A stretch of 64,000 bases of DNA from Acidimicrobiia bacterium. GTDB taxonomy: Bacteria; Actinomycetota; Acidimicrobiia; Spongiisociales; ZC4RG35. Made by a program: the position numbers and the translations under genes. This document shows positions 1-64,000 of the stretch, in pieces (position 1 is the first letter of the stretch; each line of letters opens with the position of its first letter). The notes under the pieces were generated by a model, which was not told the DNA's origin, made no database searches, and saw only the letters and a program-made list of their open reading frames with translations. The stretch covers positions 124,001-188,000 of the forward strand of contig JANQOU010000006.1 of the NCBI GenBank assembly GCA_028285585.1. The letters run 5' to 3'.

Positions 1-261
1 CCGGTCAAAGAGCTTGTCGGCTTCTCGCGAGTGCATCTCGAGCCCGGAGAGTCGGCAATGGTCGCTCTCACCTTGCCTGCCGGCTTCCTGGCCTTCACCA
101 ACGTAGACCATCAACGTGTCGTCGAGCCAGGGCGTCATGTCCTCTACGCAGGGCACGCCTCGAACAACTTGCCCGCACAGCAGGACTTCACGCTCATAGG
201 AGAAACCCGCCTGGTGCCGGATCGGACAACCGAACATCCTCGGGTGCAAGTCGAGATCTGA
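1..261 (+). CDS. Glycoside hydrolase family 3, C-terminal fragment (fibronectin III-like domain)
   Basis: Open at the left edge: 86 codons in frame up to a TGA, with no start in the window. The pattern of PVKELVGFSRVHLEPGES followed by a hydrophobic strand and then VVEPGRHVLYAG is typical of the fibronectin-III-like domain that closes GH3 beta-glucosidases and beta-xylosidases. The catalytic domains lie outside the window, so substrate cannot be read. It is followed after one base by a DUF4380-like gene and then xylulokinase, so a xylose- or plant-polymer-derived substrate is a reasonable inference. Confidence 0.75.
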   Translation, partial: PVKELVGFSRVHLEPGESAMVALTLPAGFLAFTNVDHQRVVEPGRHVLYAGHASNNLPAQQDFTLIGETRLVPDRTTEHPRVQVEI

Positions 262-262
262 A

Positions 263-1132
263 GTGCCCGCCGGCGAGGCCAGCTACGCAGGTTTCCATTG
301 TGCGGTCCTGTCCAATCCTGCCGGGCACACGCTCTATGTGACCGTCGACAGAGGCCCCAGAGTCATCGGATACGAAGTGGCCAGTGGCGTAAACGCCTTC
401 GTTGCACTCGACGGGTTGGGGTTGGACAGCCCGGGCGGTCGCTTCGAGTTCATGGGCGGGCACCGGTTGTGGCTGGCTCCCGAGACACCGGGAGTCACCC
501 ACCTCCCCGACGAAGAGGCGTGCACAGTCGAGCTCTCGGGCAACAACTTGCACGTCACTGCCCCGGACAATGGATCTGGATACACGCGATCGATCAGAGT
601 GGAAAGCTTCTCGGATGGCTTCATCGTCGACCACACCGTGACCGGGACGCAGGCGACTTCTGCACGGCCGGTGGCAAGCTGGGCCATCACCCAGCTCCCC
701 CTCGGCGGCTCCGCCATCGTGCCTTTCGGCCCGGGGCCGGACCCGGGCGACTTCCAAGCCAGCCACTCGCTCGTTCTTTGGCCTTACACCAAGCTTGATG
801 ACCCTCGGATCTCCGTTGAAGACGGCTACGTGCTGATCGAGGCTGTGGCAGGAAACCCATGCAAGATCGGCGTTCGGCCCGACGCCGGCTCAATGGGCTA
901 CTTCCGAGACGGCCTCCTCTTCTCCAAGCGAACCGATCCCGCCCCAGACCCCATCCCGGATTTAGGAGCCTCCGCTCAGGTCTATTCGGGGCCGGACTTC
1001 GTGGAACTGGAGACGGTGAGCACGCTGAGAGAGCTGAGCCCCGGCCAGACGACCGGCCACCGTGAGGTGTGGCGGGTGCGCGAGAGCATCACAATGCAGA
1101 CGGCTATCGGCGAAGTGTTGGAGCCTGCTTGA
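263..1132 (+). CDS. DUF4380-like protein (mutarotase-like fold)
   Basis: A 289-residue soluble protein with a GTG start one base after the upstream stop, so probably translated by coupling. The stretch GGHRLWLAPETPG near residue 70, the following strand-rich middle and LVLWPYTKLDDPRI near residue 170 fit the DUF4380 family, which is predicted to have a beta-sandwich related to aldose-1-epimerases. No biochemical role is firmly established for the family. Its place between a GH3 enzyme and xylulokinase suggests sugar binding or anomer interconversion, which is inference. The stop overlaps the next start (TTGA). Recognition is from motif memory only. Confidence 0.55.
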   Translation: MPAGEASYAGFHCAVLSNPAGHTLYVTVDRGPRVIGYEVASGVNAFVALDGLGLDSPGGRFEFMGGHRLWLAPETPGVTHLPDEEACTVELSGNNLHVTAPDNGSGYTRSIRVESFSDGFIVDHTVTGTQATSARPVASWAITQLPLGGSAIVPFGPGPDPGDFQASHSLVLWPYTKLDDPRISVEDGYVLIEAVAGNPCKIGVRPDAGSMGYFRDGLLFSKRTDPAPDPIPDLGASAQVYSGPDFVELETVSTLRELSPGQTTGHREVWRVRESITMQTAIGEVLEPA

Positions 1133-2613
1133 GCTACCTGATCGGAATCGACGCCTCGACTACCGCGACAAAGGCGATCCTGGTCGACGGGACCGGGGAT
1201 CCAATCGCCACTGGCACTCGCGAGTATGGCTATGAGACACCAAGACCCGGATGGGCCGAGCAGCACCCTGGGCAGTGGTGGGAAGGCGCCGTGGGAGCAA
1301 TCGCCGACGCCCTGAGCAAAGCCGAAATCGACGGTTCGGAAGTGGCCGCTGTGGGGCTCAGTGGGCAAATGCACGGTCTTGTGATGCTCGACGCTGCCGG
1401 TGATGTGATCCGGCCCGCAATCCTGTGGAACGACCAGCGAACCGCGGACCAGTGTGATCGGATACGCCGTGAGATAGGGCCCGAGCAGCTCGTGAGCCTC
1501 ACCGGGAACGATGCCATGACCGGTTTCACCGCCCCGAAACTGCTCTGGGTCCGTGAGAACGAGCCGGAGGAGTTCGATCGGATCGCATCGATCATGCTGC
1601 CCAAGGACTACGTCAGGTTCATGCTCACCAGCGCTGTGGCAACCGACATGGCCGACGGGTCAGGAACCTTGTTGATGGACGTCGCCAACCGCCGCTGGTC
1701 TGGGGAGATGATGGACCTGGTCGGCCTCTCGCCAGGACAGATGCCGGAACTGTTCGAAGGGCAATCGGTGACCGGGACCGTGGGCACCGAAGCTGCCCGG
1801 CTGACCGGGCTTGCTCCCGGCACCCCGGTCGTCGCAGGCGGCGGCGATCAAGCTGCGAACGCAGTAGGTGTCGGAGCAGTCGACAGCAGCACCGGAGCCC
1901 TGTCGTTGGGGACATCGGGAGTGGTGTTCGTGGCCTCTGACCGGCCTGTCGTAGAGCCAAAGGGTCGAGTCCATGCGTTCTGTCACGCGGTGCCCGGCAA
2001 GTGGCACGCTATGGGGGTGATGCTGTCCGCAGCAGGGTCGCTGAGGTGGTTTCGGGAAGCCCTCGCACCTGACGTCCCCTTCGACGAGCTGGTGTCCGAA
2101 GCCTCCAGCGTCGGGCCCGGCGCAGACGGCCTCCGGTTCCTTCCCTACCTCACAGGTGAGCGCACACCTCACTCGAATCCGCACGCCAAAGGCGCCTTCA
2201 TCGGCCTGACCATCCGGCACAGCCGAGCCCACATGACACGCGCCGTCCTCGAAGGGGTCGCCTTCGGCCTCGCCGATGGCGCCAGCCTGATGCGTGATGC
2301 CGGCATCATCATGCCGGCAGTCTTCAACTCCTCGGGTGGGGGCACCCGCTCGAAACTCTGGAGACAGATCATCTCCGATGCCCTTGATGCGAAGCTGGCA
2401 ACGGTGAAGACCGTCGAGGGTGCCGCCTTCGGGGCAGCGCTCCTCGCCGGGATCGGTGTCGGCATATGGCCGGACGTGACCGAGGCGGCGCGAGTGGTGA
2501 CGAAGATGGAGACAACGGAGCCGGGGGCCGACGCCGAGGCACACCTCGCCGCATACGCGTCCTTCCGCGACTTGTACCAACCCCTCGAGCCTCTGTTCCC
2601 TGATCTCGGATGA
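1129..2613 (+). CDS. xylB: Xylulokinase (FGGY carbohydrate kinase)
   Basis: Phosphorylates D-xylulose to xylulose 5-phosphate with ATP, feeding the pentose phosphate pathway. The protein begins SYLIGIDASTTATKAIL, the N-terminal phosphate-binding loop of FGGY kinases. GQMHGLVMLD near residue 80 and ILWNDQRT near residue 100 are xylulokinase hallmarks, and GGGDQAANAVGVG with LGTSGVV marks the C-terminal nucleotide-binding half. I place the start at a TTG whose TTGA overlaps the upstream stop, with GGAG six bases before it, giving 494 residues, the normal family size. It is the third gene of the sugar operon. Confidence 0.9.
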   Translation: MSYLIGIDASTTATKAILVDGTGDPIATGTREYGYETPRPGWAEQHPGQWWEGAVGAIADALSKAEIDGSEVAAVGLSGQMHGLVMLDAAGDVIRPAILWNDQRTADQCDRIRREIGPEQLVSLTGNDAMTGFTAPKLLWVRENEPEEFDRIASIMLPKDYVRFMLTSAVATDMADGSGTLLMDVANRRWSGEMMDLVGLSPGQMPELFEGQSVTGTVGTEAARLTGLAPGTPVVAGGGDQAANAVGVGAVDSSTGALSLGTSGVVFVASDRPVVEPKGRVHAFCHAVPGKWHAMGVMLSAAGSLRWFREALAPDVPFDELVSEASSVGPGADGLRFLPYLTGERTPHSNPHAKGAFIGLTIRHSRAHMTRAVLEGVAFGLADGASLMRDAGIIMPAVFNSSGGGTRSKLWRQIISDALDAKLATVKTVEGAAFGAALLAGIGVGIWPDVTEAARVVTKMETTEPGADAEAHLAAYASFRDLYQPLEPLFPDLG

Positions 2614-2644
2614 ATCAGCCCGCCAGCCGTCGCCGCGGTCGCTC

Positions 2645-3526
2645 ATGAGACTCGAGCGGATTGCCGTGACGGGAGGAAGCGGTGGAGTGGGTCGCCACGT
2701 AATCGCCGACCTGCTCGCTCACGGCTACGACGTGATCAACATCGACCTAGTCGACAATCCAGACTGCGAGACCAACGCTATCGACCTTCGAGACTTCAGC
2801 TCACTCGCAGCAGCGCTCGACGGCATGGACGCCGTGGTTCACGTCGCTGCCAACCCGGTGCCGGACATCGATGCGTCAACGGGCGCCGAACGCTTCGAAG
2901 GCAACACTGTCACAACGTACAACGTGATGTGGGCAGCAGCCCGTCTCGGGATCGAGCGCGTCGTGTGGGCCTCATCAGAGACGGTTTTCGGGTTCCCGTT
3001 CGACAATGTGGCACCTCACTACCTGCCAGTCGATGACCTGCACCCTCTGATACCCCAGAACTCGTACGCCATCTCCAAGGTTGCGTGCGAGGAGGGGGCG
3101 CGGCGGCTGCATGAGATCTCTGGAACCAGCTTTATCGGGCTCCGCCTGTCCAACGTGCTGCACACTGCGGCCGAGCACCCGGCCTCCTACTCCCTCGTGC
3201 CCGGCTATCACGGCGACCCAACGAGCAGAAAGTTCAACTTGTGGGGATACATCGATGCGCGAGACGCCGCGTCAGCTGCTCGCCTGGGCCTCCAAGCCAC
3301 CATCAGCGGGGCGCACGAAGTCACCATCGCAGCCGAAGACACGATCATGGACCTGACCAACGAGCAGCTAGTCGAGGCGGTGTTCCCCGGCGTGCCCCTC
3401 GCCCCTGGCACGGGAGAGCACGAGTCACTTCTCTCGATCGAGAAAGCCAGGCGGATTCTCGGGTACGAGCCTCTCTATTCCTGGCGCGATCAGGTGTCCT
3501 CGGGGAAGCTCTCTACGTCGTCATAG
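2645..3526 (+). CDS. NAD-dependent epimerase/dehydratase (extended SDR)
   Basis: A 293-residue extended short-chain dehydrogenase. The Rossmann glycine motif TGGSGGVG is at residues 9-16, the active-site serines are in VWASSETVFG near residue 110, and the catalytic pair YxxxK is Tyr141 and Lys145 (YAISK). The family acts on nucleotide sugars or sugar acids such as uronates; the substrate cannot be assigned. It lies 31 bases after xylulokinase in the same direction, so a role in sugar oxidation or epimerisation is likely. Its last 37 bases overlap the convergent GFA gene. Confidence 0.75.
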   Translation: MRLERIAVTGGSGGVGRHVIADLLAHGYDVINIDLVDNPDCETNAIDLRDFSSLAAALDGMDAVVHVAANPVPDIDASTGAERFEGNTVTTYNVMWAAARLGIERVVWASSETVFGFPFDNVAPHYLPVDDLHPLIPQNSYAISKVACEEGARRLHEISGTSFIGLRLSNVLHTAAEHPASYSLVPGYHGDPTSRKFNLWGYIDARDAASAARLGLQATISGAHEVTIAAEDTIMDLTNEQLVEAVFPGVPLAPGTGEHESLLSIEKARRILGYEPLYSWRDQVSSGKLSTSS

Positions 3527-3876
3527 ACGTGATAGTCACTTCCGAAGTCAACGAATATCGCCTTGGTCGTCTTCAAGCCGGTAGGGGGCGTCAAGGTGCC
3601 CGCCGCGATCGAAATCGAGCCGGCGGTCCGCTCGCTCCGCCAGAACAAGGTTGACCCGCAACGTTCGCAAAACCCGTATTCGGTTCCCTCCACGGGTGCG
3701 TACCACCGGAGCGTCCCGCCACGAACAGTGACATCCTCGCGCTTGGCCTGAGTGGCGGCCATGTAGTGGCCCGTGCTGCGACGACAACGCGTGCAATGGC
3801 AATTGATGATGTCTCGAGCCGGGCCTTCGACGGTGTATTGGACCTCCTCGCACAGGCACTGGCCGCTCAGCTTCAC
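3490..3876 (-). CDS. GFA/CENP-V family zinc-binding protein
   Basis: A 128-residue protein of the glutathione-dependent formaldehyde-activating (GFA) fold. Paired zinc ligands are visible: Cys7 and Cys9, then Cys26, Cys28 and Cys31 (NCHCTRCRR), then Cys70 and Cys73 (FCERCGS). Members bind two zincs. Few have a proven reaction, and actinomycetes usually lack glutathione, so formaldehyde activation should not be assumed. The start is a GTG whose GTGA overlaps the stop of the upstream alcohol dehydrogenase, so the two are translationally coupled. Its 3' end overlaps the convergent epimerase by 37 bases. Confidence 0.75.
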   Translation of the reverse strand: MKLSGQCLCEEVQYTVEGPARDIINCHCTRCRRSTGHYMAATQAKREDVTVRGGTLRWYAPVEGTEYGFCERCGSTLFWRSERTAGSISIAAGTLTPPTGLKTTKAIFVDFGSDYHVYDDVESFPEDT

Positions 3877-4904
3877 TGACTAGCTCCTATCTCGATGACG
3901 ATCGACCCGACATGGTTCTTCTCCATGAAGTCGGATTGGGCCCGCTTCAGCTCCTCCAGCGAGTAGGCGCCCGCCACCACCGGCTCGATCTCACCGCGCT
4001 CGATGTACCCAACCAGGTTGGCGAAGACCTCGGGGGGAAGAACCGTCGCTCCGTGCATGGTGATGTCGCGCAAGTAGAGGGCTCGGAGGTCGAGCGGGAC
4101 CACAGGCCCGGCAATCGCCCCCGCCACCACATAGTGACCACCACGCCGGATCGTCTCGAAGAGGGGGGCGAATTGATGGCCGCCAATAACGTCGGCGAAG
4201 ACATCGATTCCTCCCGTCTTCTGGAGAATCACCTGGTCGACGTCGTTCGAGTCGCGGTCCAGAACGACGTCGGCTCCGAGCCTGCCCACCTCCCCCATCT
4301 TGGGCTCACTGGTGAGCGCGATGACTCGAGCGCCCCTTCGCTTTGCCAATTGAATCAACGCGACACCCACACCACCTGACGCTCCGGTCACCAACACCCA
4401 CTGCCCTGATGCAACAGCAACCCGATGAAGCATGTGCTCGGCAGTGGCGTAGGAGCAGGGGAACCCGGCCAGCTCGACATCGGTGAGGTCGGTCTCCACC
4501 GCATGGGCATTTGCGGCGGGCACCGCCACATACTCCGCGAAACCTCCGTCGATCTCCGAGCCGAGATATCTGGCTTCCGACCCGTCTTCACCCCGGACCC
4601 AGGCGTCGACGAGGACCCGCTCTCCGAGCCGCCGCGGCTCGACCCCGTCACCCACTTCGACGATCCGTCCCACCGGATCTGCACCCTGGATCCGGGGAAA
4701 CTCCATATCACCTCCCCAACCGCCAGCCGCGTACCAACCGACGCGGGTGTTGATGTCCGTGTTGTTCACCCCACAGGCTGCGACCTCGATCAATACTTCG
4801 CCGGGCCGTGATGCAGGTTTGGGCCAGTCTCTATGGCACGAGAGCATGTCCATGTCGCCATGGCCGTTCAACACGTAGGCGCGCATTGTGTCGGAGGCGC
4901 TCAT
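3873..4904 (-). CDS. Zinc-independent alcohol dehydrogenase / quinone oxidoreductase (MDR family)
   Basis: A medium-chain dehydrogenase/reductase of 343 residues. The N-terminal GroES-like domain carries EVAACGVNNTDIN, without the CGxCGxD zinc signature. The nucleotide-binding loop VTGASGGVGVALIQLA lies in the second half, the arrangement of NADPH-dependent quinone oxidoreductases and related zinc-independent enzymes. I chose the ATG at 4904 because the family-like sequence starts there and a GGAAGAG stretch lies just upstream; 28 more codons are open upstream. Substrate unknown. It overlaps the GFA gene by 4 bases and diverges from the DMT transporter across 57 bases. Confidence 0.75.
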   Translation of the reverse strand: MSASDTMRAYVLNGHGDMDMLSCHRDWPKPASRPGEVLIEVAACGVNNTDINTRVGWYAAGGWGGDMEFPRIQGADPVGRIVEVGDGVEPRRLGERVLVDAWVRGEDGSEARYLGSEIDGGFAEYVAVPAANAHAVETDLTDVELAGFPCSYATAEHMLHRVAVASGQWVLVTGASGGVGVALIQLAKRRGARVIALTSEPKMGEVGRLGADVVLDRDSNDVDQVILQKTGGIDVFADVIGGHQFAPLFETIRRGGHYVVAGAIAGPVVPLDLRALYLRDITMHGATVLPPEVFANLVGYIERGEIEPVVAGAYSLEELKRAQSDFMEKNHVGSIVIEIGASQ

Positions 4905-4961
4905 CTCAACTCTCTTCCAGGTGCTTGGTATTGACAGCTCGAAGCGTCGATAGTCTGCTCG

Positions 4962-5825
4962 ATGTTGACATCTCTGAAGCCACACCAAAAGGGCGTTGCG
5001 TTTGCAGCAGCCGGCTCGCTGCTGATCAGCCTCGACTCACTTGGCTTCCGCCTGACCGAGGAGACGGCCTGGAACAACGCCTTCTGGGTGGGCTGTTTCA
5101 TCACCGTGGCGATGGCGATCCTGGTGCCGCTTCGCACCGGCCGCTCGGTCTTCGCGGTCGCCCGCTCCGAAGGGCGCATGGTGTGGGTGTCAGGCGCGCT
5201 TCAGGCCGTCAGCACCAACTTCTTCATCCTGGCTATCGACCAGACCGCTGTGTCCAATGTCGTCGCCATCGTGGCCGCCGTGCCGATGGTGGCTGCCCTG
5301 GTAGCCCACTTCACCATCGGCGAGAAGACGGCGCCGCGGGTGTGGTTGGCCATCGCCACCGCCATCGGCGGGATCCTGATCATCGTCTCCGGGTCAGTCG
5401 GCGCCGGCACGGGACTGGGCGACCTGTATGCCGTCATCGCAATCACCGGCTTCGCCACAAACCTGGTCATCTGGCGCAAGCATCCCTCATTGAACCGACA
5501 ACTGATCGTTGGCATCGGCGGCTTCTTGATCGCCGTGATCGCCTTCATCCCGGCGCAACCTCTGGAGGTCGATCTGAGCGCAATCCTGGTTCTGGCAGTT
5601 GTCGGCCTCTTCACCGGGCCCGCCGGCCGAGTCTCGATCGCCACGGCCACCCGGTTCCTGCCTGCCGCCCAGGTCGGCCTGTTCACACCGGTCGAGACGG
5701 TTGCAGCCAGCACGTGGGCGGCCCTGTTCCTGGACGAGCTGCCCTCGACTGCGACGGTCATCGGGGCCCTGGTGGTCGTCGCAGCGGTCACCTTCGGGGT
5801 GACCAGCAGTCGCGAAAGTGCCTAG
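4962..5825 (+). CDS. DMT-superfamily transporter (EamA family)
   Basis: A 287-residue integral membrane protein with about ten hydrophobic segments in two similar halves, as in EamA-type drug/metabolite transporters. Recognisable pieces include VVAIVAAVPMVAALVAHFTIGEK, split here across TM4 and TM5, with its counterpart near the C terminus (ASTWAALFLDELPS). The family exports or imports small metabolites, and the substrate cannot be read from sequence. It lies 110 bases upstream of the carnitine operon in the same direction. It could belong functionally to that cluster, but the repeat-rich gap suggests a separate promoter for the downstream genes. Confidence 0.8.
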   Translation: MLTSLKPHQKGVAFAAAGSLLISLDSLGFRLTEETAWNNAFWVGCFITVAMAILVPLRTGRSVFAVARSEGRMVWVSGALQAVSTNFFILAIDQTAVSNVVAIVAAVPMVAALVAHFTIGEKTAPRVWLAIATAIGGILIIVSGSVGAGTGLGDLYAVIAITGFATNLVIWRKHPSLNRQLIVGIGGFLIAVIAFIPAQPLEVDLSAILVLAVVGLFTGPAGRVSIATATRFLPAAQVGLFTPVETVAASTWAALFLDELPSTATVIGALVVVAAVTFGVTSSRESA

Positions 5826-5880
5826 TTGCGGCCTCACCGAGCCATGTCGTGATGTACATTCGATCTGTTCCGATAGGTAA

Positions 5881-5923
5881 GACGTTCCACTGAGCAGAAC
5901 GCCCAGCAGAACGCACTGAGCAG
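5881..5923. promoter_or_regulatory. Candidate operator and short direct repeats upstream of the carnitine operon
   Basis: GACGTTCCACT at 5881-5891 is the exact reverse complement of AGTGGAACGTC inside the palindrome at 20996-21011, in front of the IclR gene. Immediately downstream are direct repeats: AGCAGAACGC at 5893-5902 and 5905-5914 (12-base period), and ACTGAGCAG at 5890-5898 and 5915-5923. The block ends 12 bases before the dioxygenase start, whose ribosome site is a strong GGAGGTGAC. Operator function and IclR binding are inference from the shared motif and its position. Confidence 0.5.
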
Positions 5924-5935
5924 GATGGAGGTGAC

Positions 5936-7063
5936 ATGCCCACTACACCCACCCTCGGAGATCGCACGCTGGCACTGCAATGGCCCGACGGCGAGACCAT
6001 CGATCTCCACTACATATGGCTCCGGGACAACTGCCCGTGCCCCGAGTGCAAGCACCCCGATGCCTGGGAGCGCCTCCTCGACAATGTGGAGATCGACCTC
6101 GACGTCAAGCCCGAGTCGGCATCCTTCGACGAGTTCCTCGACATCACTTGGCAGGACGGTCACAAGACATCAATGAGTGCGGCGTGGCTGCAAGCCAACC
6201 GCTACGGCCGTGAAGGCCGCGACTCCCGGCGCGAGAAGCCGGTGCTCTGGACCTCCTCCATCGCCAAAGACCCGCCACGGATCTCCCTGGGGGAGATCGA
6301 TTCGGGTGACAAAGGCCTGCGGCGCTGGCTCACTCTGGTCAGGGACTACGGGTTCGCAATCGTGACCGGTGTGCCTACCCGGGTAGGGGCGGTTATCGAG
6401 CTGGCAAACCGGATCGCTCACATCCAGGAGACCCATTTTGGCCGGGAGTTCCAGGTCATCTCCAAGCCCGATCCCGAGAACCTGGCCTTCACCTCGGTCA
6501 AGCTGACAGCCCACACCGACGTGGTGAACCGGCGCAACCTCCCCGGGCTTCAGTTCCTCCACTGCATCGAGTTCGAGGCTGAGGGCGGAGACAGCATCCT
6601 TGTCGACGGCTTCGAAGCTGCTCGCCGGCTCCGCGAGCAGCACCCGGACATGCACGACTTGCTCGCATCAGTCGAAGTGCCCTACCTGTTCCTCGACAAC
6701 GGGCACGACGTGCGCAACCACCAACGCGTCATCGTCCTCGACGGTGACGGCAACCACGAAGAGGTCCGTGTCCACAGCGCCTTGCTTGGCGCGGTCGATC
6801 TCGACCCGGAGCTGATCGAGCCTTTCTATCAGGCCTGGCAGGTATTCGGAAACATCCTGCGCGACCCTGAACTGGAATACGAGTTCAAGATGGAGCCCGG
6901 CGACTGCCAGGTCTTCGACAACCGGCGAGTCCTCCACGCCCGGGCCGAGTTCGACCCCAACACCGGCCCGAGGCACCTGCAAGGCACCTATGTTGAGCGC
7001 GACGACTTCATGAGCAAGCTCCGGGTCCTGGAGCGGGTCAACAACGAGTTCCGTCTCTCCTAG
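5936..7063 (+). CDS. Gamma-butyrobetaine dioxygenase-like Fe(II)/2-oxoglutarate oxygenase
   Basis: A 375-residue enzyme with the two-domain layout of gamma-butyrobetaine hydroxylase (BBOX). An N-terminal DUF971-like domain has the zinc cysteines Cys33, Cys35 and Cys38 in WLRDNCPCPEC. The C-terminal TauD/TfdA domain has the iron ligands His193 and Asp195 (AHTD), a distal His334 (NRRVLHAR) and the 2-oxoglutarate-binding Arg346 (GPRHLQG). Known members hydroxylate gamma-butyrobetaine to L-carnitine, or trimethyllysine. The next two genes degrade carnitine, which favours gamma-butyrobetaine as substrate. ATG start with GGAGGTGAC; first gene of the operon, 8 bases before the BKACE gene. Confidence 0.85.
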   Translation: MPTTPTLGDRTLALQWPDGETIDLHYIWLRDNCPCPECKHPDAWERLLDNVEIDLDVKPESASFDEFLDITWQDGHKTSMSAAWLQANRYGREGRDSRREKPVLWTSSIAKDPPRISLGEIDSGDKGLRRWLTLVRDYGFAIVTGVPTRVGAVIELANRIAHIQETHFGREFQVISKPDPENLAFTSVKLTAHTDVVNRRNLPGLQFLHCIEFEAEGGDSILVDGFEAARRLREQHPDMHDLLASVEVPYLFLDNGHDVRNHQRVIVLDGDGNHEEVRVHSALLGAVDLDPELIEPFYQAWQVFGNILRDPELEYEFKMEPGDCQVFDNRRVLHARAEFDPNTGPRHLQGTYVERDDFMSKLRVLERVNNEFRLS

Positions 7064-7071
7064 GAGGCACC

Positions 7072-8004
7072 ATGGCCGACAAGCGAATCGTCACCTGCGC
7101 CATCACCGGGGCCTCCCACACCCCGACGATGAACAACGACATCCCCATGACCGTCGAGGACCACGTCGATCAGGCAGTGGCGTCGAACGCTGCCGGAGCA
7201 GCCGTGATCCACATCCATGCCCGCGACCCCAACGACGGCAGGCCGACCGCCGATGTCGGCATCTTCCGTGACTACTGCTCGGGTATCAAAGAGCGAAGCG
7301 ATGCGATCATCTCGATAACGACCGGCGGGGCGACCGGCCAGAGCATCGAGGACCGGCTTCGAGTCATCAAGGAACTCCAGCCCGAGCTGGCAACCTGCAA
7401 TCTGGGCACGATGAACTACGGGCTCTTCCAGATGATCCCGAAGTACGAAGGGCGCTGGAAGTACGACTGGGAAGAGTCGTTCCTGGAGAGCACCAGAACC
7501 GAGCCTTTCGTCAACCGGTTCGCCGACATCGAGTACATGCTCACCGAGCTGGCCGCCGAGACCGGATGCAGGTTCGAGTTCGAGGCGTACGACATCGGCC
7601 ACCTCTACACCCTCGCCTACTACGCAGATCAAGGTCTGGTGAAACCACCGATATTCATGCAATTCGTCATGGGGACACTGGGTGGCATCGGCCCCGACAT
7701 CGAGAACGTGGTGGCCATGAAGCAGGCTGCGGACCGGCTGTTCGGCAAGGACATCGAGTGGTCGATCCTCGGCGGCGGGCGGTTCCAGTTCGACATCGTG
7801 ACTGCCGGAGCCACGCTGGGCGGCCATGTCCGGGTCGGGCTCGAAGACGGCATCTACATCCGCAAGGGGCGGCTGGCCGAATCCAACCAGGAGCAGGTGG
7901 AGAAGATCGTCCGGATACTCGACGAGCTGTCCAAGGAAGTCGCAACACCCGCGGAGGCGCGGGAGACGCTCGACCTCAAAGGCCTCGACAATGTCGCCTT
8001 CTGA
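7072..8004 (+). CDS. cdhC: BKACE-family 3-dehydrocarnitine cleavage enzyme (DUF849)
   Basis: A beta-keto acid cleavage enzyme of 310 residues. BKACE enzymes condense a beta-keto acid with acetyl-CoA, giving acetoacetate and a new CoA thioester. The zinc-binding HIHAR motif contains His47 and His49, and GGHVRVGLED in the C-terminal third is the family's second hallmark. Next to a carnitine dehydrogenase/thioesterase fusion the likely reaction is 3-dehydrocarnitine plus acetyl-CoA to betainyl-CoA plus acetoacetate, as for CdhC of Pseudomonas. The family has many substrates, so the assignment rests on context. AGGAGG precedes the ATG. Confidence 0.85.
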   Translation: MADKRIVTCAITGASHTPTMNNDIPMTVEDHVDQAVASNAAGAAVIHIHARDPNDGRPTADVGIFRDYCSGIKERSDAIISITTGGATGQSIEDRLRVIKELQPELATCNLGTMNYGLFQMIPKYEGRWKYDWEESFLESTRTEPFVNRFADIEYMLTELAAETGCRFEFEAYDIGHLYTLAYYADQGLVKPPIFMQFVMGTLGGIGPDIENVVAMKQAADRLFGKDIEWSILGGGRFQFDIVTAGATLGGHVRVGLEDGIYIRKGRLAESNQEQVEKIVRILDELSKEVATPAEARETLDLKGLDNVAF

Positions 8005-8016
8005 GCACGTGACTCC

Positions 8017-9474
8017 GTGAAGGTAGGTCTCGTCGGAACCGGGGTGATCGGTACCGGATGGGCGGTGCGGGCATTGGCTCGCGGCCACAGCATCGTGGCC
8101 AGCGATCAGGCAGACGGGGCTCACGATCGGCTGGTCGCCGGCATCGAGAAGGCATGGCCCGCCGCGATCCGACTGGGCGTCTTCGCTGAGGCCGACCCCA
8201 CCGCGGTGGAGTGGGTGGGATCTGCGGCCGAAGTCGCCGAGTCAGCCGACCTCGTTCAGGAGAGCGTGCCCGAAGATCTCGATATCAAAGCAGCGGTCCA
8301 CTCAGAGCTGGGGAGCGCCGCCGGACCGGAAGTGATCATCGCCTCCAGCTCATCGGGGCTCCTCCCCTCGAAGATGCAGTCCGAGTTGAAGCACCCGGGC
8401 CGATTTGTTGTCGGGCACCCGTTCAACCCCGTCTACCTGCTCCCGTTGGTGGAGGTCGTGGCCGGTGACTCAACCTCGCCCGAGACGGTCGATCGAGCAG
8501 TCGAGTTCTACGCCGGCCTGGGCATGCACCCTCTTGTGGTTCGCAACGAGATCGAGGGCTATCTCTCCGACAGACTTCAAGAAGCGGTGTGGCGCGAAAT
8601 CCTGCATCTCGTGAACGACGGCGTGGCCACCACTGACGAACTGGACCAAGCGATCATCTACGGGCCAGGGCTGCGGTGGGCCGGGATGGGAACCAACCTG
8701 ACCTTCTATCTCGCCGGTGGCCAGGGTGGGATTCGCCATATGCTCGACCAGTTCGGCCCAGCTCTGGAGCTGCCGTGGACCCACCTCAAGGCACCGGCGC
8801 TCAGTGAAGAGCTGATCGAAGCCATGGCTCGAGGAACCGGCGACCAGGCCGGCGAAAGAAGCGTGGACGAGTTGGAGCAGCTCAGAGACGACTACCTGAT
8901 CGCGGTGATGCGTGCGTTGAAGTCAGTTGATGTCGGGGCCGGGAAGATCCTCGCCGAGCGGGAGGCGGCGATCCTCAGAACAGGCGCAGAGGAGTGGCAG
9001 CCCGGACACGACGTTCCTGCTCCCCTGCACCTCTACGAATGCGTCGTGGAACCGGACTGGGTGGATTACAACGGGCACATGACGGAAAGCGCCTTCCTCG
9101 TCGTCGCCGGGTGGGCCTCGGACAAGTTGTTTCGTTACATCGGGGTCGATGAGAGCTATCGGTCGAGCGGTGCGTCCTTCTACACGGCTGAGACCCACAT
9201 CAAGTTCAAGGCCGAGGGCCATCTGAATCAACGTCTGGTCGTTGAGACCTTCTTGGCCGGCGCCGACGCGAAACGACTCCACCTCGTCCACTCGATCATC
9301 GATGCCGGCGACGGGAGCCGCCTGGGGTCAGTGGAGCAGATGCTTCTCCACGTCGACACCGAGAGAGGCAAGGTCTCACCGATGCCTGAGCACCTCGCCG
9401 AAGCAGTGTCGAGGATCGCCTCGACACACGCGGAATTCGACCCAGGAGTCGAACTGACCATGGAGGTTCCCTGA
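8017..9474 (+). CDS. lcdH: L-carnitine 3-dehydrogenase fused to betainyl-CoA thioesterase
   Basis: A 485-residue bifunctional protein. Residues 1 to about 320 form a 3-hydroxyacyl-CoA-dehydrogenase-like NAD enzyme (GTGVIG at residues 7-12, HPFNPVYLLPLVEVV near 134). From about residue 338 there is a hotdog thioesterase (VEPDWVDYNGHM). This fusion is known in carnitine-degrading bacteria; in Pseudomonas the two activities are separate (CdhA, CdhB). It would oxidise carnitine to 3-dehydrocarnitine and hydrolyse the betainyl-CoA made by the preceding gene's product, releasing glycine betaine. GTG start 12 bases after the BKACE stop; the stop overlaps the next start by one base (TGATG). Confidence 0.88.
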   Translation: MKVGLVGTGVIGTGWAVRALARGHSIVASDQADGAHDRLVAGIEKAWPAAIRLGVFAEADPTAVEWVGSAAEVAESADLVQESVPEDLDIKAAVHSELGSAAGPEVIIASSSSGLLPSKMQSELKHPGRFVVGHPFNPVYLLPLVEVVAGDSTSPETVDRAVEFYAGLGMHPLVVRNEIEGYLSDRLQEAVWREILHLVNDGVATTDELDQAIIYGPGLRWAGMGTNLTFYLAGGQGGIRHMLDQFGPALELPWTHLKAPALSEELIEAMARGTGDQAGERSVDELEQLRDDYLIAVMRALKSVDVGAGKILAEREAAILRTGAEEWQPGHDVPAPLHLYECVVEPDWVDYNGHMTESAFLVVAGWASDKLFRYIGVDESYRSSGASFYTAETHIKFKAEGHLNQRLVVETFLAGADAKRLHLVHSIIDAGDGSRLGSVEQMLLHVDTERGKVSPMPEHLAEAVSRIASTHAEFDPGVELTMEVP

Positions 9475-10634
9475 TGGATTTCTCATTGACCGACGAGCAG
9501 CAGCTGATCATCGACACAACAAGCCGTTTCACCGAGAACGAGCTGATGCCCTACGAAGAAGAGGTCGAGCGGTCTGGGAAGGTGAGGTCCGAGTTGGTCG
9601 ACCAGATCAGGGAGCGCTCCATCGACGCAGGCATCTACGCGGCGAACATGCCGACAGAGCTCGGAGGAGGAGGTCTGGATTCCCTGACCATGAGCTTGGT
9701 CGATCGCGAGCTGGGCGCCACCTCGTATGCGCTCCAGTACATAGTGGCCCGGCCATCGAACATCCTTCGGGCATGCCAGGGCGACCAGGTCGATCGATGG
9801 CTGCTGCCGACGATTCGTGGTGAGAGGGTCGAGTGCCTGGCGATGTCCGAGCCCGACGCCGGGTCGGACGTGCGAGGGATGAAGTGCTCGGCGACCCAGG
9901 ACGGAGACGAGTTCGTCATCAACGGGACCAAGCACTTCATCAGTCACGCCGACTTGGCCGACTACGTGATCCTCTTCGCCGCCACAGGTGAAGAGGAGAC
10001 GGCACGGGGCCTCCGCAAGCGGATCACGTCATTCCTCGTCGACTTCGACACTCCCGGCGTCACCGTCTCCCCCGGGTACAACAGCGTCTCCAACCGCGGC
10101 TATCACAATTCAATCGTCACCTTCGAGGACGCTCGAGTCTCCAGCGGCACGGTCCTCGGCGAGCTTCACCGCGGATTCGATGTTGCCAACGAGTGGCTGG
10201 GAAGCACCCGGATCCAAGTTGCCGCCGTCTGTCTCGGCAGAGCCCGCCGCGCGATTCAACTCGCGACCGAATGGGCCTCGTCGAGAGAGCAGTTCGGCCA
10301 GAAGATCGGGAAGTTTCAGGGCGTCTCCTTCAAACTCGCCGACATGCAAACCCAATACGAGGCCGCCGAGCTGCTCACTCTCCGTGCCGCATGGAAAGAC
10401 GACCAGGGGACCATGACGGATGCCGATGCGGCGATGGCCAAGGTGGTAGCCACCGAGATGTGCACGTTCGTGACCGACGAGGCGATCCAGATCTTCGGAG
10501 GAATGGGCCTGATGGATGAGATGCCTCTGGAACGACTGTGGCGTGACACGCGTGTCGATCGGATCTGGGACGGCACCACCGAGATTCAACGGCACATCAT
10601 CTCTCGATCGATGCTCCGGCCCCATGGCGGCTGA
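9474..10634 (+). CDS. Acyl-CoA dehydrogenase, probable gamma-butyrobetainyl-CoA/crotonobetainyl-CoA type
   Basis: A 386-residue FAD acyl-CoA dehydrogenase. It has the usual N-terminal helical domain (MDFSLTDEQQLI), the flavin-contacting CLAMSEPDAGSD segment, and LWRDTRVDRIWDGTTEIQR at the C terminus. The position holding the catalytic Glu in medium-chain enzymes (IYEGT) is Asp here. As I remember the sequence, E. coli CaiA also lacks Glu there. Between carnitine dehydrogenase and a CaiD-like hydratase the likely role is gamma-butyrobetainyl-CoA oxidation to crotonobetainyl-CoA. Its end overlaps the next gene by 11 bases. Confidence 0.82.
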   Translation: MDFSLTDEQQLIIDTTSRFTENELMPYEEEVERSGKVRSELVDQIRERSIDAGIYAANMPTELGGGGLDSLTMSLVDRELGATSYALQYIVARPSNILRACQGDQVDRWLLPTIRGERVECLAMSEPDAGSDVRGMKCSATQDGDEFVINGTKHFISHADLADYVILFAATGEEETARGLRKRITSFLVDFDTPGVTVSPGYNSVSNRGYHNSIVTFEDARVSSGTVLGELHRGFDVANEWLGSTRIQVAAVCLGRARRAIQLATEWASSREQFGQKIGKFQGVSFKLADMQTQYEAAELLTLRAAWKDDQGTMTDADAAMAKVVATEMCTFVTDEAIQIFGGMGLMDEMPLERLWRDTRVDRIWDGTTEIQRHIISRSMLRPHGG

Positions 10635-12570
10635 TCCGGGACGTCTCGAGCGCCTGCTCCGGCCCAAGTCGGTTGTGGTGGTGGGCGGAGCAGAGGCGGA
10701 GCGAGTTGTCGAGCAGCTCGACCGTCTCGGATTCGACGGCGACATCTGGCCGGTCAACCCCAACCGGGATGAGATAGGAGGCCGCCGATGCCTCAGATCG
10801 ATCCGTGAGGTGCCTGGTTCTCCAGACGCCGCTTTCGTGGCGGTTCCGGCCGAGCAGACACCGGAAGTCGCCTCGGCTCTTGCAGCGCTGTCGGCGGGGG
10901 CCATCGTCCTTTACTCGTCCGGGTTCGCGGAGTCTGGCGACCAGGATCTCCAGCAGGAGCTGATCGAAGCGGCGGGCGGTGTCCCTGTGATCGGGCCCAA
11001 CACGTACGGGTTCGTCAACGCCCTCGACAAGACCGCGATCTGGCCCGATGTGCACGGGATGAAACCGGTGGAACGAGGCGTCGGCATCATCACTCAAAGC
11101 GGCAACATCGGGATCAACATGACGATGGCCCGACGCGGCCTCGACATCGGGCTCCTGGTGACGGCCGGCAACCTCGCCGACCTCGGCATATCCGACTACA
11201 TGGCTGCGATGATCGAAGACGAGAGGATCACCGCGATCGGAGTCCAGTTGGAGTCACTGTCCAGCCCCGAGGTTTTTGGAGCGGTGGCAATCGAAGCGGC
11301 CAAGAAGGGGATTCCCATTGTGGCCCTGAAGATGGGGACGTCGGCGAGAGGCTCTCTGATCACGTCGTCGCACACCGGGGCCATGGCCGGCGAATCAGAT
11401 GTCTACGACGCCTTCTTCGCCCACTACGGAGTGACTAGCGTCTCAGCGATCCCGGCCTTTCTCGAGACGCTGAAACTGGGAGCCAAGGTCTCACCCAAGT
11501 CCCGGGTGGTCTCCCTGAGCGCATCCGGAGGCGAGGCGGCGCATGTGGCAGACCTGGCAGCCTCCCACGGAGTCGACCTGCCCAAGCTCACAGAGAGTCA
11601 CGCTGCTCAGGTGCGTGACACCGTGCACCACTTGGTCAACGTGAGCAACCCCATGGACTATCACACCCTCTCCTGGGGTGATGGCGCATCCCAAGCCAAG
11701 ACCTTTGGCACTCTGGTCGACGGGCCCTTCGACGTCGCCATGCTCGTGCTCGACTTCCCCGGCGGTGACATCCCCGAGGACTGGTGGACGGCCTGCCAGG
11801 CGTTCGCTACCGCGGCCGCCGGACGACCGGGTCTCGTCGTGGCCACCCTTCCGGAGAACATGCCGGAGGAAGCCCAAACCAGACTGCACGACATGGGCCT
11901 CATCCCGATGCTCGGCCTTGCCGAGACCATGGAGGCCTTGGGCTCGATGAGATCAGGATCATCAGATGACCCCGTGCTCCAGGCTCCTGCACCGACCTCG
12001 GTGACAACGCTCGACGAGCACGCGTCGAAGGCGGTTCTCCAAGCGGCCGGCATCGACATCCCTATTGGTGAAGTGCTCGCCGATCCGACGTCTGGGAACG
12101 TCCCCTACCCGCGGACGGTCAAGGTCCTGGGGCTGGACCACAAAGCGGCCATGGGCGCTGTTGCAGTTGGCCTCGACAACTCCGAGCTCGTCAAGGAGCG
12201 GACCGACACCATGCCCGAAACCGACCGATACTTGGTGGAGGAGACTGTCCAGCACGACTCATCAGAGGTGATGCTGAACTTGCGGGCCACCGACCTCGGC
12301 TGGATGTCGACCATCGCATCGGGCGGCACCAGCGTGGAGCGTCTCGACAAGCGGGAACACCTGATGATCCCGACCACCGCCAAGGCTCTTGGCGAAGCTC
12401 TAGGCCACGTCGGCGTCAACGGCTTCGACCCTGAGCACCTGTTGGATGTGGTCGACAAGATGCTCGAGGCCCGTCAGAAAGATCGGAGAATCATGGAGAT
12501 CGAGATCAACCCGCTGGTGATGGCAAGCGGCAGAGCTGTCGCCCTCGACGCGATGGTGAACGTGTCATGA
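10624..12570 (+). CDS. NDP-forming acyl-CoA ligase (acetate-CoA ligase ADP-forming family)
   Basis: A 648-residue protein with the ACD domain order: CoA-binding Rossmann domain (KSVVVVGG near residue 15), a succinyl-CoA-ligase-like middle with the phosphorylated histidine His250 in SSHTGAMAGES, and a C-terminal ATP-grasp_5 domain. The family reversibly makes acyl-CoA from acid, CoA and ATP, giving ADP and phosphate. Here it probably serves the trimethylammonium acids gamma-butyrobetaine, crotonobetaine or carnitine. No CaiB-type transferase or CaiC-type AMP-forming ligase is present in the operon. The ATG at 10624 overlaps the dehydrogenase by 11 bases, and the 3' end overlaps the hydratase by 4. 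Confidence 0.82.
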   Translation: MAADPGRLERLLRPKSVVVVGGAEAERVVEQLDRLGFDGDIWPVNPNRDEIGGRRCLRSIREVPGSPDAAFVAVPAEQTPEVASALAALSAGAIVLYSSGFAESGDQDLQQELIEAAGGVPVIGPNTYGFVNALDKTAIWPDVHGMKPVERGVGIITQSGNIGINMTMARRGLDIGLLVTAGNLADLGISDYMAAMIEDERITAIGVQLESLSSPEVFGAVAIEAAKKGIPIVALKMGTSARGSLITSSHTGAMAGESDVYDAFFAHYGVTSVSAIPAFLETLKLGAKVSPKSRVVSLSASGGEAAHVADLAASHGVDLPKLTESHAAQVRDTVHHLVNVSNPMDYHTLSWGDGASQAKTFGTLVDGPFDVAMLVLDFPGGDIPEDWWTACQAFATAAAGRPGLVVATLPENMPEEAQTRLHDMGLIPMLGLAETMEALGSMRSGSSDDPVLQAPAPTSVTTLDEHASKAVLQAAGIDIPIGEVLADPTSGNVPYPRTVKVLGLDHKAAMGAVAVGLDNSELVKERTDTMPETDRYLVEETVQHDSSEVMLNLRATDLGWMSTIASGGTSVERLDKREHLMIPTTAKALGEALGHVGVNGFDPEHLLDVVDKMLEARQKDRRIMEIEINPLVMASGRAVALDAMVNVS

Positions 12571-13346
12571 GCGGGATCGACGTGGCCAACAACGGCCCAG
12601 TGCTCGAGATAACCATCGACGTGCCCAAGGCCAACGCGATCAGCGCAGCGACAAGTCGCCGGCTCAGCGAAGTCTTCACCGCCTTTCGGGACGACCCCGA
12701 CGCTCGCGTGGCAATCCTGACCGGGGCCGGCGACCGCTTCTTCTCCGCCGGATGGGACCTCTCAGCCGCGGTCGAAGGTGAGGAGTACGAGGCCGACTAC
12801 GGAGCGGGTGGCTTTGGAGGCTTCCCCGAGCTGCCCGGGCTCAACAAGCCGGTGATCGCGGCCGTAAACGGCATGGCCGTCGGCGGTGGGTTCGAGCTGG
12901 TTCTCGCCGCTGACCTGACGGTGGCCTCCGATCATGCAGAGATGTTCTTCGGTGAGCTTGCCGTGGGCGTGATCCCGGACTCAGGATCGATCCGACTCCC
13001 CCGCCTCATCCCATCGTCGGTCGCCAAAGAGCTGATCCTGACCGGCCGCCGGATGCCGGCCAAGGAGGCCTTGCGCTGGGGGATCGTCAACCGGGTAGTC
13101 CCGGGTGAGCTGCTCATGGACGAGGCCCGATCGGTTGCCGAGAGCATCGCCGCCATGGCGCCACTTGCGGTTGAGGCCACGATCGCGGTGATGAGAGACA
13201 CCGCGCACCTGAGCCTGTCAGACGCCTACGAGGCTCTCCGAAGCGGCGAGATCCTCGAATACAAGACAGTGCTCGATAGTGAGGACGCCAAAGAGGGGCC
13301 GCGAGCCTTCGCCGAGGGCCGCGAGCCCGAGTGGAAAGGGCGCTAG
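12567..13346 (+). CDS. caiD: Crotonobetainyl-CoA hydratase-like crotonase (CaiD-like)
   Basis: A 259-residue crotonase. FFSAGWDLSAAVEGEE near residue 58, the oxyanion loop NGMAVGGGFELVLAAD, TGRRMPAKEALRWGIVNRVV and the ending EGPRAFAEGREPEWKGR closely track E. coli CaiD as I remember it. Glu110 and Glu130 fall where CaiD has its two active-site glutamates. The reaction would be hydration of crotonobetainyl-CoA to carnitinyl-CoA. Last gene of the operon: its ATGA start overlaps the ligase, and its TAG lies within a 4-base CTAG shared with the convergent ABC gene. Confidence 0.85.
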   Translation: MSGIDVANNGPVLEITIDVPKANAISAATSRRLSEVFTAFRDDPDARVAILTGAGDRFFSAGWDLSAAVEGEEYEADYGAGGFGGFPELPGLNKPVIAAVNGMAVGGGFELVLAADLTVASDHAEMFFGELAVGVIPDSGSIRLPRLIPSSVAKELILTGRRMPAKEALRWGIVNRVVPGELLMDEARSVAESIAAMAPLAVEATIAVMRDTAHLSLSDAYEALRSGEILEYKTVLDSEDAKEGPRAFAEGREPEWKGR

Positions 13347-15412
13347 GCCTGCCTCTCAGCTCTGAGCACATCCCGCAGATCCCCCAGATCTTCCGCCTGA
13401 GCAGCAGCAAGCTCATCGGGCGGGATGTGGCACCTGATGGTGTGCCCTGGCCGCACCTCGACGACAGGTGGCTCGAGAACATCACAGGTGCCTTCGATGA
13501 AGCGGTGGCATCGGGTGTGGAACACACAACCCGGTGGCGGGTCCTTGGGGCTGGGGATCTCGCCGGTGAGCGGGATCCGGTTCTCGGCCTCGCCATCAAC
13601 ACTGGGGACTGCCGAGAGCAATGCCTCGGTGTAGGGGTGATTCGGGCCGTCGAACATGGCGTCGGTTGGCGCCAGCTCCATGAGCCTGCCCACGTACATC
13701 ACTGCGATTCGATCTGACAGGTAGCGAACCACACCGATGTCGTGGCTGATGAACAGGTAGCTGGTCCGGACGTCACGTTGCAGCTCGGCGAGCAAGTTCA
13801 AGATCGCAGCCTGGACCGACACGTCGAGGGCCGAGGTCGGCTCGTCCGATACCACCACATCGGGATCCCCGGCGAATGCGCGGGCGATGGCGACGCGCTG
13901 CTTGAGGCCACCTGACAGCTGGCGGGGCCGCATGTCCATGTGACGCTCCGAGAGCTGCATCGCCCGTGCCACTTCGACGGCACGGGAATCGGCTTCGGGG
14001 CCGGTGACACCGGTGAGCTTGGACACGGCGCGAGTGAGGATCCGGCGCACTGTCCAGGACCGGTTGAGTGCAGAGTCGGGATTTTGGAAGACCATCTGAA
14101 TCGAGCGGATCGACTCCTCTATCCGCTGAGTCGCCTTGGTGGCCATGGGACGGCCGCGCAGCGTGATTGCGCCGCCTTCATCCGGCTCGTAGACGCCGAG
14201 CATCGTCTTGGCCAAGGTCGACTTGCCCGAGCCTGACTCGCCGACGAGCCCGAGGGTCTCGCCTTCGGCGAAACCGAGATCCACCGCGACTAGAGCTGGG
14301 ACGTCGCCCGAGCGCTGATGGAAGGTCTTCGACACGCCATGCACCCCGATGACTTCCTCCTCACCGACGAGGTGGTCGGCAGCAATCTCCTCGGGCTCGG
14401 GGATCTCGCCAATGCGGTCTGGGTGATGGCAACGGGTCCAGTGCCAGTCCGAACGATCGACGATGGGGGGCACTTCGGAGCGGCAGAGTTCGGTGACAAC
14501 CGGACATCTGTCCACGTAGACGCAGGTGGGGAGAGAGTCGCCGATCTGGGGCAGGTTCCCTGGAATCGAGAACAGCTCGCGGTCGGTTTTGCGCAAACCG
14601 TGACGTGGAATCGAGTTGAGCAACCCCACGGTGTAGGGATGGCTCGGCCCGTCGAAGACCTCGTCGACAGTGCCTTCCTCGACCATGCGCCCCGCGTACA
14701 TGACACCGACGCGGTCACACATCGTGCGAATGACACCCAGATTGTGGGCGATCAGCAGAATGGCGGCGCCGATCTCGTCACGCAGCTCGCGAACCAGGTC
14801 CAGAACCTCGGCTTCAACGGTCGCATCGAGACCAGTGGTTGGCTCGTCGAGAACCAGCAGGGAGGGATCGGATGCCAGTGCCATGGCGATGACGACACGC
14901 TGGAGCATCCCGCCGGACAGCTGATGCGGGTATCTCTCCATGACACCGACGGGGTCGGCAATATGAACTCGCTCTAGGGCTTTGCGCGCCAGATCGCGAG
15001 CCTCTCCGGACGAATGACCGAGGACTGTGAAGGACTCGGCCACCTGACGGCCGATCTGCAGCACAGGGTTGACCGCCTGGACGGGGTCCTGATAGACCAT
15101 CGATGCGTCATGGGCTCGGAACTCGCGTAGCTCCGAGCCTGACATCGCCGTCAGCTCGCGACCGCTCGCCTCGATCTTGCCACCGGTTATGAGGCCGTTG
15201 CGAGGCAGATAGCGCAACGCGGCGTATGCAGTGGTCGATTTGCCACACCCGCTCTCACCAACCAGGCCGAAGGCCTCTCCGGGCCTGACCTCGAAGGTGA
15301 CACCACGCAGCACCTCGCGTGGCTTTCCTCTAACCACATACGACATATGCAGATCGGTGATGGCCAGGGCCGGTGTCTCGGTTGCCGTCGGCGGGTTCTG
15401 CAATGTGGTCAT
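13343..15412 (-). CDS. Fused peptide-type ABC transporter ATPase (DppD-DppF fusion)
   Basis: A 689-residue protein with two complete ABC ATPase modules of the dipeptide/oligopeptide class. The first has Walker A GESGCGKST at residues 52-60, signature LSGGMLQR and Walker B LLVLDEPTTGLD. The second has GESGSGKST, LSGGLKQR and VVVSDEPTSALD. Each module ends with the OppD/F C-terminal extension (RCPVVTELC and HTRCHRFIEGTC). It powers the two permeases encoded just upstream. The start at 15412 overlaps the permease stop (ATGA). Opp/Dpp systems can also carry non-peptide amines; substrate is discussed under the binding protein. Confidence 0.9.
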   Translation of the reverse strand: MTTLQNPPTATETPALAITDLHMSYVVRGKPREVLRGVTFEVRPGEAFGLVGESGCGKSTTAYAALRYLPRNGLITGGKIEASGRELTAMSGSELREFRAHDASMVYQDPVQAVNPVLQIGRQVAESFTVLGHSSGEARDLARKALERVHIADPVGVMERYPHQLSGGMLQRVVIAMALASDPSLLVLDEPTTGLDATVEAEVLDLVRELRDEIGAAILLIAHNLGVIRTMCDRVGVMYAGRMVEEGTVDEVFDGPSHPYTVGLLNSIPRHGLRKTDRELFSIPGNLPQIGDSLPTCVYVDRCPVVTELCRSEVPPIVDRSDWHWTRCHHPDRIGEIPEPEEIAADHLVGEEEVIGVHGVSKTFHQRSGDVPALVAVDLGFAEGETLGLVGESGSGKSTLAKTMLGVYEPDEGGAITLRGRPMATKATQRIEESIRSIQMVFQNPDSALNRSWTVRRILTRAVSKLTGVTGPEADSRAVEVARAMQLSERHMDMRPRQLSGGLKQRVAIARAFAGDPDVVVSDEPTSALDVSVQAAILNLLAELQRDVRTSYLFISHDIGVVRYLSDRIAVMYVGRLMELAPTDAMFDGPNHPYTEALLSAVPSVDGEAENRIPLTGEIPSPKDPPPGCVFHTRCHRFIEGTCDVLEPPVVEVRPGHTIRCHIPPDELAAAQAEDLGDLRDVLRAERQA

Positions 15413-16347
15413 GACTTGAGCACCTTCTCTATCGAGTCGGCAATGAGGTTGACCCCGATCACGAGGATGCCGATGGCGAGCGCAGGGAACACGGTTGGCC
15501 ACCACACGCTGGCCACGATCTGCTGGTAGTTCTGGGCCACATCCACTCCCCAGTTGGGATCGGTGACGTTGCCGCCGGACAACCCGAGGAAGGCCAGTGT
15601 GGCCAGGGTGAAGATGGCGTAGCCGAGCCTGACGGTGACCTCGACGATCACCACGCCGATGACGTTGGGGAAGATCTCACGGGAGATGATGAACAGGCTT
15701 CTCTCTCCTCGCATTCGGGCGGCAGTGACATAGTCGAGCTGAGCTTCCGCCAGGGTCGCAGCTCGAACCGTCCTTGCGATCGGGGGGATGAAGAGGAAGC
15801 CGATCGTCCCGATGATCACCGGGTTCGTCGCTCCGAAGGTGAAGACGATGACAATCGCAAGGAGGATCGACGGGATCGAGAGGATCGCCTCCAGGAGGCG
15901 GCTGACGATCTCGTCCACCCAGCCACGGAAGTAGCCGGTGATCAGGCCGAGCAACGACCCTATGAAAGCTGCGATGAGCGTTGCCGCCGGGGCCGCGATC
16001 AGAATCGGTCTCGAGCCGTGGACCACTCTCGAGTACACATCTCGTGCGAGACGATCGGTGCCGAACCAGGCAGTGCTGTTGGGCGGGGTCCGCAACAGTG
16101 TTTGCCCGGCGTCGTCGACGACTGTCTCTTTCGGGCCCCAAACCGTGAACAGCTCCGGGAAGACAGCGGTGAGTATCCAGAAGAGGACGATCACCGAGCC
16201 GACGATGAAGCCTGGTGTCCTGAGCAGGAGTGCCCGCTGCTCCCGTCGCACCTGGCGCCGGGTGGCAGCCGCGGCCTGCCTGATCGCCTCGCCGCTCTGC
16301 TCCGGCGAACCGTCAGGTGTGGGGCTCTGGTCGGACTTGGTCGTCAT
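15409..16347 (-). CDS. ABC transporter permease, DppC type
   Basis: A 312-residue membrane permease. A charged, glutamine- and arginine-rich cytoplasmic N terminus of about 45 residues precedes the first membrane segment (GFIVGSVIVLFWIL). Further segments follow, with the coupling-loop region ATLAEAQLDYVTAARMRGERSLFII typical of DppC/OppC. It pairs with the DppB-type permease whose stop overlaps its start by 4 bases, and it overlaps the ATPase gene likewise, so the three transport genes form one coupled unit. Confidence 0.88.
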   Translation of the reverse strand: MTTKSDQSPTPDGSPEQSGEAIRQAAAATRRQVRREQRALLLRTPGFIVGSVIVLFWILTAVFPELFTVWGPKETVVDDAGQTLLRTPPNSTAWFGTDRLARDVYSRVVHGSRPILIAAPAATLIAAFIGSLLGLITGYFRGWVDEIVSRLLEAILSIPSILLAIVIVFTFGATNPVIIGTIGFLFIPPIARTVRAATLAEAQLDYVTAARMRGERSLFIISREIFPNVIGVVIVEVTVRLGYAIFTLATLAFLGLSGGNVTDPNWGVDVAQNYQQIVASVWWPTVFPALAIGILVIGVNLIADSIEKVLKS

Positions 16348-17306
16348 CCTGCCTCACTCAAGCTCAAACGGGCACGTGGGTTCATCCATGCGATCAGCAG
16401 GTCTGCGCCGAGAGTGGCGAACATATAGATGATCGCCACGGTGAGAACTCCGCCGCGCAGCAACGGGTAGTCGGCGGCGTCAACGGCGTCGAAGATGAGA
16501 CGGCCCAGACCCGGATAGTTGTAGATCAGCTCCAGGCCGACCATCCCGCCGAACAGATAGCCGAGCTGGGTGCCGACGACAGCAACGGTGGGGACCAGGG
16601 AGTTGCGCAGCACATGCTTTCTGAATACCTGCCCGGTGGTCAGGCCCCTCATGAACGCGGTGCGAGTGTAGTCGGCGTCCAAAGCGGTAATGGTGCTCGC
16701 CCTGGTGATACGAGCGATGTAGCCGAAGTAGACGGTCAGCACCGTCAGGGCCGGGAGCAGCAGGAACTGCATCTGGGTGAGGATCCCGGCGTCGGGCGGT
16801 GGGTTGGCCAGCACCTTGAAGAAAGAGAAGGGCACGGCCAGCAAGGCCAAGAACAGGACGCCGATGACGAACTCGGGCACCGACGAGAGCGCCACCCCTG
16901 TGTTGACGATGGTCCTGTCGAGCCAGGTGTCACGTTTGTAAGCCGCCAGCAGCCCTCCTGCGATGGCCAAAGGCAGGACAAGCAACAGGGCGTACACAAC
17001 CAGCTTGGTCGAGTTCCACAACGCGGTCAGGACCAGGCTGGTGACCGATGTCCCGGGACGGGTGAACGATTCGCCGAAGTCGAAGCGAAAGACACTGCTG
17101 AAGACATCGACGAGCTGCTCGCCAACGGGCTTGTCCAAGCCCAGCGACTCGGTGACGGCCGCCAGGCGCTCAGGAGAAGCCGTGCCACCCGCGATCTTGC
17201 GCGCCGGATCCCCGGGCGCAACGTTGGGGATCATCGTGATGAGCACGAGGATGATGACGAGCGTCAGCAGCGACAGCAGAAGCCGTCGTCCAACAAACCG
17301 TCTCAC
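16344..17306 (-). CDS. ABC transporter permease, DppB type
   Basis: A 320-residue membrane permease starting MRRFVGRRLLLSLLTLVIIL, the classic DppB N terminus. A periplasmic-side region containing NVAPGDPARK follows, and the coupling loop DADYTRTAFMRGLTTGQVFRKH is in the second half. It forms the import channel with the DppC-type partner. It lies 97 bases downstream of the binding-protein gene; that gap contains a long hairpin (17351-17391). Overlaps the DppC gene by 4 bases. Confidence 0.88.
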   Translation of the reverse strand: MRRFVGRRLLLSLLTLVIILVLITMIPNVAPGDPARKIAGGTASPERLAAVTESLGLDKPVGEQLVDVFSSVFRFDFGESFTRPGTSVTSLVLTALWNSTKLVVYALLLVLPLAIAGGLLAAYKRDTWLDRTIVNTGVALSSVPEFVIGVLFLALLAVPFSFFKVLANPPPDAGILTQMQFLLLPALTVLTVYFGYIARITRASTITALDADYTRTAFMRGLTTGQVFRKHVLRNSLVPTVAVVGTQLGYLFGGMVGLELIYNYPGLGRLIFDAVDAADYPLLRGGVLTVAIIYMFATLGADLLIAWMNPRARLSLSEAG

Positions 17307-17350
17307 TCGCTCACCTCAGACTCGCTCTCTGGAGTGCCTCACGGCTGGTT

Positions 17351-17391
17351 GAGACGGTGTGAGGCCACGACTGGTGACCCCACACTGTCTC
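17351..17391 (-). other. Intercistronic RNA hairpin between binding-protein and permease genes
   Basis: On the transcribed minus strand, GAGAC pairs with GTCTC and GTGTG with CACAC, followed by GG with CC; one A-C mismatch and one G-T pair separate the blocks, and a 13-base loop closes the stem. No U-run follows, so it is not a canonical intrinsic terminator. Such stem-loops after binding-protein genes often stabilise the upstream mRNA or cut read-through into the permeases. That role is inferred. Confidence 0.5.
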
Positions 17392-17403
17392 GATATCTCT
17401 TAC

Positions 17404-19143
17404 TCAGGCGGACTTGCTCGCCTTGTGGAACTGCATGTGCCCGAGTGCAGTGACCTGCACGTTGGACACAGAGCTGTCGTGGCCGCCCAGGTAGTCGAAG
17501 AAGAACGGGTACAACGCAGGAGCGTCCTCGTGGAGGAGCTTCTGGATCGCACCCACCGCTGCCTTCTGACCTGCGACGTCGACCGCCGACTGGTAATCAG
17601 CGAACAGCCCATCGAACTCGGGCGACGCGTAGTTCGAGGAGTTCCAGTCACCATCCGTCTCCAGGGCTCGCCCGAAGAACACGTCTGGAGTGGGCCGGTG
17701 GCCGTAGTCGACGATGCCGATGGCAGCCGATGCGCCGCAGGGGCGACCGGGACCGCCGGTGTCGGGCTGAGCTCCCCAGGATGCGCCTGCACACCAGTAC
17801 TCGCCGTAGAAGTCGGAGTTGGCCGTGACGTTGACCGACAGAGTCACTCCGGCCTCGGCAGCGTTCTGCTCGACGATGGCACCCATGTCAGGGCTGGCCA
17901 GGATCTCACCGACCTCGATGGTGGCGGTGAGGCCCTCATGGCCGGCATCTGCAAGCAGCTGCTTCGCCATGTCAATGTCTCTCGTCCGCTGTGGAGTTGC
18001 ATCCGCGTCGAAGAACGGCAGTGTCGGGTGGACCGGATGGTCGTTGCCGACGATGGCGAAGCCCTGGAAGAGGGTGTCGACCATCTGCTGCCGATCCAGC
18101 ATATAACCGAAGGCCCTCCGGACCCGGGCGTCCGTGAACGGGCCGCCCTCCGGAAGCTGAGTGTTGAACCACAGCTGACGGTGGTTGGACGACGGCGGCT
18201 TCAGCACCGTGAAGTTGTCGTCGTTGAGCAGGCTCGAACCGTCAACCACACCGAACTGCTGGATCATGTCCAGCTCACGGGCTTGCATAGCGGAGACACG
18301 AGCACCGTCAGATCCGAACCCGATGAGGGTGATCTCGTCGAGGTTGGGACGGCCGCCCCAGTAGTTGTCATTGGCCTTGAACACCGTGGTGAACGTGTTG
18401 GGGTCGTGGCTCTCGAAGATGAAAGCTCCGGTGCCTGATGGGCGTGCGTCGAGAGTGGTCCCGTCCGAGTAGTCCGCGGGCGTGATCAACGACTGCGGGT
18501 TGTAGATCGAGATCAGAACCGGCAGGTTCCCGTTGGGCTTGTCGAGGTTGACGACGGCAGTGAGGTCGTCCGGTGTCTCCACCGCGCCCTCGCTGACGAC
18601 ACCGGCGAGGCCGGCGCCGGCCACAACCATGCGATCGACAGTGGCGGCCACGTCGGCAGACGTGAACGGAGTCCCGTCGTGCCACATCACACCTTCGCGA
18701 AGGTTGAACGTCCAGGCACTCCCGTCGGCGTTGGGGGTCCAAGAGGTGGCCAGACCGGTGTTCCCGATGTTGCCGTCGGGAGCGAGGCCCACCAGGTACT
18801 CGAAGCTCTGTGAGAGCACGCTGTAGGTACCCAAGTCGAGCATGTTCAGCGGGTCGAGGCCGGAGTTGGCGTCACCCTGCTGGATGCCGGCCTTGAGGCT
18901 TCCGCCAGCTACCGGAGCCTGGGTCCCGCCAGCACCGCTCGTGCCGGGAGCGGCAGTGCCATCCGTGGGCTCGGGGCTGCAAGCCGCAATAACACCGGCC
19001 ATCGATGTCACGCTGAGCCCAAGGATCGCACCACGCTTCAGGAAGTCGCGTCTGGTGATCGCGCCCTGGGCGTAATGCTCCATCAGGTCAACTTCAAGTG
19101 GTGATGATTTTTTGCGAATTGAGTCGAATAGTTTCCAGTCCAT
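17404..19143 (-). CDS. Substrate-binding lipoprotein of peptide-type ABC transporter (family 5)
   Basis: A 579-residue family 5 solute-binding protein. Residues 29-35 form a twin-arginine motif (TRRDFLKR), followed by a hydrophobic stretch and a lipobox ending at IAAC, so it is probably a Tat-exported lipoprotein. SWTPNADGSAWTFNLREGVMWHDG is the signature of DppA/OppA proteins, split across residues near 150. The ATG at 19143 has GGAGG upstream. It follows the choline-dehydrogenase-like gene by 146 bases on the same strand and precedes the permeases. A quaternary amine such as choline or carnitine is the likely ligand from context, but peptides remain possible. Confidence 0.85.
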   Translation of the reverse strand: MDWKLFDSIRKKSSPLEVDLMEHYAQGAITRRDFLKRGAILGLSVTSMAGVIAACSPEPTDGTAAPGTSGAGGTQAPVAGGSLKAGIQQGDANSGLDPLNMLDLGTYSVLSQSFEYLVGLAPDGNIGNTGLATSWTPNADGSAWTFNLREGVMWHDGTPFTSADVAATVDRMVVAGAGLAGVVSEGAVETPDDLTAVVNLDKPNGNLPVLISIYNPQSLITPADYSDGTTLDARPSGTGAFIFESHDPNTFTTVFKANDNYWGGRPNLDEITLIGFGSDGARVSAMQARELDMIQQFGVVDGSSLLNDDNFTVLKPPSSNHRQLWFNTQLPEGGPFTDARVRRAFGYMLDRQQMVDTLFQGFAIVGNDHPVHPTLPFFDADATPQRTRDIDMAKQLLADAGHEGLTATIEVGEILASPDMGAIVEQNAAEAGVTLSVNVTANSDFYGEYWCAGASWGAQPDTGGPGRPCGASAAIGIVDYGHRPTPDVFFGRALETDGDWNSSNYASPEFDGLFADYQSAVDVAGQKAAVGAIQKLLHEDAPALYPFFFDYLGGHDSSVSNVQVTALGHMQFHKASKSA

Positions 19144-19289
19144 GGTCTTGGTTCCTCCAAGCCGACTACGGCAGCCGTGGGCTACCTGGTCAGCAAACAT
19201 AGCGCGCCGGGCCTTCAGCAAACCGGGGAATCGCCAGCTTTCTAAGGTTCCCACCAGGCGGAACACGTCTCAGAAGCTATAAAGCGCGG

Positions 19290-20930
19290 TCAGTCGGCGT
19301 GTCGGTGCCAATCGACGTGCTCGGGTGGAAGCGGGGTGTTCCCGAGTATCAGATCGGCCGCCTTCTCCGCGATCATCATCACCGGTGCGTAGATGTTGCC
19401 GTTGGTGATGGCGGGCATCACCGACGCATCGACCACCCGAAGCCCTTCGGTCCCGTGGACCGACATCGTCGCCGGATCGACCACCGACATCTCGTCCAGG
19501 CCCATCCGCGCAGTGCATGACGGGTGGAGGGCCGTCTCCCCGTCGCGTGCGACCCAGTCGAGTATCTCCTGCTCGGTGCCCACCTCTGGCCCGGGTGAGA
19601 TCTCACCGGCGTTGTACGGCTCGAAGGCCGGCTGGTTGAGGATCCGTCTCGCTACTTGAACTGCCTCGACCCACTCCCGACGGTCTGTCTCGGTGGACAA
19701 GTAGTTGAACCGGAGTGCCGGCTTGTCCTCGGGGTCCCGCGATTTGATCTTCACCGATCCGACGGCGTCGGAGAACATCGGGCCGATGTGCACCTGGTAG
19801 CCGTGGCCACCTGCCGGGACCGAGCCGTCGTATCGGATGGCCAATGGAAGGAAGTGGAACATCAGGTTGGGCCGGTCGACATCGTCGTTGGAGCGGACGA
19901 ACCCTCCGGCCTCAAAGTGGTTGGTAGCCCCGGGGCCTTTTCCGAACAGCCACTGCAACCCGATGATCGGCCGTCTCCACATGGCCAGATGGGGCTGCAT
20001 CGAAACCGGCTGCTTCGAGGCGTACTGGATGTAGACCTCGAGGTGGTCCTGCATGTTCTCGCCGACGCCAGCCAGGTCTACCACTGGCTCGATCCCCAGG
20101 GCGGACAGCTCTGAGGCGTTGCCGACACCGGAGAGCTGGAGCAACTGCGGAGTGTTGATCGCCCCGCCACAGACGATCACTTCGCCGGCCGCGACGAACC
20201 GCGACTTGCCCCGCACCCGGTATTCGACGCCTTCGGCTCGGGTCCCGCGAAACCTGACGCCAGTGGTCATGGCCCGGGTCACCACGTCGAGGTTTGGGCG
20301 ACGGCGCACCGGGTGCAGATAGGCCCGTGCCGCCGAGAGCCGGCGGCCTTTGTGACGATTGGTGTCGAAAGCGGCGAAGCCTTCCTGTTGTCGGCCGTTC
20401 ACGTCGTCGGTCAGCGGGTAGCCGGCCTGCTGAGCTGCTTCGAAGAAGGCGTTGAACAGCGGGTTTGTGGCGGGCCCGCGGGTCAGCTTCAAAGGGCCTT
20501 CGCCGCCGCGGTACTCGTCGGCGCCGGCGAGCGTCGTCTCCATCTTCTTGAAGTAGGGAAGACAGTGGGCGAAGTCCCAACTCTCGAGACCGGGCCGCTC
20601 GGCCCACCGCTCGTAGTCGCCGGGATTGCCCCGTTGGAAGATCATGCCGTTGATCGACGAGGAGCCACCGAGGACCTTCCCCCGAGCGTGATAGATCCGC
20701 CGGCCTCCCATGTGCGGCTCAGGTTCCGACTCGTACATCCAGTCGTATCGCTTGTTCCCGATCGGGAAGGCCAGCGCCGCCGGCATGTGGATGTACACGT
20801 CCCACCAGGAGTCGGGGCGGCCGGCTTCGAGCACGAGGACGCTGGTCCCCGGGTCGGCACTGAGCCGGTTTGCGAGGGCGCTACCGGCCGAGCCGCCGCC
20901 CACGATCACGAAGTCGTATCGATCCCGCAC
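19290..20930 (-). CDS. betA: GMC oxidoreductase, choline dehydrogenase-like
   Basis: A 546-residue FAD enzyme of the glucose-methanol-choline family. The N-terminal FAD motif [14 protein letters not shown] is at residues 10-23, [15 protein letters not shown] is the first GMC signature and [16 protein letters not shown] the second. The C-terminal [25 protein letters not shown] and the catalytic-region TNGNIYAP resemble BetA. Choline dehydrogenases oxidise choline to betaine aldehyde and often on to glycine betaine. No betaine aldehyde dehydrogenase is in the window. Other alcohols are possible within GMC, but nearby carnitine genes and the shared IclR motif favour choline. Confidence 0.78.
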
Positions 20931-20995
20931 GACGATTCAACTTATTCGCTGCAAATGGCGTGCCGCTGCCCCAAGCCGAGGTTTGTGTTCTGACC

Positions 20996-21011
20996 AGTGG
21001 AACGTCCCACT
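20996..21011. promoter_or_regulatory. Candidate IclR operator palindrome
   Basis: AGTGGAACGTCCCACT is a near-perfect 16-base palindrome: the half AGTGG mirrors CCACT, with one mismatched pair. It lies in the 100-base gap between the divergent choline-dehydrogenase and IclR genes, 19 bases before the IclR start. Eleven bases of it (AGTGGAACGTC) recur in reverse orientation at 5881-5891 in front of the carnitine operon. IclR regulators commonly bind such sites and control both divergent genes. Binding itself is inferred. Confidence 0.6.
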
Positions 21012-21030
21012 CAGTAGGATCGCGATTCAC

Positions 21031-21783
21031 GTGCAGTCGATAGAGAGAGCTTTTGCGGTCCTTCGGGCAGTCCGCTCGATTGACGGCACTGCCGGTGTGT
21101 CCGAAGTCGCCCGAGCGGTGGGCCTGGCCAAGAGCACCACTTCGAGAGTGCTCTCCTCCTTGGAAGAAGTCGGCGCGGTCGACCGGGTGGAACCCGGAGG
21201 CGGGTATGTGATCGGCACCGGCCTCATCTCACTGGCGGGGGCCGGCGCCGGGATCAGCACACTGCGCGAAGTGGCCCGGCCGTTCCTTCGGGAGCTGACC
21301 GACACCCTGGGTGAGAGCACCGGCCTGACCGTGGCCGACGACCAGGAGGCCCTCTACGTGGATCACGTCGGGAGCGAAGGGTCGGTGAGAACCAGGGATT
21401 GGACTGGTGCCCGCTTCCCGTTCCACACCGTCGCCGGCGGGCTGGCGCTGCTCATGACTTGGCCTGACTCGTCGGTTGATCAGCTCGCCGACCGGGGCAT
21501 GGAGGCCTTCTCCACTGCGACTGTCTCCTCCAAGAAGGCGCTACGGAGCAAGCTGACCCAGGCCCGCCGCGCCGGATACGTCTGGGCCATGGGCGACTTC
21601 GACCTTGAGATCAACGGAGTGGCAGCACCGGTCCGCAACGCCGACGGCAAGGCAATCGGTGCCGTCTCGGTCTACGGGCCCAGCTACCGATTCCCCGGAG
21701 ACGGCGACCCCGAGGAGATCGGGGAGACGGTCCTCGCGTCAGCCCTTCTCGTCCAGGAGCAGTTAGGCCGGTCTAGGCGCTGA
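21031..21783 (+). CDS. IclR-family transcriptional regulator
   Basis: A 250-residue regulator. The N-terminal winged helix-turn-helix reads AFAVLRAVRSIDG followed by SEVARAVGLAKSTTSRVLSSLEEVG. The effector-binding domain includes LREVARPFLRELTDTLGEST and the ending APVRNADGKAIGAVSVYGPSYR. I use the GTG at 21031, where the family sequence begins. It is divergent from the choline dehydrogenase gene and is probably the local regulator of that gene and the carnitine operon. The effector is unknown, plausibly a quaternary amine. The last 11 bases overlap a convergent lipoprotein gene. Confidence 0.88.
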   Translation: MQSIERAFAVLRAVRSIDGTAGVSEVARAVGLAKSTTSRVLSSLEEVGAVDRVEPGGGYVIGTGLISLAGAGAGISTLREVARPFLRELTDTLGESTGLTVADDQEALYVDHVGSEGSVRTRDWTGARFPFHTVAGGLALLMTWPDSSVDQLADRGMEAFSTATVSSKKALRSKLTQARRAGYVWAMGDFDLEINGVAAPVRNADGKAIGAVSVYGPSYRFPGDGDPEEIGETVLASALLVQEQLGRSRR

Positions 21784-22567
21784 CCGCAGCCTGGAACACC
21801 GCGTCGGCCACGTCGCGGTCGAACGGCTCGACGAACGTGATGAAGCTGGCGATGGTCGTGCACGGCCCGTTGACGGCTCCCTGGAACTCGACGTAGATGG
21901 CACCTGTGAAGCCCTGGATGTCGAAGGAGAGGATGAAGCGGGCACCGGCTTGCGACCCGGCGACGGAGACAGACTCTGTCGTGACGGTGAACTCCTCGAC
22001 CGGCATGTCGTCACCCATGATCGCAATCACCGAGTTGGTCATGCACTCGAGGCCTTCCGGGGTTCCCCAGATCCTGGAGAAGACGGCAAAGGCTTCCTCG
22101 GCTTCCCCAGCACTGTTGAAGACACGGGCCTCGATCGAACCTCTCGGAGCTCCGAACGGCGAGAGGTCAGACGGCGGCCCCTCGAACGAAGCAACCAGGG
22201 CTGCGGCCGAGTAGTCGTCGAGATTGTCGATGTCGAAGTCGTCGGGCAGAAGGCACGGGTCGTAGGCGAAGTCCTCGTTGGCGGCGTCGTTGACCGCGGC
22301 GTCGGTGCTACCGGTCCACCCGTCGGGCAGAGCAGCCAAGACGGCAGCCGTCTTGGCCTCGACGGTTGCGTTGCCATCCATAGACGGCTGTGTCGTTTCC
22401 GCAGCCGGAGCGGTTGTGGTCGTATCTGCCATCGCCGGCTCGGTGGCGGCGGGAGCTTCGGTTCCCGCCGTTGTGCCAGCGGTGGTCGATGTGGTTTCGG
22501 TTGCGGCCGGTGAGCAGGCTGCCAACACAACGGCGAGCACTACCAGAAGTCGTTTTGAGGTCCCCAT
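21773..22567 (-). CDS. Predicted lipoprotein of unknown function
   Basis: A 264-residue exported protein. The N terminus is a short lipoprotein signal (KRLLVVLAVVLAAC), followed by about 60 residues very rich in Thr, Ala and Glu, a typical cell-wall-spanning linker. The remaining domain of about 190 residues includes YDPCLLPDDFDIDNL and LECMTNSVIAIMGDDMP, suggesting a disulfide-bonded extracellular domain. I do not recognise the family. It has no obvious operon partner, overlaps the IclR gene end to end by 11 bases, and faces a repeat element and two tRNA genes upstream. Confidence 0.7.
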   Translation of the reverse strand: MGTSKRLLVVLAVVLAACSPAATETTSTTAGTTAGTEAPAATEPAMADTTTTAPAAETTQPSMDGNATVEAKTAAVLAALPDGWTGSTDAAVNDAANEDFAYDPCLLPDDFDIDNLDDYSAAALVASFEGPPSDLSPFGAPRGSIEARVFNSAGEAEEAFAVFSRIWGTPEGLECMTNSVIAIMGDDMPVEEFTVTTESVSVAGSQAGARFILSFDIQGFTGAIYVEFQGAVNGPCTTIASFITFVEPFDRDVADAVFQAAVSA

Positions 22568-22623
22568 GAAACGGACTCTAGGCAAGCCTTGTCCCACCAT
22601 GCACCCCGATCAAACATCACACC

Positions 22624-22737
22624 CGCAACCTCAGGTAATACGGCCCGTATCTGGTCCCTATGGCCTCAGGTTGCGAATGACTACCGCCAACCTGAGGTGA
22701 TTTGGCCCGTATCTGGGCGTTATTACCTGAGGTTGCG
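22624..22737. repeat. Two-unit tandem hairpin repeat
   Basis: Two copies of a roughly 50-base unit repeat with a 62-base period. Both share GGCCCGTATCTGG (22642-22654 and 22704-22716) and a start like CAACCTSAGGTRAT. Each unit is also an inverted repeat with one central mismatch (CAACCTCAGG with CCTCAGGTTG). The outer arms are perfect: the 16 bases at 22624-22639 are the exact reverse complement of 22722-22737. It lies between a lipoprotein start and tRNA-Glu. No coding frame fits. It could be a REP-like element or part of a miniature transposon. Confidence 0.7.
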
Positions 22738-22748
22738 TGGAGATGCAG

Positions 22749-22821
22749 TACCCCCGACCGGATTTGAACCGGCGTTACCGGCTTGAGAGGCCGGCGTCCT
22801 GGGCCGCTAGACGACGGGGGC
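22749..22821 (-). tRNA. tRNA-Glu (CTC)
   Basis: A 73-base cloverleaf on the minus strand. The 5' arm GCCCCCG pairs with CGGGGGT, the anticodon loop reads CTCTCAA with anticodon CTC (decodes GAG), and the T-arm is GGTTCAAATCC. The 3' CCA is not encoded. It lies 31 bases downstream of tRNA-Gln on the same strand, so the two are probably one transcript. Confidence 0.95.
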
Positions 22822-22852
22822 AAGTTGTCCGATCGACCGGAGCCGACCGTTG

Positions 22853-22924
22853 CTCGGGGGGAAGGACTCGAACCCTCAATAACAGGGCCAGAACCTGTCG
22901 TGTTACCTATTACACCACCCCCGA
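22853..22924 (-). tRNA. tRNA-Gln (CTG)
   Basis: A 72-base cloverleaf on the minus strand. The acceptor stem TCGGGGG pairs with CCCCCGA, the anticodon stem ACAGG pairs with CCTGT around loop TTCTGGC (anticodon CTG, decodes CAG), and the T-arm is GGTTCGAGTCC. No CCA is encoded. It is transcribed just ahead of tRNA-Glu. Confidence 0.95.
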
Positions 22925-22996
22925 ACGCGCATCACCTTCAGAAGATGCGGGGTGATGGCATGAGAATAATCGCCGCGAACCTGGTGTGTGAAGTTG

Positions 22997-23413
22997 TCAG
23001 GGGACGAGGACAGGTTGAGCAGTTGCGCTGGCACGCACCCGCAGAGGATCGCTTTGATCGACAAAAACGCCGAGCAGCCCCAACTCGACGGCGCCTTCGA
23101 TGACGACAGTGACGGAGAGACCGTCAGGGCTTGTCACCACCTCGTACGAAGTTGTGTTGACTCCTTGAAACCCGATTGAGGCTAGAGCCAGGGATCGAGC
23201 TCGATCTGGGCTTAAAACAAGCTCTCCGCTGGCTCGATACACCTCCTCGTCTATGCCCGATGCTGCTGCAATCGCCGCTGAGTCGGCCACGGCCGCAAGC
23301 TCGCGTTGGGTAGCAAGACCGCGCCAGAAGTCGAGAGCAAGCCCTCCGAAGAGCAGAAGCAAGAGACTCAATCCCAGCATCCAGAAGGTCGCAGATCCAC
23401 GCTCGCTCCTCAT
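22997..23413 (-). CDS. TadG-like pilus assembly protein (Rv3654c-like)
   Basis: A 138-residue protein starting RSERGSATFWMLGLSLLLLLFGGLALDFW in pieces: a charged start, Gly, then one membrane helix. RELAAVADSAAIAAASGID is the segment typical of TadG-type and helicase/secretion-neighbourhood proteins of actinobacteria (Rv3654c type). It is the last gene of the pilus operon and overlaps the preceding pseudopilin by 4 bases (ATGA). Probably a membrane-anchored minor component of the pilus machine. Confidence 0.75.
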   Translation of the reverse strand: MRSERGSATFWMLGLSLLLLLFGGLALDFWRGLATQRELAAVADSAAIAAASGIDEEVYRASGELVLSPDRARSLALASIGFQGVNTTSYEVVTSPDGLSVTVVIEGAVELGLLGVFVDQSDPLRVRASATAQPVLVP

Positions 23414-23838
23414 GGGAGACTCCGGTACAAGTCGACTGGCTCCGAGTGCTCCGCTCCCACCCAGAGACCTCCCACCTCACCCCAAGGAGTGGACACCAAA
23501 GGAGCCCAAACCTCCACGCGAGAGGTCGCCACGGAGCCTCTGGTCAAGACACACCCATGACTCGCAGCAGAAACAGGAGAGGGAGTGGTCCCGCACCAAC
23601 CGAGCCGGACTTCATCGTCGCCCAGACCGTGCTCTCTTGCGAGCGACTCCAACAGTTCGCCAGCAGCCCTCTCGTTCAGGCTCAGGACAGCAGCCCTGCT
23701 CACCTCCGCCGCTGCCGCTTCGGCGAACACCCGCCGCTCGGACCATGGCCCGAATGACGCCACGACGAGGGCAACAGGAAGAAGCAAAACCGCTACTCCC
23801 ATGGCGAACTCGGCCGCAGCGTGCCCATGCTCCCTCAT
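23410..23838 (-). CDS. TadE-like pseudopilin
   Basis: A 142-residue protein starting MREHGHAAAEFAMGVAVLLLP. A Gly is followed by a helix with Glu at position 5 after the presumed prepilin cleavage point, as in TadE pseudopilins. Two cysteines (WCGTTP and HGCVLT) could form a disulfide outside the membrane. I take the ATG at 23838, whose ATGA overlaps the stop of the preceding gene; the 3' end overlaps the TadG-like gene the same way. Confidence 0.75.
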   Translation of the reverse strand: MREHGHAAAEFAMGVAVLLLPVALVVASFGPWSERRVFAEAAAAEVSRAAVLSLNERAAGELLESLAREHGLGDDEVRLGWCGTTPSPVSAASHGCVLTRGSVATSRVEVWAPLVSTPWGEVGGLWVGAEHSEPVDLYRSLP

Positions 23839-24194
23839 GGCTCGACGACAGCGCGTGCCGACATCTCGATCGGGACATCGGCCATGAACGGGCTCCACGA
23901 CTCGAAGGTGACAGATGCGTTCGCAACCATGGAGCCACCAGCGACCGCACAGGTCACAACGAGATCATCCGACATGCGGCCACCCAACAGCTGGCCCGCG
24001 ACGTCAACACCCTTGTCAACACACATCTCCACCGATCCGGTGAGAGCACCCGACCTAGTCCCCTGCTCCAACGCAGAGCGGAGCGCGCCTCGTCCGTATT
24101 GGATGGCAACGATATTGATGAACGCCACAAAGAGAACCAACGCCAGCCCCGACGCGAGAAGGAACTGGACCGAACTGATCCCTTTGTCTTTCAA
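23835..24194 (-). CDS. TadE-like pseudopilin, probable TTG start
   Basis: A 119-residue protein if started at the TTG at 24194, which forms a TTGA overlap with the stop of the Flp gene and matches the 4-base coupling used throughout this operon. An ATG nine codons upstream (24221) would overlap Flp by 31 bases and is less likely. The sequence KDKGISSVQFLLASGLALVL has the pseudopilin helix, with Gln instead of Glu at position 5. Two cysteines lie in the C-terminal part (EMCVDKG, VVTCAVAG). Confidence 0.72.
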   Translation of the reverse strand: MKDKGISSVQFLLASGLALVLFVAFINIVAIQYGRGALRSALEQGTRSGALTGSVEMCVDKGVDVAGQLLGGRMSDDLVVTCAVAGGSMVANASVTFESWSPFMADVPIEMSARAVVEP

Positions 24195-24373
24195 CCGCCG
24201 ATCAGGGAGCTGCGGATCCAACCGACTATGTCGACTCCGAGCGCCTGGAGCGCACCCCAGATCACAACCAGCGCTGCAATCGCCAGTGCTGCATTGCCCA
24301 TCAGCTCAGCAGTGTTCAGTCCCCGGTCGTCGGTGCGCAGTGCCTTTGCGAGTGCGCGAATTGTCTCCAGCAT
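24191..24373 (-). CDS. flp: Flp-type pilin
   Basis: A 60-residue protein: a short charged leader ending DDRG, then LNTAELMGNAALAIAALVVI, the hydrophobic pilin helix with Glu at position 5 after the cleavage glycine. The size and layout match Flp/Fap major pilins of Tad systems. It ends in WIRSSLIGG and overlaps the next pseudopilin gene by TTGA. It lies 10 bases after tadC, as is common in Tad operons. Confidence 0.85.
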   Translation of the reverse strand: MLETIRALAKALRTDDRGLNTAELMGNAALAIAALVVIWGALQALGVDIVGWIRSSLIGG

Positions 24374-24383
24374 TTCTCTCCTT

Positions 24384-25313
24384 TCATTGCCAGGCAGTTA
24401 TCAGATAGGGAAGGGGGGCGGCCACAAAGAGAATGAGCACAGGGGCCAAGATGGCAATGGTCGGAACCAACATCGCCGCCCTTCTCTTGGTGGCCGTTCG
24501 CTTGATCGATTCGCGGCGAGTCTCTCTGACATCCTCAGATAGGGCGAGAAGTGACGTGGCGAGATCCGCCCCACGCTCCTCCGCAGTGGCCAACAGTCGG
24601 TAAGTACGAGAGCAAAACGGCTCAGGCGTGATCTCCGCTATGCGGCGAAAGGCGTCCGGGCCCGACCACCCGGCACGATGCAACCTAAGGGCATCGGCGA
24701 GCTCGGTGATCACCTCACCGCTTCCTCTTTGGACCATGGCGCGAACGGCCTGAACGACGCCACCCCCTGCTCTAACCCGCATGGCCAAGAGCTGGTTGAC
24801 CGTGTAGATCTCGATCTTCATCCGCTCGCGTCTCTGCTCAATGGCCTTGTTGAGCTGACCTTTGGTACGACTCGCCCCAAACGTCAGGCCGAGAATCAGC
24901 AAAGCAACCCGCATTGGCACCGAGGCCCCAACCGCATAGCCAGCACCCAAAGCCAGGACCGTTGACACGACAATCGAGCTCAGCTGCTTGACCCGATATG
25001 CCGACATGAGCTCTTGCTCAGGCGTCCCTAGGAACCAACCAGCCTGTCGAATCTTCAACACCGTCACCTCGTCACCGCCACGCTCCATCAGCCGCCCAAG
25101 CCAATCGGCGAGATCACGAACGATGGGGCCAAAGACCATCGCGACCGGGTTGCTCGACTCAGAGGTGGAGGGACTCGCCAGGGACGGGGTCAGATACGGC
25201 TGAAGCCGGGACCGAAGACGTCTTGGTGGTGGAGCTATGAGTTTCACCACAAGCCCAATCAGCACGGCAGAAGAGGCCGACGCCAGAATCGCAAGACCTC
25301 CGATGCCACTCAT
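24384..25313 (-). CDS. tadC: Tad pilus inner-membrane protein TadC
   Basis: A 309-residue type II secretion F-domain protein with two hydrophobic N-terminal helices, a cytoplasmic T2SSF domain (residues about 165-290, RVRAGGGVVQAVRAMVQRG through TAEERGADLATSLLAL) and a C-terminal membrane pair. It forms the pilus platform with TadB, driven by the TadA ATPase. Its ATG overlaps the tadB stop by 4 bases. Confidence 0.88.
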   Translation of the reverse strand: MSGIGGLAILASASSAVLIGLVVKLIAPPPRRLRSRLQPYLTPSLASPSTSESSNPVAMVFGPIVRDLADWLGRLMERGGDEVTVLKIRQAGWFLGTPEQELMSAYRVKQLSSIVVSTVLALGAGYAVGASVPMRVALLILGLTFGASRTKGQLNKAIEQRRERMKIEIYTVNQLLAMRVRAGGGVVQAVRAMVQRGSGEVITELADALRLHRAGWSGPDAFRRIAEITPEPFCSRTYRLLATAEERGADLATSLLALSEDVRETRRESIKRTATKRRAAMLVPTIAILAPVLILFVAAPLPYLITAWQ

Positions 25314-26155
25314 GGTCCGCCGCCGAGCACTCGCGGCTCCGGTGCCTGTCCTGACATTTTGGATGCGATGGCAATGCCGATGAGGCTAAGCAGCCCGCCA
25401 ATAGCAACAACAAAGACACCAGCAGGGGTGGAGTAGAACTCGCGAAAGGCCCCGTTGCGAGCGGTCATGGCTATCAAGACGAGCCAAGGCAATACGAACA
25501 CGACTCGCGAGTTGATCTTCTGCTCGAGGGCTTCGGTTCGAATCTGCTCCATCGTCCACAAGTCTCTTGTGGTCGCGGCAGCCAGATCCTCGAGAATCTC
25601 CGGGACCACCCGTCCGCCCCGGTCATGGGCGAGAACCAAAACCTCGATCACACGGTCTGACGTGGGATCGGCCAAGTCATCGCGAATCAGCTCGAGAGCG
25701 GGACCTACCCCCAACGACCTCGCGTAGATGCCAAACCCCTGGAAAGCCTCCCGAAGCGGAGCCGGCCCAAAGGTGGCCAGATGCTCCAGCGCTGAGGGGA
25801 GCGACGATCCTGACCGGACCGAGGCCAAGAGGTCTCGGAGCCCGTCAGGCCACGCCTCCTGGACAGCCGCCAGCCTCCTCGCCCTCTTCCGGGCGAAGTA
25901 GGTCTTGGGCAGGCTCGCCACGACGATTGCCGGCACCAACGACACAGCACTCAATCCGGTGACCGCCCAGACGACTGCAAAGGTCACGATCCCAGCGCCG
26001 AGAACGGTCAGCCAGAATTGGAGCGGCCGCACATCCAGGCCGTGAACCACTCCCCGAGTTGGTGAGTCCCGCGCAACTGATCGTCGCGCTTTCATCAGGC
26101 GGTGGCCGATCATCCCCACTGCCATAGCCGAGCAGGAGGCAGCCACGAAGGTCAC
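25310..26155 (-). CDS. tadB: Tad pilus inner-membrane protein TadB
   Basis: A 281-residue T2SSF-domain membrane protein. The membrane helices FWLTVLGAGIVTFAVVW and SLVPAIVVASLP precede a cytoplasmic domain with SVRSGSSLPSALEHLATFG and VLAHDRGGRVVPEILEDLA. The start is set at GTG 26155 because its GTGA overlaps the tadA stop, and a longer reading would run into tadA. It partners TadC in the pilus platform. Confidence 0.85.
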   Translation of the reverse strand: MTFVAASCSAMAVGMIGHRLMKARRSVARDSPTRGVVHGLDVRPLQFWLTVLGAGIVTFAVVWAVTGLSAVSLVPAIVVASLPKTYFARKRARRLAAVQEAWPDGLRDLLASVRSGSSLPSALEHLATFGPAPLREAFQGFGIYARSLGVGPALELIRDDLADPTSDRVIEVLVLAHDRGGRVVPEILEDLAAATTRDLWTMEQIRTEALEQKINSRVVFVLPWLVLIAMTARNGAFREFYSTPAGVFVVAIGGLLSLIGIAIASKMSGQAPEPRVLGGGP

Positions 26156-27426
26156 CACTCGATCCTCCCCTCTGACATCAGGTCGGAGATGGTGTGACCC
26201 GCCGGCAGCACTGCCTCCAGCCGTCGACTGAGGTCGTCCGGAGGCAGGGCACCTGTCCACTTCAAGGGAGCACCTAGCTGTTCGCGGGCGAAGAGGGGCT
26301 CTGTCGAGAAATCGTCGTGCAGCGACGGCACCATGGCCCGGATCTCCATGGTCTCACGCTTGATGGAAGTCCCAGAGTCCGACTGGCCGCGCTCGAGGTG
26401 GACAACAAGATCTACCGACGAGGCAAACACTTTCTGAACCACGCGCTCCGGCACGTTCTCACCCGCCATCAGCGCCGCGTTGACCAGAGCGTTTAGAGCA
26501 TCGCTTGCGGAGTTGGCGTGAATCGTGCACGCCATGCCACAACCGGCGTTGGCAGCCCTGGTCAACTCAAAAGCCTCCGCGCCGCGAACTTCCCCGACAA
26601 CGATGAGATCGGGACGCATCGCAAGGGTCACCTTGACGAGGTCTCTCAAGTTGATCTCACCGGTGCCATCCAGAGCCGCGGCGCGCGCCTCGTAGTAGGA
26701 CCCATGAACCAGCGGGACATGAAGCTCGCGCACCTCCTCGCAAGCCCGCACACAATGCGACGACGGCACAGCCGAGATGAGCGCGGAGAGAAAGGAGGTC
26801 TTGCCCGCTCCCGGAGAGCCCGAAACGACAATCGAGGCCGAGGATTTCATCGCAGCCTCGAGGAAAGAGGCGGCAGACCAGGTCAAAGAGCCCAAACCGA
26901 CGAGCGAGTCCATTGTTTGGCGACGCAAGGCGTAGCGCCGAATCGTGGCTGAAAGGTGGTCGCCGACAGGTGGGATCACTGCCGTCAAGCGGGCGGTCCC
27001 ATTGAGTATCCGAGCCTGAACTATCGGATTTGAGGCATCAAGGCGACGATCGGTCGCCGCTATCAGCTGGTCTATGGTCGTCCGGCTCTCGGCTTCCGTG
27101 GTGGGAACGGGAGAAGCTCGTAGCGACCCTCCTGCCTCGAGATAGGTGACCTGATCACCCTCGACGAACACTTCCTCGATGTCATCACGCTCGAGGAGCT
27201 GTGCGAGGGGCCCACGCCCGGTAAGAGAATGGAGAAGGCGGTCGAGAGTGCTTCCCGGATCGACCAATGAACGCCCCACCCCGAGATGCGCTCGGCTCTG
27301 GTATTCGTCGACAGTGGTCTCCACCAACTCTTTGACTGCTTCGACATCAACCTCGGGGTCGATGCCTTTGCCATCTATTCGCTCCAAAGCCTCCCTGCGG
27401 AGCGACTCATAGACGTCAGACTTCAC
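26152..27426 (-). CDS. tadA: Tad pilus secretion ATPase TadA/CpaF
   Basis: A 424-residue hexameric secretion ATPase of the VirB11/CpaF class. Walker A is GSPGAGKTS, Walker B is LIVVGEVRGAEAFEL, and the histidine box TIHANSASDALNALV follows. The N-terminal domain has GPLAQLLERDDIEEVFVEG, typical of CpaF. The start is GTG 27426 with GAGGAG eight bases upstream; it overlaps the preceding gene by 11 bases. It energises pilin assembly through TadB and TadC. Confidence 0.92.
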   Translation of the reverse strand: MKSDVYESLRREALERIDGKGIDPEVDVEAVKELVETTVDEYQSRAHLGVGRSLVDPGSTLDRLLHSLTGRGPLAQLLERDDIEEVFVEGDQVTYLEAGGSLRASPVPTTEAESRTTIDQLIAATDRRLDASNPIVQARILNGTARLTAVIPPVGDHLSATIRRYALRRQTMDSLVGLGSLTWSAASFLEAAMKSSASIVVSGSPGAGKTSFLSALISAVPSSHCVRACEEVRELHVPLVHGSYYEARAAALDGTGEINLRDLVKVTLAMRPDLIVVGEVRGAEAFELTRAANAGCGMACTIHANSASDALNALVNAALMAGENVPERVVQKVFASSVDLVVHLERGQSDSGTSIKRETMEIRAMVPSLHDDFSTEPLFAREQLGAPLKWTGALPPDDLSRRLEAVLPAGHTISDLMSEGRIEW

Positions 27427-28507
27427 GGAGCGACTCCTCAATAACGCCGGCAACACGCCGCACATCCTTGGCAAACGCACCCCGTCTACTCACCTCGCCA
27501 TCCCAGGCCAGGTCACGAATCTGACGGTCTTCACGAAGCGCCACCACGGGCAGCTGAGGAAATGCCTTGCGCAGCTCCTCTCTGACTTCGGCGTCAAAAT
27601 ACGGGCGTCCAGACGACCGATTGACCGCGAGCAGGATCCGATCGGGCTCAACCGTGTCCTGCACTGACCCCGCAGCTCTCACCAACCGCGCTATTCCAAC
27701 AGGGTCCGAGACGCCCACCAGGATGAGCGATGCGAACTCTCGAAGTGATCCGGGGATCATCGAGAGATAGGCCCCCAAGTCGGCGACGACGTATCCGGAG
27801 TTGGCTTGAAACGAGTCCAAGATCACGGATAGGTCCTGACGAGAGAGCGATGGCACCTCGGCTGACGCCGCCACGCCGGCGACAACTGATAGAGACGAGG
27901 CTGCGGACGGCGCAGCTACATCGCCATGCAGGGCAGCGTCGAGGACCGTGCGTACGTTGGGATGCAGTGGCAAGTCGAGTCTCTGAGCGATGCTGGGAGA
28001 TGAGGTGTCGGCATCGACGAGAACGGCCGACGACGACTCGGCAAGCTGGGTTGCGAGCTGAACGGCAAGCTCGGTTGATCCCACTCCCTGTGCACTTCCA
28101 AGGACGCCGATCGTCAGAGCGCGATGGGTGGACAACTCTGGGGCAGCTTCGACTGGCCTGTGTGCCAGGGTCGCCAAGGCCTTTTCGATGAACTCGACCG
28201 CTGACGCATCCGACTCAATGACGTCACTGATGCCGCATTCGAGCAGTCGTCTTTTTGCATGTGACCCGTCCGTCGGCTCGAACACACCCACAACACCGAG
28301 ACCTCGTCGCTTCACGTCAGCTACCAGCCGTGGCGTGAGGAATGAGCAGATATCATCGATGTACAGAACGTCGAACTGCTCCCCGGTTGCCTGATCGGAG
28401 CCCATGATCCTGGTGACAACCCGGCCACCACCGTGATCGAGCAGATGTCGATGCACTCGGTCAGGCCACTCTCGCGCCGATGCCGCAAGCGCTATGTCAG
28501 GACCCAT
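27416..28507 (-). CDS. TadZ/CpaE-like MinD-family protein with degenerate Walker A
   Basis: A 363-residue protein. Residues 1-120 form a receiver-like domain (FDVLYIDDICSFL, LLECGISDVIESDASAVEFIEKAL), followed by a MinD/ParA-type ATPase domain. The nucleotide loop reads GSAQGVGSTELAV: the conserved Lys of GVGKT is Ser, and the signature Lys of KGG is also absent. TadZ proteins localise the Tad machine to the cell pole or septum, and some are known to have atypical Walker A motifs. The start at 28507 overlaps the CpaB gene by 11 bases. Confidence 0.8.
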   Translation of the reverse strand: MGPDIALAASAREWPDRVHRHLLDHGGGRVVTRIMGSDQATGEQFDVLYIDDICSFLTPRLVADVKRRGLGVVGVFEPTDGSHAKRRLLECGISDVIESDASAVEFIEKALATLAHRPVEAAPELSTHRALTIGVLGSAQGVGSTELAVQLATQLAESSSAVLVDADTSSPSIAQRLDLPLHPNVRTVLDAALHGDVAAPSAASSLSVVAGVAASAEVPSLSRQDLSVILDSFQANSGYVVADLGAYLSMIPGSLREFASLILVGVSDPVGIARLVRAAGSVQDTVEPDRILLAVNRSSGRPYFDAEVREELRKAFPQLPVVALREDRQIRDLAWDGEVSRRGAFAKDVRRVAGVIEESLREV

Positions 28508-29177
28508 CACTGCCTGCCTCAATCGCCGGCGCACCGGTTGAGCGCACCAGCTCTAGGGACCCATCTGCCATAACGGCAGCAATGCTCAACGCCTGCTCGG
28601 CATCGACCGCAACGACGACGTGATACTGGCCTATCGAGCCTATGCCACCGGTGGTCTCAGCAGTGGACAGGACTCCGATGTCGGTAGCGACGAACCTGGC
28701 CACGCCGTCATCGACCGCAATGACATCGATCCGGTCACCGGCGCGCAAAGTGCCACCTGCCGCATGGTCGACCGTGACAGGAATACTCATCGAACGCAGA
28801 CCTGACGGCGCTCCCGGCTCCAAAACGGAGGATCGCTCGACGATGTCGCCGGCGCTCATGTTCCTGTCAGCTATCCAGCCTTCGACCTCCGAGGCCTGCG
28901 ATTGCTCCAGTAACGAGCCCAATCCTTCGAAGTCGGCAGGGATAGGGACGAAACGCAGATCAGAAAGAGAAACCGGCGTGCCCGCCGCAATGGCCTTGTC
29001 AGCGACAGCGACCATGGTGGTGGCGGTCCTGTCACGCAACGCCAGAAGATTGAACGCAAACGCCATGAGCACAGCCAGAACGATCAGGAGATGTGACAGA
29101 GTCGGTCTCCAACGCGCAGCCCGCAGTGTCGCTATAGAGGGGCCCGCTTCCCTCACCCTTGTTGAGGGTTGAGTCAC
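28497..29177 (-). CDS. cpaB: CpaB/RcpC-like SAF-domain pilus protein
   Basis: A 226-residue protein. One membrane helix (LLIVLAVLMAFAFNLLAL) precedes a SAF domain (TTMVAVADKAIAAGTPVS, LSDLRFVPIP, AGDIVERSSV) and the RcpC-type region SIPVTVDHAAGGTLRAGDRIDVIAV. Such proteins sit outside the membrane and support Tad pilus assembly. GTG start; first gene of the Tad operon, diverging from the gene at 29210 across 32 bases. Confidence 0.85.
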   Translation of the reverse strand: MTQPSTRVREAGPSIATLRAARWRPTLSHLLIVLAVLMAFAFNLLALRDRTATTMVAVADKAIAAGTPVSLSDLRFVPIPADFEGLGSLLEQSQASEVEGWIADRNMSAGDIVERSSVLEPGAPSGLRSMSIPVTVDHAAGGTLRAGDRIDVIAVDDGVARFVATDIGVLSTAETTGGIGSIGQYHVVVAVDAEQALSIAAVMADGSLELVRSTGAPAIEAGSDGS

Positions 29178-29209
29178 AATCGAGCAACCTATCTACCGGC
29201 AATCGCCGG

Positions 29210-29767
29210 ATGTCGAGAACGCGAAAGAAGATGCAGGACGAGACACCTGACCCGATGCTGGGCGCCGAGTTGAGACAAAGCTCGGGAGCAGAATGGGCTG
29301 CCGAGGCTGCCGAGGACGAGCGGCTCACCGAGTTGCACCGACGCCGCCGCATGGGTCTTGCCGACATCGGGAAAGAGCTGGCCAACCGGCGAGACCGCGT
29401 GGGTGTTGAGTTCGCCGGCCACAAGTTCAGCGGTGTCGTCGTAGGTGCAGGCGAGGACTATCTGACTATCAGGGGCGCTGGGCAAGTAGCAGAGGTGCGA
29501 ACCAGGTTCGGCCATTGGGCTGTCCTCGACCCTGATGGGCCAGGAGTCGAGCGCATCGAAGTCCCGGCGTCGTTCAGAGCATCTCTGCACCAGCACGCCA
29601 GCTCGGAGACGATGCTCCGACTCATGCTGCTGGGAGGCGACCTGCTCATCGGCAAGATCGCCGTGGTCGCAGAAGACCACATAGAGCTCACCGACGCCGA
29701 CGGCCGAGGTATCTACGTGCCTATGAACTTGATAGCTGGGCTTATTCGGTCGAACGACTTTCAATAG
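29210..29767 (+). CDS. Conserved-looking protein of unknown function beside the Tad operon
   Basis: About 185 residues, soluble and acidic. The middle (RVGVEFAGHKFSGVVVGAGEDYLTIRG, split across residues 64-90) has the alternation of a small beta-barrel. The C-terminal half has a second similar strand set (LLIGKIAVVAEDHIELTDADGRG). I do not recognise the family. The start is uncertain: ATG at 29210, 29231 or 29255 all lack a convincing ribosome site. It diverges from the pilus operon and overlaps the convergent HTH gene by 26 bases, so a regulatory link is possible but unproven. Confidence 0.6.
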   Translation: MSRTRKKMQDETPDPMLGAELRQSSGAEWAAEAAEDERLTELHRRRRMGLADIGKELANRRDRVGVEFAGHKFSGVVVGAGEDYLTIRGAGQVAEVRTRFGHWAVLDPDGPGVERIEVPASFRASLHQHASSETMLRLMLLGGDLLIGKIAVVAEDHIELTDADGRGIYVPMNLIAGLIRSNDFQ

Positions 29768-29969
29768 CGCGGTCATCCTCGGCGGATGCCGGGTGGGAGC
29801 GCACGAACTCGTACACCTCGTCCCTGAAGAACTTGAAAGTGCGACCACCAGGGAGCTTGTAGGCCGGAAGCCGGCCCTCTCTCGCATACCGCCGCACCAT
29901 CTGCACATTCATTCCCAACAATTCCGCCACCTGCGCCGCGTCGAGGATTGGGGGGTAGTCCTCAGGCAT
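29742..29969 (-). CDS. Excisionase-family helix-turn-helix protein
   Basis: A 75-residue DNA-binding protein with the MerR/excisionase-type HTH_17 fold: LDAAQVAELLGMNVQMVRRY is the helix-turn-helix and AREGRLPAYKLPGGRTFKF the wing with the typical Gly-Arg turn. Such proteins serve as phage or plasmid excisionases or as small regulators such as BldC. No integrase is nearby, so a regulatory role is at least as likely. It overlaps the convergent unknown gene by 26 bases. Confidence 0.8.
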   Translation of the reverse strand: MPEDYPPILDAAQVAELLGMNVQMVRRYAREGRLPAYKLPGGRTFKFFRDEVYEFVRSHPASAEDDRAIESRSTE

Positions 29970-30074
29970 GGGTCGTCCTCATCGTTACTCAAAGTGATGA
30001 TACGGGAGAAGACGGTGCGTTTTGAAGAGGGTCGTCGACGGAACGCGGCGTCATGACGGCACGGCAGTGTTCTT

Positions 30075-30090
30075 GAGTCTGATCAGACTC
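30075..30090. terminator. Perfect 16-base palindrome downstream of the HicA-like pair
   Basis: GAGTCTGATCAGACTC is a perfect palindrome lying 6 bases past the stop of the minus-strand gene at 30097. In RNA it gives a 6-base stem with a GATC loop. No U-run follows on the minus strand, so it may be a weak terminator, an mRNA 3' end structure or a protein-binding site. Confidence 0.35.
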
Positions 30091-30096
30091 TGATCG

Positions 30097-30462
30097 TCAG
30101 GCGTCGATGAGGACGGAAGTGAATTTCGTCTCGGTGGGTTCCCACTCCGTGGTGGGTGCGTTGATCGGAAACGGTGTCAGGTCGGACACATCGGCGAAGT
30201 CGTCTTCCCATCCGTGCGTGGTGCCACCCGCGGTGTGAATGGCTGTGCGCATTGCAGCGAGGCCGTTCCGAACCGCATCGAGATCCGACGTACCTTTGGT
30301 TATCAGTTCAAGCGTGACGAGCGACTCACTCAGATCGATGTATACATCCGGATCAACAATGTCATCGAGGTCATGAAGATGATCGAGGACGATGAAGGCG
30401 TGGTCGTCGATTGCTGGTCCGGCCACGACGAAGGGGACACTCAGACGAATCCATTTAGGCAT
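30097..30462 (-). CDS. Unknown protein, partner of HicA-like gene
   Basis: A 121-residue acidic protein. The N-terminal half alternates hydrophobic strands with DDHAFIVLDHLHDLDDIVDP. The middle DLDAVRNGLAAMRTAIHTAGG looks helical, followed by THGWEDDF. I do not recognise a family. The start is set at ATG 30462, where GGAGGG lies eight bases upstream and overlaps the end of the HicA-like gene by 8 bases. By position it is a candidate antitoxin or partner, though it does not look like HicB. Confidence 0.55.
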   Translation of the reverse strand: MPKWIRLSVPFVVAGPAIDDHAFIVLDHLHDLDDIVDPDVYIDLSESLVTLELITKGTSDLDAVRNGLAAMRTAIHTAGGTTHGWEDDFADVSDLTPFPINAPTTEWEPTETKFTSVLIDA

Positions 30463-30673
30463 CTTCGGTCCCTCCAAGCACACATGTCTGACGATTCACC
30501 CAAGAAGTCTTATTCTTCAGATGATTCGGGTCTGACGGCGAAAGATGAACACCTGTCTGATGCTCGCCGCAAGGACACCAAATCCGATAGTACTTCTTTT
30601 TCTTCGTCACCCTCCATCCTAGTTCTTCGACCCATTTGAGAAAGTCCCGGAGCTCTTTTCTGTAGCCTGCCAC
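30455..30673 (-). CDS. Small HicA-like protein
   Basis: A 72-residue basic protein: ELRDFLKWVEELGWRVTKKKKYYRI, then WCPCGEHQTGVHLSPSDPNH. A helix followed by a short strand, a basic turn and an H-x-x-x-P-S-D-P ending resembles the double-stranded-RNA-binding fold of HicA mRNA interferases, where a His is catalytic. The CPCG cysteines are unusual. GTG start without a clear ribosome site. The local base composition is visibly AT-richer than the flanks. Toxin function is a hypothesis. Confidence 0.5.
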   Translation of the reverse strand: MAGYRKELRDFLKWVEELGWRVTKKKKYYRIWCPCGEHQTGVHLSPSDPNHLKNKTSWVNRQTCVLGGTEDA

Positions 30674-30869
30674 AACACGAAAACCCCTAATAGCTACCTG
30701 GCGAGGTGTCCCGATCGTCGCCCGTGAAGAACGTCAGAGGTTCTCGGGGTCCGCTAGCAATGAGTGTGACTCGCCTTTTATGTCGTATCCTTGCTATGCC
30801 TCTCCTGCATCGGACATGTCAACCCTCTTGACGTTGCTCAGCAAGCGATGCTCACCTTGTCCAGCAGCC

Positions 30870-31136
30870 CTAGCCGGCTAGCCGCCACAACAGCGCGTTG
30901 ACGGCACCAGAGAGAGGGAACAGCACGATGGGTGCAACGATCAACCAGGTCCACCCTCTGCTCAAGTCGAAACGAAACACCGGTAGGACCAGCACCACAC
31001 TGGCACCGAACACGACCATCGGGACCACCGTTGCCGAGGCTCTGGGGAAGTCGAACCCCCATGTCTGCCCGTAGAGGGTGCCCACGATCGAAGCCACGAA
31101 GAGAATCACGACGTAGTCGGTCTGCCGAATCGTCAC
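30870..31136 (-). CDS. Small three-helix membrane protein of unknown function
   Basis: About 88 residues if started at GTG 31136; a longer reading would run into the upstream gene. Three hydrophobic segments are clear: DYVVILFVASIVGTLYG, TVVPMVVFGASVVLVLPVF and TWLIVAPIVLFPLSGAV. No family recognised. It follows the DUF2238-like membrane gene by 35 bases on the same strand and may be cotranscribed with it. Confidence 0.5.
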   Translation of the reverse strand: MTIRQTDYVVILFVASIVGTLYGQTWGFDFPRASATVVPMVVFGASVVLVLPVFRFDLSRGWTWLIVAPIVLFPLSGAVNALLWRLAG

Positions 31137-31171
31137 CACGGCAGGATACGGAGTGTTAGCGGCGCATCCCC

Positions 31172-31744
31172 TCACTCCACCGCCGAATCTGACTGCCTGC
31201 GCCCCTCCCACCAGACCACGAAGACGAGGCCCAGGGCGGCGCCGAGGCCGTTGGCGACGATGTCGAGGATGTTGTTCTCATAGGTGCCCACGTTCACGGT
31301 GCCGAAAGTGGTGCCGATCAGCTCGGACACCTCGACGACCGCTCCTCCGCCCATCACCACCAGCCAAGTCATGATCAGCAACCCGCCACGGTGGAAGCCA
31401 GGGCCCGACCAGCGCTTCATCGCCTCCCAGGAGACGATGGCAAACCCGGTCGAAGCGAGGAAGTGAAAGACCTTGTCGTAGACGATCGGCCCCAGGACAT
31501 CGGTGATGTACAAAGTCCGCCCGTTGATGAGGAGCACGCCACCCAGCATGTTGAACAAGCCCACCAGCGACAGAGCCCAGAGCGCATGGACCGGCCAGCG
31601 CGCCCAGCGGTGAAGCAGGGCGAAGAGAACAAACAGGCCGACCGTGATCGAGGTGTAGAGGATCGTCAGCGAGCTGTCGACCGCCATGCCATAAGCAAAC
31701 AGGCCGACGGTGTAGACGGCAGTGAAGATGAGAACGGTCCGCAT
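31172..31744 (-). CDS. DUF2238/YjdF-like membrane protein
   Basis: A 190-residue protein with about six membrane helices. GPIVYDKVFHFLASTGFAIV, a mid-protein VVEVSELIGTTFG and NILDIVANGLGAALGL are the pattern of DUF2238 (YjdF) and related VanZ-like proteins, in which Asp, His and Glu face the membrane. Function in the family is not established. Divergent from bpa across 35 bases. Confidence 0.65.
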   Translation of the reverse strand: MRTVLIFTAVYTVGLFAYGMAVDSSLTILYTSITVGLFVLFALLHRWARWPVHALWALSLVGLFNMLGGVLLINGRTLYITDVLGPIVYDKVFHFLASTGFAIVSWEAMKRWSGPGFHRGGLLIMTWLVVMGGGAVVEVSELIGTTFGTVNVGTYENNILDIVANGLGAALGLVFVVWWEGRRQSDSAVE

Positions 31745-31779
31745 GAAGGCGACAGGATGCCAGATAGTCTTCCGGAAAC

Positions 31780-32238
31780 ATGGACGAGCCAGTTACACCA
31801 GACGCAGTAGAGCAAAGCCCAGAGCAGGAGAGCCCGCCCGTCTCCGAGCCGACAAAGCTGATCCGGATCGCATCGATGACCCGGGCCATGCTCGACGAAG
31901 CACGGCAGGCGCCGATCGACGAAGGCGGCCGGGTCCGGCTCGCCGAGGTTCACTCCAAATCGGTCGATGAACTGCGAGACGTGCTCTCAGAGGAGCTTCA
32001 GGAGGAGTTCAACGAGATCATGGTCCCGCTCAACAAAACCGACGCCAGCGAGTCGGAGCTACGAATCGCCCAAGCACAGCTGATCGGCTGGCTCGAGGGT
32101 CTCTTCCACGGCATCCAGGCGTCGCTCTGGTCACAGCAGATGCAGGCCCAAGGGCAACTCAAGGAGATGGAGCGGCGGGCGTTGACCAACCCGCAACAAG
32201 AGGCCGGTGAGGATGACCCCACCGGTCTCTACTTGTGA
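31780..32238 (+). CDS. bpa: Bacterial proteasome activator Bpa/PafE
   Basis: A 152-residue, helix-rich protein. LIRIASMTRAMLDEARQAP and the following DELRDVLSEELQEEFNEI are characteristic of Bpa (PafE, DUF2587), an ATP-independent ring that opens the actinobacterial 20S proteasome. The last residues GLYL give the hydrophobic-Tyr-X motif that docks into the proteasome, like GQYL in Mycobacterium as I remember it. The N-terminal 25 residues are acidic and disordered. The proteasome genes themselves are not in this window. Start ATG, divergent from the DUF2238 gene. Confidence 0.92.
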   Translation: MDEPVTPDAVEQSPEQESPPVSEPTKLIRIASMTRAMLDEARQAPIDEGGRVRLAEVHSKSVDELRDVLSEELQEEFNEIMVPLNKTDASESELRIAQAQLIGWLEGLFHGIQASLWSQQMQAQGQLKEMERRALTNPQQEAGEDDPTGLYL

Positions 32239-32262
32239 CGCCCCCTAGCTTGGCCTACCCCT

Positions 32263-32538
32263 CTAGCTGACTCGGCGCTGTGCGATCTGGCGCTCACGAC
32301 GCACCCGACGCCGCTCCCGCTCAGAGAGACCGCCCCAGATGCCGAACTTCTCACCCATCTCTATCGCGTAGTCCAGGCAATCGGCCTTGACCTCACATGC
32401 CCCACAGATCGCTTTCGCCTTCCTCGTGGAAGCGCCCCGCTCCGGGAAGAACAGATCTGCGTCGGCACCGCGACAATTGGCGTAGTCCTGCCAGGAAAGC
32501 TCACCAATGGCAAGTGCTTCGATGAGCTTGCTCTGCAT
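32263..32538 (-). CDS. whiB: WhiB-family iron-sulfur transcription factor
   Basis: A 91-residue WhiB-like protein. The four cluster cysteines are Cys22, Cys45, Cys48 and Cys54 (CGACEVKADC). The GIWGG turn is at residues 67-71 and is followed by a very basic, DNA-binding C terminus (SERERRRVRRER). WhiB proteins bind a [4Fe-4S] cluster and work with the primary sigma factor. The subclass looks like WhiB1/WhiB2 but cannot be fixed. A large palindrome lies 15 bases upstream of the start (32553-32574). Confidence 0.92.
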   Translation of the reverse strand: MQSKLIEALAIGELSWQDYANCRGADADLFFPERGASTRKAKAICGACEVKADCLDYAIEMGEKFGIWGGLSERERRRVRRERQIAQRRVS

Positions 32539-32552
32539 TCAGGATCTCCTCA

Positions 32553-32574
32553 CAAATGTGTAATTACACGTTTG
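32553..32574. promoter_or_regulatory. Imperfect 22-base palindrome upstream of whiB
   Basis: The core GTGTAATTACAC (32558-32569) is a perfect 12-base palindrome. The flanks CAAA and TTTG extend it to 22 bases with a single mismatched pair. It sits between the divergent whiB and sdhC genes and close to the whiB start, a good place for an operator. A second perfect palindrome, GGCGCGCGCGCC, follows at 32587-32598. Just ahead of sdhC, CATAAT at 32664-32669 could be a -10 box for a nearly leaderless transcript. Function is inferred. Confidence 0.5.
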
Positions 32575-32678
32575 ACATTATGGGATGGCGCGCGCGCCGT
32601 CAACCCCGCGCGGAGAGTGGCAGCTAGGTCTGGCGGCTCTCCTCACCTTGCCCGCAGACTTGTCATAATGGGTGTGCA

Positions 32679-33403
32679 GTGACGGCCACAATCGAAAAGA
32701 AGCGGGCACCGTTCCCCATCGCCTTCTACCGCTCGGCCGTAGGCAAGAAGTGGGTGATGGCACTCACCGGGATCGGTCTCATCCTCTTCGTCGTCGCTCA
32801 CATGGTGGGCAACTGGAAGATCTTCTTCCCAGATGTCGACGGCATCCCCGAGATCGACCTCTACGCCGAAGCCCTCCGCTCCCTCCTCTTCCCGCTGGTG
32901 CCCGAGCACATCGTGCTGTGGATCCTGAGGACCGGCCTGATCGCGATCTTCCTGCTTCACATCCATGCCGCCTACTCGCTGACGCTGATGAACCGCCGGG
33001 CGCGGACCGAGCGCTACGAAGGCCCCCGCACCTACGTGGCGGCCAACTACGCGTCGCGGACGATGAGGTGGAGCGGCACCATCTTCGGGTTCTTCGTCCT
33101 CTTCCACCTGGCCGACCTGACTTGGGGCGCACAGCCTGCGGCCCCGGCGACATGGGAGCACGGTGAGGTCTATGCCAACTTCATCGCAACCTTCTCGCGG
33201 GCACCGGTCACGCTGTTCTATGTCATCTCGATGGGACTCCTCGGAATCCACCTCTATCACGGCGCCTGGTCGATGTTCCAGAGTCTCGGCTTGAACCACC
33301 CCCGGTTCAACGCGTGGCGCAAAGGCTTCGCCGTCTCGCTGGCGGTCTTCGTCTTCGTCGGGAACGCCATCATGCCCCTGGCCGTCCTGTTTGGGTTTGT
33401 CGC

Positions 33404-33407
<4 letters not shown>
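32679..33407 (+). CDS. sdhC: Succinate dehydrogenase cytochrome b subunit
   Basis: A 242-residue membrane subunit with five hydrophobic helices, the single-subunit (B. subtilis-like) type that binds two haems and reduces menaquinone. Haem-ligand histidines are plausible in [30 protein letters not shown] and [10 protein letters not shown]. This explains the absence of sdhD. GTG start, ten bases after CATAAT, so perhaps leaderless. Its TGA overlaps the sdhA ATG (ATGA). Confidence 0.88.
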
Positions 33408-35322
<1,915 letters not shown>

Positions 35323-35326
<4 letters not shown>

Positions 35327-36084
35327 AAGTCAACCTCCAGGTGTGGCGTCAAGAAGGCCCCGAGGCAGCCGGTGCCTTCAAGACGTACGAGGTGGACAAG
35401 ATCTCCGAGGAGATGTCGTTCCTGGAGATGCTCGACATTCTCAACGAGCAACTTGTCAACAAAGGCGAGGAGCCGATCGCCTTCGACCATGACTGCCGTG
35501 AGGGCATTTGCGGCACCTGCGGTGTGATGATCAACGGCCAGCCTCACGGCCCACAGTTGGGCACGGCCACCTGTCAGCTCCACATGAGGAAGTTCGACGA
35601 CGGCGCAACCCTGGTCGTGGAACCGTGGAGAGCCACCGGGTTCCCATTGGTGCGCGACCTGATCGTGGATCGCTCGGCATTCGACAGGATCATCGAGGGC
35701 GGCGGCTACATCTCGGTCGACACCGGATCGGCCCCCGACGCCAACCTCACCCCGATCCCGAAGATGGTGGCCGACACCGCCTTCGACGCAGCGGCCTGCA
35801 TCGGGTGCGGTGCCTGTGTCGCCGCTTGCCCCAACGGGGCGGCCAACCTCTTCACGGCAGCGAAGATCAGCCACCTCAACCTCCTCCCCCAAGGCCAGGC
35901 GGAGCGATGGTCGAGGACCGAGAACATGGTTGAGATCATGGAGGAGTACTTCGGGTCGTGCACCAACCACGGTGAGTGCGAGAAGGCGTGCCCGAAGAGC
36001 ATCTCGATCGACTTCATCGCGATGATGAACTCCGACTATGTGAAGGCGAAGTTTAAGAACCGGAGGCTCGTCGCGCAGAGTTGA
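35323..36084 (+). CDS. sdhB: Succinate dehydrogenase iron-sulfur subunit
   Basis: A 253-residue iron-sulfur protein. The [2Fe-2S] cluster cysteines are Cys58, Cys63, Cys66 and Cys84 ([11 protein letters not shown]). The [4Fe-4S] motif is [12 protein letters not shown], and the third cluster uses [13 protein letters not shown]. It carries electrons from SdhA to the cytochrome b. GTG start in a GTGA overlap with sdhA. The 117 bases after it are AT-rich and probably hold the promoter of the next operon. Confidence 0.93.
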
Positions 36085-36201
36085 AATGGGCCTGCCGAAG
36101 AGTCAAAACCCGCTGATATCTGGCATTTTCTGTTTACTACCCGGATTCGCCCTGTAATTTGTCCTTAATCGCGGCGCTGGGGGCGACGACATGGAACAAG
36201 C

Positions 36202-36822
36202 GTGCGTAAAAGGTCACTAACTAAGTCGAACCGGCGATCGGAACATCCATCCTCCCGCGCGGAGAGTGGCGCGACTCTGGTCGAGGCCGCCTTCGTCCTC
36301 CCCATCATCCTCCTCCTCATGATCGGAACGGTCGAGATAGGCCTCGCCTTCAAGGGCTACCTGACAGCGGGAGCCCTCTCCCGCGAGGGAGCGCGGATCG
36401 CCGCCCTCGCCGGCGACGACGCCGAAGCCGACTGCGCCATCCTCCGAGGGATCGGCGAGCTGGCCACCACATCCGACCTCGCCAAGGTCGACGAGATCGT
36501 CATCTTCCAGGCCAGCCCTGGCACTGGCACATCCACAGGCACCCAGAACGTGGCGAAGTACGTCGGCGGTGACCCCTCGGACTGCGAATATCAGAGCCCT
36601 GACGGCTCCGAGAGTTGGCAGATATCGCCTAAGGGATACGACCCAACAGGCCGAAACACAATCGTAGGAAATGATGCATCCGACCCCGACCTGGAGTTGG
36701 TAGGTGTTCAAGTGAAGTGGACCCACAACTGGCTCACCGGGCTGCCACCTTTCAGTGGGAGCTTCCTCATCGATGAGCAGACCATCACCAGAGTCGAGCC
36801 TGAAGCCTTCGACCAATCCTGA
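36202..36822 (+). CDS. TadE-type pseudopilin
   Basis: A 206-residue protein with a 24-residue basic leader, then SGATLVEAAFVLPIILLLMI, the TadE helix with Glu at position 5 after the cleavage Gly. The extracellular part of about 150 residues has two cysteines (ADCAILRG, SDCEYQSP) that probably pair, and ends near WTHNWLTGLPPFSG. It is the first of three coupled pilus-type genes separated by 7 kb from the main Tad operon. GTG start. Confidence 0.8.
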   Translation: MRKRSLTKSNRRSEHPSSRAESGATLVEAAFVLPIILLLMIGTVEIGLAFKGYLTAGALSREGARIAALAGDDAEADCAILRGIGELATTSDLAKVDEIVIFQASPGTGTSTGTQNVAKYVGGDPSDCEYQSPDGSESWQISPKGYDPTGRNTIVGNDASDPDLELVGVQVKWTHNWLTGLPPFSGSFLIDEQTITRVEPEAFDQS

Positions 36823-36823
36823 T

Positions 36824-38344
36824 ATGAGCCTCAGAAAAGCGCTGAGACAAAAAGCCAGAGAAGACAAGGGAGCGGCACTCCCCTTCATCGCCGCCACCCT
36901 CGTGCTCCTCCTCGCCATGGGCGCCTTCGCCACCGACCTCGGATGGATCTACCTGAACGGCTCCCAGATCCAGCGTGGCGCCGACGCCGCTGCCCTGGCG
37001 GGAGTGGTCTATCTCCCCGGAGACTTGAACGGGGTGGACACCTTCACTGTCAACGGTGCCCAGGCAAACGGCTATTCGGTGGGCACCGTCAACGGCTCGC
37101 CGACAGGCAGTGGAGGCCCGGACAATCTGGCTTGGGCTGCAAAAGACGACAACAAGCTCGAAGTGACCCTGACCTCCGTGATCGACACCTTCTTCCTGAA
37201 GGTGCTGGGGTTCGACAAGATCACCATCAGCCGAACCGGCACCGCCGAGTACGTGAAGCCGGTGCCAGTCGGAAACCCGGACAACAGCTTCGGCGACGGC
37301 TCGGACAACTTCTGGGCGGCGATCAACGGGCGCTGGACCGCTCACATGCACGGCGACCCGTACCAGACGTACTGTGACTGGGCCGACGATCTGAGCGACA
37401 GCGACTGCGTCGACTCGCACAGCCCTCCAACAGGGGCATTTGCCGGCCAGACTGTGGCCAACGGCGACCTCGACTCCGACGGAAGCGCCCTCAACCCCCA
37501 GTACCGCGGTGACGGCTACTACTACGGGGTAGAAGTCGACAGCTCCACCACCCAGTTCACGGTTCGCTTGTTCGATCCAGAATTCCGGACCGGGTCCACA
37601 ACCGGCGACACCGACACCCTCACCTTCAGCCCCAATGGGTTCTTCGGCACCATCGGGCCGAACACCCGTTACCGCCTGTACGCGCCTGACGCGACACCAC
37701 TCGACCCGACCGACAACAGCACCCTGGTGTGCGACCGGACCTATACCCGCGGCTCGCCCAACTACAACTGGACCGACCTCTGCACTGTCAGCTCGGTCAC
37801 AGCCGGCATCTACGTGCTCCGGGTCTCGGTTGCCGACGGCAGCGGATCGAATCAGTACGGCATCGAGGTCAATGGCTCCGGAGGAGCGACTCCAAACGTC
37901 TTCGGGATCAACGAGATCTCGATCTTCACCAATCAGAACAACACCAACGCAACTCTCTATCTCGCCGAGGTCGACGAGAACCATGCCGGGAAGACGCTCG
38001 AAGTGAGCTTCTACGACGCCGGCGAAGACGACGGGCCAGCCTCGTACACGGTCAAGATGCCCAACGGCTCCACTGCCAACTGCTCTTGGGCAGCCGAAGG
38101 AGGCGCGTCGGGAAGCGGTGCGTGCACCATCAACACAACCGTGAACAGCGGTGGCTGGCAGCCCCGTTTCAATGCTCAGTGGCTGACGGTCGAGATCGAC
38201 ATCCCGGGTGACTACACCTGTGACACCGCCATCGCCCTCGACTGCTGGTGGTACGTCGACATCGTCAACACCACCCCGCATGACAGGACCACCTGGACGG
38301 CTCGGATCACCGGCAACCCGGTGCACCTCGTCCCCAACGAATGA
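36824..38344 (+). CDS. Large TadG-like protein with extracellular beta domains
   Basis: A 506-residue protein. The N terminus has DKGAALPFIAATLVLLLAMG, one membrane helix, then DLGWIYLNGSQIQRGADAAALAG, the TadG (Tad_N) segment. The remaining ~400 residues are strand-rich and polar, with at least two pre-peptidase-like beta domains (GIYVLRVSVADGSGSNQYGIE, NNTNATLYLAEVDENHAGKT, each in part) and several cysteine pairs. This is much larger than the other pseudopilins and could be an adhesin on the pilus or cell surface. It starts 1 base after the preceding stop and overlaps the next gene (ATGA). Confidence 0.72.
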   Translation: MSLRKALRQKAREDKGAALPFIAATLVLLLAMGAFATDLGWIYLNGSQIQRGADAAALAGVVYLPGDLNGVDTFTVNGAQANGYSVGTVNGSPTGSGGPDNLAWAAKDDNKLEVTLTSVIDTFFLKVLGFDKITISRTGTAEYVKPVPVGNPDNSFGDGSDNFWAAINGRWTAHMHGDPYQTYCDWADDLSDSDCVDSHSPPTGAFAGQTVANGDLDSDGSALNPQYRGDGYYYGVEVDSSTTQFTVRLFDPEFRTGSTTGDTDTLTFSPNGFFGTIGPNTRYRLYAPDATPLDPTDNSTLVCDRTYTRGSPNYNWTDLCTVSSVTAGIYVLRVSVADGSGSNQYGIEVNGSGGATPNVFGINEISIFTNQNNTNATLYLAEVDENHAGKTLEVSFYDAGEDDGPASYTVKMPNGSTANCSWAAEGGASGSGACTINTTVNSGGWQPRFNAQWLTVEIDIPGDYTCDTAIALDCWWYVDIVNTTPHDRTTWTARITGNPVHLVPNE

Positions 38345-38910
38345 GACGTCTGCTCAGACGCGACGATCGGGGTGTGAGCATGGTCGAGTTCGCACTCGTC
38401 TTCGTGCTGCTGCTGATGGTCGCAATCGGAGCCTTCGAGTACGGGATGGTGTTCAGGGACTCGCTGACCGTGTCCACCGCATCTCGCGAAGCCGGCAGGG
38501 TGGCCGCTTCCACGGCAAACCACGGTGACGCCGACTGTGTCATCCTCGAAGCAGCAGCCGGAGCGCTCCAGTCACTACAGACCGGCCTCATCGACGAAGT
38601 GCACATCTACAAGTCCGACGAGAACGGGGCGATACCTGCCAACAGCGCTACGACAATGCGTCGCTACTCCCCCTTCCAGCCGGGCGACCCCGGCCTGACC
38701 GCGTGTGCAAGCGGAGCGCAGTGGAGCGCCAAGCACCTGGGGTCGGGTTGGGATCCCGAAGACCGGGTCAACACCGAAGGCTCTGCGGACTGGATTGGTG
38801 TCCGAGTGCAGTACAAGCACGAGTGGATAACCGACTTCTTGTGGTGGACCGGCACCATGGACCTCGCCGACGAGGCAGTCTTCCGGATCGAACCGCCGGG
38901 CCCCTCCTAG
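38341..38910 (+). CDS. TadE-type pseudopilin
   Basis: A 189-residue protein with a basic leader MRRLLRRDDRG, then VSMVEFALVFVLLLMVAIG, an unmistakable TadE helix with Glu at position 5. The extracellular part has DADCVILEAAAGALQ, LTACASGAQWS and an ending around WITDFLWWTG that mirrors the first gene of this set, so the two are paralogues. It overlaps the large TadG-like gene by ATGA. Confidence 0.82.
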   Translation: MRRLLRRDDRGVSMVEFALVFVLLLMVAIGAFEYGMVFRDSLTVSTASREAGRVAASTANHGDADCVILEAAAGALQSLQTGLIDEVHIYKSDENGAIPANSATTMRRYSPFQPGDPGLTACASGAQWSAKHLGSGWDPEDRVNTEGSADWIGVRVQYKHEWITDFLWWTGTMDLADEAVFRIEPPGPS

Positions 38911-38932
38911 ACGCGCTCTAACCTCGACGCGG

Positions 38933-39784
38933 ATGCCCTATCCCGACTACATGCCGGCTTTGGTGACCCCGTTCACGAAGACCGGTGCCATCGACTTGAG
39001 ATCCCACACCCACAACATGAGGGCTCTGGCATCCAAAGGCATCGAGGGGTTCGTCATCGGAGGATCCAACGGCGAGGGACCGTTTCTCGAGCCCGGCGAC
39101 CGGGCCAAGCTGGTCAAGGCCGGTCGCCGTCGCAAAACGCATCTGATGGTCGGCATCGCCGCCGAGTCGACACGGATGGCACTGGCTCAGGTGACGGAGG
39201 CCACCGACGCCGGAGCGGACAGCCTGCTCGTCCTCACCCCGACAACACTGTCACGCGGCAAGGACCAGGTGATCACCAACTTCTACCGAACTATCGCCGA
39301 CCGGTCCAAGACGCCGGTCTTTCTCTACTCCGTGCCTGCCATTACTGCTTACTCACTCCCCATCGAGTTGATCTCGAAGCTCGCTCGCCACCAGAACATC
39401 GTCGGCATCAAAGACTCCAGCGGCGACGTCGTTCGGCTTCAGTCGATCATCGACGCCACCCCTAGTGACTTCATCGTCTACTCCGGGTCGTCACGCGCCT
39501 TGACCGCCGCCATGGCGGTGGGGTGTCACGGAGCCATCACCGGCAGCGGCAACTACGCCCCCGAGCTGGTCCTGACCACGCTGAGGACGGCGAAAGAAGA
39601 CTCCACAGGAGCGCGACGCCATCAGAAGAGGCTCAGCACGCTGAGCGCCAGTGTCGAAGCTCATGGCTTGCCCGGTGTGAAAGCGGCCGCCAAGGCCGCA
39701 GGTCTCGAGCCCGGCTACCCCCGAGAGCCGCTCACCCGGCTGCCACGTGGTGTCGAGACATCCATCGCCAAGCTGATTAGTTGA
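38933..39784 (+). CDS. Dihydrodipicolinate synthase family lyase/aldolase
   Basis: A 283-residue TIM-barrel enzyme of the DapA superfamily. The Schiff-base lysine is in NIVGIKDSSGD and the catalytic tyrosine in VFLYSVPA. The substrate loop reads GGSNGEG rather than the GTTGE of true DapA, which argues against lysine synthesis and for a 4-hydroxy-2-oxoglutarate aldolase-like or sugar-acid lyase. Substrate unknown. It stands alone, 22 bases after the pseudopilin set. Confidence 0.78.
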   Translation: MPYPDYMPALVTPFTKTGAIDLRSHTHNMRALASKGIEGFVIGGSNGEGPFLEPGDRAKLVKAGRRRKTHLMVGIAAESTRMALAQVTEATDAGADSLLVLTPTTLSRGKDQVITNFYRTIADRSKTPVFLYSVPAITAYSLPIELISKLARHQNIVGIKDSSGDVVRLQSIIDATPSDFIVYSGSSRALTAAMAVGCHGAITGSGNYAPELVLTTLRTAKEDSTGARRHQKRLSTLSASVEAHGLPGVKAAAKAAGLEPGYPREPLTRLPRGVETSIAKLIS

Positions 39785-39845
39785 ATATTCGCTCAAAGTT
39801 GGGCTGCTAACTACGCTTTGCCTTCAGACATCACAAGGAGAACAT

Positions 39846-40229
39846 GTGTCCAAGTTTCTGAGTGAGGAGTGGGCGACAGAGGTCACCACCGCTCTCAACA
39901 ACCACGAAGGCTTCAAGAACGCCATCGGCGCAGCCGATCTCGGAATCCAGTTCGAGACTGAAGATGGCCCCGACGGCTCGGTCAATTACTACCTTTCCGC
40001 AGCCGGTGGAAACGCAAGCATGGCTCTCGGCGACCTCGAAGGTGCCGACGTGACGGTGAAACAGTCGTACGAGACAGCCTCGGCCATCTCCAAAGGAGAG
40101 CTGAACACCCAGACCGCGTTCATGACGGGCAAGCTCAAAGTCTCGGGCAATCTCGCCAAGCTGATGATGCACCAGTCCGCAATTCAGCAATGGGGAGCAG
40201 CAGTCGGATCGCTCGACGTCGAGTACTAA
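39846..40229 (+). CDS. SCP2 sterol-binding domain protein
   Basis: A 127-residue single-domain SCP2 protein: a hydrophobic tunnel fold that binds sterols or acyl lipids. VNYYLSAAGGNASMALG, DVTVKQSYETASAISKGEL and AFMTGKLKVSGNLAKLM are the family core. GTG start with AGGAG seven bases upstream. Followed by a hairpin (40239-40256). The ligand is not known; actinobacterial members often accompany steroid or lipid metabolism, but no such genes adjoin. Confidence 0.85.
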   Translation: MSKFLSEEWATEVTTALNNHEGFKNAIGAADLGIQFETEDGPDGSVNYYLSAAGGNASMALGDLEGADVTVKQSYETASAISKGELNTQTAFMTGKLKVSGNLAKLMMHQSAIQQWGAAVGSLDVEY

Positions 40230-40238
40230 CAGTTCAAC

Positions 40239-40256
40239 GCCCGGGACAATCCGGGC
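40239..40256 (+). terminator. Hairpin after the SCP2 gene
   Basis: GCCCGG pairs with CCGGGC around a GACAAT loop, starting 10 bases past the SCP2 stop. No T-run follows, so termination is only plausible. Confidence 0.4.
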
Positions 40257-40337
40257 CCAATTCCCAGAAACCTGTCGATCCCAGTCCGGTAGCTTCGTCA
40301 TAGACGTGAAAGGCTCCTCTACGAGAAGGGAATCCGG

Positions 40338-40715
40338 ATGCCTAAGTACGCAGCACTCATATATGGGTCAGCCGACGACGAGACCAGGGAGTTTCCGCCC
40401 GAAGCTCAACAGCAGGTGATGACGGAGTACATGGAGTTCGGCCAGAACAACGCCGAGCACCTCGGGGGTGGCGAAGCTCTCTACCCCACCGCAACAGCCA
40501 CAACCATCACGTTGGCCGAGAAAGGCGGCACACCCACGTTCACCGACGGGCCGTTCGCCGAGACCAAAGAGGTCTTGGGTGGCTTCTACATCATCAACGC
40601 CGACGACCTGGACGGTGCCTTGGCCGTCGCCCAGCAGATACCGGGCGCCTGGTACGGGAAGATCGAGGTGCGGCCGGTCATGGAGTTCGACGACCAGGGG
40701 AACGTCGTCAGCTGA
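40338..40715 (+). CDS. YCII-family protein (DGPF domain)
   Basis: A 125-residue protein starting MPKYAALIYGS, with TDGPFAETKEVLGGFYII, the signature of YCII/PhnB-related DGPF proteins often found near ECF sigma factors. Some YCII relatives have peroxidase or hydrolase activity, but this subfamily lacks a settled function. A GAAGGG ribosome site precedes the ATG. No sigma factor gene is adjacent. Converges on mdh across a terminator hairpin. Confidence 0.8.
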   Translation: MPKYAALIYGSADDETREFPPEAQQQVMTEYMEFGQNNAEHLGGGEALYPTATATTITLAEKGGTPTFTDGPFAETKEVLGGFYIINADDLDGALAVAQQIPGAWYGKIEVRPVMEFDDQGNVVS

Positions 40716-40725
40716 ACGGGTCTCC

Positions 40726-40746
40726 GGGGGCTCTAACAGGGCCCCC
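40726..40746. terminator. Hairpin between convergent YCII and mdh genes
   Basis: GGGGGC (40726-40731) pairs with GCCCCC (40741-40746) around a 9-base loop, in the 41-base gap between two convergent genes. It can act in both directions. No strong U-run on either side. Confidence 0.5.
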
Positions 40747-40756
40747 AACCCACCAC

Positions 40757-41743
40757 TCAAATGAGCCCGAGCTCCCGGACGGCGTCCCGTTCCGCCTCCA
40801 ACTCGGCGACACTGGCGTCGATCTTCGAGCGCGAGTAGTCATCGATCTCGAGCCCGCGAACTATCTGCCACTGCCCATCGCGGACCACACACGGGAACGA
40901 AGAGATCAACCCCTCCGGGACACCGTACGAGCCGTCGGACGGCACCCCCATCGACACCCAGTCGCCCTCGGGCGTGCCCTGAGACCAGTCACGCATGTGA
41001 TCTACCGCTGCGTTGGCTGCTGAAGCCGCCGAGGAAGCACCGCGCGCTTCGATCACCGCTGCGCCTCGCTTGGCCACAGTGGGTATGAAGTCGCCATCGA
41101 CCCAATCGTGGTCATCGACCAGCTCATAGGCGGGTTGGCCGCCGACCTCACAGTGGAACAGATCCGGGTACTGCGTTGTGGAGTGATTCCCCCAGATGGT
41201 CATTCTCTTGATCTCAGACACCGGGCGCCCGGTCTTGGAAGCGAGCTGAGACATCGCCCGGTTGTGATCGAGACGGGTCATCGCCGTGAAGTTCGACGGG
41301 CTCATCCCGTCGGCGTTGCTCATCGCAATCAGGGCGTTTGTGTTGGCCGGGTTGCCAACGACCAGCACCCTCGCATCGGGACTTGCCGCCGCGGCGAGGG
41401 CCTTCCCCTGTGTGGTGAAAATCGCACCATTGGCCGACAAGAGGTCAGCCCGTTCCATTCCCTGCTTTCTCGGCATTGCTCCAACGAGGAGCGCGAAGTC
41501 GGCATCCCCGAACGCCACCTCGGCGTCATCGGTCTTGACGATGTCTTCGAGCAGGGGAAAGGCGCAGTCCTCCAACTCCATGGCCACGCCTTCCAAGGCG
41601 GGCAAAGCGGGGGTGATCTCGAGCATCTGGAGGATCACCGGCTGGTTGGGGCCGAGCATCCCGCCGGAGGCGATGCGGAACAAGAGGCTGTAACCGATCT
41701 GGCCGGCGGCGCCGGTTACAGCTACACGAACAGGGTGATTCAT
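40757..41743 (-). CDS. mdh: Malate dehydrogenase
   Basis: A 328-residue NAD-dependent malate dehydrogenase of the cytosolic/actinobacterial type. The nucleotide loop [19 protein letters not shown] starts at residue 9. The substrate arginines lie in [16 protein letters not shown] and in MTRLDHNRA. The catalytic His is in [12 protein letters not shown]. It interconverts malate and oxaloacetate in the TCA cycle. It lies downstream of nadABC on the same strand, separated by 111 bases that hold twin palindromes. Confidence 0.93.
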
Positions 41744-41777
41744 GTGTTCGAGGCTAACTGTGTCCCGCGTGCACCGA

Positions 41778-41845
41778 GTCGCGCTGACCGCGACGCCTTG
41801 CTATAGCAACGCGTGTCGCTCAGCGCGACGGGTTGCTATAGCAAC
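41778..41845. promoter_or_regulatory. Twin TTGCTATAGCAA palindromes and inverted repeat between nadC and mdh
   Basis: TTGCTATAGCAA occurs at 41798-41809 and 41833-41844, 35 bases apart; the second extends to a perfect 14-base palindrome GTTGCTATAGCAAC. GTCGCGCTGA (41778-41787) is the exact reverse complement of TCAGCGCGAC (41820-41829) and encloses the first palindrome, so one strong nested hairpin can form. The region lies just upstream of the mdh start and downstream of nadC. It could be a pair of operators for mdh or the nad operon terminator. Confidence 0.55.
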
Positions 41846-41854
41846 GAGGGCCGG

Positions 41855-42685
41855 TCAGGGTGAGAAGTCGAGGCCGATGTCGAGCTGGGGAGCCGAATGG
41901 GTGATCCAGCCAACCGAGATGATGTCAACCCCCGTCTCGGCGATCTCCCGGACAGTTTCCAAGGTGACACCACCCGATGCCTCGGTCACGATCTCATCCC
42001 CGGCAAGCTCCACCGCTTGCCTCAGCGTGGCTACGTCCATGTTGTCGAGCAGGACACGGTCGGCATCGGTCCGCAGCACCGCTTCCAGCTGATCGAGGTC
42101 CTCCACCTCGACCTCCACCATCACATCCGGTCCGACCGCATGCCGTGCCTGGGCCACCGCCCGCTCGATGTCCCCCGCGGCAGCGATGTGATTGTCCTTG
42201 ATCATCACCGCGTCGAAGAGACCCATCCGGTGGTTGATGCCTCCGCCGGCACGCACAGCCTCCTTGTCCAACTCGCGCAGGCCGGGCATGGTTTTTCGAG
42301 TGTCGGATATGGACACACCCGTCCCTTCGACTTCGGCGACCAGCCGAGCTGTCTCGGTGGCAACACCGGACATCCGACCCATCAAGTTCAGGGCTGTGCG
42401 CTCTGCCGTGAGGATCGACCGCGCCGGGCCGGCCACCGTGGCGATGACGGTGCCGCTCTCCACCCGATCACGATCACCAACGAAGACCTCGAACCTCACG
42501 TCCGGGTCGACCAACTCGAAGACCCGCCTCGCCACCGAGACTCCGGCGACGACCCCGGCGGAGCGGGAAACGATGTCTCCAGAAGCCCGGGTCGCGGTCG
42601 GAATCACGGCTTGGGTGGTCACGTCGCCTGCTTCATCCAAGTCCTCCTCCAACGCCCGCCGGATGACCTCGTCGACTCGGCTCAT
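41855..42685 (-). CDS. nadC: Nicotinate-nucleotide diphosphorylase (quinolinate phosphoribosyltransferase)
   Basis: A 276-residue enzyme converting quinolinate and PRPP to nicotinate mononucleotide, the third step of de novo NAD synthesis. DTRKTMPGLRELDKEAVRAGG and HRMGLFDAVMIKDNHI are the family signatures, carrying the basic residues that bind quinolinate. EASGGVTLETVREIAETGVD closes the phosphate site. It overlaps nadB by 4 bases (ATGA) and is last in the nadABC operon. Confidence 0.93.
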   Translation of the reverse strand: MSRVDEVIRRALEEDLDEAGDVTTQAVIPTATRASGDIVSRSAGVVAGVSVARRVFELVDPDVRFEVFVGDRDRVESGTVIATVAGPARSILTAERTALNLMGRMSGVATETARLVAEVEGTGVSISDTRKTMPGLRELDKEAVRAGGGINHRMGLFDAVMIKDNHIAAAGDIERAVAQARHAVGPDVMVEVEVEDLDQLEAVLRTDADRVLLDNMDVATLRQAVELAGDEIVTEASGGVTLETVREIAETGVDIISVGWITHSAPQLDIGLDFSP

Positions 42686-44199
42686 GCGAACACGACAACC
42701 GTGTCGGCAGCACCCGGGTCGATGAGAGTGCGATGCTCCTGCATCGGATCAGGCTCCGGATAGTCGGCTCGGTAGTGGCCACCACGCGACTCCGATCGCC
42801 GCAAGGCGGCCATGACCATGAGCAGGGCCAGGTCTGACGCGTTCCGACCGCCGATGGTCCGGCTGAGAACAGAGCTAAGTTCGAGAATGGCGTTGCGCGC
42901 CGCCCATAGACCGTCGCCGGTGCGCACCACGCCCACCCGGTCCCACATCGTCTGCCGCAGGTCCTCCAAGGCAGGGCCCGGAGTGACCGGCAGATCCAGG
43001 GCTTCTTTGGGCACCGAGATCTCACCCTCGACCGTTCGTGCATGAGCCGCGACGCTGGCGGCGACTCTGGCTCCGAACACCAGCCCCTCCAGAAGAGAAT
43101 TGGAAGCGAGCCGGTTTGCGCCGTGCACACCCGTCGAGGCGCACTCACCGACGGCCCACAACCCCGGCACCGAGGTTCGGCCGCTGGTGTCGGCGTCGAT
43201 GCCGCCCATGTAGTAGTGCGCCGCCGGAGAGACCGGCAGCAGGTCGGACACCGGGTCGAGATCGACCGACAATGCATGGGCGGTCACGGTTGGGAACCTC
43301 TCATGGAAGTTGGGGATGGCCCGGGCGTCCAGATATGCCGCAGATCCGTGGTCGTATTGCCAGAAGATGGCCCGGGCGACGACATCGCGCGGTGCCAGCT
43401 CCGCCATGGAGTGGTATTGATCCATGAACCGGCGGCCGTGGGGATCGACCAGCATCGCTCCCTCGCCACGGAGAGCTTCGGTCAGAAGGGGCATCGGGTC
43501 TTTGCCTGCGTTCAACGCCGTGGGGTGGAACTGCACGAACTCGAGGTCGGCGAGACGCGCCCCCGCCCTTCCAGCGATCATGATCCCATCGCCAGTCACT
43601 CCGGTCGGGTTGGTGGTGCGGGCGAACATGCGGCCTGCGCCACCTGTCGCCATCACGACAGCAGGTGCCGTGTAGATGTGGCGGCGCTTCCCGTCGGCGG
43701 TGATGACACCGGCGACACCTTCGCTCGCTCGCGCCAGGTCGACCACCTTGGCTTCGATGATCTCGACGCTGTCCGACTCCGCCACCGCTTGGTTGAGAGC
43801 CCGCATCACCTCGGCACCAGTGGCGTCGCCATCGGCGTGAACCACGCGTCGTCGGTGATGCCCTCCCTCCTGGCCGAGCAGCAGCTCCCCCTCGTCGTTG
43901 CGATCGAACTCAGCTCCGATCTGGATCAGGCGGGCGATGGCTTCAGGACCGCCCGCCGTGAGAGCGCCAACGGCGTCGGCCGCAGCCAGCCCACCGGCCA
44001 CGGCCAATGTGTCAGCAGCATGCTCGAAGGGAGAATCATCGGAGGAGAGAGCGGCTGCGATCCCCCCTTGAGCCCACCAAGTCGAACCCATGTCCGGGGC
44101 TGTCACCACATAGGCGCGGGGAAGGCCGAGCGCCACCGACAAGCCGGCGACACCTGCGCCAACGACTATCGGCGCGTCGAGCCGTGTCAGATCGGCCAA
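42682..44199 (-). CDS. nadB: L-aspartate oxidase
   Basis: A 505-residue FAD enzyme related to succinate dehydrogenase flavoproteins. The FAD loop VGAGVAGLSVALGLP begins near residue 12. HGANRLASNSLLEGLVFGAR is the C-terminal FAD-contacting motif. It oxidises aspartate to iminoaspartate, which NadA condenses with dihydroxyacetone phosphate. Aerobes use oxygen as acceptor. It starts 5 bases after the nadA stop. Confidence 0.93.
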   Translation of the reverse strand: MADLTRLDAPIVVGAGVAGLSVALGLPRAYVVTAPDMGSTWWAQGGIAAALSSDDSPFEHAADTLAVAGGLAAADAVGALTAGGPEAIARLIQIGAEFDRNDEGELLLGQEGGHHRRRVVHADGDATGAEVMRALNQAVAESDSVEIIEAKVVDLARASEGVAGVITADGKRRHIYTAPAVVMATGGAGRMFARTTNPTGVTGDGIMIAGRAGARLADLEFVQFHPTALNAGKDPMPLLTEALRGEGAMLVDPHGRRFMDQYHSMAELAPRDVVARAIFWQYDHGSAAYLDARAIPNFHERFPTVTAHALSVDLDPVSDLLPVSPAAHYYMGGIDADTSGRTSVPGLWAVGECASTGVHGANRLASNSLLEGLVFGARVAASVAAHARTVEGEISVPKEALDLPVTPGPALEDLRQTMWDRVGVVRTGDGLWAARNAILELSSVLSRTIGGRNASDLALLMVMAALRRSESRGGHYRADYPEPDPMQEHRTLIDPGAADTVVVFA

Positions 44200-44204
44200 G
44201 GCGA

Positions 44205-45173
44205 TCAGTCCTGGCGGCCGACCTCGAGCATCCGCGTGACTGCGCGCCGGGCCCGGTCGGCGATGTCGTCGGGTATCTCCACCTGATGCGTGAGCGTCGC
44301 CAGCGAGTCACGAATGTTGTCGAGAGTTATCCGCTTCATATGAGGGCAGAGGTTGCATGGCCTGATGAAACTCGTCTCCGGCGTGACCGACGCGACGTTG
44401 TCGGCCATTGAGCACTCGGTGATCATCATCACCTGGTCCGGCTCGTTTGTCTTCACCCAGTTGATCATCCCGTAGGTCGAGCCCACGTAGTCGGCCTCGG
44501 CAAGGACGTCCGGAGGGCATTCAGGATGGGCGATGACTGCGACGTCCCCCATGTCGCGCTTGTAATCGGAGATCTCGTCTCCTGTGAAACGCTCGTGGAC
44601 CATGCAAGAACCCTCCCAGAGGATCACCTCGATGTCGGTCTTGGACGCGACCCACATGCCGAGGTACTGGTCGGGTGTGAATATCACTCGGTCGACACCG
44701 AGGCTCTCCACCACCGCGACGGCATTGCCGGAGGTGCAGGTGATGTCCGACTCGGCCTTCACCTCGGCTGATGTGTTCACGTAGGAGACGACCGGAACTC
44801 CTGGGTGCAGTTCCTTGAGCCGTCGCACGTCGGCCCCGGTGATCCCGTCGGCTAGCGAACAGCCGGCCTCCAGATCCGGGATGAGGACCATCTTCTCGGG
44901 GTTGATCAGCTTTGCGGTCTCCGCCATGAAGTGGACGCCGGCGAGAACGATGACATCTGCTTCGGTTTCAAGCGCTAAGTCCGCCAGCGCCAGGGAATCA
45001 CCCGTGATGTCGGCGGCCAGGTGATAGATGTCTGGAGTCATGTAGTTGTGAGCTGCCACGATCGCGTTGCGCTCGCGCTTCAGCGCATTGATCTCATCGA
45101 TCAGAGGCTGCAATGCGGCAGTCTCTTCTTGAGGAAGGACGTCGTGCGCCCGTGTGATCTGAATGGTGGTCAT
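44205..45173 (-). CDS. nadA: Quinolinate synthase
   Basis: A 322-residue quinolinate synthase. The three [4Fe-4S] ligands are expected in LEAGCSLADG, DITCTSGNA and CNLCPHMK. AAHNYMTPDIYHLAADITGDSLALA, split across the first domain, and HPECPPDVLAEADYVGST are further hallmarks. It makes quinolinate from iminoaspartate and DHAP. The ATG at 45173 is chosen because family similarity starts right after it. First gene of nadABC, diverging from the Bax-inhibitor gene across 92 bases. Confidence 0.93.
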   Translation of the reverse strand: MTTIQITRAHDVLPQEETAALQPLIDEINALKRERNAIVAAHNYMTPDIYHLAADITGDSLALADLALETEADVIVLAGVHFMAETAKLINPEKMVLIPDLEAGCSLADGITGADVRRLKELHPGVPVVSYVNTSAEVKAESDITCTSGNAVAVVESLGVDRVIFTPDQYLGMWVASKTDIEVILWEGSCMVHERFTGDEISDYKRDMGDVAVIAHPECPPDVLAEADYVGSTYGMINWVKTNEPDQVMMITECSMADNVASVTPETSFIRPCNLCPHMKRITLDNIRDSLATLTHQVEIPDDIADRARRAVTRMLEVGRQD

Positions 45174-45265
45174 ACAGCTCCGCTTTCGATGTGAGTCTAG
45201 GAGTCCCCCCGGTCCATACCCTTCAGCGCAGCTGGACAAGCCCCCTGGCGATTTATGATGTGGGA

Positions 45266-46015
45266 ATGTCCAACCCTGTCCTGACAAGGCAATTCGCAGA
45301 GAACGGCGCTCTCGACACCGGCCTCCAGGCGGGCGCGCCCGAGATGGTGACAGACCCGGGTGATCGCATGTCGATCGGCGGCGTCCTCCAGGTGACCGGA
45401 ATCTTCTTCATGCTGCTCCTCGCCGGAGCGGTCTACGGCTGGATCAATGCCGAGTCGATCAGAGGAATCTTGCTGCTGGGCATCATCGTGGCAGTCGGCG
45501 TCCTCATCGTGACCCTGATCAGGCCGCAGCTGGTCAAGTTCACAGGACCGATCTATGCCGTCGTTGAAGGCGTCCTGGTGGGCGCTATCTCGGCGATCTA
45601 CGCCGGGATGTGGCAAGGCATCGTCGTCCAGGCGGTGCTGGCGACTTTCGCTGTCTTCTTGACGATGCTGTTTCTCTACGCCAGCAGGATCATCAAAGTC
45701 ACCCAGCGGCTCAGGTCGACGATCGTGCTGGCAACGGTCGGCGTCTTCGCCTTCTACCTGTTGTCGATAGTGCTTGCGGTCTTCGGTGTCTCCATCCCCT
45801 TGGTCTGGGACGGCGGCTGGTTCTCGATCCTCCTCAGCGCCGTGATCGTCGGGATCGCCGCCTTCAACCTCTTGTTGGACTTCGACCTCATCGAGCGCGG
45901 CATCACGGAAGGCGCGCCGGCTTGGATGAACTGGTTCGCGGCCTTTGGGCTGATGGTCACGCTGATTTGGCTCTACCTGGAGATACTCCGGCTCCTCGCC
46001 CTGACCCGGGACTGA
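45266..46015 (+). CDS. Bax inhibitor-1/YccA family membrane protein
   Basis: A 249-residue protein with seven hydrophobic helices after a polar N terminus of about 40 residues (MSNPVLTRQFAENG). GPIYAVVEGVLVGAISAIY and NLLLDFDLIERGITEGAP match the actinobacterial BI-1/YccA family. The Asp pair in LLLDFD corresponds to the pH-sensing site of BsYetJ-type calcium-leak channels. Physiological role here unknown. Its stop lies 1 base from the convergent icd stop. Confidence 0.85.
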   Translation: MSNPVLTRQFAENGALDTGLQAGAPEMVTDPGDRMSIGGVLQVTGIFFMLLLAGAVYGWINAESIRGILLLGIIVAVGVLIVTLIRPQLVKFTGPIYAVVEGVLVGAISAIYAGMWQGIVVQAVLATFAVFLTMLFLYASRIIKVTQRLRSTIVLATVGVFAFYLLSIVLAVFGVSIPLVWDGGWFSILLSAVIVGIAAFNLLLDFDLIERGITEGAPAWMNWFAAFGLMVTLIWLYLEILRLLALTRD

Positions 46016-46016
46016 C

Positions 46017-47219
46017 TCACATGTGGGCGATGACGGCGTCGCCGAACTCGGATGTGCTCACCTTGGTGGCACTGTCCATCAGACGCTCGAAGTCATAGGT
46101 CACGGTTCGGGCCGCTATCGCCCCTTCGAGACCCTTGATGATCAGATCCGCGGCTTCGCTCCAACCCATGTAGCGAAGCATCATCTCCCCGGAGAGGATT
46201 ACCGAGCCCGGGTTGACCATGTCCTTCCCGGCATACTTGGGAGCGGTCCCGTGGGTGGCCTCGAAGACCGCCACCCCGGTGTCGTAGTTGATGTTCCCGC
46301 CGGGGGCGATGCCTATGCCTCCCACCTGGGCGGCGAGGGCGTCGGACAAGTAGTCACCGTTGAGGTTGGTTGTGGCGATCACGTCGTAGTTGGCGGGGCG
46401 GGTGAGGACCTGTTGCAACATGGCATCGGCAATCACGTCCTGGACCAGGAGCTTGTCCCCCGCGTCTCCACCTGAATCCTCCCAAGAGACGGCCACCTCT
46501 GAGAATTCGTCGTCCACCAGCTGGTACCCCCACTCCCTGAAGGCACCTTCGGTGAACTTCATGATGTTGCCCTTGTGAACAAGGGTCACTGAGCTTCGGC
46601 CATTGTCCAAGGCATACCTGATCGCGGAGCGAATCAACCGCTTGGAGCCGGTGACCGACACCGGCTTGAGACCCAGCCCTGAGTCCTCGCGGACCTCCCA
46701 GCCGAACTCCTCTTTGACGAATGCGAGCAGCTTCTCCGCTTCGTCGCTGCCCTCCTCCAGCTCTTTGCCGGCGTAAACGTCTTCGGTGTTCTCCCTGAAG
46801 ATCACCATGTCCACCGCACCGGGGTCCTTCACCGGTGACGGGACGCCCTCGAACCAGCGAACGGGGCGAACACAGGCGTACAGGTCGAGCAGCTGGCGCA
46901 GAGCGACGTTGAGAGACCGTATCCCACCGCCCACGGGTGTGGTCAGGGGGCCCTTGATGCCAACCAAACGCTTGCTAAAAGCCTCCACGGTCTCATCGGG
47001 GAGCCAGCTTCCGGTCTGATCGAACGCCTTTTGCCCGGCGAGGACTTCCTGCCACTCGATGCGCCGCGAATCGCCGTAAGCCTTGTCAACAGCGGAGTCG
47101 AACACCCGCACCGCCGCCGCCCAGATGTCCGGGCCTATCCCGTCACCCTCGATGAAAGGGATTATCGGATGATCGGGGACTTCGAGACCGTCCGGCCCCA
47201 TCGTGATGGTTGCGCCCAT
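46017..47219 (-). CDS. icd: NADP-dependent isocitrate dehydrogenase
   Basis: A 400-residue homodimeric-type enzyme. [17 protein letters not shown] contains the substrate Ser and arginines of the E. coli-type protein. [19 protein letters not shown] and [15 protein letters not shown] follow, with the metal-binding [19 protein letters not shown]. It converts isocitrate to 2-oxoglutarate with NADPH formation. Many actinomycetes instead use the large monomeric form, so the dimeric form is a useful taxonomic clue. ATG start, no operon partner. Confidence 0.92.
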
Positions 47220-47301
47220 GCCAAAGACTCCTGAGGTGGAAAGGGGCGTTAGAGACTAGCCCGGCGTAGGTTTACATCTCCTTTCGGGCCTTTCCAGCAA
47301 A

Positions 47302-47889
47302 ATGGGGCATGTGAGCAAGAGAACTTGGATTGTCATAGGCGTGGTTCTCGCCATCCCAGTCCTCGCCGTGGGCTGGTGGCTGGGATCCCCGCTGTTCATC
47401 GACCGCGAGGTTGACGAGGAGTTTCCGATGTCTGCCGGAGCCGTGATCCCCGACGACATGACTCGCGCGGAAGTAGAAGAGGAAATGGAAGACGCCGCCT
47501 CGGAGCCAGGGACCGAAGTGGGCGAAGACATGCCCGGCGACGACGGGCCGGTGGCCAAGTCCATTGGACAATTCGAGGACTTCGACGACTTCCACAGGGG
47601 CTCGGGCACAGCCACCATCTACGAGCTGGAAGATGGCAGCCAGGTCTTGAGGTTGGAAGACTTCGAAGTGACCAACGGCCCCGACCTCCACGTCCTCCTC
47701 GTCCCCCACGACAACCCGGGAGGGAGCGGCGACCTCGAGGGCTACCTCGACCTAGGGCAGCTGAAGGGGAACATCGGCGACCAGAATTATGACATCCCTG
47801 CCGGGATGGATCTGTCCGGATACGGCAGCGTTGTCATTTATTGCAAGCCGTTCCACGTCATATTCAGCGTGGCGACGCTGGGCTCCTAG
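47302..47889 (+). CDS. Membrane-anchored DM13-domain protein
   Basis: A 195-residue protein with one N-terminal helix (WIVIGVVLAIPVLAVGWWLG), an acidic linker of about 55 residues, and a DM13 domain from residue 90: HRGSGTATIYELEDGSQVLRL in part, NGPDLHVLLVPHDN and VVIYCKPFHVIFSVATL. The single conserved Cys sits in the last strand, as in the family, which is proposed to take part in redox or electron-transfer reactions outside the cell. Ends in a 4-base overlap with folD. Confidence 0.82.
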   Translation: MGHVSKRTWIVIGVVLAIPVLAVGWWLGSPLFIDREVDEEFPMSAGAVIPDDMTRAEVEEEMEDAASEPGTEVGEDMPGDDGPVAKSIGQFEDFDDFHRGSGTATIYELEDGSQVLRLEDFEVTNGPDLHVLLVPHDNPGGSGDLEGYLDLGQLKGNIGDQNYDIPAGMDLSGYGSVVIYCKPFHVIFSVATLGS

Positions 47890-48731
47890 CGGCGACGGCT
47901 CTCGGCGGCAGTGAGAGTGTTGGACAGGAGCATGGCGCGGGTCATCGGGCCTACGCCGCCAGGGACAGGCGTGATCGCGCCGGCGATATCGGCCACAGCT
48001 TCGTAGTCGACGTCACCGACGAGGCCTTGGTCGGTGCGATTGATACCGACGTCGATGACGGTTGCTCCGGGCTTGACGTGCTCCGGGGTAATCATCCCGA
48101 TGACGCCCGCGGCCGCCACCAGAATGTCGGCCTTGCTTGTCACCGCGGCCAGGTCGTTGGTGCGGGAGTGAGCCACGGTCACAGTTGCATCGGCACCTTT
48201 GGCCGATAGCAACAACCCCAAAGGGCGGCCGACTAGGAACGACCTGCCCACGATCACGGCCGTCTGGCCGTTCGTGGGGATCTCATAGTGGTCGAGAATG
48301 CGGAGCACGCCGCTGGGTGTGCACGGGCGAAGCCCTTGGCGCCCCAGCGTCAAGAGGCCCAGGTTGAAAGGATGGAGCCCGTCGACATCCTTCCGCGGGT
48401 CGATGCCTTCGACGATCGCCTCAGAGTCGAGGTCACCGGGCAACGGCAACTGGACCAGTACCCCGTCGACGTCGTCGTCTGAGTTGAGATCGGCGACCAG
48501 CCCTGCGACCTCACCCTGACTTGCGGTGGCGGGGAGCTCGTGATGGATCGAGGTCATCCCAACCTGCTCGGCGTCACGTCTCTTCCCACGCACATAGGCA
48601 TGGGAGGCCGGGTCGTCGCCGACCAGCACCGTGGCGAGGCCGGGTGAGTAGCCGAGGCCGGCAACCGCCTCGGCGACCTCGCTCTTGACCGCAGCTGCCA
48701 CAGCCTTCCCGTCGAGTACTCGCGCGCTCAT
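47886..48731 (-). CDS. folD: Methylenetetrahydrofolate dehydrogenase/cyclohydrolase
   Basis: A 281-residue bifunctional folate enzyme. ASHAYVRGKRRDAEQVG holds the catalytic Tyr-x-x-x-Lys pair, DGVLVQLPLPGDLD is the substrate region, and GRSFLVGRPLGLLL the NADP-binding turn. It interconverts methylene-, methenyl- and formyl-THF, providing the 10-formyl-THF that PurH and PurN consume; those genes lie directly upstream on the same strand. It starts 1 base after the purH stop. Confidence 0.93.
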   Translation of the reverse strand: MSARVLDGKAVAAAVKSEVAEAVAGLGYSPGLATVLVGDDPASHAYVRGKRRDAEQVGMTSIHHELPATASQGEVAGLVADLNSDDDVDGVLVQLPLPGDLDSEAIVEGIDPRKDVDGLHPFNLGLLTLGRQGLRPCTPSGVLRILDHYEIPTNGQTAVIVGRSFLVGRPLGLLLSAKGADATVTVAHSRTNDLAAVTSKADILVAAAGVIGMITPEHVKPGATVIDVGINRTDQGLVGDVDYEAVADIAGAITPVPGGVGPMTRAMLLSNTLTAAESRRR

Positions 48732-48732
48732 C

Positions 48733-50220
48733 TCAGTGCCTGAAGTGCCTTTCTCCGGTGAACACGAGGGCGATGCCGTGCTCGTTTGCTGCGTCGATCA
48801 CTTCCTGATCGTTGCGTGACCCACCTGGTTCGACGATAGCTCTCACACCTGCCGCGGCCAGCGTGTCGACACCGTCGCGGAAGGGGAAGAATGCGTCGGA
48901 TGCGGCAACACCGCCCACAGCTCTCCCGTTCGCCTTGACGACGGCCCGCTCGGCCGCACCTACGCGCGACTGATCCCCCGCACCAACGCCAACAGCTTGC
49001 TCGCCCTTCACCAGCACTATGGCGTTCGACTTGGTGTGAGCGGCAACTGTCCAGGCAAACCGGAGGCCGGCCATCTCGTCGTCTGTGGGCTCCCTGTCGG
49101 AGACGACTTCCCAAGAAGGGCTTTCATGGTCGCGATCCTGGGAAAGAAAGCCACCTTCGACCCGGCGGTAGTCGACATCGTCAGCCGACGGAAGCGGAGC
49201 AGTGAGCACACGGACATTCGCCTTCGGCGAGAGGGTCTCCAGCGCTTCAGGGGTGGCCTCGAGGCAGACAACCACTTCCACAAACCTCTCACTGATGGCG
49301 GCTGCGGTCGGCTCGTCCAGGCGGCCGTTGATCGCAATCACGCCACCGAAAGCAGCAAGAGCGTCACCGTCCCAGGCCAGCTCAAACGCCTGGCTGACGC
49401 TGCTTCCCTTTGCCGCGCCTGAGGCGTTGGTGTGCTTGACAACCACCACGGCCCCATCGCCAAGGTCCGCCGCCAGACGCCAGGCAGCCTCGGTATCGGC
49501 GTAGTTGTTGAACGACATCTCCTTGCCCTGGTGCTGTGTTGCGGTCGCCCACCACGGGCTCTGCCCATCCTCCTGGAACAACGCAGCAGCTTGATGCGGG
49601 TTCTCTCCATAACGCAGCTCGGCGACACGGCGCAGGGGAATGACGCGGTCGTCACCGATCCAAGCCACGATTGCGGCGTCATAACTCGCCGTGTGAAAGA
49701 AAGCTTCGGCAGCCAGCTCTCTTCGCATTTCGCCGCCGACCCCGCCTGACTCGATGGCTTCCGCCACGGCGTCGTATCGATCCGGGGAGACCACAACAGT
49801 GACGTGCTGATGGTTCTTGGCTGCGGCTCTGACCATGGCGGGGCCGCCGATGTCGATCTTCTCGATGATGTCGATCTCCGATGCAGCCGAGTCAGCCACG
49901 GTCTCCCGGAACGGGTAGAGGTTGCAAACGACCAGGTCGAATCGCTCGATGCCGCTTGCTGCCAGCTCGGCGTCATCGCCCACCCCCCTGGCGAGGATGC
50001 CACCGTGGATGCTCGGATGCAGAGTCTTGACACGCCCTCCCAGGATCTCCGGAGCACCGGTGACCTCAGACACCCGGATGACTTCGACACCAGCCGCCTC
50101 CAAGGCCGTCGCCGTTCCCCCCGAAGAAACGACCTCATAACCTGCGTCAACGAGCCTTCGCACAAACGGGACAAGACCTGTCTTGTCGTAGACGCTGACC
50201 AAAGCACGGCTCAATCCCAC
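48733..50220 (-). CDS. purH: AICAR transformylase / IMP cyclohydrolase
   Basis: A 495-residue bifunctional enzyme for the last two steps of purine synthesis. The N-terminal MGS-like cyclohydrolase domain starts RALVSVYDKTGLVPFVRRL and includes RVKTLHPSIHGGIL. The C-terminal transformylase domain has RYGENPHQAAAL, FGGVIAINGRLDE and TVAAHTKSNAIVLVKG. It is slightly shorter than many homologues. GTG start overlapping the purN end by 10 bases, so purN-purH-folD read as one operon. Confidence 0.93.
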   Translation of the reverse strand: MGLSRALVSVYDKTGLVPFVRRLVDAGYEVVSSGGTATALEAAGVEVIRVSEVTGAPEILGGRVKTLHPSIHGGILARGVGDDAELAASGIERFDLVVCNLYPFRETVADSAASEIDIIEKIDIGGPAMVRAAAKNHQHVTVVVSPDRYDAVAEAIESGGVGGEMRRELAAEAFFHTASYDAAIVAWIGDDRVIPLRRVAELRYGENPHQAAALFQEDGQSPWWATATQHQGKEMSFNNYADTEAAWRLAADLGDGAVVVVKHTNASGAAKGSSVSQAFELAWDGDALAAFGGVIAINGRLDEPTAAAISERFVEVVVCLEATPEALETLSPKANVRVLTAPLPSADDVDYRRVEGGFLSQDRDHESPSWEVVSDREPTDDEMAGLRFAWTVAAHTKSNAIVLVKGEQAVGVGAGDQSRVGAAERAVVKANGRAVGGVAASDAFFPFRDGVDTLAAAGVRAIVEPGGSRNDQEVIDAANEHGIALVFTGERHFRH

Positions 50221-50801
50221 ACCACCTTTCCGTCGACCAATCCGAGACGGCCGTCGACGAAAGCGCGCACCACCTCCGGATAAAGCTGGTACTCCTCTTC
50301 TTGGACCCGGGCATGAAGAGTCTCCACCGTGTCGTCGCTCCTCACCGGGACCGCTCGCTGGGCGATGATCGGGCCATGATCAACTTGCTCGTCTACGAAG
50401 TGGACGGTTACCCCACTGACCTTCACACCATGCGACAACGCGTCCTCCACAGCCCGCCTGCCAGGAAAGGAAGGGAGCAGTGACGGATGGATGTTGATGA
50501 CCCGGCCCGGAAACCTGTCGACGAACGGCTTGGACAGGATCCTCATGAACCCGGCCAGGATCACTCCTTTGCCACCGTGCTTCTCGACGACGTCGGCAAG
50601 CGCTATCGAAAACAGCTCTCTCGACCCGTGCTTGCCCCAACTGACCACCTCGGCCGGTATGCCTCCCTGACGGGCGCGCTCCAACGCCAGAGCCGACGGC
50701 TTGTCGGAGACGACGCAGGCGATGTGCCCCTTCACGTCAGGATCATCGATGAGCGTCTGGAGGTTGGTACCCGAGCCCGAGGCCAACACCGCTATCTCGA
50801 T
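50211..50801 (-). CDS. purN: Phosphoribosylglycinamide formyltransferase, probable AUC start
   Basis: About 196 residues. The family N terminus (IEIAVLASGSGTNLQTL) begins directly at an ATC codon, with GGAGG five bases upstream (50807-50811). The nearest conventional start upstream is a GTG 18 codons away and would add an unusual Cys-rich leader. Catalytic residues are visible as the Asn-His of VINIHPSLLPSFPG and the Asp of VDEQVDHGPI. It transfers formyl from 10-formyl-THF to GAR. First gene of the purN-purH-folD set. Confidence 0.88.
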   Translation of the reverse strand: MEIAVLASGSGTNLQTLIDDPDVKGHIACVVSDKPSALALERARQGGIPAEVVSWGKHGSRELFSIALADVVEKHGGKGVILAGFMRILSKPFVDRFPGRVINIHPSLLPSFPGRRAVEDALSHGVKVSGVTVHFVDEQVDHGPIIAQRAVPVRSDDTVETLHARVQEEEYQLYPEVVRAFVDGRLGLVDGKVVWD

Positions 50802-50882
50802 CTTTTCCTCCGGGCTCGACGAACGCGGCGAGTGTAGGCAGCACGGGCCAGCCACACAGAAGCCTTGCCTACGATGACAGCA

Positions 50883-51182
50883 ATGGATCAAATCGAACAG
50901 GTAGACGCCGCCAACTGGGAGGAGTGGCTGGCCGCCAACGAGGGCAAGCTACTCGACATTCGCGAAGCCGAAGAGTGGGAGCAGGGAACACTCCCGGGGG
51001 CGATCTTGATCCCGATGACCGAGATCACAGAACGACTGGACGAGGTCCCAAAGGATGCCCCGCTGCTCTGCATCTGTCGAAGCGGCGGACGCAGTCAAAG
51101 GGTGGCGGAGTTCCTTGCCCACCACGGTTACGAGGTCGCCAACATGGCCGGTGGCATGCACGACTTGGGAATGCAGGACTGA
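50883..51182 (+). CDS. Single-domain rhodanese
   Basis: A 99-residue rhodanese domain. LLDIREAEEWEQGTLPGAILIP is the first conserved block, and the active-site loop is CRSGGRSQRVAEFL, with the catalytic Cys carrying persulfide sulfur. I use the ATG at 50883; another lies three codons upstream. It is followed after 3 bases by a persulfide-dioxygenase/rhodanese fusion, so both probably handle glutathione-independent persulfides. Confidence 0.85.
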   Translation: MDQIEQVDAANWEEWLAANEGKLLDIREAEEWEQGTLPGAILIPMTEITERLDEVPKDAPLLCICRSGGRSQRVAEFLAHHGYEVANMAGGMHDLGMQD

Positions 51183-51185
51183 TCA

Positions 51186-52559
51186 ATGAGGGTCGAGACC
51201 ATCCGCACCGAAGGTCTCGGCGATTCGACATATGTCCTGATCGACGAGGGCTTGGCCATCGTGGTCGACCCGCAACGAGACATCGATCGCTTCGAAGCGG
51301 TGCTCGACGAATCCGGCGTCGAGCTACGAATGGTCTTGGAGACCCACCTGCACAACGATTACATCTCCGGTGGGCGCGACCTCGCCAAGAGGCATGACGG
51401 AGAGCATGTGCTGCCCGCGGGCGCTGCACCGGTCTTCAAGCACCGGCCGGCCTTTCACCTCGAAGACATGGAGGTCGGCCAATTGGTCGTCCGACCTCTT
51501 CACACCCCCGGTCACACGCCGGAGCACACCTCCTACCTCATCCTCGCCGACGACCACCCTGTGCTGGTGTTCAGCGGTGGCTCGCTGCTGGTCGGCTCAG
51601 CCGGTCGGAGCGACTTGCTCGGGGAAGACAGGGCGGATGGCCTGGCACGGCTCCAATACGCATCCGTGGAACGACTTGCCTCCCTTCCCGATGAGGTCGG
51701 CCTGTACCCGACACACGGTGCAGGGAGCTTCTGCACCACAAGCGCCGCCTCGAGCGTCACCTCCACCATCGGCGCAGAGAAGGCCAACAGCCCCGTCCTC
51801 AGCTACCCGGACGAGGACTCTTTCGTGGCGGGACAGCTCTCCAATCTCGTTCCCTACCCGTCCTACTACCGGCACATGGGACCGGCGAACCTCAAAGGCC
51901 CTCCCGCCGTCACCCACTTTGAGGTGCCTCGGCTGACTCGCGCCGACTACGAGGAACTCGACGACGCGGGTGTCGTCGTGGATGCCCGACCCAAAGAGGA
52001 TTTCGCGGCAGGGCACCTGGCAGGTTCCCTCGCCGTCGAGCTGCGTGACGACTTCGGGACGTGGGTCGGATGGGTAGTCGATTTCGGGAGCCCGCTGACT
52101 CTGGTGATGAACGAGAGGCAGGATGAGCAAGAAGCGGTGCGTCAGCTCTCCAGGATCGGGTTCGACGACGTCCAGGGTGTGGTCACCGATCTCAGCGAAT
52201 GGGCGAGCCTCGTCAGCCACCAGATGGTTGCGGTGGACCAGTTCACCGAGGCTGTGAGTCGAGGTGAGCAGATTCTCGATGTCCGGGCACCCAACGAGCG
52301 ACAAGAGAGCTGGATCACGGGCTCAACGCATCGTTATGTGCCCGATCTCGTCGATACACCGCTGACTGGTATGGATGAGACCCGGCCTCTATGGCTGGCG
52401 TGCGGAACGGGTTATCGGGCCAACATCGCGGCTTCATTGCTGGAGAAGGAGGGGTTTGAGCCCATCGTCCTCACTGACGCCGGCGTAACCGAGGTGCTCG
52501 AAGAGTTGTCCAAAAGAGGCTCGGACCGCTGGCATTCGCCCGCTACCGTTGCGAGCTGA
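51186..52559 (+). CDS. Persulfide dioxygenase-like metallo-beta-lactamase fused to two rhodanese domains
   Basis: A 457-residue fusion. The N-terminal metallo-beta-lactamase domain has THLHNDYISGG (His54, His56, Asp58) and HTPGHTPEHTSYL, the pattern of ETHE1-type persulfide dioxygenases. The first rhodanese domain (DDAGVVVDARPKEDFAAGHL) lacks a Cys in its loop and is probably inactive. The second (QILDVRAPNERQESWI) has the active-site loop ACGTGYRANIAASLL. Such fusions oxidise low-molecular-weight persulfides to sulfite or thiosulfate. Coupled to the upstream rhodanese. Confidence 0.85.
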   Translation: MRVETIRTEGLGDSTYVLIDEGLAIVVDPQRDIDRFEAVLDESGVELRMVLETHLHNDYISGGRDLAKRHDGEHVLPAGAAPVFKHRPAFHLEDMEVGQLVVRPLHTPGHTPEHTSYLILADDHPVLVFSGGSLLVGSAGRSDLLGEDRADGLARLQYASVERLASLPDEVGLYPTHGAGSFCTTSAASSVTSTIGAEKANSPVLSYPDEDSFVAGQLSNLVPYPSYYRHMGPANLKGPPAVTHFEVPRLTRADYEELDDAGVVVDARPKEDFAAGHLAGSLAVELRDDFGTWVGWVVDFGSPLTLVMNERQDEQEAVRQLSRIGFDDVQGVVTDLSEWASLVSHQMVAVDQFTEAVSRGEQILDVRAPNERQESWITGSTHRYVPDLVDTPLTGMDETRPLWLACGTGYRANIAASLLEKEGFEPIVLTDAGVTEVLEELSKRGSDRWHSPATVAS

Positions 52560-52577
52560 GTCACGAGGGGGTGACAC

Positions 52578-53027
52578 ATGAATGAGGGGATCAGGCGATG
52601 GGCCCTACCCGGAGTGATTGCAGGTCTTGTCGTAGCCCTTCTCGTCGTCGCGCTGACTCGCGAGCCGGCGCAGTTCGATGCCGGCACTCCCGAAGGAGTC
52701 GTCCAGCGCTACCTCCAAGCCATCAGCGATGGCAGCTTCGAAACGGCTTTCGATTACCTCGACTCCGAGTTGTACAAGGACTGTGACGCAACCGACCTGG
52801 CAAGACACACGCCAGTCGAGCCTTTCGGGGCCACACTGGGCACCTCGACTTGGAATGGCGACAACGCCTTCGTCGAAGTCACCATTCAGTTCGGGGTCAC
52901 AGAGAACCCGCTAGAGCCGCGCTCGGCTAGCTACGAGTCTTTCTTGCTCACCAGGTCCGATGGGGCGTGGATGATCAGTGGCAAAGTGTGGCCTTACTTC
53001 GCTTGGGAATGCGGGGAAAACTTCTGA
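52578..53027 (+). CDS. Membrane-anchored NTF2-like domain protein
   Basis: A 149-residue protein with one N-terminal helix (GVIAGLVVALLVVALT). A domain resembling lumazine-binding/DUF4878 NTF2-like folds follows: TPEGVVQRYLQAISDGSFETAF, then strands ending DGAWMISGKVWPYF. Family members sit outside the membrane; no function is established. The ribosome site GAGGGGGTGAC precedes the ATG. It overlaps the next gene by 1 base (TGATG). Confidence 0.7.
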   Translation: MNEGIRRWALPGVIAGLVVALLVVALTREPAQFDAGTPEGVVQRYLQAISDGSFETAFDYLDSELYKDCDATDLARHTPVEPFGATLGTSTWNGDNAFVEVTIQFGVTENPLEPRSASYESFLLTRSDGAWMISGKVWPYFAWECGENF

Positions 53028-54634
53028 TGAGCATTGTTGGCGTGCTGGCCCTGGGTCTCATTGTCGTGGGCGTGGTCCTTGCGGTCCGGAGGTTCACCGA
53101 TCGCCGGGCGGACGGCTCTGACGACGGAAACGATGTCATCGCGTACCTGCTCTTGGCAGCAGCCGTCGGGACAGCTGGTTTCTCGCTGGCATCACTGGCC
53201 AACGCTGCCTTCCCGGCAGGGACGTTCGTGTTGGACCGATCCCAACAGGTCTCCATCGCCCTCGCCGGCGTGGTGGTGGCGGCACCCATAGCTGCCATCT
53301 TCTGGAGACGGCAGGCCGAGCGGCGCAGCCAATACCCGGAGAGCGCAGGTTGGGCGTTGTATCTCACCGTGATCGAGGCGGTGTTCATGACCGCTTTGGT
53401 CATCAGCGGGTTCAACTTCCTCAACTGGCTCATCGGCGATGGGAGCAGCGCCACCTGGGCGAACGTCTTGATCTATGCGGGCATAGTCACCTATCACGAG
53501 TTGGAGAGCAGACGCACTCCCCCCATGGGTGACTCCAGGGAGCTGCCTCGGGTGGTCGGATCAGCGATAGGCCTGATAGCCACGGTTACTGCCGTAACCG
53601 GCCTTCTCACCTGGCTCTTCGAGACTGCTTATGCCACGTTCACACCACGAGTCGGTGGCGAGGAGCCGCTCACCTGGCTTGCTCTTCTGATAGTCGCACT
53701 CCCGGTCTGGTATCGGCGATGGCGGCTGCCTTGGCCGGCCGAGCCGCAGTTCTCACGCAACGCCTGGCTGTTCGTCGCCTCAGCGGCCGGGATCGCAATC
53801 GCTATAGGCGCCGCGGTGTACACGGCGGGACAGACACTGATCTTCTTCGCCACCAACGCCGGGGAGGCAGGACGCCACTTCGGCTTCCTGCCCGCAGCGG
53901 TGGCCATGGGAGCGGTCTCGATAGGAGTTTGGGCTCACCACAGAAGTCAGATGGGCACGGAACGATCCGACACAGTGCGCGCCTACCGGTATGCGCTGGC
54001 AGCTCTGGGACTTGCGGCTCTCGTCGGCTCGGCTACGGCGTTGACGGCTTTGGCCCTCGGTTCCGGCGACTTCGTTGGCACGCAGACCGAAGGAGTCATA
54101 GCCAGCGCCCTGACCGCCATGGTGGCCCTCTGGGTGTGGTGGCACTTCTGGTCGGGCAGCTCGGAGATGGCGCGAGAGGAGGACGTCGCCACGACTCCGA
54201 GGCGGATGTACCTGCTCGGATTGGCTGTCGTGATGGGCCTCATCTCGGCCGGTGCCCTCACTGCCGTGCTCGTCGTGCTGTTCCAGATCATCATCGAAGG
54301 CAACGTCGACGGCAGCGACATGGCAATCCAGGCCCCCCTCTTTGTCTATGCCGGCATCGCCACATGGCACCTGCTCCGTGAGAACGCAGCCGATCGGGCC
54401 CTGGTCGAGTCTGACGAGTCGATCACACCGTTCACAGTCACGATCGTGTGCTCGCATCCGGGAACGATCTCGGCGATGTTCCACGAACGGGCTCAGATCC
54501 ACGTCATCTACAGGGCTGACGATGCCGGGCGGATCACACCGGAGATGGCCTCAGAGATAGTGGCCGAGGTCGGGCACAGATCCTCCCTGGTGTGGGTAGA
54601 CGATGACGGATACAGGATTGCCCCGGCCAACTGA
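53027..54634 (+). CDS. Multi-pass membrane protein, DUF5671-like
   Basis: A 535-residue protein with about twelve hydrophobic helices in three similar four-helix blocks (starting near VIAYLLLAAAVGTAGF, AIGLIATVTAVTGLL and RYALAALGLAALVGSA). A soluble tail of about 80 residues follows (FTVTIVCSHPGTISAMFHERA). The block repeat suggests DUF5671, a family without known function. It starts one base inside the upstream stop, so the two genes form a coupled pair. Confidence 0.65.
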   Translation: MSIVGVLALGLIVVGVVLAVRRFTDRRADGSDDGNDVIAYLLLAAAVGTAGFSLASLANAAFPAGTFVLDRSQQVSIALAGVVVAAPIAAIFWRRQAERRSQYPESAGWALYLTVIEAVFMTALVISGFNFLNWLIGDGSSATWANVLIYAGIVTYHELESRRTPPMGDSRELPRVVGSAIGLIATVTAVTGLLTWLFETAYATFTPRVGGEEPLTWLALLIVALPVWYRRWRLPWPAEPQFSRNAWLFVASAAGIAIAIGAAVYTAGQTLIFFATNAGEAGRHFGFLPAAVAMGAVSIGVWAHHRSQMGTERSDTVRAYRYALAALGLAALVGSATALTALALGSGDFVGTQTEGVIASALTAMVALWVWWHFWSGSSEMAREEDVATTPRRMYLLGLAVVMGLISAGALTAVLVVLFQIIIEGNVDGSDMAIQAPLFVYAGIATWHLLRENAADRALVESDESITPFTVTIVCSHPGTISAMFHERAQIHVIYRADDAGRITPEMASEIVAEVGHRSSLVWVDDDGYRIAPAN

Positions 54635-54671
54635 TTGCGGGTAGACGACTCCACCTGGAACCATCGTCGGC

Positions 54672-55235
54672 GTGAAGTGGCTTTCGTACCGGTTTTGGCG
54701 ACTCCGCGGCTGGAGTTTCGAAGGCTCCGTGCCCCAAGTGCCCAAGATGATCGTGATCGGCGCGCCTCACACGACGAACTGGGACTTCACCCTCTACCTC
54801 GCTGCGTTGCACGCATACCGGATCAGCACCAGGTTCATCGGCAAGCACACGCTTTTTCGATGGCCACTCGGGATGTTGTTCAAGGCTTGGGGAGGCATAC
54901 CCGTGGACCGTTCCAAGCCGGGCGGAGTCGTTGGGCAGGTGACCGCTGCGTTCGAGGAGGCCGACAGGATGATCCTCGTCATCGCGCCCGAAGGCACCCG
55001 GGCGGCAGCGCCGCACTGGAAGTCTGGCTTCCTCAAAATGGCCGAGGCTGCGAACGTCCCCATCGTGCTGGGCGGAGTCGACTTTGCCGGCAAGCGAGTG
55101 GTTCTAGGCCCCTGCCTCGAGTTCAACGGCAACGCCGAGGGCTTCATGGATGAGGTGAGAGCCTTCTATGCCGACATGCAGGGCCGGCGTCCAGAGCTGA
55201 AAGGCCCGGTCTCACTGCTCGAAGAGACCTCATGA
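54672..55235 (+). CDS. PlsC-like 1-acyl-glycerol-3-phosphate acyltransferase family protein
   Basis: A 187-residue acyltransferase. The catalytic H-x4-D motif is HTTNWD near residue 33, and APEGTRAAAPHWKSGFLKMA holds the phosphate-binding EGTR block. FIGKHTLFRWPLGMLFKAWGG sits between them, as in PlsC proteins. The protein is short and has no clear N-terminal membrane helix, a trait of a subfamily often annotated as lysophospholipid acyltransferase. GTG start. Overlaps the convergent dinB by 6 bases. Confidence 0.8.
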   Translation: MKWLSYRFWRLRGWSFEGSVPQVPKMIVIGAPHTTNWDFTLYLAALHAYRISTRFIGKHTLFRWPLGMLFKAWGGIPVDRSKPGGVVGQVTAAFEEADRMILVIAPEGTRAAAPHWKSGFLKMAEAANVPIVLGGVDFAGKRVVLGPCLEFNGNAEGFMDEVRAFYADMQGRRPELKGPVSLLEETS

Positions 55236-56450
55236 TCGCTCGGCGAGGCGCCTGAAGGCATCGCTGGTGCCTCGCCCAGAGGTCCCCCGTGCAAGAGCCT
55301 CACGGCCAAAGGCCTCCCGCACTGCATCGATGCTCTCGTCGAGTGACCTCCGCTTGAGATCCACTTCGCTCCCGTTCCTCAACACATCGCCCTCGTCGAC
55401 AGCAAGCTCGAGCTGAACATGGTCATCCGTGACCAGCTTGGAGACAGACAGGCCGATCAAAGTCACCGGTTCGCCATCGGCCACCTCCAAGGCTCGTCGC
55501 ACCAGCTCGATTCCGAGATTGGCCAAGGCCGAAGTCGAAGCAGTTGCTGAGGGAAGCGTGTGACTCCGCGAGACGACTCTGGGACCTGGATAGCGGACCC
55601 TGGCCGAAAGCGTCGAGCCGGACTTGCCCTTCGCCCGCAGCCGCCGGCCAATTCGATCAGCGAGCCCGAGAACGACCACCGCCATCTCCCCCGGATCGGT
55701 CAGGCCTCGTCCCAGTGCCTGCTGAGACCCGACACTCCCGGCGCGCCGTCCACCCTGCACCGGACGAGGGTCCCGGTTCCAAGACAGTGCGCCCAGCGCT
55801 CCAGATGCCGCATTTCCCAACACCGGCTCGAGCATTCGCGGCTTCACCTGTGCCAGTTCACCGATCGTCGTTATGCCAAGACGGTTGAGTCTGGAACCGG
55901 TCACCTTGCCCACACCCCAGAGGGCGCGAACGGGCAGTGGGTGAAGGAAGTCGAGCTCCCTCCCGGACTCGACGACAACCAGGCCATCGGGCTTGGCCCG
56001 AGCCGAGGCGATCTTGGCCAGGAACTTGGTAGAGGCAACGCCAATGGAGAGAGGGAGGCCAAGCTCGTCGCGAACGCGGCTTCGCAGCAAACGAGCTATC
56101 TCCAAGGGGTCACCAAGCAGATGCCTGGTGCCGGAGACATCCAGAAACGCCTCATCCACCGAGATCTGCTCGACGACAGGGGTGGCATCCTCGAGGATCT
56201 CCATGACCTGCTCGGACAGCTCGAGGTACTTCTCGAAATGCCCGTCCACAACCACCGCATGAGGACAGAGCTTCCGTGCGTCACGAGCAGGCATCGGGGC
56301 ACTGATGCCGTAGGCCCGAGCCTCGTATGAAGCAGCAACGACCACGCCTCCACCGACAAGGACAGGCCGGCCCCGCAAGGAAGGGTTGAGCATTTGCTCG
56401 ACTGACGCATAGAACGCATCGAGGTCGGCGTGAAGAATGGACGGCTCCAT
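55230..56450 (-). CDS. dinB: DNA polymerase IV (Y family)
   Basis: A 406-residue translesion polymerase. The metal-binding residues are in ILHADLDAFYASVEQ and EQISVDEAFLDVSG, the fingers region reads AASYEARAYGISAPMP, and the helix-hairpin-helix region reads LWGVGKVTGSRLNRLGITT. A little-finger domain follows. No clear beta-clamp-binding motif is seen at the C terminus, which ends RRLAERS. It bypasses damaged bases at the cost of fidelity. No SOS box is evident upstream. It stands alone. Confidence 0.92.
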   Translation of the reverse strand: MEPSILHADLDAFYASVEQMLNPSLRGRPVLVGGGVVVAASYEARAYGISAPMPARDARKLCPHAVVVDGHFEKYLELSEQVMEILEDATPVVEQISVDEAFLDVSGTRHLLGDPLEIARLLRSRVRDELGLPLSIGVASTKFLAKIASARAKPDGLVVVESGRELDFLHPLPVRALWGVGKVTGSRLNRLGITTIGELAQVKPRMLEPVLGNAASGALGALSWNRDPRPVQGGRRAGSVGSQQALGRGLTDPGEMAVVVLGLADRIGRRLRAKGKSGSTLSARVRYPGPRVVSRSHTLPSATASTSALANLGIELVRRALEVADGEPVTLIGLSVSKLVTDDHVQLELAVDEGDVLRNGSEVDLKRRSLDESIDAVREAFGREALARGTSGRGTSDAFRRLAERS

Positions 56451-56481
56451 ATGCCAAGGATGCCGTTGAGTCGTGACAGAT

Positions 56482-57978
56482 TCAGCCAGCTGCGCGCTTG
56501 AGGGCAGCGCGATCGACCTTGCCGAGATGGGTGAGTGGCAACTCGTCTACGAAGAACACGGACCGCGGGTGCTTGTAGGCCTCCAAATGGGCGAGCACGT
56601 GATCGATCATCTCCTGCTCGGTCGGATGGCCGTCGGCGACCACGAAGGCAACAGGCTTCACCAGACCGGCATCGTCGGTCACGGCAACCACCGCACACTT
56701 CGCCACCGACGGGTGATCCAGGAGCACCGACTCGACTTCCTGTGGCCTGAACCACTTCCCCTTCACCTTGATGGCGTCGTCGGCTCGCCCCCGGTGAGTC
56801 ACGTAGCCGTCGTCGTCGATAGAGACGAGGTCACCCCCGACGAACCACTCGCCCCTGAAGGCGTCGGCGGTTTTGTCGGGCAGCTCCCAATAGCCAAGGC
56901 CAAGGGAGTCACCTCTGGCCCACAGTCGTCCCACCTCACCTGACGCAACCTCGTTTCCGTCGTCGTCACACGCCTTGATCTCGAAACCAGGCACCACTTT
57001 GCCCAAGGTGCCCGGCCTCACGTCACCGATCGTGTTGGAGATGAAGACGTGCCACATCTCGGCAGTGCCGAGGCCGTCGAGCAACTCGACCCCGAACGCG
57101 GACTTCCACTGGTGATACAGCGTGTCGGGCAGGGCCTCCCCCGCCGATGTGGCGAATCGCAGCGACGACAGGTCATGACTGGCTGCGTTGCCGTAAGACA
57201 ACATCTGGTTGATGGCCGAGGGAACGTTGACGAGCACCGTCGGCTTGTGCCTCTCTATCTGGGAGAACAACGTCTCTGGAGTCGGGTGCTCCGGGAAGAG
57301 GACACAAGAGCCGCCAACAGAGAACGGGAAGAGAAGGTTGGTGCCGGTGGCGTATCCGAAATAAAGCTTGGGAACCGCCAGCGTGATGTCGTCCTGGTCG
57401 AGGCCCAGCGCACCCTGCCCGTAGAGCCGTGTGGTGTTGACCAGGCTTCGATGGGTCTGAACGACAGCCTTGGGAAGACCGGTGGTACCCCCGGAGAACA
57501 ACCAGATCGCCGGGTTCCCCGGTGCCGTCGGAGCTGTTTCCACCTCATCCGCCGGCAACTCCAGGTCGTCGGTCACGACCACCGTGGCCACGGGGCTGGC
57601 CCCGCAGGCCGCTTCGAAGGCTTCTACGAAAGACTCATGAACGACTGCCGATCGAGGGCGGCAGTTGGCGATGATGGCTCCCATCGACTCGGTGGTGAGA
57701 CCCGGGTTGAGCATCACCACAACCGCACCGACCCTGAAGATGCCGAACAGTGAGGCTACGAAGTCGGGGCCGTCGGGAAGAACGATCAGAACCCGGTCCT
57801 CGCGATCGACGCCGGCACGCTTCAGAAGTGTCGCGTAGCCCGACGCCATCGCGTCTATCTGCTCGTAGCTCAGATGGCGATCGCGCAAGCGCACGGCGGT
57901 GCGGCGCCCCTGGCCGGACTCGAGCCTGTCCCTGAGAAAGAAGCTGTCTGCGTTGAGGATCGCGGGCCAGTCGCTCAC
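56482..57978 (-). CDS. Benzoate-CoA ligase-like AMP-forming acyl-CoA synthetase
   Basis: A 498-residue ANL-superfamily enzyme. FSGGTTGLPKAVVQTHRS is the AMP-binding P-loop, DGLGTAEMWHVFISN the acyl-specificity motif, and VKGKWFRPQEVES the hinge. The final PLTHLGKVDRAALK contains the catalytic Lys. The layout is closest to benzoate/4-hydroxybenzoate-CoA ligases, activating an aromatic acid. No aromatic ring-cleavage genes are adjacent except tryptophan-catabolic ones, so anthranilate or a relative is a possible substrate. GTG start at 57978, divergent from the SDR gene. Confidence 0.82.
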   Translation of the reverse strand: MSDWPAILNADSFFLRDRLESGQGRRTAVRLRDRHLSYEQIDAMASGYATLLKRAGVDREDRVLIVLPDGPDFVASLFGIFRVGAVVVMLNPGLTTESMGAIIANCRPRSAVVHESFVEAFEAACGASPVATVVVTDDLELPADEVETAPTAPGNPAIWLFSGGTTGLPKAVVQTHRSLVNTTRLYGQGALGLDQDDITLAVPKLYFGYATGTNLLFPFSVGGSCVLFPEHPTPETLFSQIERHKPTVLVNVPSAINQMLSYGNAASHDLSSLRFATSAGEALPDTLYHQWKSAFGVELLDGLGTAEMWHVFISNTIGDVRPGTLGKVVPGFEIKACDDDGNEVASGEVGRLWARGDSLGLGYWELPDKTADAFRGEWFVGGDLVSIDDDGYVTHRGRADDAIKVKGKWFRPQEVESVLLDHPSVAKCAVVAVTDDAGLVKPVAFVVADGHPTEQEMIDHVLAHLEAYKHPRSVFFVDELPLTHLGKVDRAALKRAAG

Positions 57979-58007
57979 ACGACCGACGCTAGCTGTACGG
58001 TGAACAC

Positions 58008-58826
58008 ATGGCACTGGCGGTGGTCACCGGGGCATCCTCCGGTATCGGGCGAGCGGCGGCAGTCGAGCTGGCCGGCCGCGGCATCCATGTTGTCCTGGCC
58101 GGACGTTCGGAGCCACGCACTTCCCTAGTGGTCGACGTCATCGAAGCTGCCGGTGGGTCGGCTGAGTTCCTACCGCTTGACCTGGCCTCTCTCAACTCGG
58201 CACGTGAAGCAGGGCAACAGCTCGCAACCACAGGACGGACAGTCGACATCTTGGTCAACAACGCCGGGATCGGCGGGACCCGAGGGGTGACCGAAGACGG
58301 TTTTGAGATCCACTTCGGTGTGAACCATCTCGGCCACTTCATGTTCACCCATCACCTCAGCCCCGCCCTTCGCTCTGGCTCCAGAGTCGTGCAGCTGAGC
58401 AGCGATATGCATCGCCGCGCCACAGGCATCGACTTCGAAGCAGTCAGACGCAAGTCCAGGAGCTTCTACGGGATTGGCGAGTATGCGGTGTCGAAACTCG
58501 CCAACGCGCTGTTCGCAGCCGAGTTGGCGAGACGCCGGCCTGACCTGCACACCTATGCCGTCCACCCAGGGCTGGTCAACACCAACATCATCCCAAAGAT
58601 CATCAAGCCCTTGGTTCGCTCCAGCCTGACCACACCCGAGCAGGGCGCCGACACCGTTGTCTGGTGTGCCACGAGCGAAGACGTCGCCGGCGAGTCGGGT
58701 AGCTACTACGCCAGGCGACGACAGGTTGAGCCGTCTCGCCCCGCTCTCGACGAGAATCTCGCCGCAACTCTCTGGAGCGAGTCCGAGCAGTGGTGCGGCA
58801 TCAACCTCGGGGATGGGCCCCACTAG
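58008..58826 (+). CDS. Short-chain dehydrogenase/reductase (retinol dehydrogenase-like)
   Basis: A 272-residue SDR. The NADP loop TGASSGIGRAAAVELAGRG begins at residue 8. NNAGIGG, the catalytic Ser in VVQLSSDMH and YAVSKLANALF (Tyr-x-x-x-Lys) follow. The sequence HFGVNHLGHFMFTHHL is usual in the WWOX/retinol dehydrogenase-like branch. Substrate unknown. It is followed almost at once by tryptophan dioxygenase, but nothing ties it to that pathway by sequence. Confidence 0.8.
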   Translation: MALAVVTGASSGIGRAAAVELAGRGIHVVLAGRSEPRTSLVVDVIEAAGGSAEFLPLDLASLNSAREAGQQLATTGRTVDILVNNAGIGGTRGVTEDGFEIHFGVNHLGHFMFTHHLSPALRSGSRVVQLSSDMHRRATGIDFEAVRRKSRSFYGIGEYAVSKLANALFAAELARRRPDLHTYAVHPGLVNTNIIPKIIKPLVRSSLTTPEQGADTVVWCATSEDVAGESGSYYARRRQVEPSRPALDENLAATLWSESEQWCGINLGDGPH

Positions 58827-58827
58827 C

Positions 58828-59919
58828 GTGAAGCCGGTGAGTGACGGGCTGTACTACGGCGACTATCTGCAACTGGGCAAGCTGCTCGACGCCCAGAAGC
58901 TGGAGAGCACGAAGACCGGAGAGACGGTTCACGACGAGATGCTCTTCATCGTCGTGCATCAGGCCTACGAGCTTTGGTTCAAGCAGATCATCTGGGAGAT
59001 CGACTCGATCCTCGAGCTGTTCGGTAAGGATGTCGTCGACGAGCGAGATATGCGCACCGCGGTCAGCAGGCTGCGACGGGTGAGCAAGATCCAGGAGCTG
59101 CTCATCACCCAGGTGGGCGTGCTGGAGAGCATGACCCCGCTCGACTTTCTCGACTTCCGCGATCTCCTCTTTCCTGCATCCGGCTTCCAGTCGGCGCAAT
59201 TCCGCATCGTCGAGAACAAGCTCGGGCTGCGGCCCGAGGACAGGCTCCTGCTGGGTGGTGCCGGGTACACGGCCCGATTCAACGATGATGACGCCGCTCT
59301 GGTCACTTCGCTGGAGGCGGACCCGTCGCTGTTTGCCGTCGTGGAGCGCTGGCTGGAGCGGACACCTTTCCTCGACCACGGGGACTTTCGGTTCTGGGAC
59401 GCTTACAAGCACGCCGTCCACGAGAGGATCAACGCCGACAGGTCAGTCGTGGAGAACAACCCCAACCTGGGGGACGAGGAGAAGCGAATACAGCTCGGCG
59501 AGTTCGACCAGGTGCTGAAGCAGTACGAGGCGATCTTCGACTCAGAAAAGCATGAGCTGGAGCGTCAAGCAGGGCGTCTCCGCCTCAGCCATCGGGCGTT
59601 CCAGGCTGCTCTCTTCATCACCCTCTACCGAGACGAGCCGGCCCTGCAAGAAGCGTTCCGTCTCATCGAGCTTCTGATGGACATCGACGAGGGGTTCACG
59701 GCCTGGCGTTATCGCCATGCCCAGATGGCATTGCGAATGATCGGGCGCCGAGTCGGGACCGGCGGCTCGGCAGGAGCGAAGTACCTTGAGAAGTCGGCGG
59801 AGCGCAGCAGAGTGTTTGGTGATCTCTTCAGCCTCACCACTTTCCTAGTGCCACGGGCAGACCGTCCCACCCTGCCGGCCGGGATCCTGGACTCGATGCG
59901 CTTCCGCTTCGAGGAGTGA
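58828..59919 (+). CDS. kynA: Tryptophan 2,3-dioxygenase
   Basis: A haem dioxygenase of about 363 residues that cleaves the indole ring of tryptophan to N-formylkynurenine. DEMLFIVVHQAYELWFKQI is the family signature near the N terminus. The C-terminal half has RYRHAQMALRMIGRRVGTGG, containing the likely haem-ligand His, and FGDLFSLTTFLVPR. The start is uncertain: GTG 58828 comes just after the SDR stop, with ATG 58813 and GTG 58837 as alternatives. Coupled to the kynureninase gene (GTGA). Confidence 0.9.
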   Translation: MKPVSDGLYYGDYLQLGKLLDAQKLESTKTGETVHDEMLFIVVHQAYELWFKQIIWEIDSILELFGKDVVDERDMRTAVSRLRRVSKIQELLITQVGVLESMTPLDFLDFRDLLFPASGFQSAQFRIVENKLGLRPEDRLLLGGAGYTARFNDDDAALVTSLEADPSLFAVVERWLERTPFLDHGDFRFWDAYKHAVHERINADRSVVENNPNLGDEEKRIQLGEFDQVLKQYEAIFDSEKHELERQAGRLRLSHRAFQAALFITLYRDEPALQEAFRLIELLMDIDEGFTAWRYRHAQMALRMIGRRVGTGGSAGAKYLEKSAERSRVFGDLFSLTTFLVPRADRPTLPAGILDSMRFRFEE

Positions 59920-61046
59920 GCTTGAAACAGGGGTTCAGCCGGTTCCTCGAGTCTGACCCGGAGCGACTCCACTTCGCAGCCCACTCTCATCACCCTTGGC
60001 CCGACGTCAGCTTCGAGGCTCACGCACAGGCGTGGATCGACGCGTCTCAGAAGATGGACGACAAGTGGGACCACGTCTTCGGGACGGTGGTGCCGGAGAC
60101 GAAGGAGCGAATAGCCGGAGTCATAGGTCTCAACCGCTCCGACACTCTGACGTTTGCGCCAAACACCCACGAGTTCGTGGAGAGGATCTTCTCGTGCCTC
60201 GACCCTCCGGTGCGGGTGCTCAGCACCGACTCGGAGTTCCATTCGTTTGCGCGCCAATCGCGTCGATGGGAAGAAGCCGGGCTCGCCATCGTCGACCGGG
60301 TTCCAGCTGAGCCATTCGACAGTTTCACGGACCGGTTCACCCTCGAAGCACGATCCGGAGCCCATGACCTGATCTTCATCAGCCAGGTGTTCTTCAACTC
60401 AGGATTCGTGGTGTCAGGCTTGGATCGAATCGTCTCTTCCGTGTCAGAGGAGAAGACCTTCATCGTCATCGACGGATACCACGCCTTCATGGCGCGGCCC
60501 GTGAACATTGGTGCGATTCAGGAGAGGGCCTTCTATCTGGCCGGCGGCTACAAGTACGCCATGGCGGGCGAAGGTGTGTGTTTCCTCCACGTTCCGGACG
60601 GATTCGGAGCGCGGCCTGTCAACACAGGCTGGTACGCCGGGTTCGGTCAACTGGAGACGGCGGTCAGTGAGCTGGTTCCGTTCGCCGATGACGGCTCCAG
60701 ATTCGGAGGGGGGACTTTCGACCCGTCGGGTGTCTATCGGATGCGAGCCGTCCTCGAGTGGCTGGAGTCGGAGGGTGTGACGGCACACTCAGTGGCGCAA
60801 CATGTGGGCTCTCTCCAGCAGCACTTTCTGGAGAACGCCCCGACGCCCGGCGTCTTGACACCACCAGCCGGCATGGAGCGCGGCAACTTCCTCACCTTCG
60901 AGACCGAGGACGCCGAGGGCCTCTACCACCGGCTGCACGAGCGCAAGGTGATCACCGACTATCGAGGCAACCGCCTCCGTATTGGGTTCGGCATCTACCA
61001 CGACGCTGACGACGTGGACGAGCTGATTGAGCGCCTCCCCTGGTAG
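59916..61046 (+). CDS. kynU: Kynureninase (class V aminotransferase fold)
   Basis: A 376-residue PLP enzyme. The Schiff-base Lys lies in GGYKYAMAGEGVCFLH, and the PLP-contact Asp in FIVIDGYHAFMARP. It is homologous to class V aminotransferases and kynureninases; immediate coupling to tryptophan dioxygenase supports kynureninase, which splits kynurenine to anthranilate and alanine. A formamidase gene, needed between the two, is not present in the window. GTG start overlapping kynA by 4 bases. Confidence 0.82.
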   Translation: MSLKQGFSRFLESDPERLHFAAHSHHPWPDVSFEAHAQAWIDASQKMDDKWDHVFGTVVPETKERIAGVIGLNRSDTLTFAPNTHEFVERIFSCLDPPVRVLSTDSEFHSFARQSRRWEEAGLAIVDRVPAEPFDSFTDRFTLEARSGAHDLIFISQVFFNSGFVVSGLDRIVSSVSEEKTFIVIDGYHAFMARPVNIGAIQERAFYLAGGYKYAMAGEGVCFLHVPDGFGARPVNTGWYAGFGQLETAVSELVPFADDGSRFGGGTFDPSGVYRMRAVLEWLESEGVTAHSVAQHVGSLQQHFLENAPTPGVLTPPAGMERGNFLTFETEDAEGLYHRLHERKVITDYRGNRLRIGFGIYHDADDVDELIERLPW

Positions 61047-61087
61047 ATCCTGTGGATAACTCGGGCTGAATCCGGCAAAATGGCACC

Positions 61088-61864
61088 ATGCCACACATGC
61101 CTGTGCTTCGTGTGGTTCCCCTGGCGAGGATTCGGGCCCACGAGGAGGTGGACCCGTTGCGTGTCGACCGTCTGGTCGGCCGCATCGGCGAAGACGGCAT
61201 CCAGGTGAACCCGATGATGTGCTCGGAAGCACCCAGCGGTGAGCTGGTGCTGCTCGACGGTGCCACGCGAACCGAGTCGCTGCGCCAACTCGGCTTCGAG
61301 CACGCCGTGGTCCAAATGGTCAAACGGGAGGACGCACAACTAGAGACGTGGCATCACGTGGTGCGCGAATGCTCTGAGCAAGATGTCCTCGACAGCATCG
61401 AGGCGACAACTGGCCTCAATCTGGGCAGTGGCCCAGGCACTCCACGGCTGCTGATGGCGAACGGCGACATCCATGCCATCCACCACGAGGCGATGTCACC
61501 CAATGCGGCGCTGACGGCATTGGTAGGCAGCTACAGCGGCCGCCGCTCGGTGAGCCGCATAACGGACCCTGGCGACGAGTCAGTCCCATGGCGTTTCCCC
61601 GACTGGGCTGCAATCGTCGAATTTCCCACCCTGTCGGTTGAAGACGTCATGAAGGCCGCCGTGGGCGATGATCTGCTCCCGGCAGGGATCACTCGGTTTC
61701 TGGTGCCGGAGCGAGCGCTGCGGCTCAACCTCGATCTGGAGTTGCTCCGGTCAAGTGGGACGACCGAGGACAAGCAGGAGGCTCTGGAGAGCATGCTGTC
61801 GGCGAGGGCGAGAGCCGGCCGGGTCCGCCGCTACGAAGAGACCGTCGTCATCCTCGACGACTAG
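61088..61864 (+). CDS. SbnI/ParB-like domain protein
   Basis: A 258-residue protein. The N-terminal 80 residues form a ParB/sulfiredoxin-like domain: VPLARIRAHEEVDPLRVDRL, then VLLDGATRTESLRQLGFEHA. The same arrangement appears in SbnI and in the archaeal free serine kinase SerK. The C-terminal half (AAVGDDLLPAGITRFLVPERAL) is also seen in SbnI-like proteins. Candidate roles are free-serine kinase or ligand-controlled regulator. It lies 41 bases after kynU and may be cotranscribed. Confidence 0.7.
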   Translation: MPHMPVLRVVPLARIRAHEEVDPLRVDRLVGRIGEDGIQVNPMMCSEAPSGELVLLDGATRTESLRQLGFEHAVVQMVKREDAQLETWHHVVRECSEQDVLDSIEATTGLNLGSGPGTPRLLMANGDIHAIHHEAMSPNAALTALVGSYSGRRSVSRITDPGDESVPWRFPDWAAIVEFPTLSVEDVMKAAVGDDLLPAGITRFLVPERALRLNLDLELLRSSGTTEDKQEALESMLSARARAGRVRRYEETVVILDD

Positions 61865-62207
61865 ATGTGACAACCGGAGGGGTTGTCCAAGGCGTGGATC
61901 GTCGACCACTCGCGAATCTGCCGTGGACCCCACGATCGGCGACACACCCATACCTCGATTGAAGTGGAGGCGGGCCTGCCCATCGGTGTCGCGGCAGTCC
62001 CAGCTGTGGGGGCCTCGGATTTTGAAGGCAGCTGATGCGACTGTGAGGGAAGACCCTGTTCGACTGCGCTCTGGATGCTGACTGGCGTAGGTTCGTAGTC
62101 GCAGACCCATCTGATCGAGTCGACGACTTGTCGACAGCAGTTAACGCTGACGAGTCGGCAGGGGCCATTGAGCCATGTGTTCGGGAGCGGTTTCGGGGAG
62201 GAACGAG
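61865..62207. other. Gene-poor 343-base stretch
   Basis: No convincing gene. Open frames on the minus strand here are compositional and lack ribosome sites. GTCGAC repeats around 62115-62135 form an inverted repeat with a 5-base spacer, and small inverted repeats lie near 61900-61940. GGGGAGGAACG at the right end is the ribosome site of the next gene. No RNA family is recognised. Confidence 0.5.
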
Positions 62208-63167
62208 ATGACGGATGAGCGACATACGTGGGAATTGATCGTCGAAGTTGCTGAGGATCTCACCCGCCGCGGACAAACGCCGTTCGAGATGCGGACTCTT
62301 ATCCGAGAAGTTCAGCGTCTCGACCCATCCCGAGACCGCGGATCCATCCAGCCCATCGTCCAAGGGCTCACCGTCAACGCGGGCACCGGTCCCCCGTCGC
62401 GAGGGGGGAAGCCGCTGCTGAGAGTGGCACACGGCCTCTATGCGTTGCGACCAGAGGAGCACGAAGTCGAAGGCGAGGTCGCAGCAGATGAACCCGTAGA
62501 ACTCCAAACAGACGAACCAAGGCTTGTCTCTGGGCTGAACACGACAAGGCTCGGAGCCGCGCTCAATGCGGTCTCCGCCGAGATGGAATCGCTGATCGAC
62601 GACGGCCTCGAGCACCTGCTCACTGAAGACATCCTCCGGTTCTCCCTCATCCGCTCGCTAATCGGACTCGGGACACCGCCTACTGCTATTCGCACAGAGG
62701 TGAGGATCCCGAACATAGGAGCTATCGACCTCGAGTTTGGGGAAAGTTCTAAGACCCTGGTGGAACTCAAGTTCCCTCGTGATCCCACCAACTTCGGAGC
62801 CGCCGACACCATGACGCTCGGCGAGCTGATCAAGGACTTCTACAAGGTGGCAAAGGGTGACGATCGCGGAGGCGTCATCATTCAGATGACAGACGAAAGG
62901 CTGAGAAGGTATCTCGGGAGGCGAACGCGCCCAGAGCCCGTCTGGCGATTCAATCCAGGAACCTTCATGACCTTCACGCCGACGAGCGTCGACGCCCTCC
63001 CCAAGTCCGCCAAGACCCCCAGTCTTGTTTCGCTTGCCGAACGTGGCGAGTTGATCGCTCGGTGTTTCTCAGCCAACAGAATTCACAACTGGCTACTGGT
63101 CGCGTGGTCGGTATCGGCGGTAGAAGCGCCTCGGGTCGATGCCGGTGAGGACACCACCGATCGGTAG
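62208..63167 (+). CDS. Winged-helix (DUF7669-like) protein with PD-(D/E)XK nuclease-like domain
   Basis: A 319-residue protein. The N-terminal 80 residues (ERHTWELIVEVAEDLTRRG, then FEMRTLIREVQRLD, closing with LLRVAHGLYALRP) form a winged helix of the restriction-system-associated DUF7669 type. A second domain from about residue 130 has the PD-(D/E)XK core: Asp174 in IGAIDLEFG, then Glu186 and Lys188 in TLVELKFPRD. This suggests a DNA-acting nuclease, possibly defence-related, with no methylase beside it. The ATG at 62208 has GGAGG upstream. Confidence 0.65.
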   Translation: MTDERHTWELIVEVAEDLTRRGQTPFEMRTLIREVQRLDPSRDRGSIQPIVQGLTVNAGTGPPSRGGKPLLRVAHGLYALRPEEHEVEGEVAADEPVELQTDEPRLVSGLNTTRLGAALNAVSAEMESLIDDGLEHLLTEDILRFSLIRSLIGLGTPPTAIRTEVRIPNIGAIDLEFGESSKTLVELKFPRDPTNFGAADTMTLGELIKDFYKVAKGDDRGGVIIQMTDERLRRYLGRRTRPEPVWRFNPGTFMTFTPTSVDALPKSAKTPSLVSLAERGELIARCFSANRIHNWLLVAWSVSAVEAPRVDAGEDTTDR

Positions 63168-63189
63168 TCGACCCGAAGAGGACCACTCA

Positions 63190-63993
63190 TTGCTACACAA
63201 GCAACCCCCGCCGAGTCCTCACCGGTCGAATGCGACAGTCGTTGTGCTGGTCGTTCTGGTACTGGCCGCCTGCACTGGGGTGACCACTGATCGGACGACG
63301 ACGCAGCCAAGACCAACGGTCGAGAGTGAACAGTCTTCTACAACCGCTGCCGCTGGAGCCGAATCGACAGCAAACTCGACCGTTGTCGATGGCGGGCACC
63401 TGAGCGACGAGCAGGATCTCGATTGTCTGGCTGAGCTTCTCGAGTCCATAGTCCAACTCGATGAGGAGACCGCCAGGCTCCTTGAGTCTGATGCGCCATC
63501 GCGCGCGGACGCTTTCGGCATCTCTGTCGAAAAGGCGAGGGTTGGGCTGCTCTTCGAACTTGCGTTCAGGGAACTGAAACAAACGATCCGCCAGGACAGT
63601 TCGCTGGCGGCGGTTCTTGCGGACGCGGCTACCGGACCTCCCGAAGGCCCCATCGGCGGACACATCCATTTCGTCGATGAGATACCGCAAAAGGCTCGGG
63701 ATCTAGTTGCGGCCAGCGAGATCGCGGGTTTGGTCACTCTTTATGGCGGATCGATGTACACGATCGAGGAAGTAGAACTACTGACTAGGGACATCGCTGA
63801 AGCCACGCTCGACCTGGGCTTCACCTTCGGCGCATGGTATGACACCGAACTCCAAGCCTTCATCGTTGCCTTGGAACCCACGCCCGACGCTCCCGACATG
63901 ACAGACGAAGAAATCCTCGATCATCTCGCCGCAAATATCCGCGACCCTCAGGCCGCCGACCACATCATTATCCGCCGCGTCGACTCGACATGA
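63190..63993 (+). CDS. Predicted lipoprotein of unknown function
   Basis: About 267 residues if started at the TTG at 63190, which follows GAAGAGGA; an ATG at 63139 would overlap the nuclease-like gene by 29 bases. The lipoprotein signal ATVVVLVVLVLAAC is followed by a Thr/Ser-rich linker, then a helical acidic domain and a C-terminal alpha/beta part (LVTLYGGSMYTIEEVELLTRD, partial). No family recognised. Complete at the right edge. Confidence 0.65.
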   Translation: MLHKQPPPSPHRSNATVVVLVVLVLAACTGVTTDRTTTQPRPTVESEQSSTTAAAGAESTANSTVVDGGHLSDEQDLDCLAELLESIVQLDEETARLLESDAPSRADAFGISVEKARVGLLFELAFRELKQTIRQDSSLAAVLADAATGPPEGPIGGHIHFVDEIPQKARDLVAASEIAGLVTLYGGSMYTIEEVELLTRDIAEATLDLGFTFGAWYDTELQAFIVALEPTPDAPDMTDEEILDHLAANIRDPQAADHIIIRRVDST

Positions 63994-64000
63994 ATACCCC

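Follow-up and report, generated by a model that had tools for sequence, protein, structure and literature searches.

What is the palindromic element between the divergently oriented genes for choline dehydrogenase (betA) and an IclR-family regulator, and does it tie these genes to a carnitine operon about 15 kb away? The first-pass annotation had placed the motif AGTGGAACGTCCCACT between the two genes, and it is indeed found there, at positions 20996–21011 of the window (the whole stretch of 64,000 nucleotides that was analysed), 19 nucleotides ahead of the IclR start codon (GTG at 21031) and 65 nucleotides from the betA start (GTG at 20930, minus strand). The annotation also held that an 11-nucleotide part of the motif recurs in reverse orientation at 5881–5891, upstream of a gene resembling gamma-butyrobetaine dioxygenase (BBOX). 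This is correct, and understates the likeness. The exact shared word is the 12-mer CAGTGGAACGTC (20995–21006 and 5881–5892), and in a wider register 20 of 24 bases are identical between 20987–21010 on the plus strand and 5900–5877 on the minus strand, with 18 of 20 identical over GACGTTCCACTGNNCAGAAC.

Judged from sequence comparison, the motif is probably the core of an IclR-family operator through which the betA-linked IclR protein would control its own gene as well as betA with its ABC transporter genes and the carnitine operon headed by the BBOX-like gene. The assignment of the motif to an IclR operator is well supported. Both this assignment and the single regulon that had been proposed draw on phylogenetic footprinting, a weight matrix from other genomes, genome-wide uniqueness of the sites, and the IclR-type control that orthologues of the carnitine operon show in related genomes. 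The two units comprise the following features.

5867–5900, minus strand: operator 2, GTTCTGC-TCA-GTGGAAC abutting GTCTTAC-CTA-TCGGAAC; it ends 35 nucleotides before the BBOX-like gene start.
5936–7063, plus strand: BBOX-like gene of the gamma-butyrobetaine dioxygenase family (PF02668, PF06155), first of the carnitine operon.
7072–13346, plus strand: rest of the carnitine operon (BKACE, carnitine dehydrogenase-thioesterase, acyl-CoA dehydrogenase, CoA ligase, crotonobetainyl-CoA hydratase-like).
13343–19266, minus strand: Opp/Dpp-type ABC transporter (binding protein, two permeases, fused ATPase), downstream of betA.
19290–20930, minus strand: betA, choline dehydrogenase (TIGR01810, 826 bits against a cut-off of 732).
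20987–21020, plus strand: operator 1, GTTCTGA-CCA-GTGGAAC abutting GTCCCAC-TCA-GTAGGAT; IclR boxes in two 17-bp pairs with no gap between them (7-3-7-7-3-7).
21015–21020, plus strand: possible -10 element of the IclR gene, TAGGAT, from the alignment; overlapped by the last box of operator 1.
21031–21783, plus strand: IclR-family regulator, 250 amino acids, GTG start (PF09339, PF01614; placed by tree).

The regulator matches both domains of its family above the cut-off (PF09339, HTH_IclR, 49.5 bits; PF01614, IclR_C, 105 bits) and thus belongs to the IclR family. A start at the upstream ATG of the mechanical open reading frame (20710) was ruled out, as homology begins at 21031. The BBOX-like gene scores 327 bits against TIGR02409, under the cut-off of 415. 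By established biochemistry, glycine betaine is reached from choline (BetA) and also from gamma-butyrobetaine or carnitine (BBOX, carnitine dehydrogenase, BKACE), so shared control of the two routes makes sense.

Other genes of the region were also recorded. A Tad/Flp-pilus-like cluster adjoins the IclR unit (22997–29177, minus strand), and tryptophan 2,3-dioxygenase-like and kynureninase-like genes are adjacent at 58657–61046. In the part of the contig that precedes the window (C4:85001–124000), translations indicate further FAD/GcvT-type, trimethylamine-methyltransferase-like and folate-type genes. This contig also carries a second IclR gene, the paralogue C4:94640, and the window therefore appears to be part of a larger methylated-amine island.

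The 16-mer AGTGGAACGTCCCACT forms the core of the 34-bp box array of operator 1. It had been described as a shared IclR operator; the IclR assignment stands on sequence grounds, but the 16-bp palindrome marks where two 17-bp sites meet end to end and is not a canonical dimer site. Scored as arrays of four boxes, both sites reach 21 of 28, the best value in a 122-kb stretch in which the next best is 18; 0.2 are expected per genome. Operator 2 lies in a 110-bp gap ahead of the BBOX-led operon, and a tandem repeat of AGCAGAACGC with a 12-bp period is found between it and the BBOX start (5893–5915).

The boxes recur with the regulator in other genomes. We found nine orthologues of the betA-linked IclR protein (45–61% identity) within the family, the order or the class of the source genome, and they form one clade in the tree (support 100/98); the named relatives, with up to 32% identity, were too distant to use. 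The orthologous genes are divergent from FAD oxidoreductases that resemble dimethylglycine and sarcosine dehydrogenases, and the one such neighbor scanned (in G044) has an FAD oxidoreductase region joined to a GcvT-like region, as in these enzymes. All nine are preceded by a footprint, GTTCCAY-N3-GTGGAAC-GTTCC, that aligns without gaps and in one register, as in the following examples.

Family f39: GTTCCAT-TGA-GTGGAAC-GTTCC
G015: GTTCCGA-ACG-ATGGAAC-GTTTC
G057: GTTCCAA-CCA-GTGAAAT-GTTGC
G391: GTTTCAC-TGA-ATGGAAC-GTTTC

The fourth box is weak in some orthologues. When relatives were scanned with their own operator, a strong site was found at their own IclR gene. In the DMGDH-linked orthologues this strong site was the only one seen, so that a distal second site is probably not conserved, with G391 as a possible exception; this counts against control of two operons by one regulator.

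Orthologues of the carnitine operon are present in G015, G057, G358, G391 and other genomes, and the five genes behind BBOX occur as a conserved set in G015 and G057. A separate IclR gene is divergent from the operon in three of these genomes, with IclR boxes in between.

G015: GTCCCAC-TAT-ACAGAAC-GTTCCGA-GAT-ACGGAAT
G057: GTTCCAC-AAT-ACGGAAT
G358: GTTCCAC-ATG-CTGGAAC

IclR-type control of the carnitine operon is therefore probably recurrent in relatives. In G391 no IclR gene turned up close to the operon, and the site with the highest score within 20 kb precedes carnitine dehydrogenase; no such site was seen at the carnitine operon of G278 or G313.

The source genome has no IclR gene adjoining its carnitine operon, and at 97% completeness a carnitine-specific IclR could be absent from the assembly. 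Operator 1 might belong to the betA-linked IclR while another paralogue, either C4:94640, C13:196683 or one missing from the assembly, occupies the BBOX site. The dedicated regulators of relatives point this way, as does the use of similar boxes by IclR paralogues in these genomes, including GTTCCACGATGTGGCAC upstream of C4:94640. However, we consider this arrangement unlikely. Of the operators compared, that of betA–IclR is the closest to the BBOX site, which shares only 12–13 of 24 bases with the carnitine-linked operators of relatives. In the tree, the carnitine-adjacent IclR proteins of G015, G057 and G358 fall outside the betA/DMGDH-linked clade, and neither of the other two IclR genes detected in the source genome (C4:94640 and C13:196683) groups with the carnitine-linked proteins.

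A slightly less probable alternative is that the BBOX site is a chance match and that the betA/iclR intergenic site alone is real. An 11-base match at two upstream sites had been called unlikely by chance, an argument that is weak by itself since repeated 11-mers form 3,594 pairs in the window; the conclusion holds on wider evidence. The left half of the 16-mer is also degenerate at the BBOX site. A weight matrix derived exclusively from sites in other genomes, applied to both strands of 122 kb, ranks the betA/iclR site first and the BBOX site second. The latter scores 15.7 compared with 28–36 for the orthologues' own sites, which again counts against the two-operon reading. Chance alone would give a score this high about seven times per genome, so the position of the site within the short gap before a functionally linked operon matters.

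Other searches set the BBOX site apart more clearly, genome-wide statistics being based on pattern searches and the 122-kb stretch. A genome-wide motif scan, which the first-pass annotation had proposed as a check, finds the 12-mer only twice in the 2.59-Mb genome, at the two window sites. With a consensus written without the BBOX site and searched over the whole genome, the betA/iclR site has no mismatches, the BBOX site has one and all other matches have three, one of these being operator 1 itself on the opposite strand. The 16-mer occurs at 21 places in the whole genome with up to three mismatches, and those examined beyond the two window sites are intragenic, as by chance. The pattern GACGTTCCACTGRKCAGAAC, which was derived from the two sites themselves, is seen twice with up to three mismatches compared with 0.03 expected from shuffled windows. 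Finally, the agreement in 20 of 24 positions includes non-consensus letters common to both sites, for which a rough simulation gives about 0.0005 for a generic IclR site.

It is very improbable that the CG-centred palindrome is a LacI-family operator instead: two perfect TGGAACGTTCCA palindromes, 24 bp apart, do precede an oxidoreductase operon of sugar or inositol type in G015 (L114, G015:C203:7022–7061) and presumably form a LacI-type site, but the footprint tracks the IclR orthologues, the outer GTTCCAY box is present at 3-nucleotide spacing, and the published IclR consensus fits.

Under the preferred reading of one IclR regulator for both operons, the operator would consist of three to four GTTCCAC-type boxes in a 34-bp array, which two adjacent IclR dimers probably occupy. 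The betA-linked IclR would bind the betA/iclR intergenic copy to control itself and the divergent betA–ABC unit, and the second copy to control the BBOX-led operon. Because the last box of operator 1 overlaps the probable iclR -10 element, autorepression is likely; TAGGAT or TAGAAT is aligned at the same place in G015, G044 and G057. For the two catabolic operons, repression that is lifted by a quaternary amine or its CoA product is more likely than activation. A sigma-70 promoter scan gave no clear promoter at either site, and a terminator scan found nothing. More tentatively, and with the balance somewhat against it, the choline/betaine IclR may in this lineage have taken over, by means of a new operator, a BBOX-headed carnitine operon that lacks the divergent IclR gene present in relatives, merging two regulons under an unusually tight four-box array with 17-bp spacing.

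Published IclR motifs include GKTYCRYW3-4RYGRAMC and TGRAACAN1-2TGTTYCA (Suvorova and Gelfand 2021, PMC8222616). The orthologues match group 1 of that work (GTT-11-AAC; GTTYCRY-N3-RYGRAAC, 17 bp), as in GTTCCAT-TGA-GTGGAAC, and both window sites keep its GTT-11-AAC with a degenerate left box. In contrast, the TGRAAC and GTTYCA boxes of group 2 are 3–4 nucleotides apart, whereas the spacing is 0 nucleotides at both sites and in the orthologues. Tandem sites described for a tetramer have centres 18–22 nucleotides apart, compared with 17 here. Three-box sites are reported in 32 groups, and like these the window sites have a third box in alternating direction and lie near a gene start; however, no gap separates their third box from the second. 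PMC8222616 makes no mention of choline, carnitine or betaine, and our literature search found no report of an IclR regulator for carnitine or betaine genes. We propose a specific operator and regulon for an uncharacterised clade of IclR regulators whose genes adjoin those of betaine, sarcosine and choline catabolism in Acidimicrobiia.

The same kinds of enzymes occur side by side in an Arctic SAR11 island (CHDH, CDH, BBOX, BKACE and an ABC transporter; PMC12421898), although in another host, in another gene order and with no IclR mentioned. In Pseudomonas aeruginosa, CdhR and GbdR likewise regulate the interlinked catabolism of carnitine and glycine betaine (PMC5806209). However, these are two regulators of the AraC family, whereas a single IclR protein is suggested here for the use of both choline and carnitine.

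Follow-up and report, generated by a model that had tools for sequence, protein, structure and literature searches.

REP-type repeats occur widely among bacteria, and RAYT has been proposed as the mobiliser of REP. Another kind of short dispersed element, the MITE, consists of short inverted-ended copies that occur alongside a parent transposon. In the part of the literature available to us, the GTAG and CGTC super-families of REP and BIME are described as small dispersed palindromes, single, paired or grouped in tandem, which usually separate genes in convergent or tandem orientation; plots for two species put most of the convergent ones <20 bp from 3' ends, and the GTAG termini often provide a stop codon (PMC3733652). 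REPINs, according to the portion of the description consulted, comprise two highly conserved short ends that flank a variable, hairpin-prone spacer, and a nuclease gene is tied to these repeats (PMC3116915).

The element considered here lies within the window, a stretch of 64,000 nucleotides, in the 111-base gap between two minus-strand genes: nadC (41855–42685; TIGR00078), whose 3' end hosts the element, and the downstream mdh, encoding malate dehydrogenase (40757–41743; NF003916). A sequence-only reading had pointed to two copies of TTGCTATAGCAA and to a 10-base perfect inverted repeat enclosing one of them, and both are real. The copies occupy 41798–41809 and 41833–41844 at a start spacing of 35, and the arms GTCGCGCTGA (41778–41787) and TCAGCGCGAC (41820–41829) surround the first. 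The coordinates given for the element were right but clipped it, because its ends are at about 41769 and at the nadC stop codon, 41855–41857. From its far end it is built, without strand assignment, of a distal GTGCAC motif (41769–41774), an arm pattern that recurs beside cores genome-wide; a 23-nt dyad reaching from this motif to core 1 (41775–41797); core 1 itself; a 23-nt inner dyad of the GTnnCG..CGnnAC type that separates the two cores (41810–41832); and core 2, which adjoins the nadC stop. A half dyad on the minus strand (41845–41857) leads from core 2 to the stop codon TGA, which reads TGAC at the element edge, and the arms of the 10-bp inverted repeat (41778–41829) are part of the two dyads. 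Next to mdh a -10-like TTAGCCT (41751–41757, minus strand) is retained, as judged by eye, with a similar position in some relatives. An Rfam scan of the window returned two tRNAs only.

This element is one copy of a modular, genome-wide family of palindromic interspersed repeats of the REP/REPIN type. Within the window, a search for TTGCTATAGCAA at ≤2 mismatches gave 2 matches, both exact, a number reached in 3 of 100 shuffles (mean 0.22). The genome scan for the 12-mer that the sequence-only reading had called for yielded 58 further copies, which brings the count to 60 exact copies at 41 places (loci L046–L079 plus the window) in the 2.59-Mb genome, and the reversed control gave 0. The refuting outcome named in that reading, a lack of further occurrences, thus did not come about. 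The pair is above chance by both the window shuffles and the genome count against this control. Each unit runs from a core (12 nt) through a dyad (23 nt) to either a second core (17 units) or the distal GTGCAC motif (31 units); this set of 48 leaves out elements with a distal GTGCAA (L050, L066 left, L073) as well as ends that lack the distal arm. Inner dyads diverge by about 20% across the 48 units, with the GT..CG and CG..AC positions nearly invariant. Core divergence is 0 to 0.5% in units that were themselves gathered by core, so the constancy of the core rests instead on the count with one mismatch allowed (62 copies, only 2 more), on a whole-gap BLAST of the genome (85 matches; 40 of 49 candidates scored) and on the distal-arm pattern, all 34 of whose genome matches at ≤1 mismatch lie beside a core when positions are compared. 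A constant core with variable dyads implies selection after insertion and is not predicted by plain decay of mobile copies. Three places (L056, L057 and L072) hold composites of two inverted units around a centre of about 40 nt without a nuclease gene; two of these are nearly identical, and therefore copying has happened. The L056 composite, a possible remnant of one of the units of the relative G012, termed gamma, shows synteny with it on one side only. At L068 (2966), a degenerate third core with 2 mismatches adjoins an intact pair.

The copies occupy a characteristic niche at gene ends. At 30 of the 41 places the core lies ≤17 nt from a stop codon, counting overlaps of a few bases, where 14.7 would be expected if cores were uniform in the gap, and a few places show a 9-nt overlap between core and called gene end. 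The host stop reads TGAC in 22 of 34 cases versus 37 of 209 other stops (p 6e-8). By a simple codon-bias gene caller made for this analysis, the flanking genes are convergent at 18 places, tandem at 17 and divergent at 6, while 44 of 252 adjacent pairs overall are convergent. Pfam scans of 20 host proteins encoded next to these stops gave matches for 19, to functionally unrelated families that include urocanase, Dus, a release factor, the isocitrate lyase family, GlnE, sigma-70 and ETF alpha, and no match for the remaining one.

The family thus resembles REP and BIME in being made of short, dispersed, extragenic palindromes near gene 3' ends. It differs from them in the 35-bp spacing of its palindromic core and in the GTAG tag, which none of the 48 units has; 35 of 48 inner dyads contain CGTC or its complement, and the AT-starting stem and CCA tail were not seen on reading. 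Conserved ends around a variable spacer, together with a nuclease gene tied to the repeat family, recall the REPIN-RAYT arrangement. Here, however, the ends are themselves palindromes, and the linked gene encodes an unrelated nuclease family, AbiEi plus DUF559. The Y1 tyrosine transposase (RAYT, PF01797) is absent from this genome, which is 97% complete, and from 9 of 9 genomes tested, and RAYT was rejected as a partner on this ground. Because both RAYT and, in all 48 units, GTAG are missing, we call the family REP-like and not a member of REP. Short inverted-ended copies alongside longer bracketed gene units are also reminiscent of MITEs with a parent transposon, from which the family departs in having palindromic ends and many single-ended copies.

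At nadC-mdh the element looks to have been inserted in this lineage. Among the mdh loci of 17 relatives, some of them cut by contig ends, nadC adjoins mdh in seven; in six of these, 33 to 41 nt separate the NadC alignment end from the mdh start, compared with 114 in this genome, and these short, element-free gaps make a gain here the apparent course. In the seventh (L105) the space is 140 nt and the core is absent. As a family, the repeat was found in this genome only: TTGCTATAGCAA occurs in 0 of 98 further genomes from the family and order, and a class-wide draw found it in 18 of 394 other genomes, at 1 to 4 copies each. Single paired 12-mers also occur, scattered, in 13 unrelated species (L080–L092), for example Phytoactinopolyspora and Chitinophaga, and in 1 virus.

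The layout recurs in relatives, in repeats whose sequences differ. A 331-kb portion of G012 contains dispersed palindromes with the core GAACCCNGGGTTC, which is present in 35 of 60 genomes, including other families of the order, at up to 67 copies, and is absent from this genome. The layout is the same in G012, G025, G021 and G034 with different dyads, and the cores are spaced 35 to 38 bases apart, or twice that in G021. Core counts go up in each of the six genomes tested when one mismatch is allowed, and the rise is largest in G034, which has GAACCCTGGGTTG as a second frequent form of the core; the strict core of this genome is therefore not seen everywhere. No palindromic core stood out in the stretches of G013 and G017. 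G034, a member of a different family within the order, has arrays of 2 to 6 tandem units (L259–L274), mostly 36–38 bases apart.

One pair of repeats among the 41 places in this genome brackets a nuclease gene. At L058, two units 1030 bases apart, with their cores facing outward and flanks that match at 98% over 42 bases, enclose a 325-residue ORF (L058 3062–4039) whose product is a predicted AbiEi-type winged-helix (wHTH) protein with a DUF559/Vsr-like nuclease domain. Among four such ORFs scanned against Pfam, DUF559 exceeds the curated cut-off in three, including the one in this genome; AbiEi_4 exceeds it in one and is at or just below it in the rest (below in this genome), and MTES_1575 falls below the cut-off. 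PADLOC AbiEi models match the nuclease ORFs at E 7e-19 to 3e-25, and NCBIfam gave no match for those scanned. With a profile of six homologues, the C-terminal half gives weak PDB matches to 3r3p (E 0.004), named "Mobile intron protein", and to 3hrl (E 0.015), named "Endonuclease-Like Protein", and the N-terminal part finds abortive-infection proteins at E 0.3 to 0.9. The residues invariant across the six homologues are R, D, E-x-D, H and D; EDxHD is a motif after which a group of homing endonucleases is named. By its C-terminal domain and conserved catalytic-type residues, the protein resembles Vsr-like/DUF559 PD-(D/E)XK nucleases and EDxHD homing endonucleases, and it differs from them in its fusion to an AbiEi-type winged helix and in the palindromic repeats around its gene. 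DUF559 is also present in Caulobacter VsrA, according to the part of the source available (PMC12907096).

The association between gene and repeats extends to other genomes. A tblastn search of the gathered sequences found nine such nuclease ORFs in six genomes, eight of them bracketed by inverted palindromic repeats as in a transposon with terminal inverted repeats, although at L120 and L260 the bracketing consists only of exact matches of 11–12 bases; the ninth, in G017, abuts the edge of a contig, and its open side carries a dispersed repeat. Cores face outward by reading in six of the eight bracketed units (this genome's, L119, L157, L215, L239 and L248) and on one side of L260, and their direction is not readable at L120. 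The loci of this genome, G025 and G034 and the G012 locus L215 had been fetched because they bear repeats. In the stretches unselected for repeats (G012, G017, G013 and G005, with four nuclease genes in all, including one at a contig edge), inverted flanks at E≤0.01 surround 3 of 3 testable nuclease genes versus 32 of 850 other genes, and at E≤0.001 these figures are 2 of 3 versus 3 of 850. No AbiEi-DUF559 gene was found in 400 kb (267 genes) of G005 or, by tblastn, in 28 kb of G021. In a tblastn against plasmids, L215 had no match at 1e-10 and L120 had 11 partial matches, each with <50% coverage.

Repeat and nuclease sequences vary together. Across seven units, with hand-set windows and leaving out G025 L248 and G017, nuclease similarity correlates with repeat similarity (Spearman rho 0.72, exact permutation p 0.006). 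G012 contains three repeat families, each bracketing its own nuclease. The flanking repeats are also dispersed elsewhere in G012 and in G017 (5 copies in 250 kb, flank included); the G013 flanking repeat has no further BLAST match in 331 kb and one look-alike by pattern. The nuclease closest to that of this genome is G012 gamma (48%). By eye, an inner G012 gamma copy shares TGCACAGCGT-TCGCT-AGCGCG with the repeat of this genome, and in the test windows the two repeats score 20 versus 16.4 for shuffles, despite having the closest nucleases.

Several of these loci have features of their own. Two genera have a repeat-nuclease-repeat unit at the same site, where the 3' end of a Rex-like gene faces that of a gene for a 119-residue protein: L058 (2387–4410) and L119 of G012 (1064–3111), with differing repeats and nucleases of different lineages (35%). 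At L248 of G025 (3110–4189) the nuclease frame diverges from its relatives past the middle and looks broken, and both flanking repeats are kept. Long non-nuclease genes sit within strong inverted copies at L148 of G017 (12426–15092) and L119 of G012 (16257–18143), as cargo or as chance neighbours.

In regard to function at the host locus, the sequence-only reading had suggested either a dimeric regulator controlling mdh or a terminator whose arms double as operators. A core that is a perfect palindrome, hardly varies and is often paired at a fixed spacing would suit an operator at which a dimeric regulator acts on mdh and on further genes. The same sites, however, recur at 41 places, mostly at stop codons and not before promoters, beside the functionally unrelated host proteins described above, and the element is absent in relatives that keep nadC-mdh; we rejected a regulator of mdh on the 41 places and the 20 unrelated host proteins, and a wider operator role is very improbable. 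For the terminator suggestion, position and hairpin potential fit, and the excess of convergent places, the cores at stop codons, the folding of the nadC-mdh gap (z -2.42) and the better folding of inner dyads than of shuffles in four genomes (mean z -1.7 to -2.6) could all be expected if the elements were mainly bidirectional terminators or 3'-end stabilising hairpins, kept by selection and multiplied by recombination without a dedicated mobiliser. An intrinsic terminator, that is, a GC-rich hairpin followed by a U-tract, was rejected, because no U-tract is found in the nadC-mdh gap and none of the 41 places has 6 T in 8. Furthermore, two dyad layers pair in only about 30% of units in this genome, as compared with five layers that pair in 80 to 97% in G025, in an analysis that reads both strands and counts the core-core units of G012, G025 and G034 twice; and the core hardly varies, though a hairpin would not need it. 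Host genes are mostly unshared between genomes as well: 3 of 37 are common to this genome and G012 (control 2 of 251), all within a single syntenic stretch of 20 kb, and 1 of 37 to this genome and G025 (control 4 of 251), counts that do not support a general conservation of position and led us to reject conserved ancestral terminators. A mainly terminating or stabilising role without a mobiliser therefore seems quite unlikely.

Alternatively, the repeats may be pre-existing functional palindromes into which the AbiEi-DUF559 gene inserts as a homing-type parasite, with the gene-less composites as empty targets. The weak match of the C-terminal domain to 3r3p is in keeping with this idea, as are the nuclease-free composites L056, L057 and L072, which are, however, equally expected as internally deleted copies. 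The covariation of repeat and nuclease and the three G012 repeat families with a nuclease each speak against it, and we consider such homing unlikely.

We propose that the family is REP-like in layout and niche, with the AbiEi-DUF559 nuclease as its cognate partner. On balance we favour a REP/REPIN-like family that is probably cognate to this nuclease instead of RAYT, with mobilisation as the presumed outcome of the pairing. In such a system, the nuclease would recognise its cognate repeat and drive the spread of the repeat, or home into it. The short copies would be non-autonomous derivatives, with their best chance of survival behind stop codons, and there they may also serve as transcript 3'-end hairpins. 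More tentatively, and with slightly less than even confidence, we suggest an order-level mobile system of an undescribed class, in which an AbiEi-type winged-helix and Vsr-like nuclease may be paired one-to-one with core-dyad-core repeats, independently of RAYT-REPIN, with a recognition sequence that changes from genus to genus and a layout and gene-3'-end niche that persist.

A literature search that also took in repeats in Acidimicrobiia returned, in the portions of text it covered, nothing linking DUF559 or homing endonucleases with REP or palindromic repeats; as a text string, TTGCTATAGCAA appears in the portions seen of work on colorectal cancer and on E. coli RadD, and GAACCCTGGGTTC was not found. 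The repeats bracketing the nuclease gene suggest a selfish genetic element of a kind not yet described. An unrelated second nuclease linked to REP-type repeats would explain orphan families and give them a directly testable partner. The link between nuclease and repeats would also assign a role to some AbiEi-DUF559 genes, whose database labels are antitoxin or unknown.
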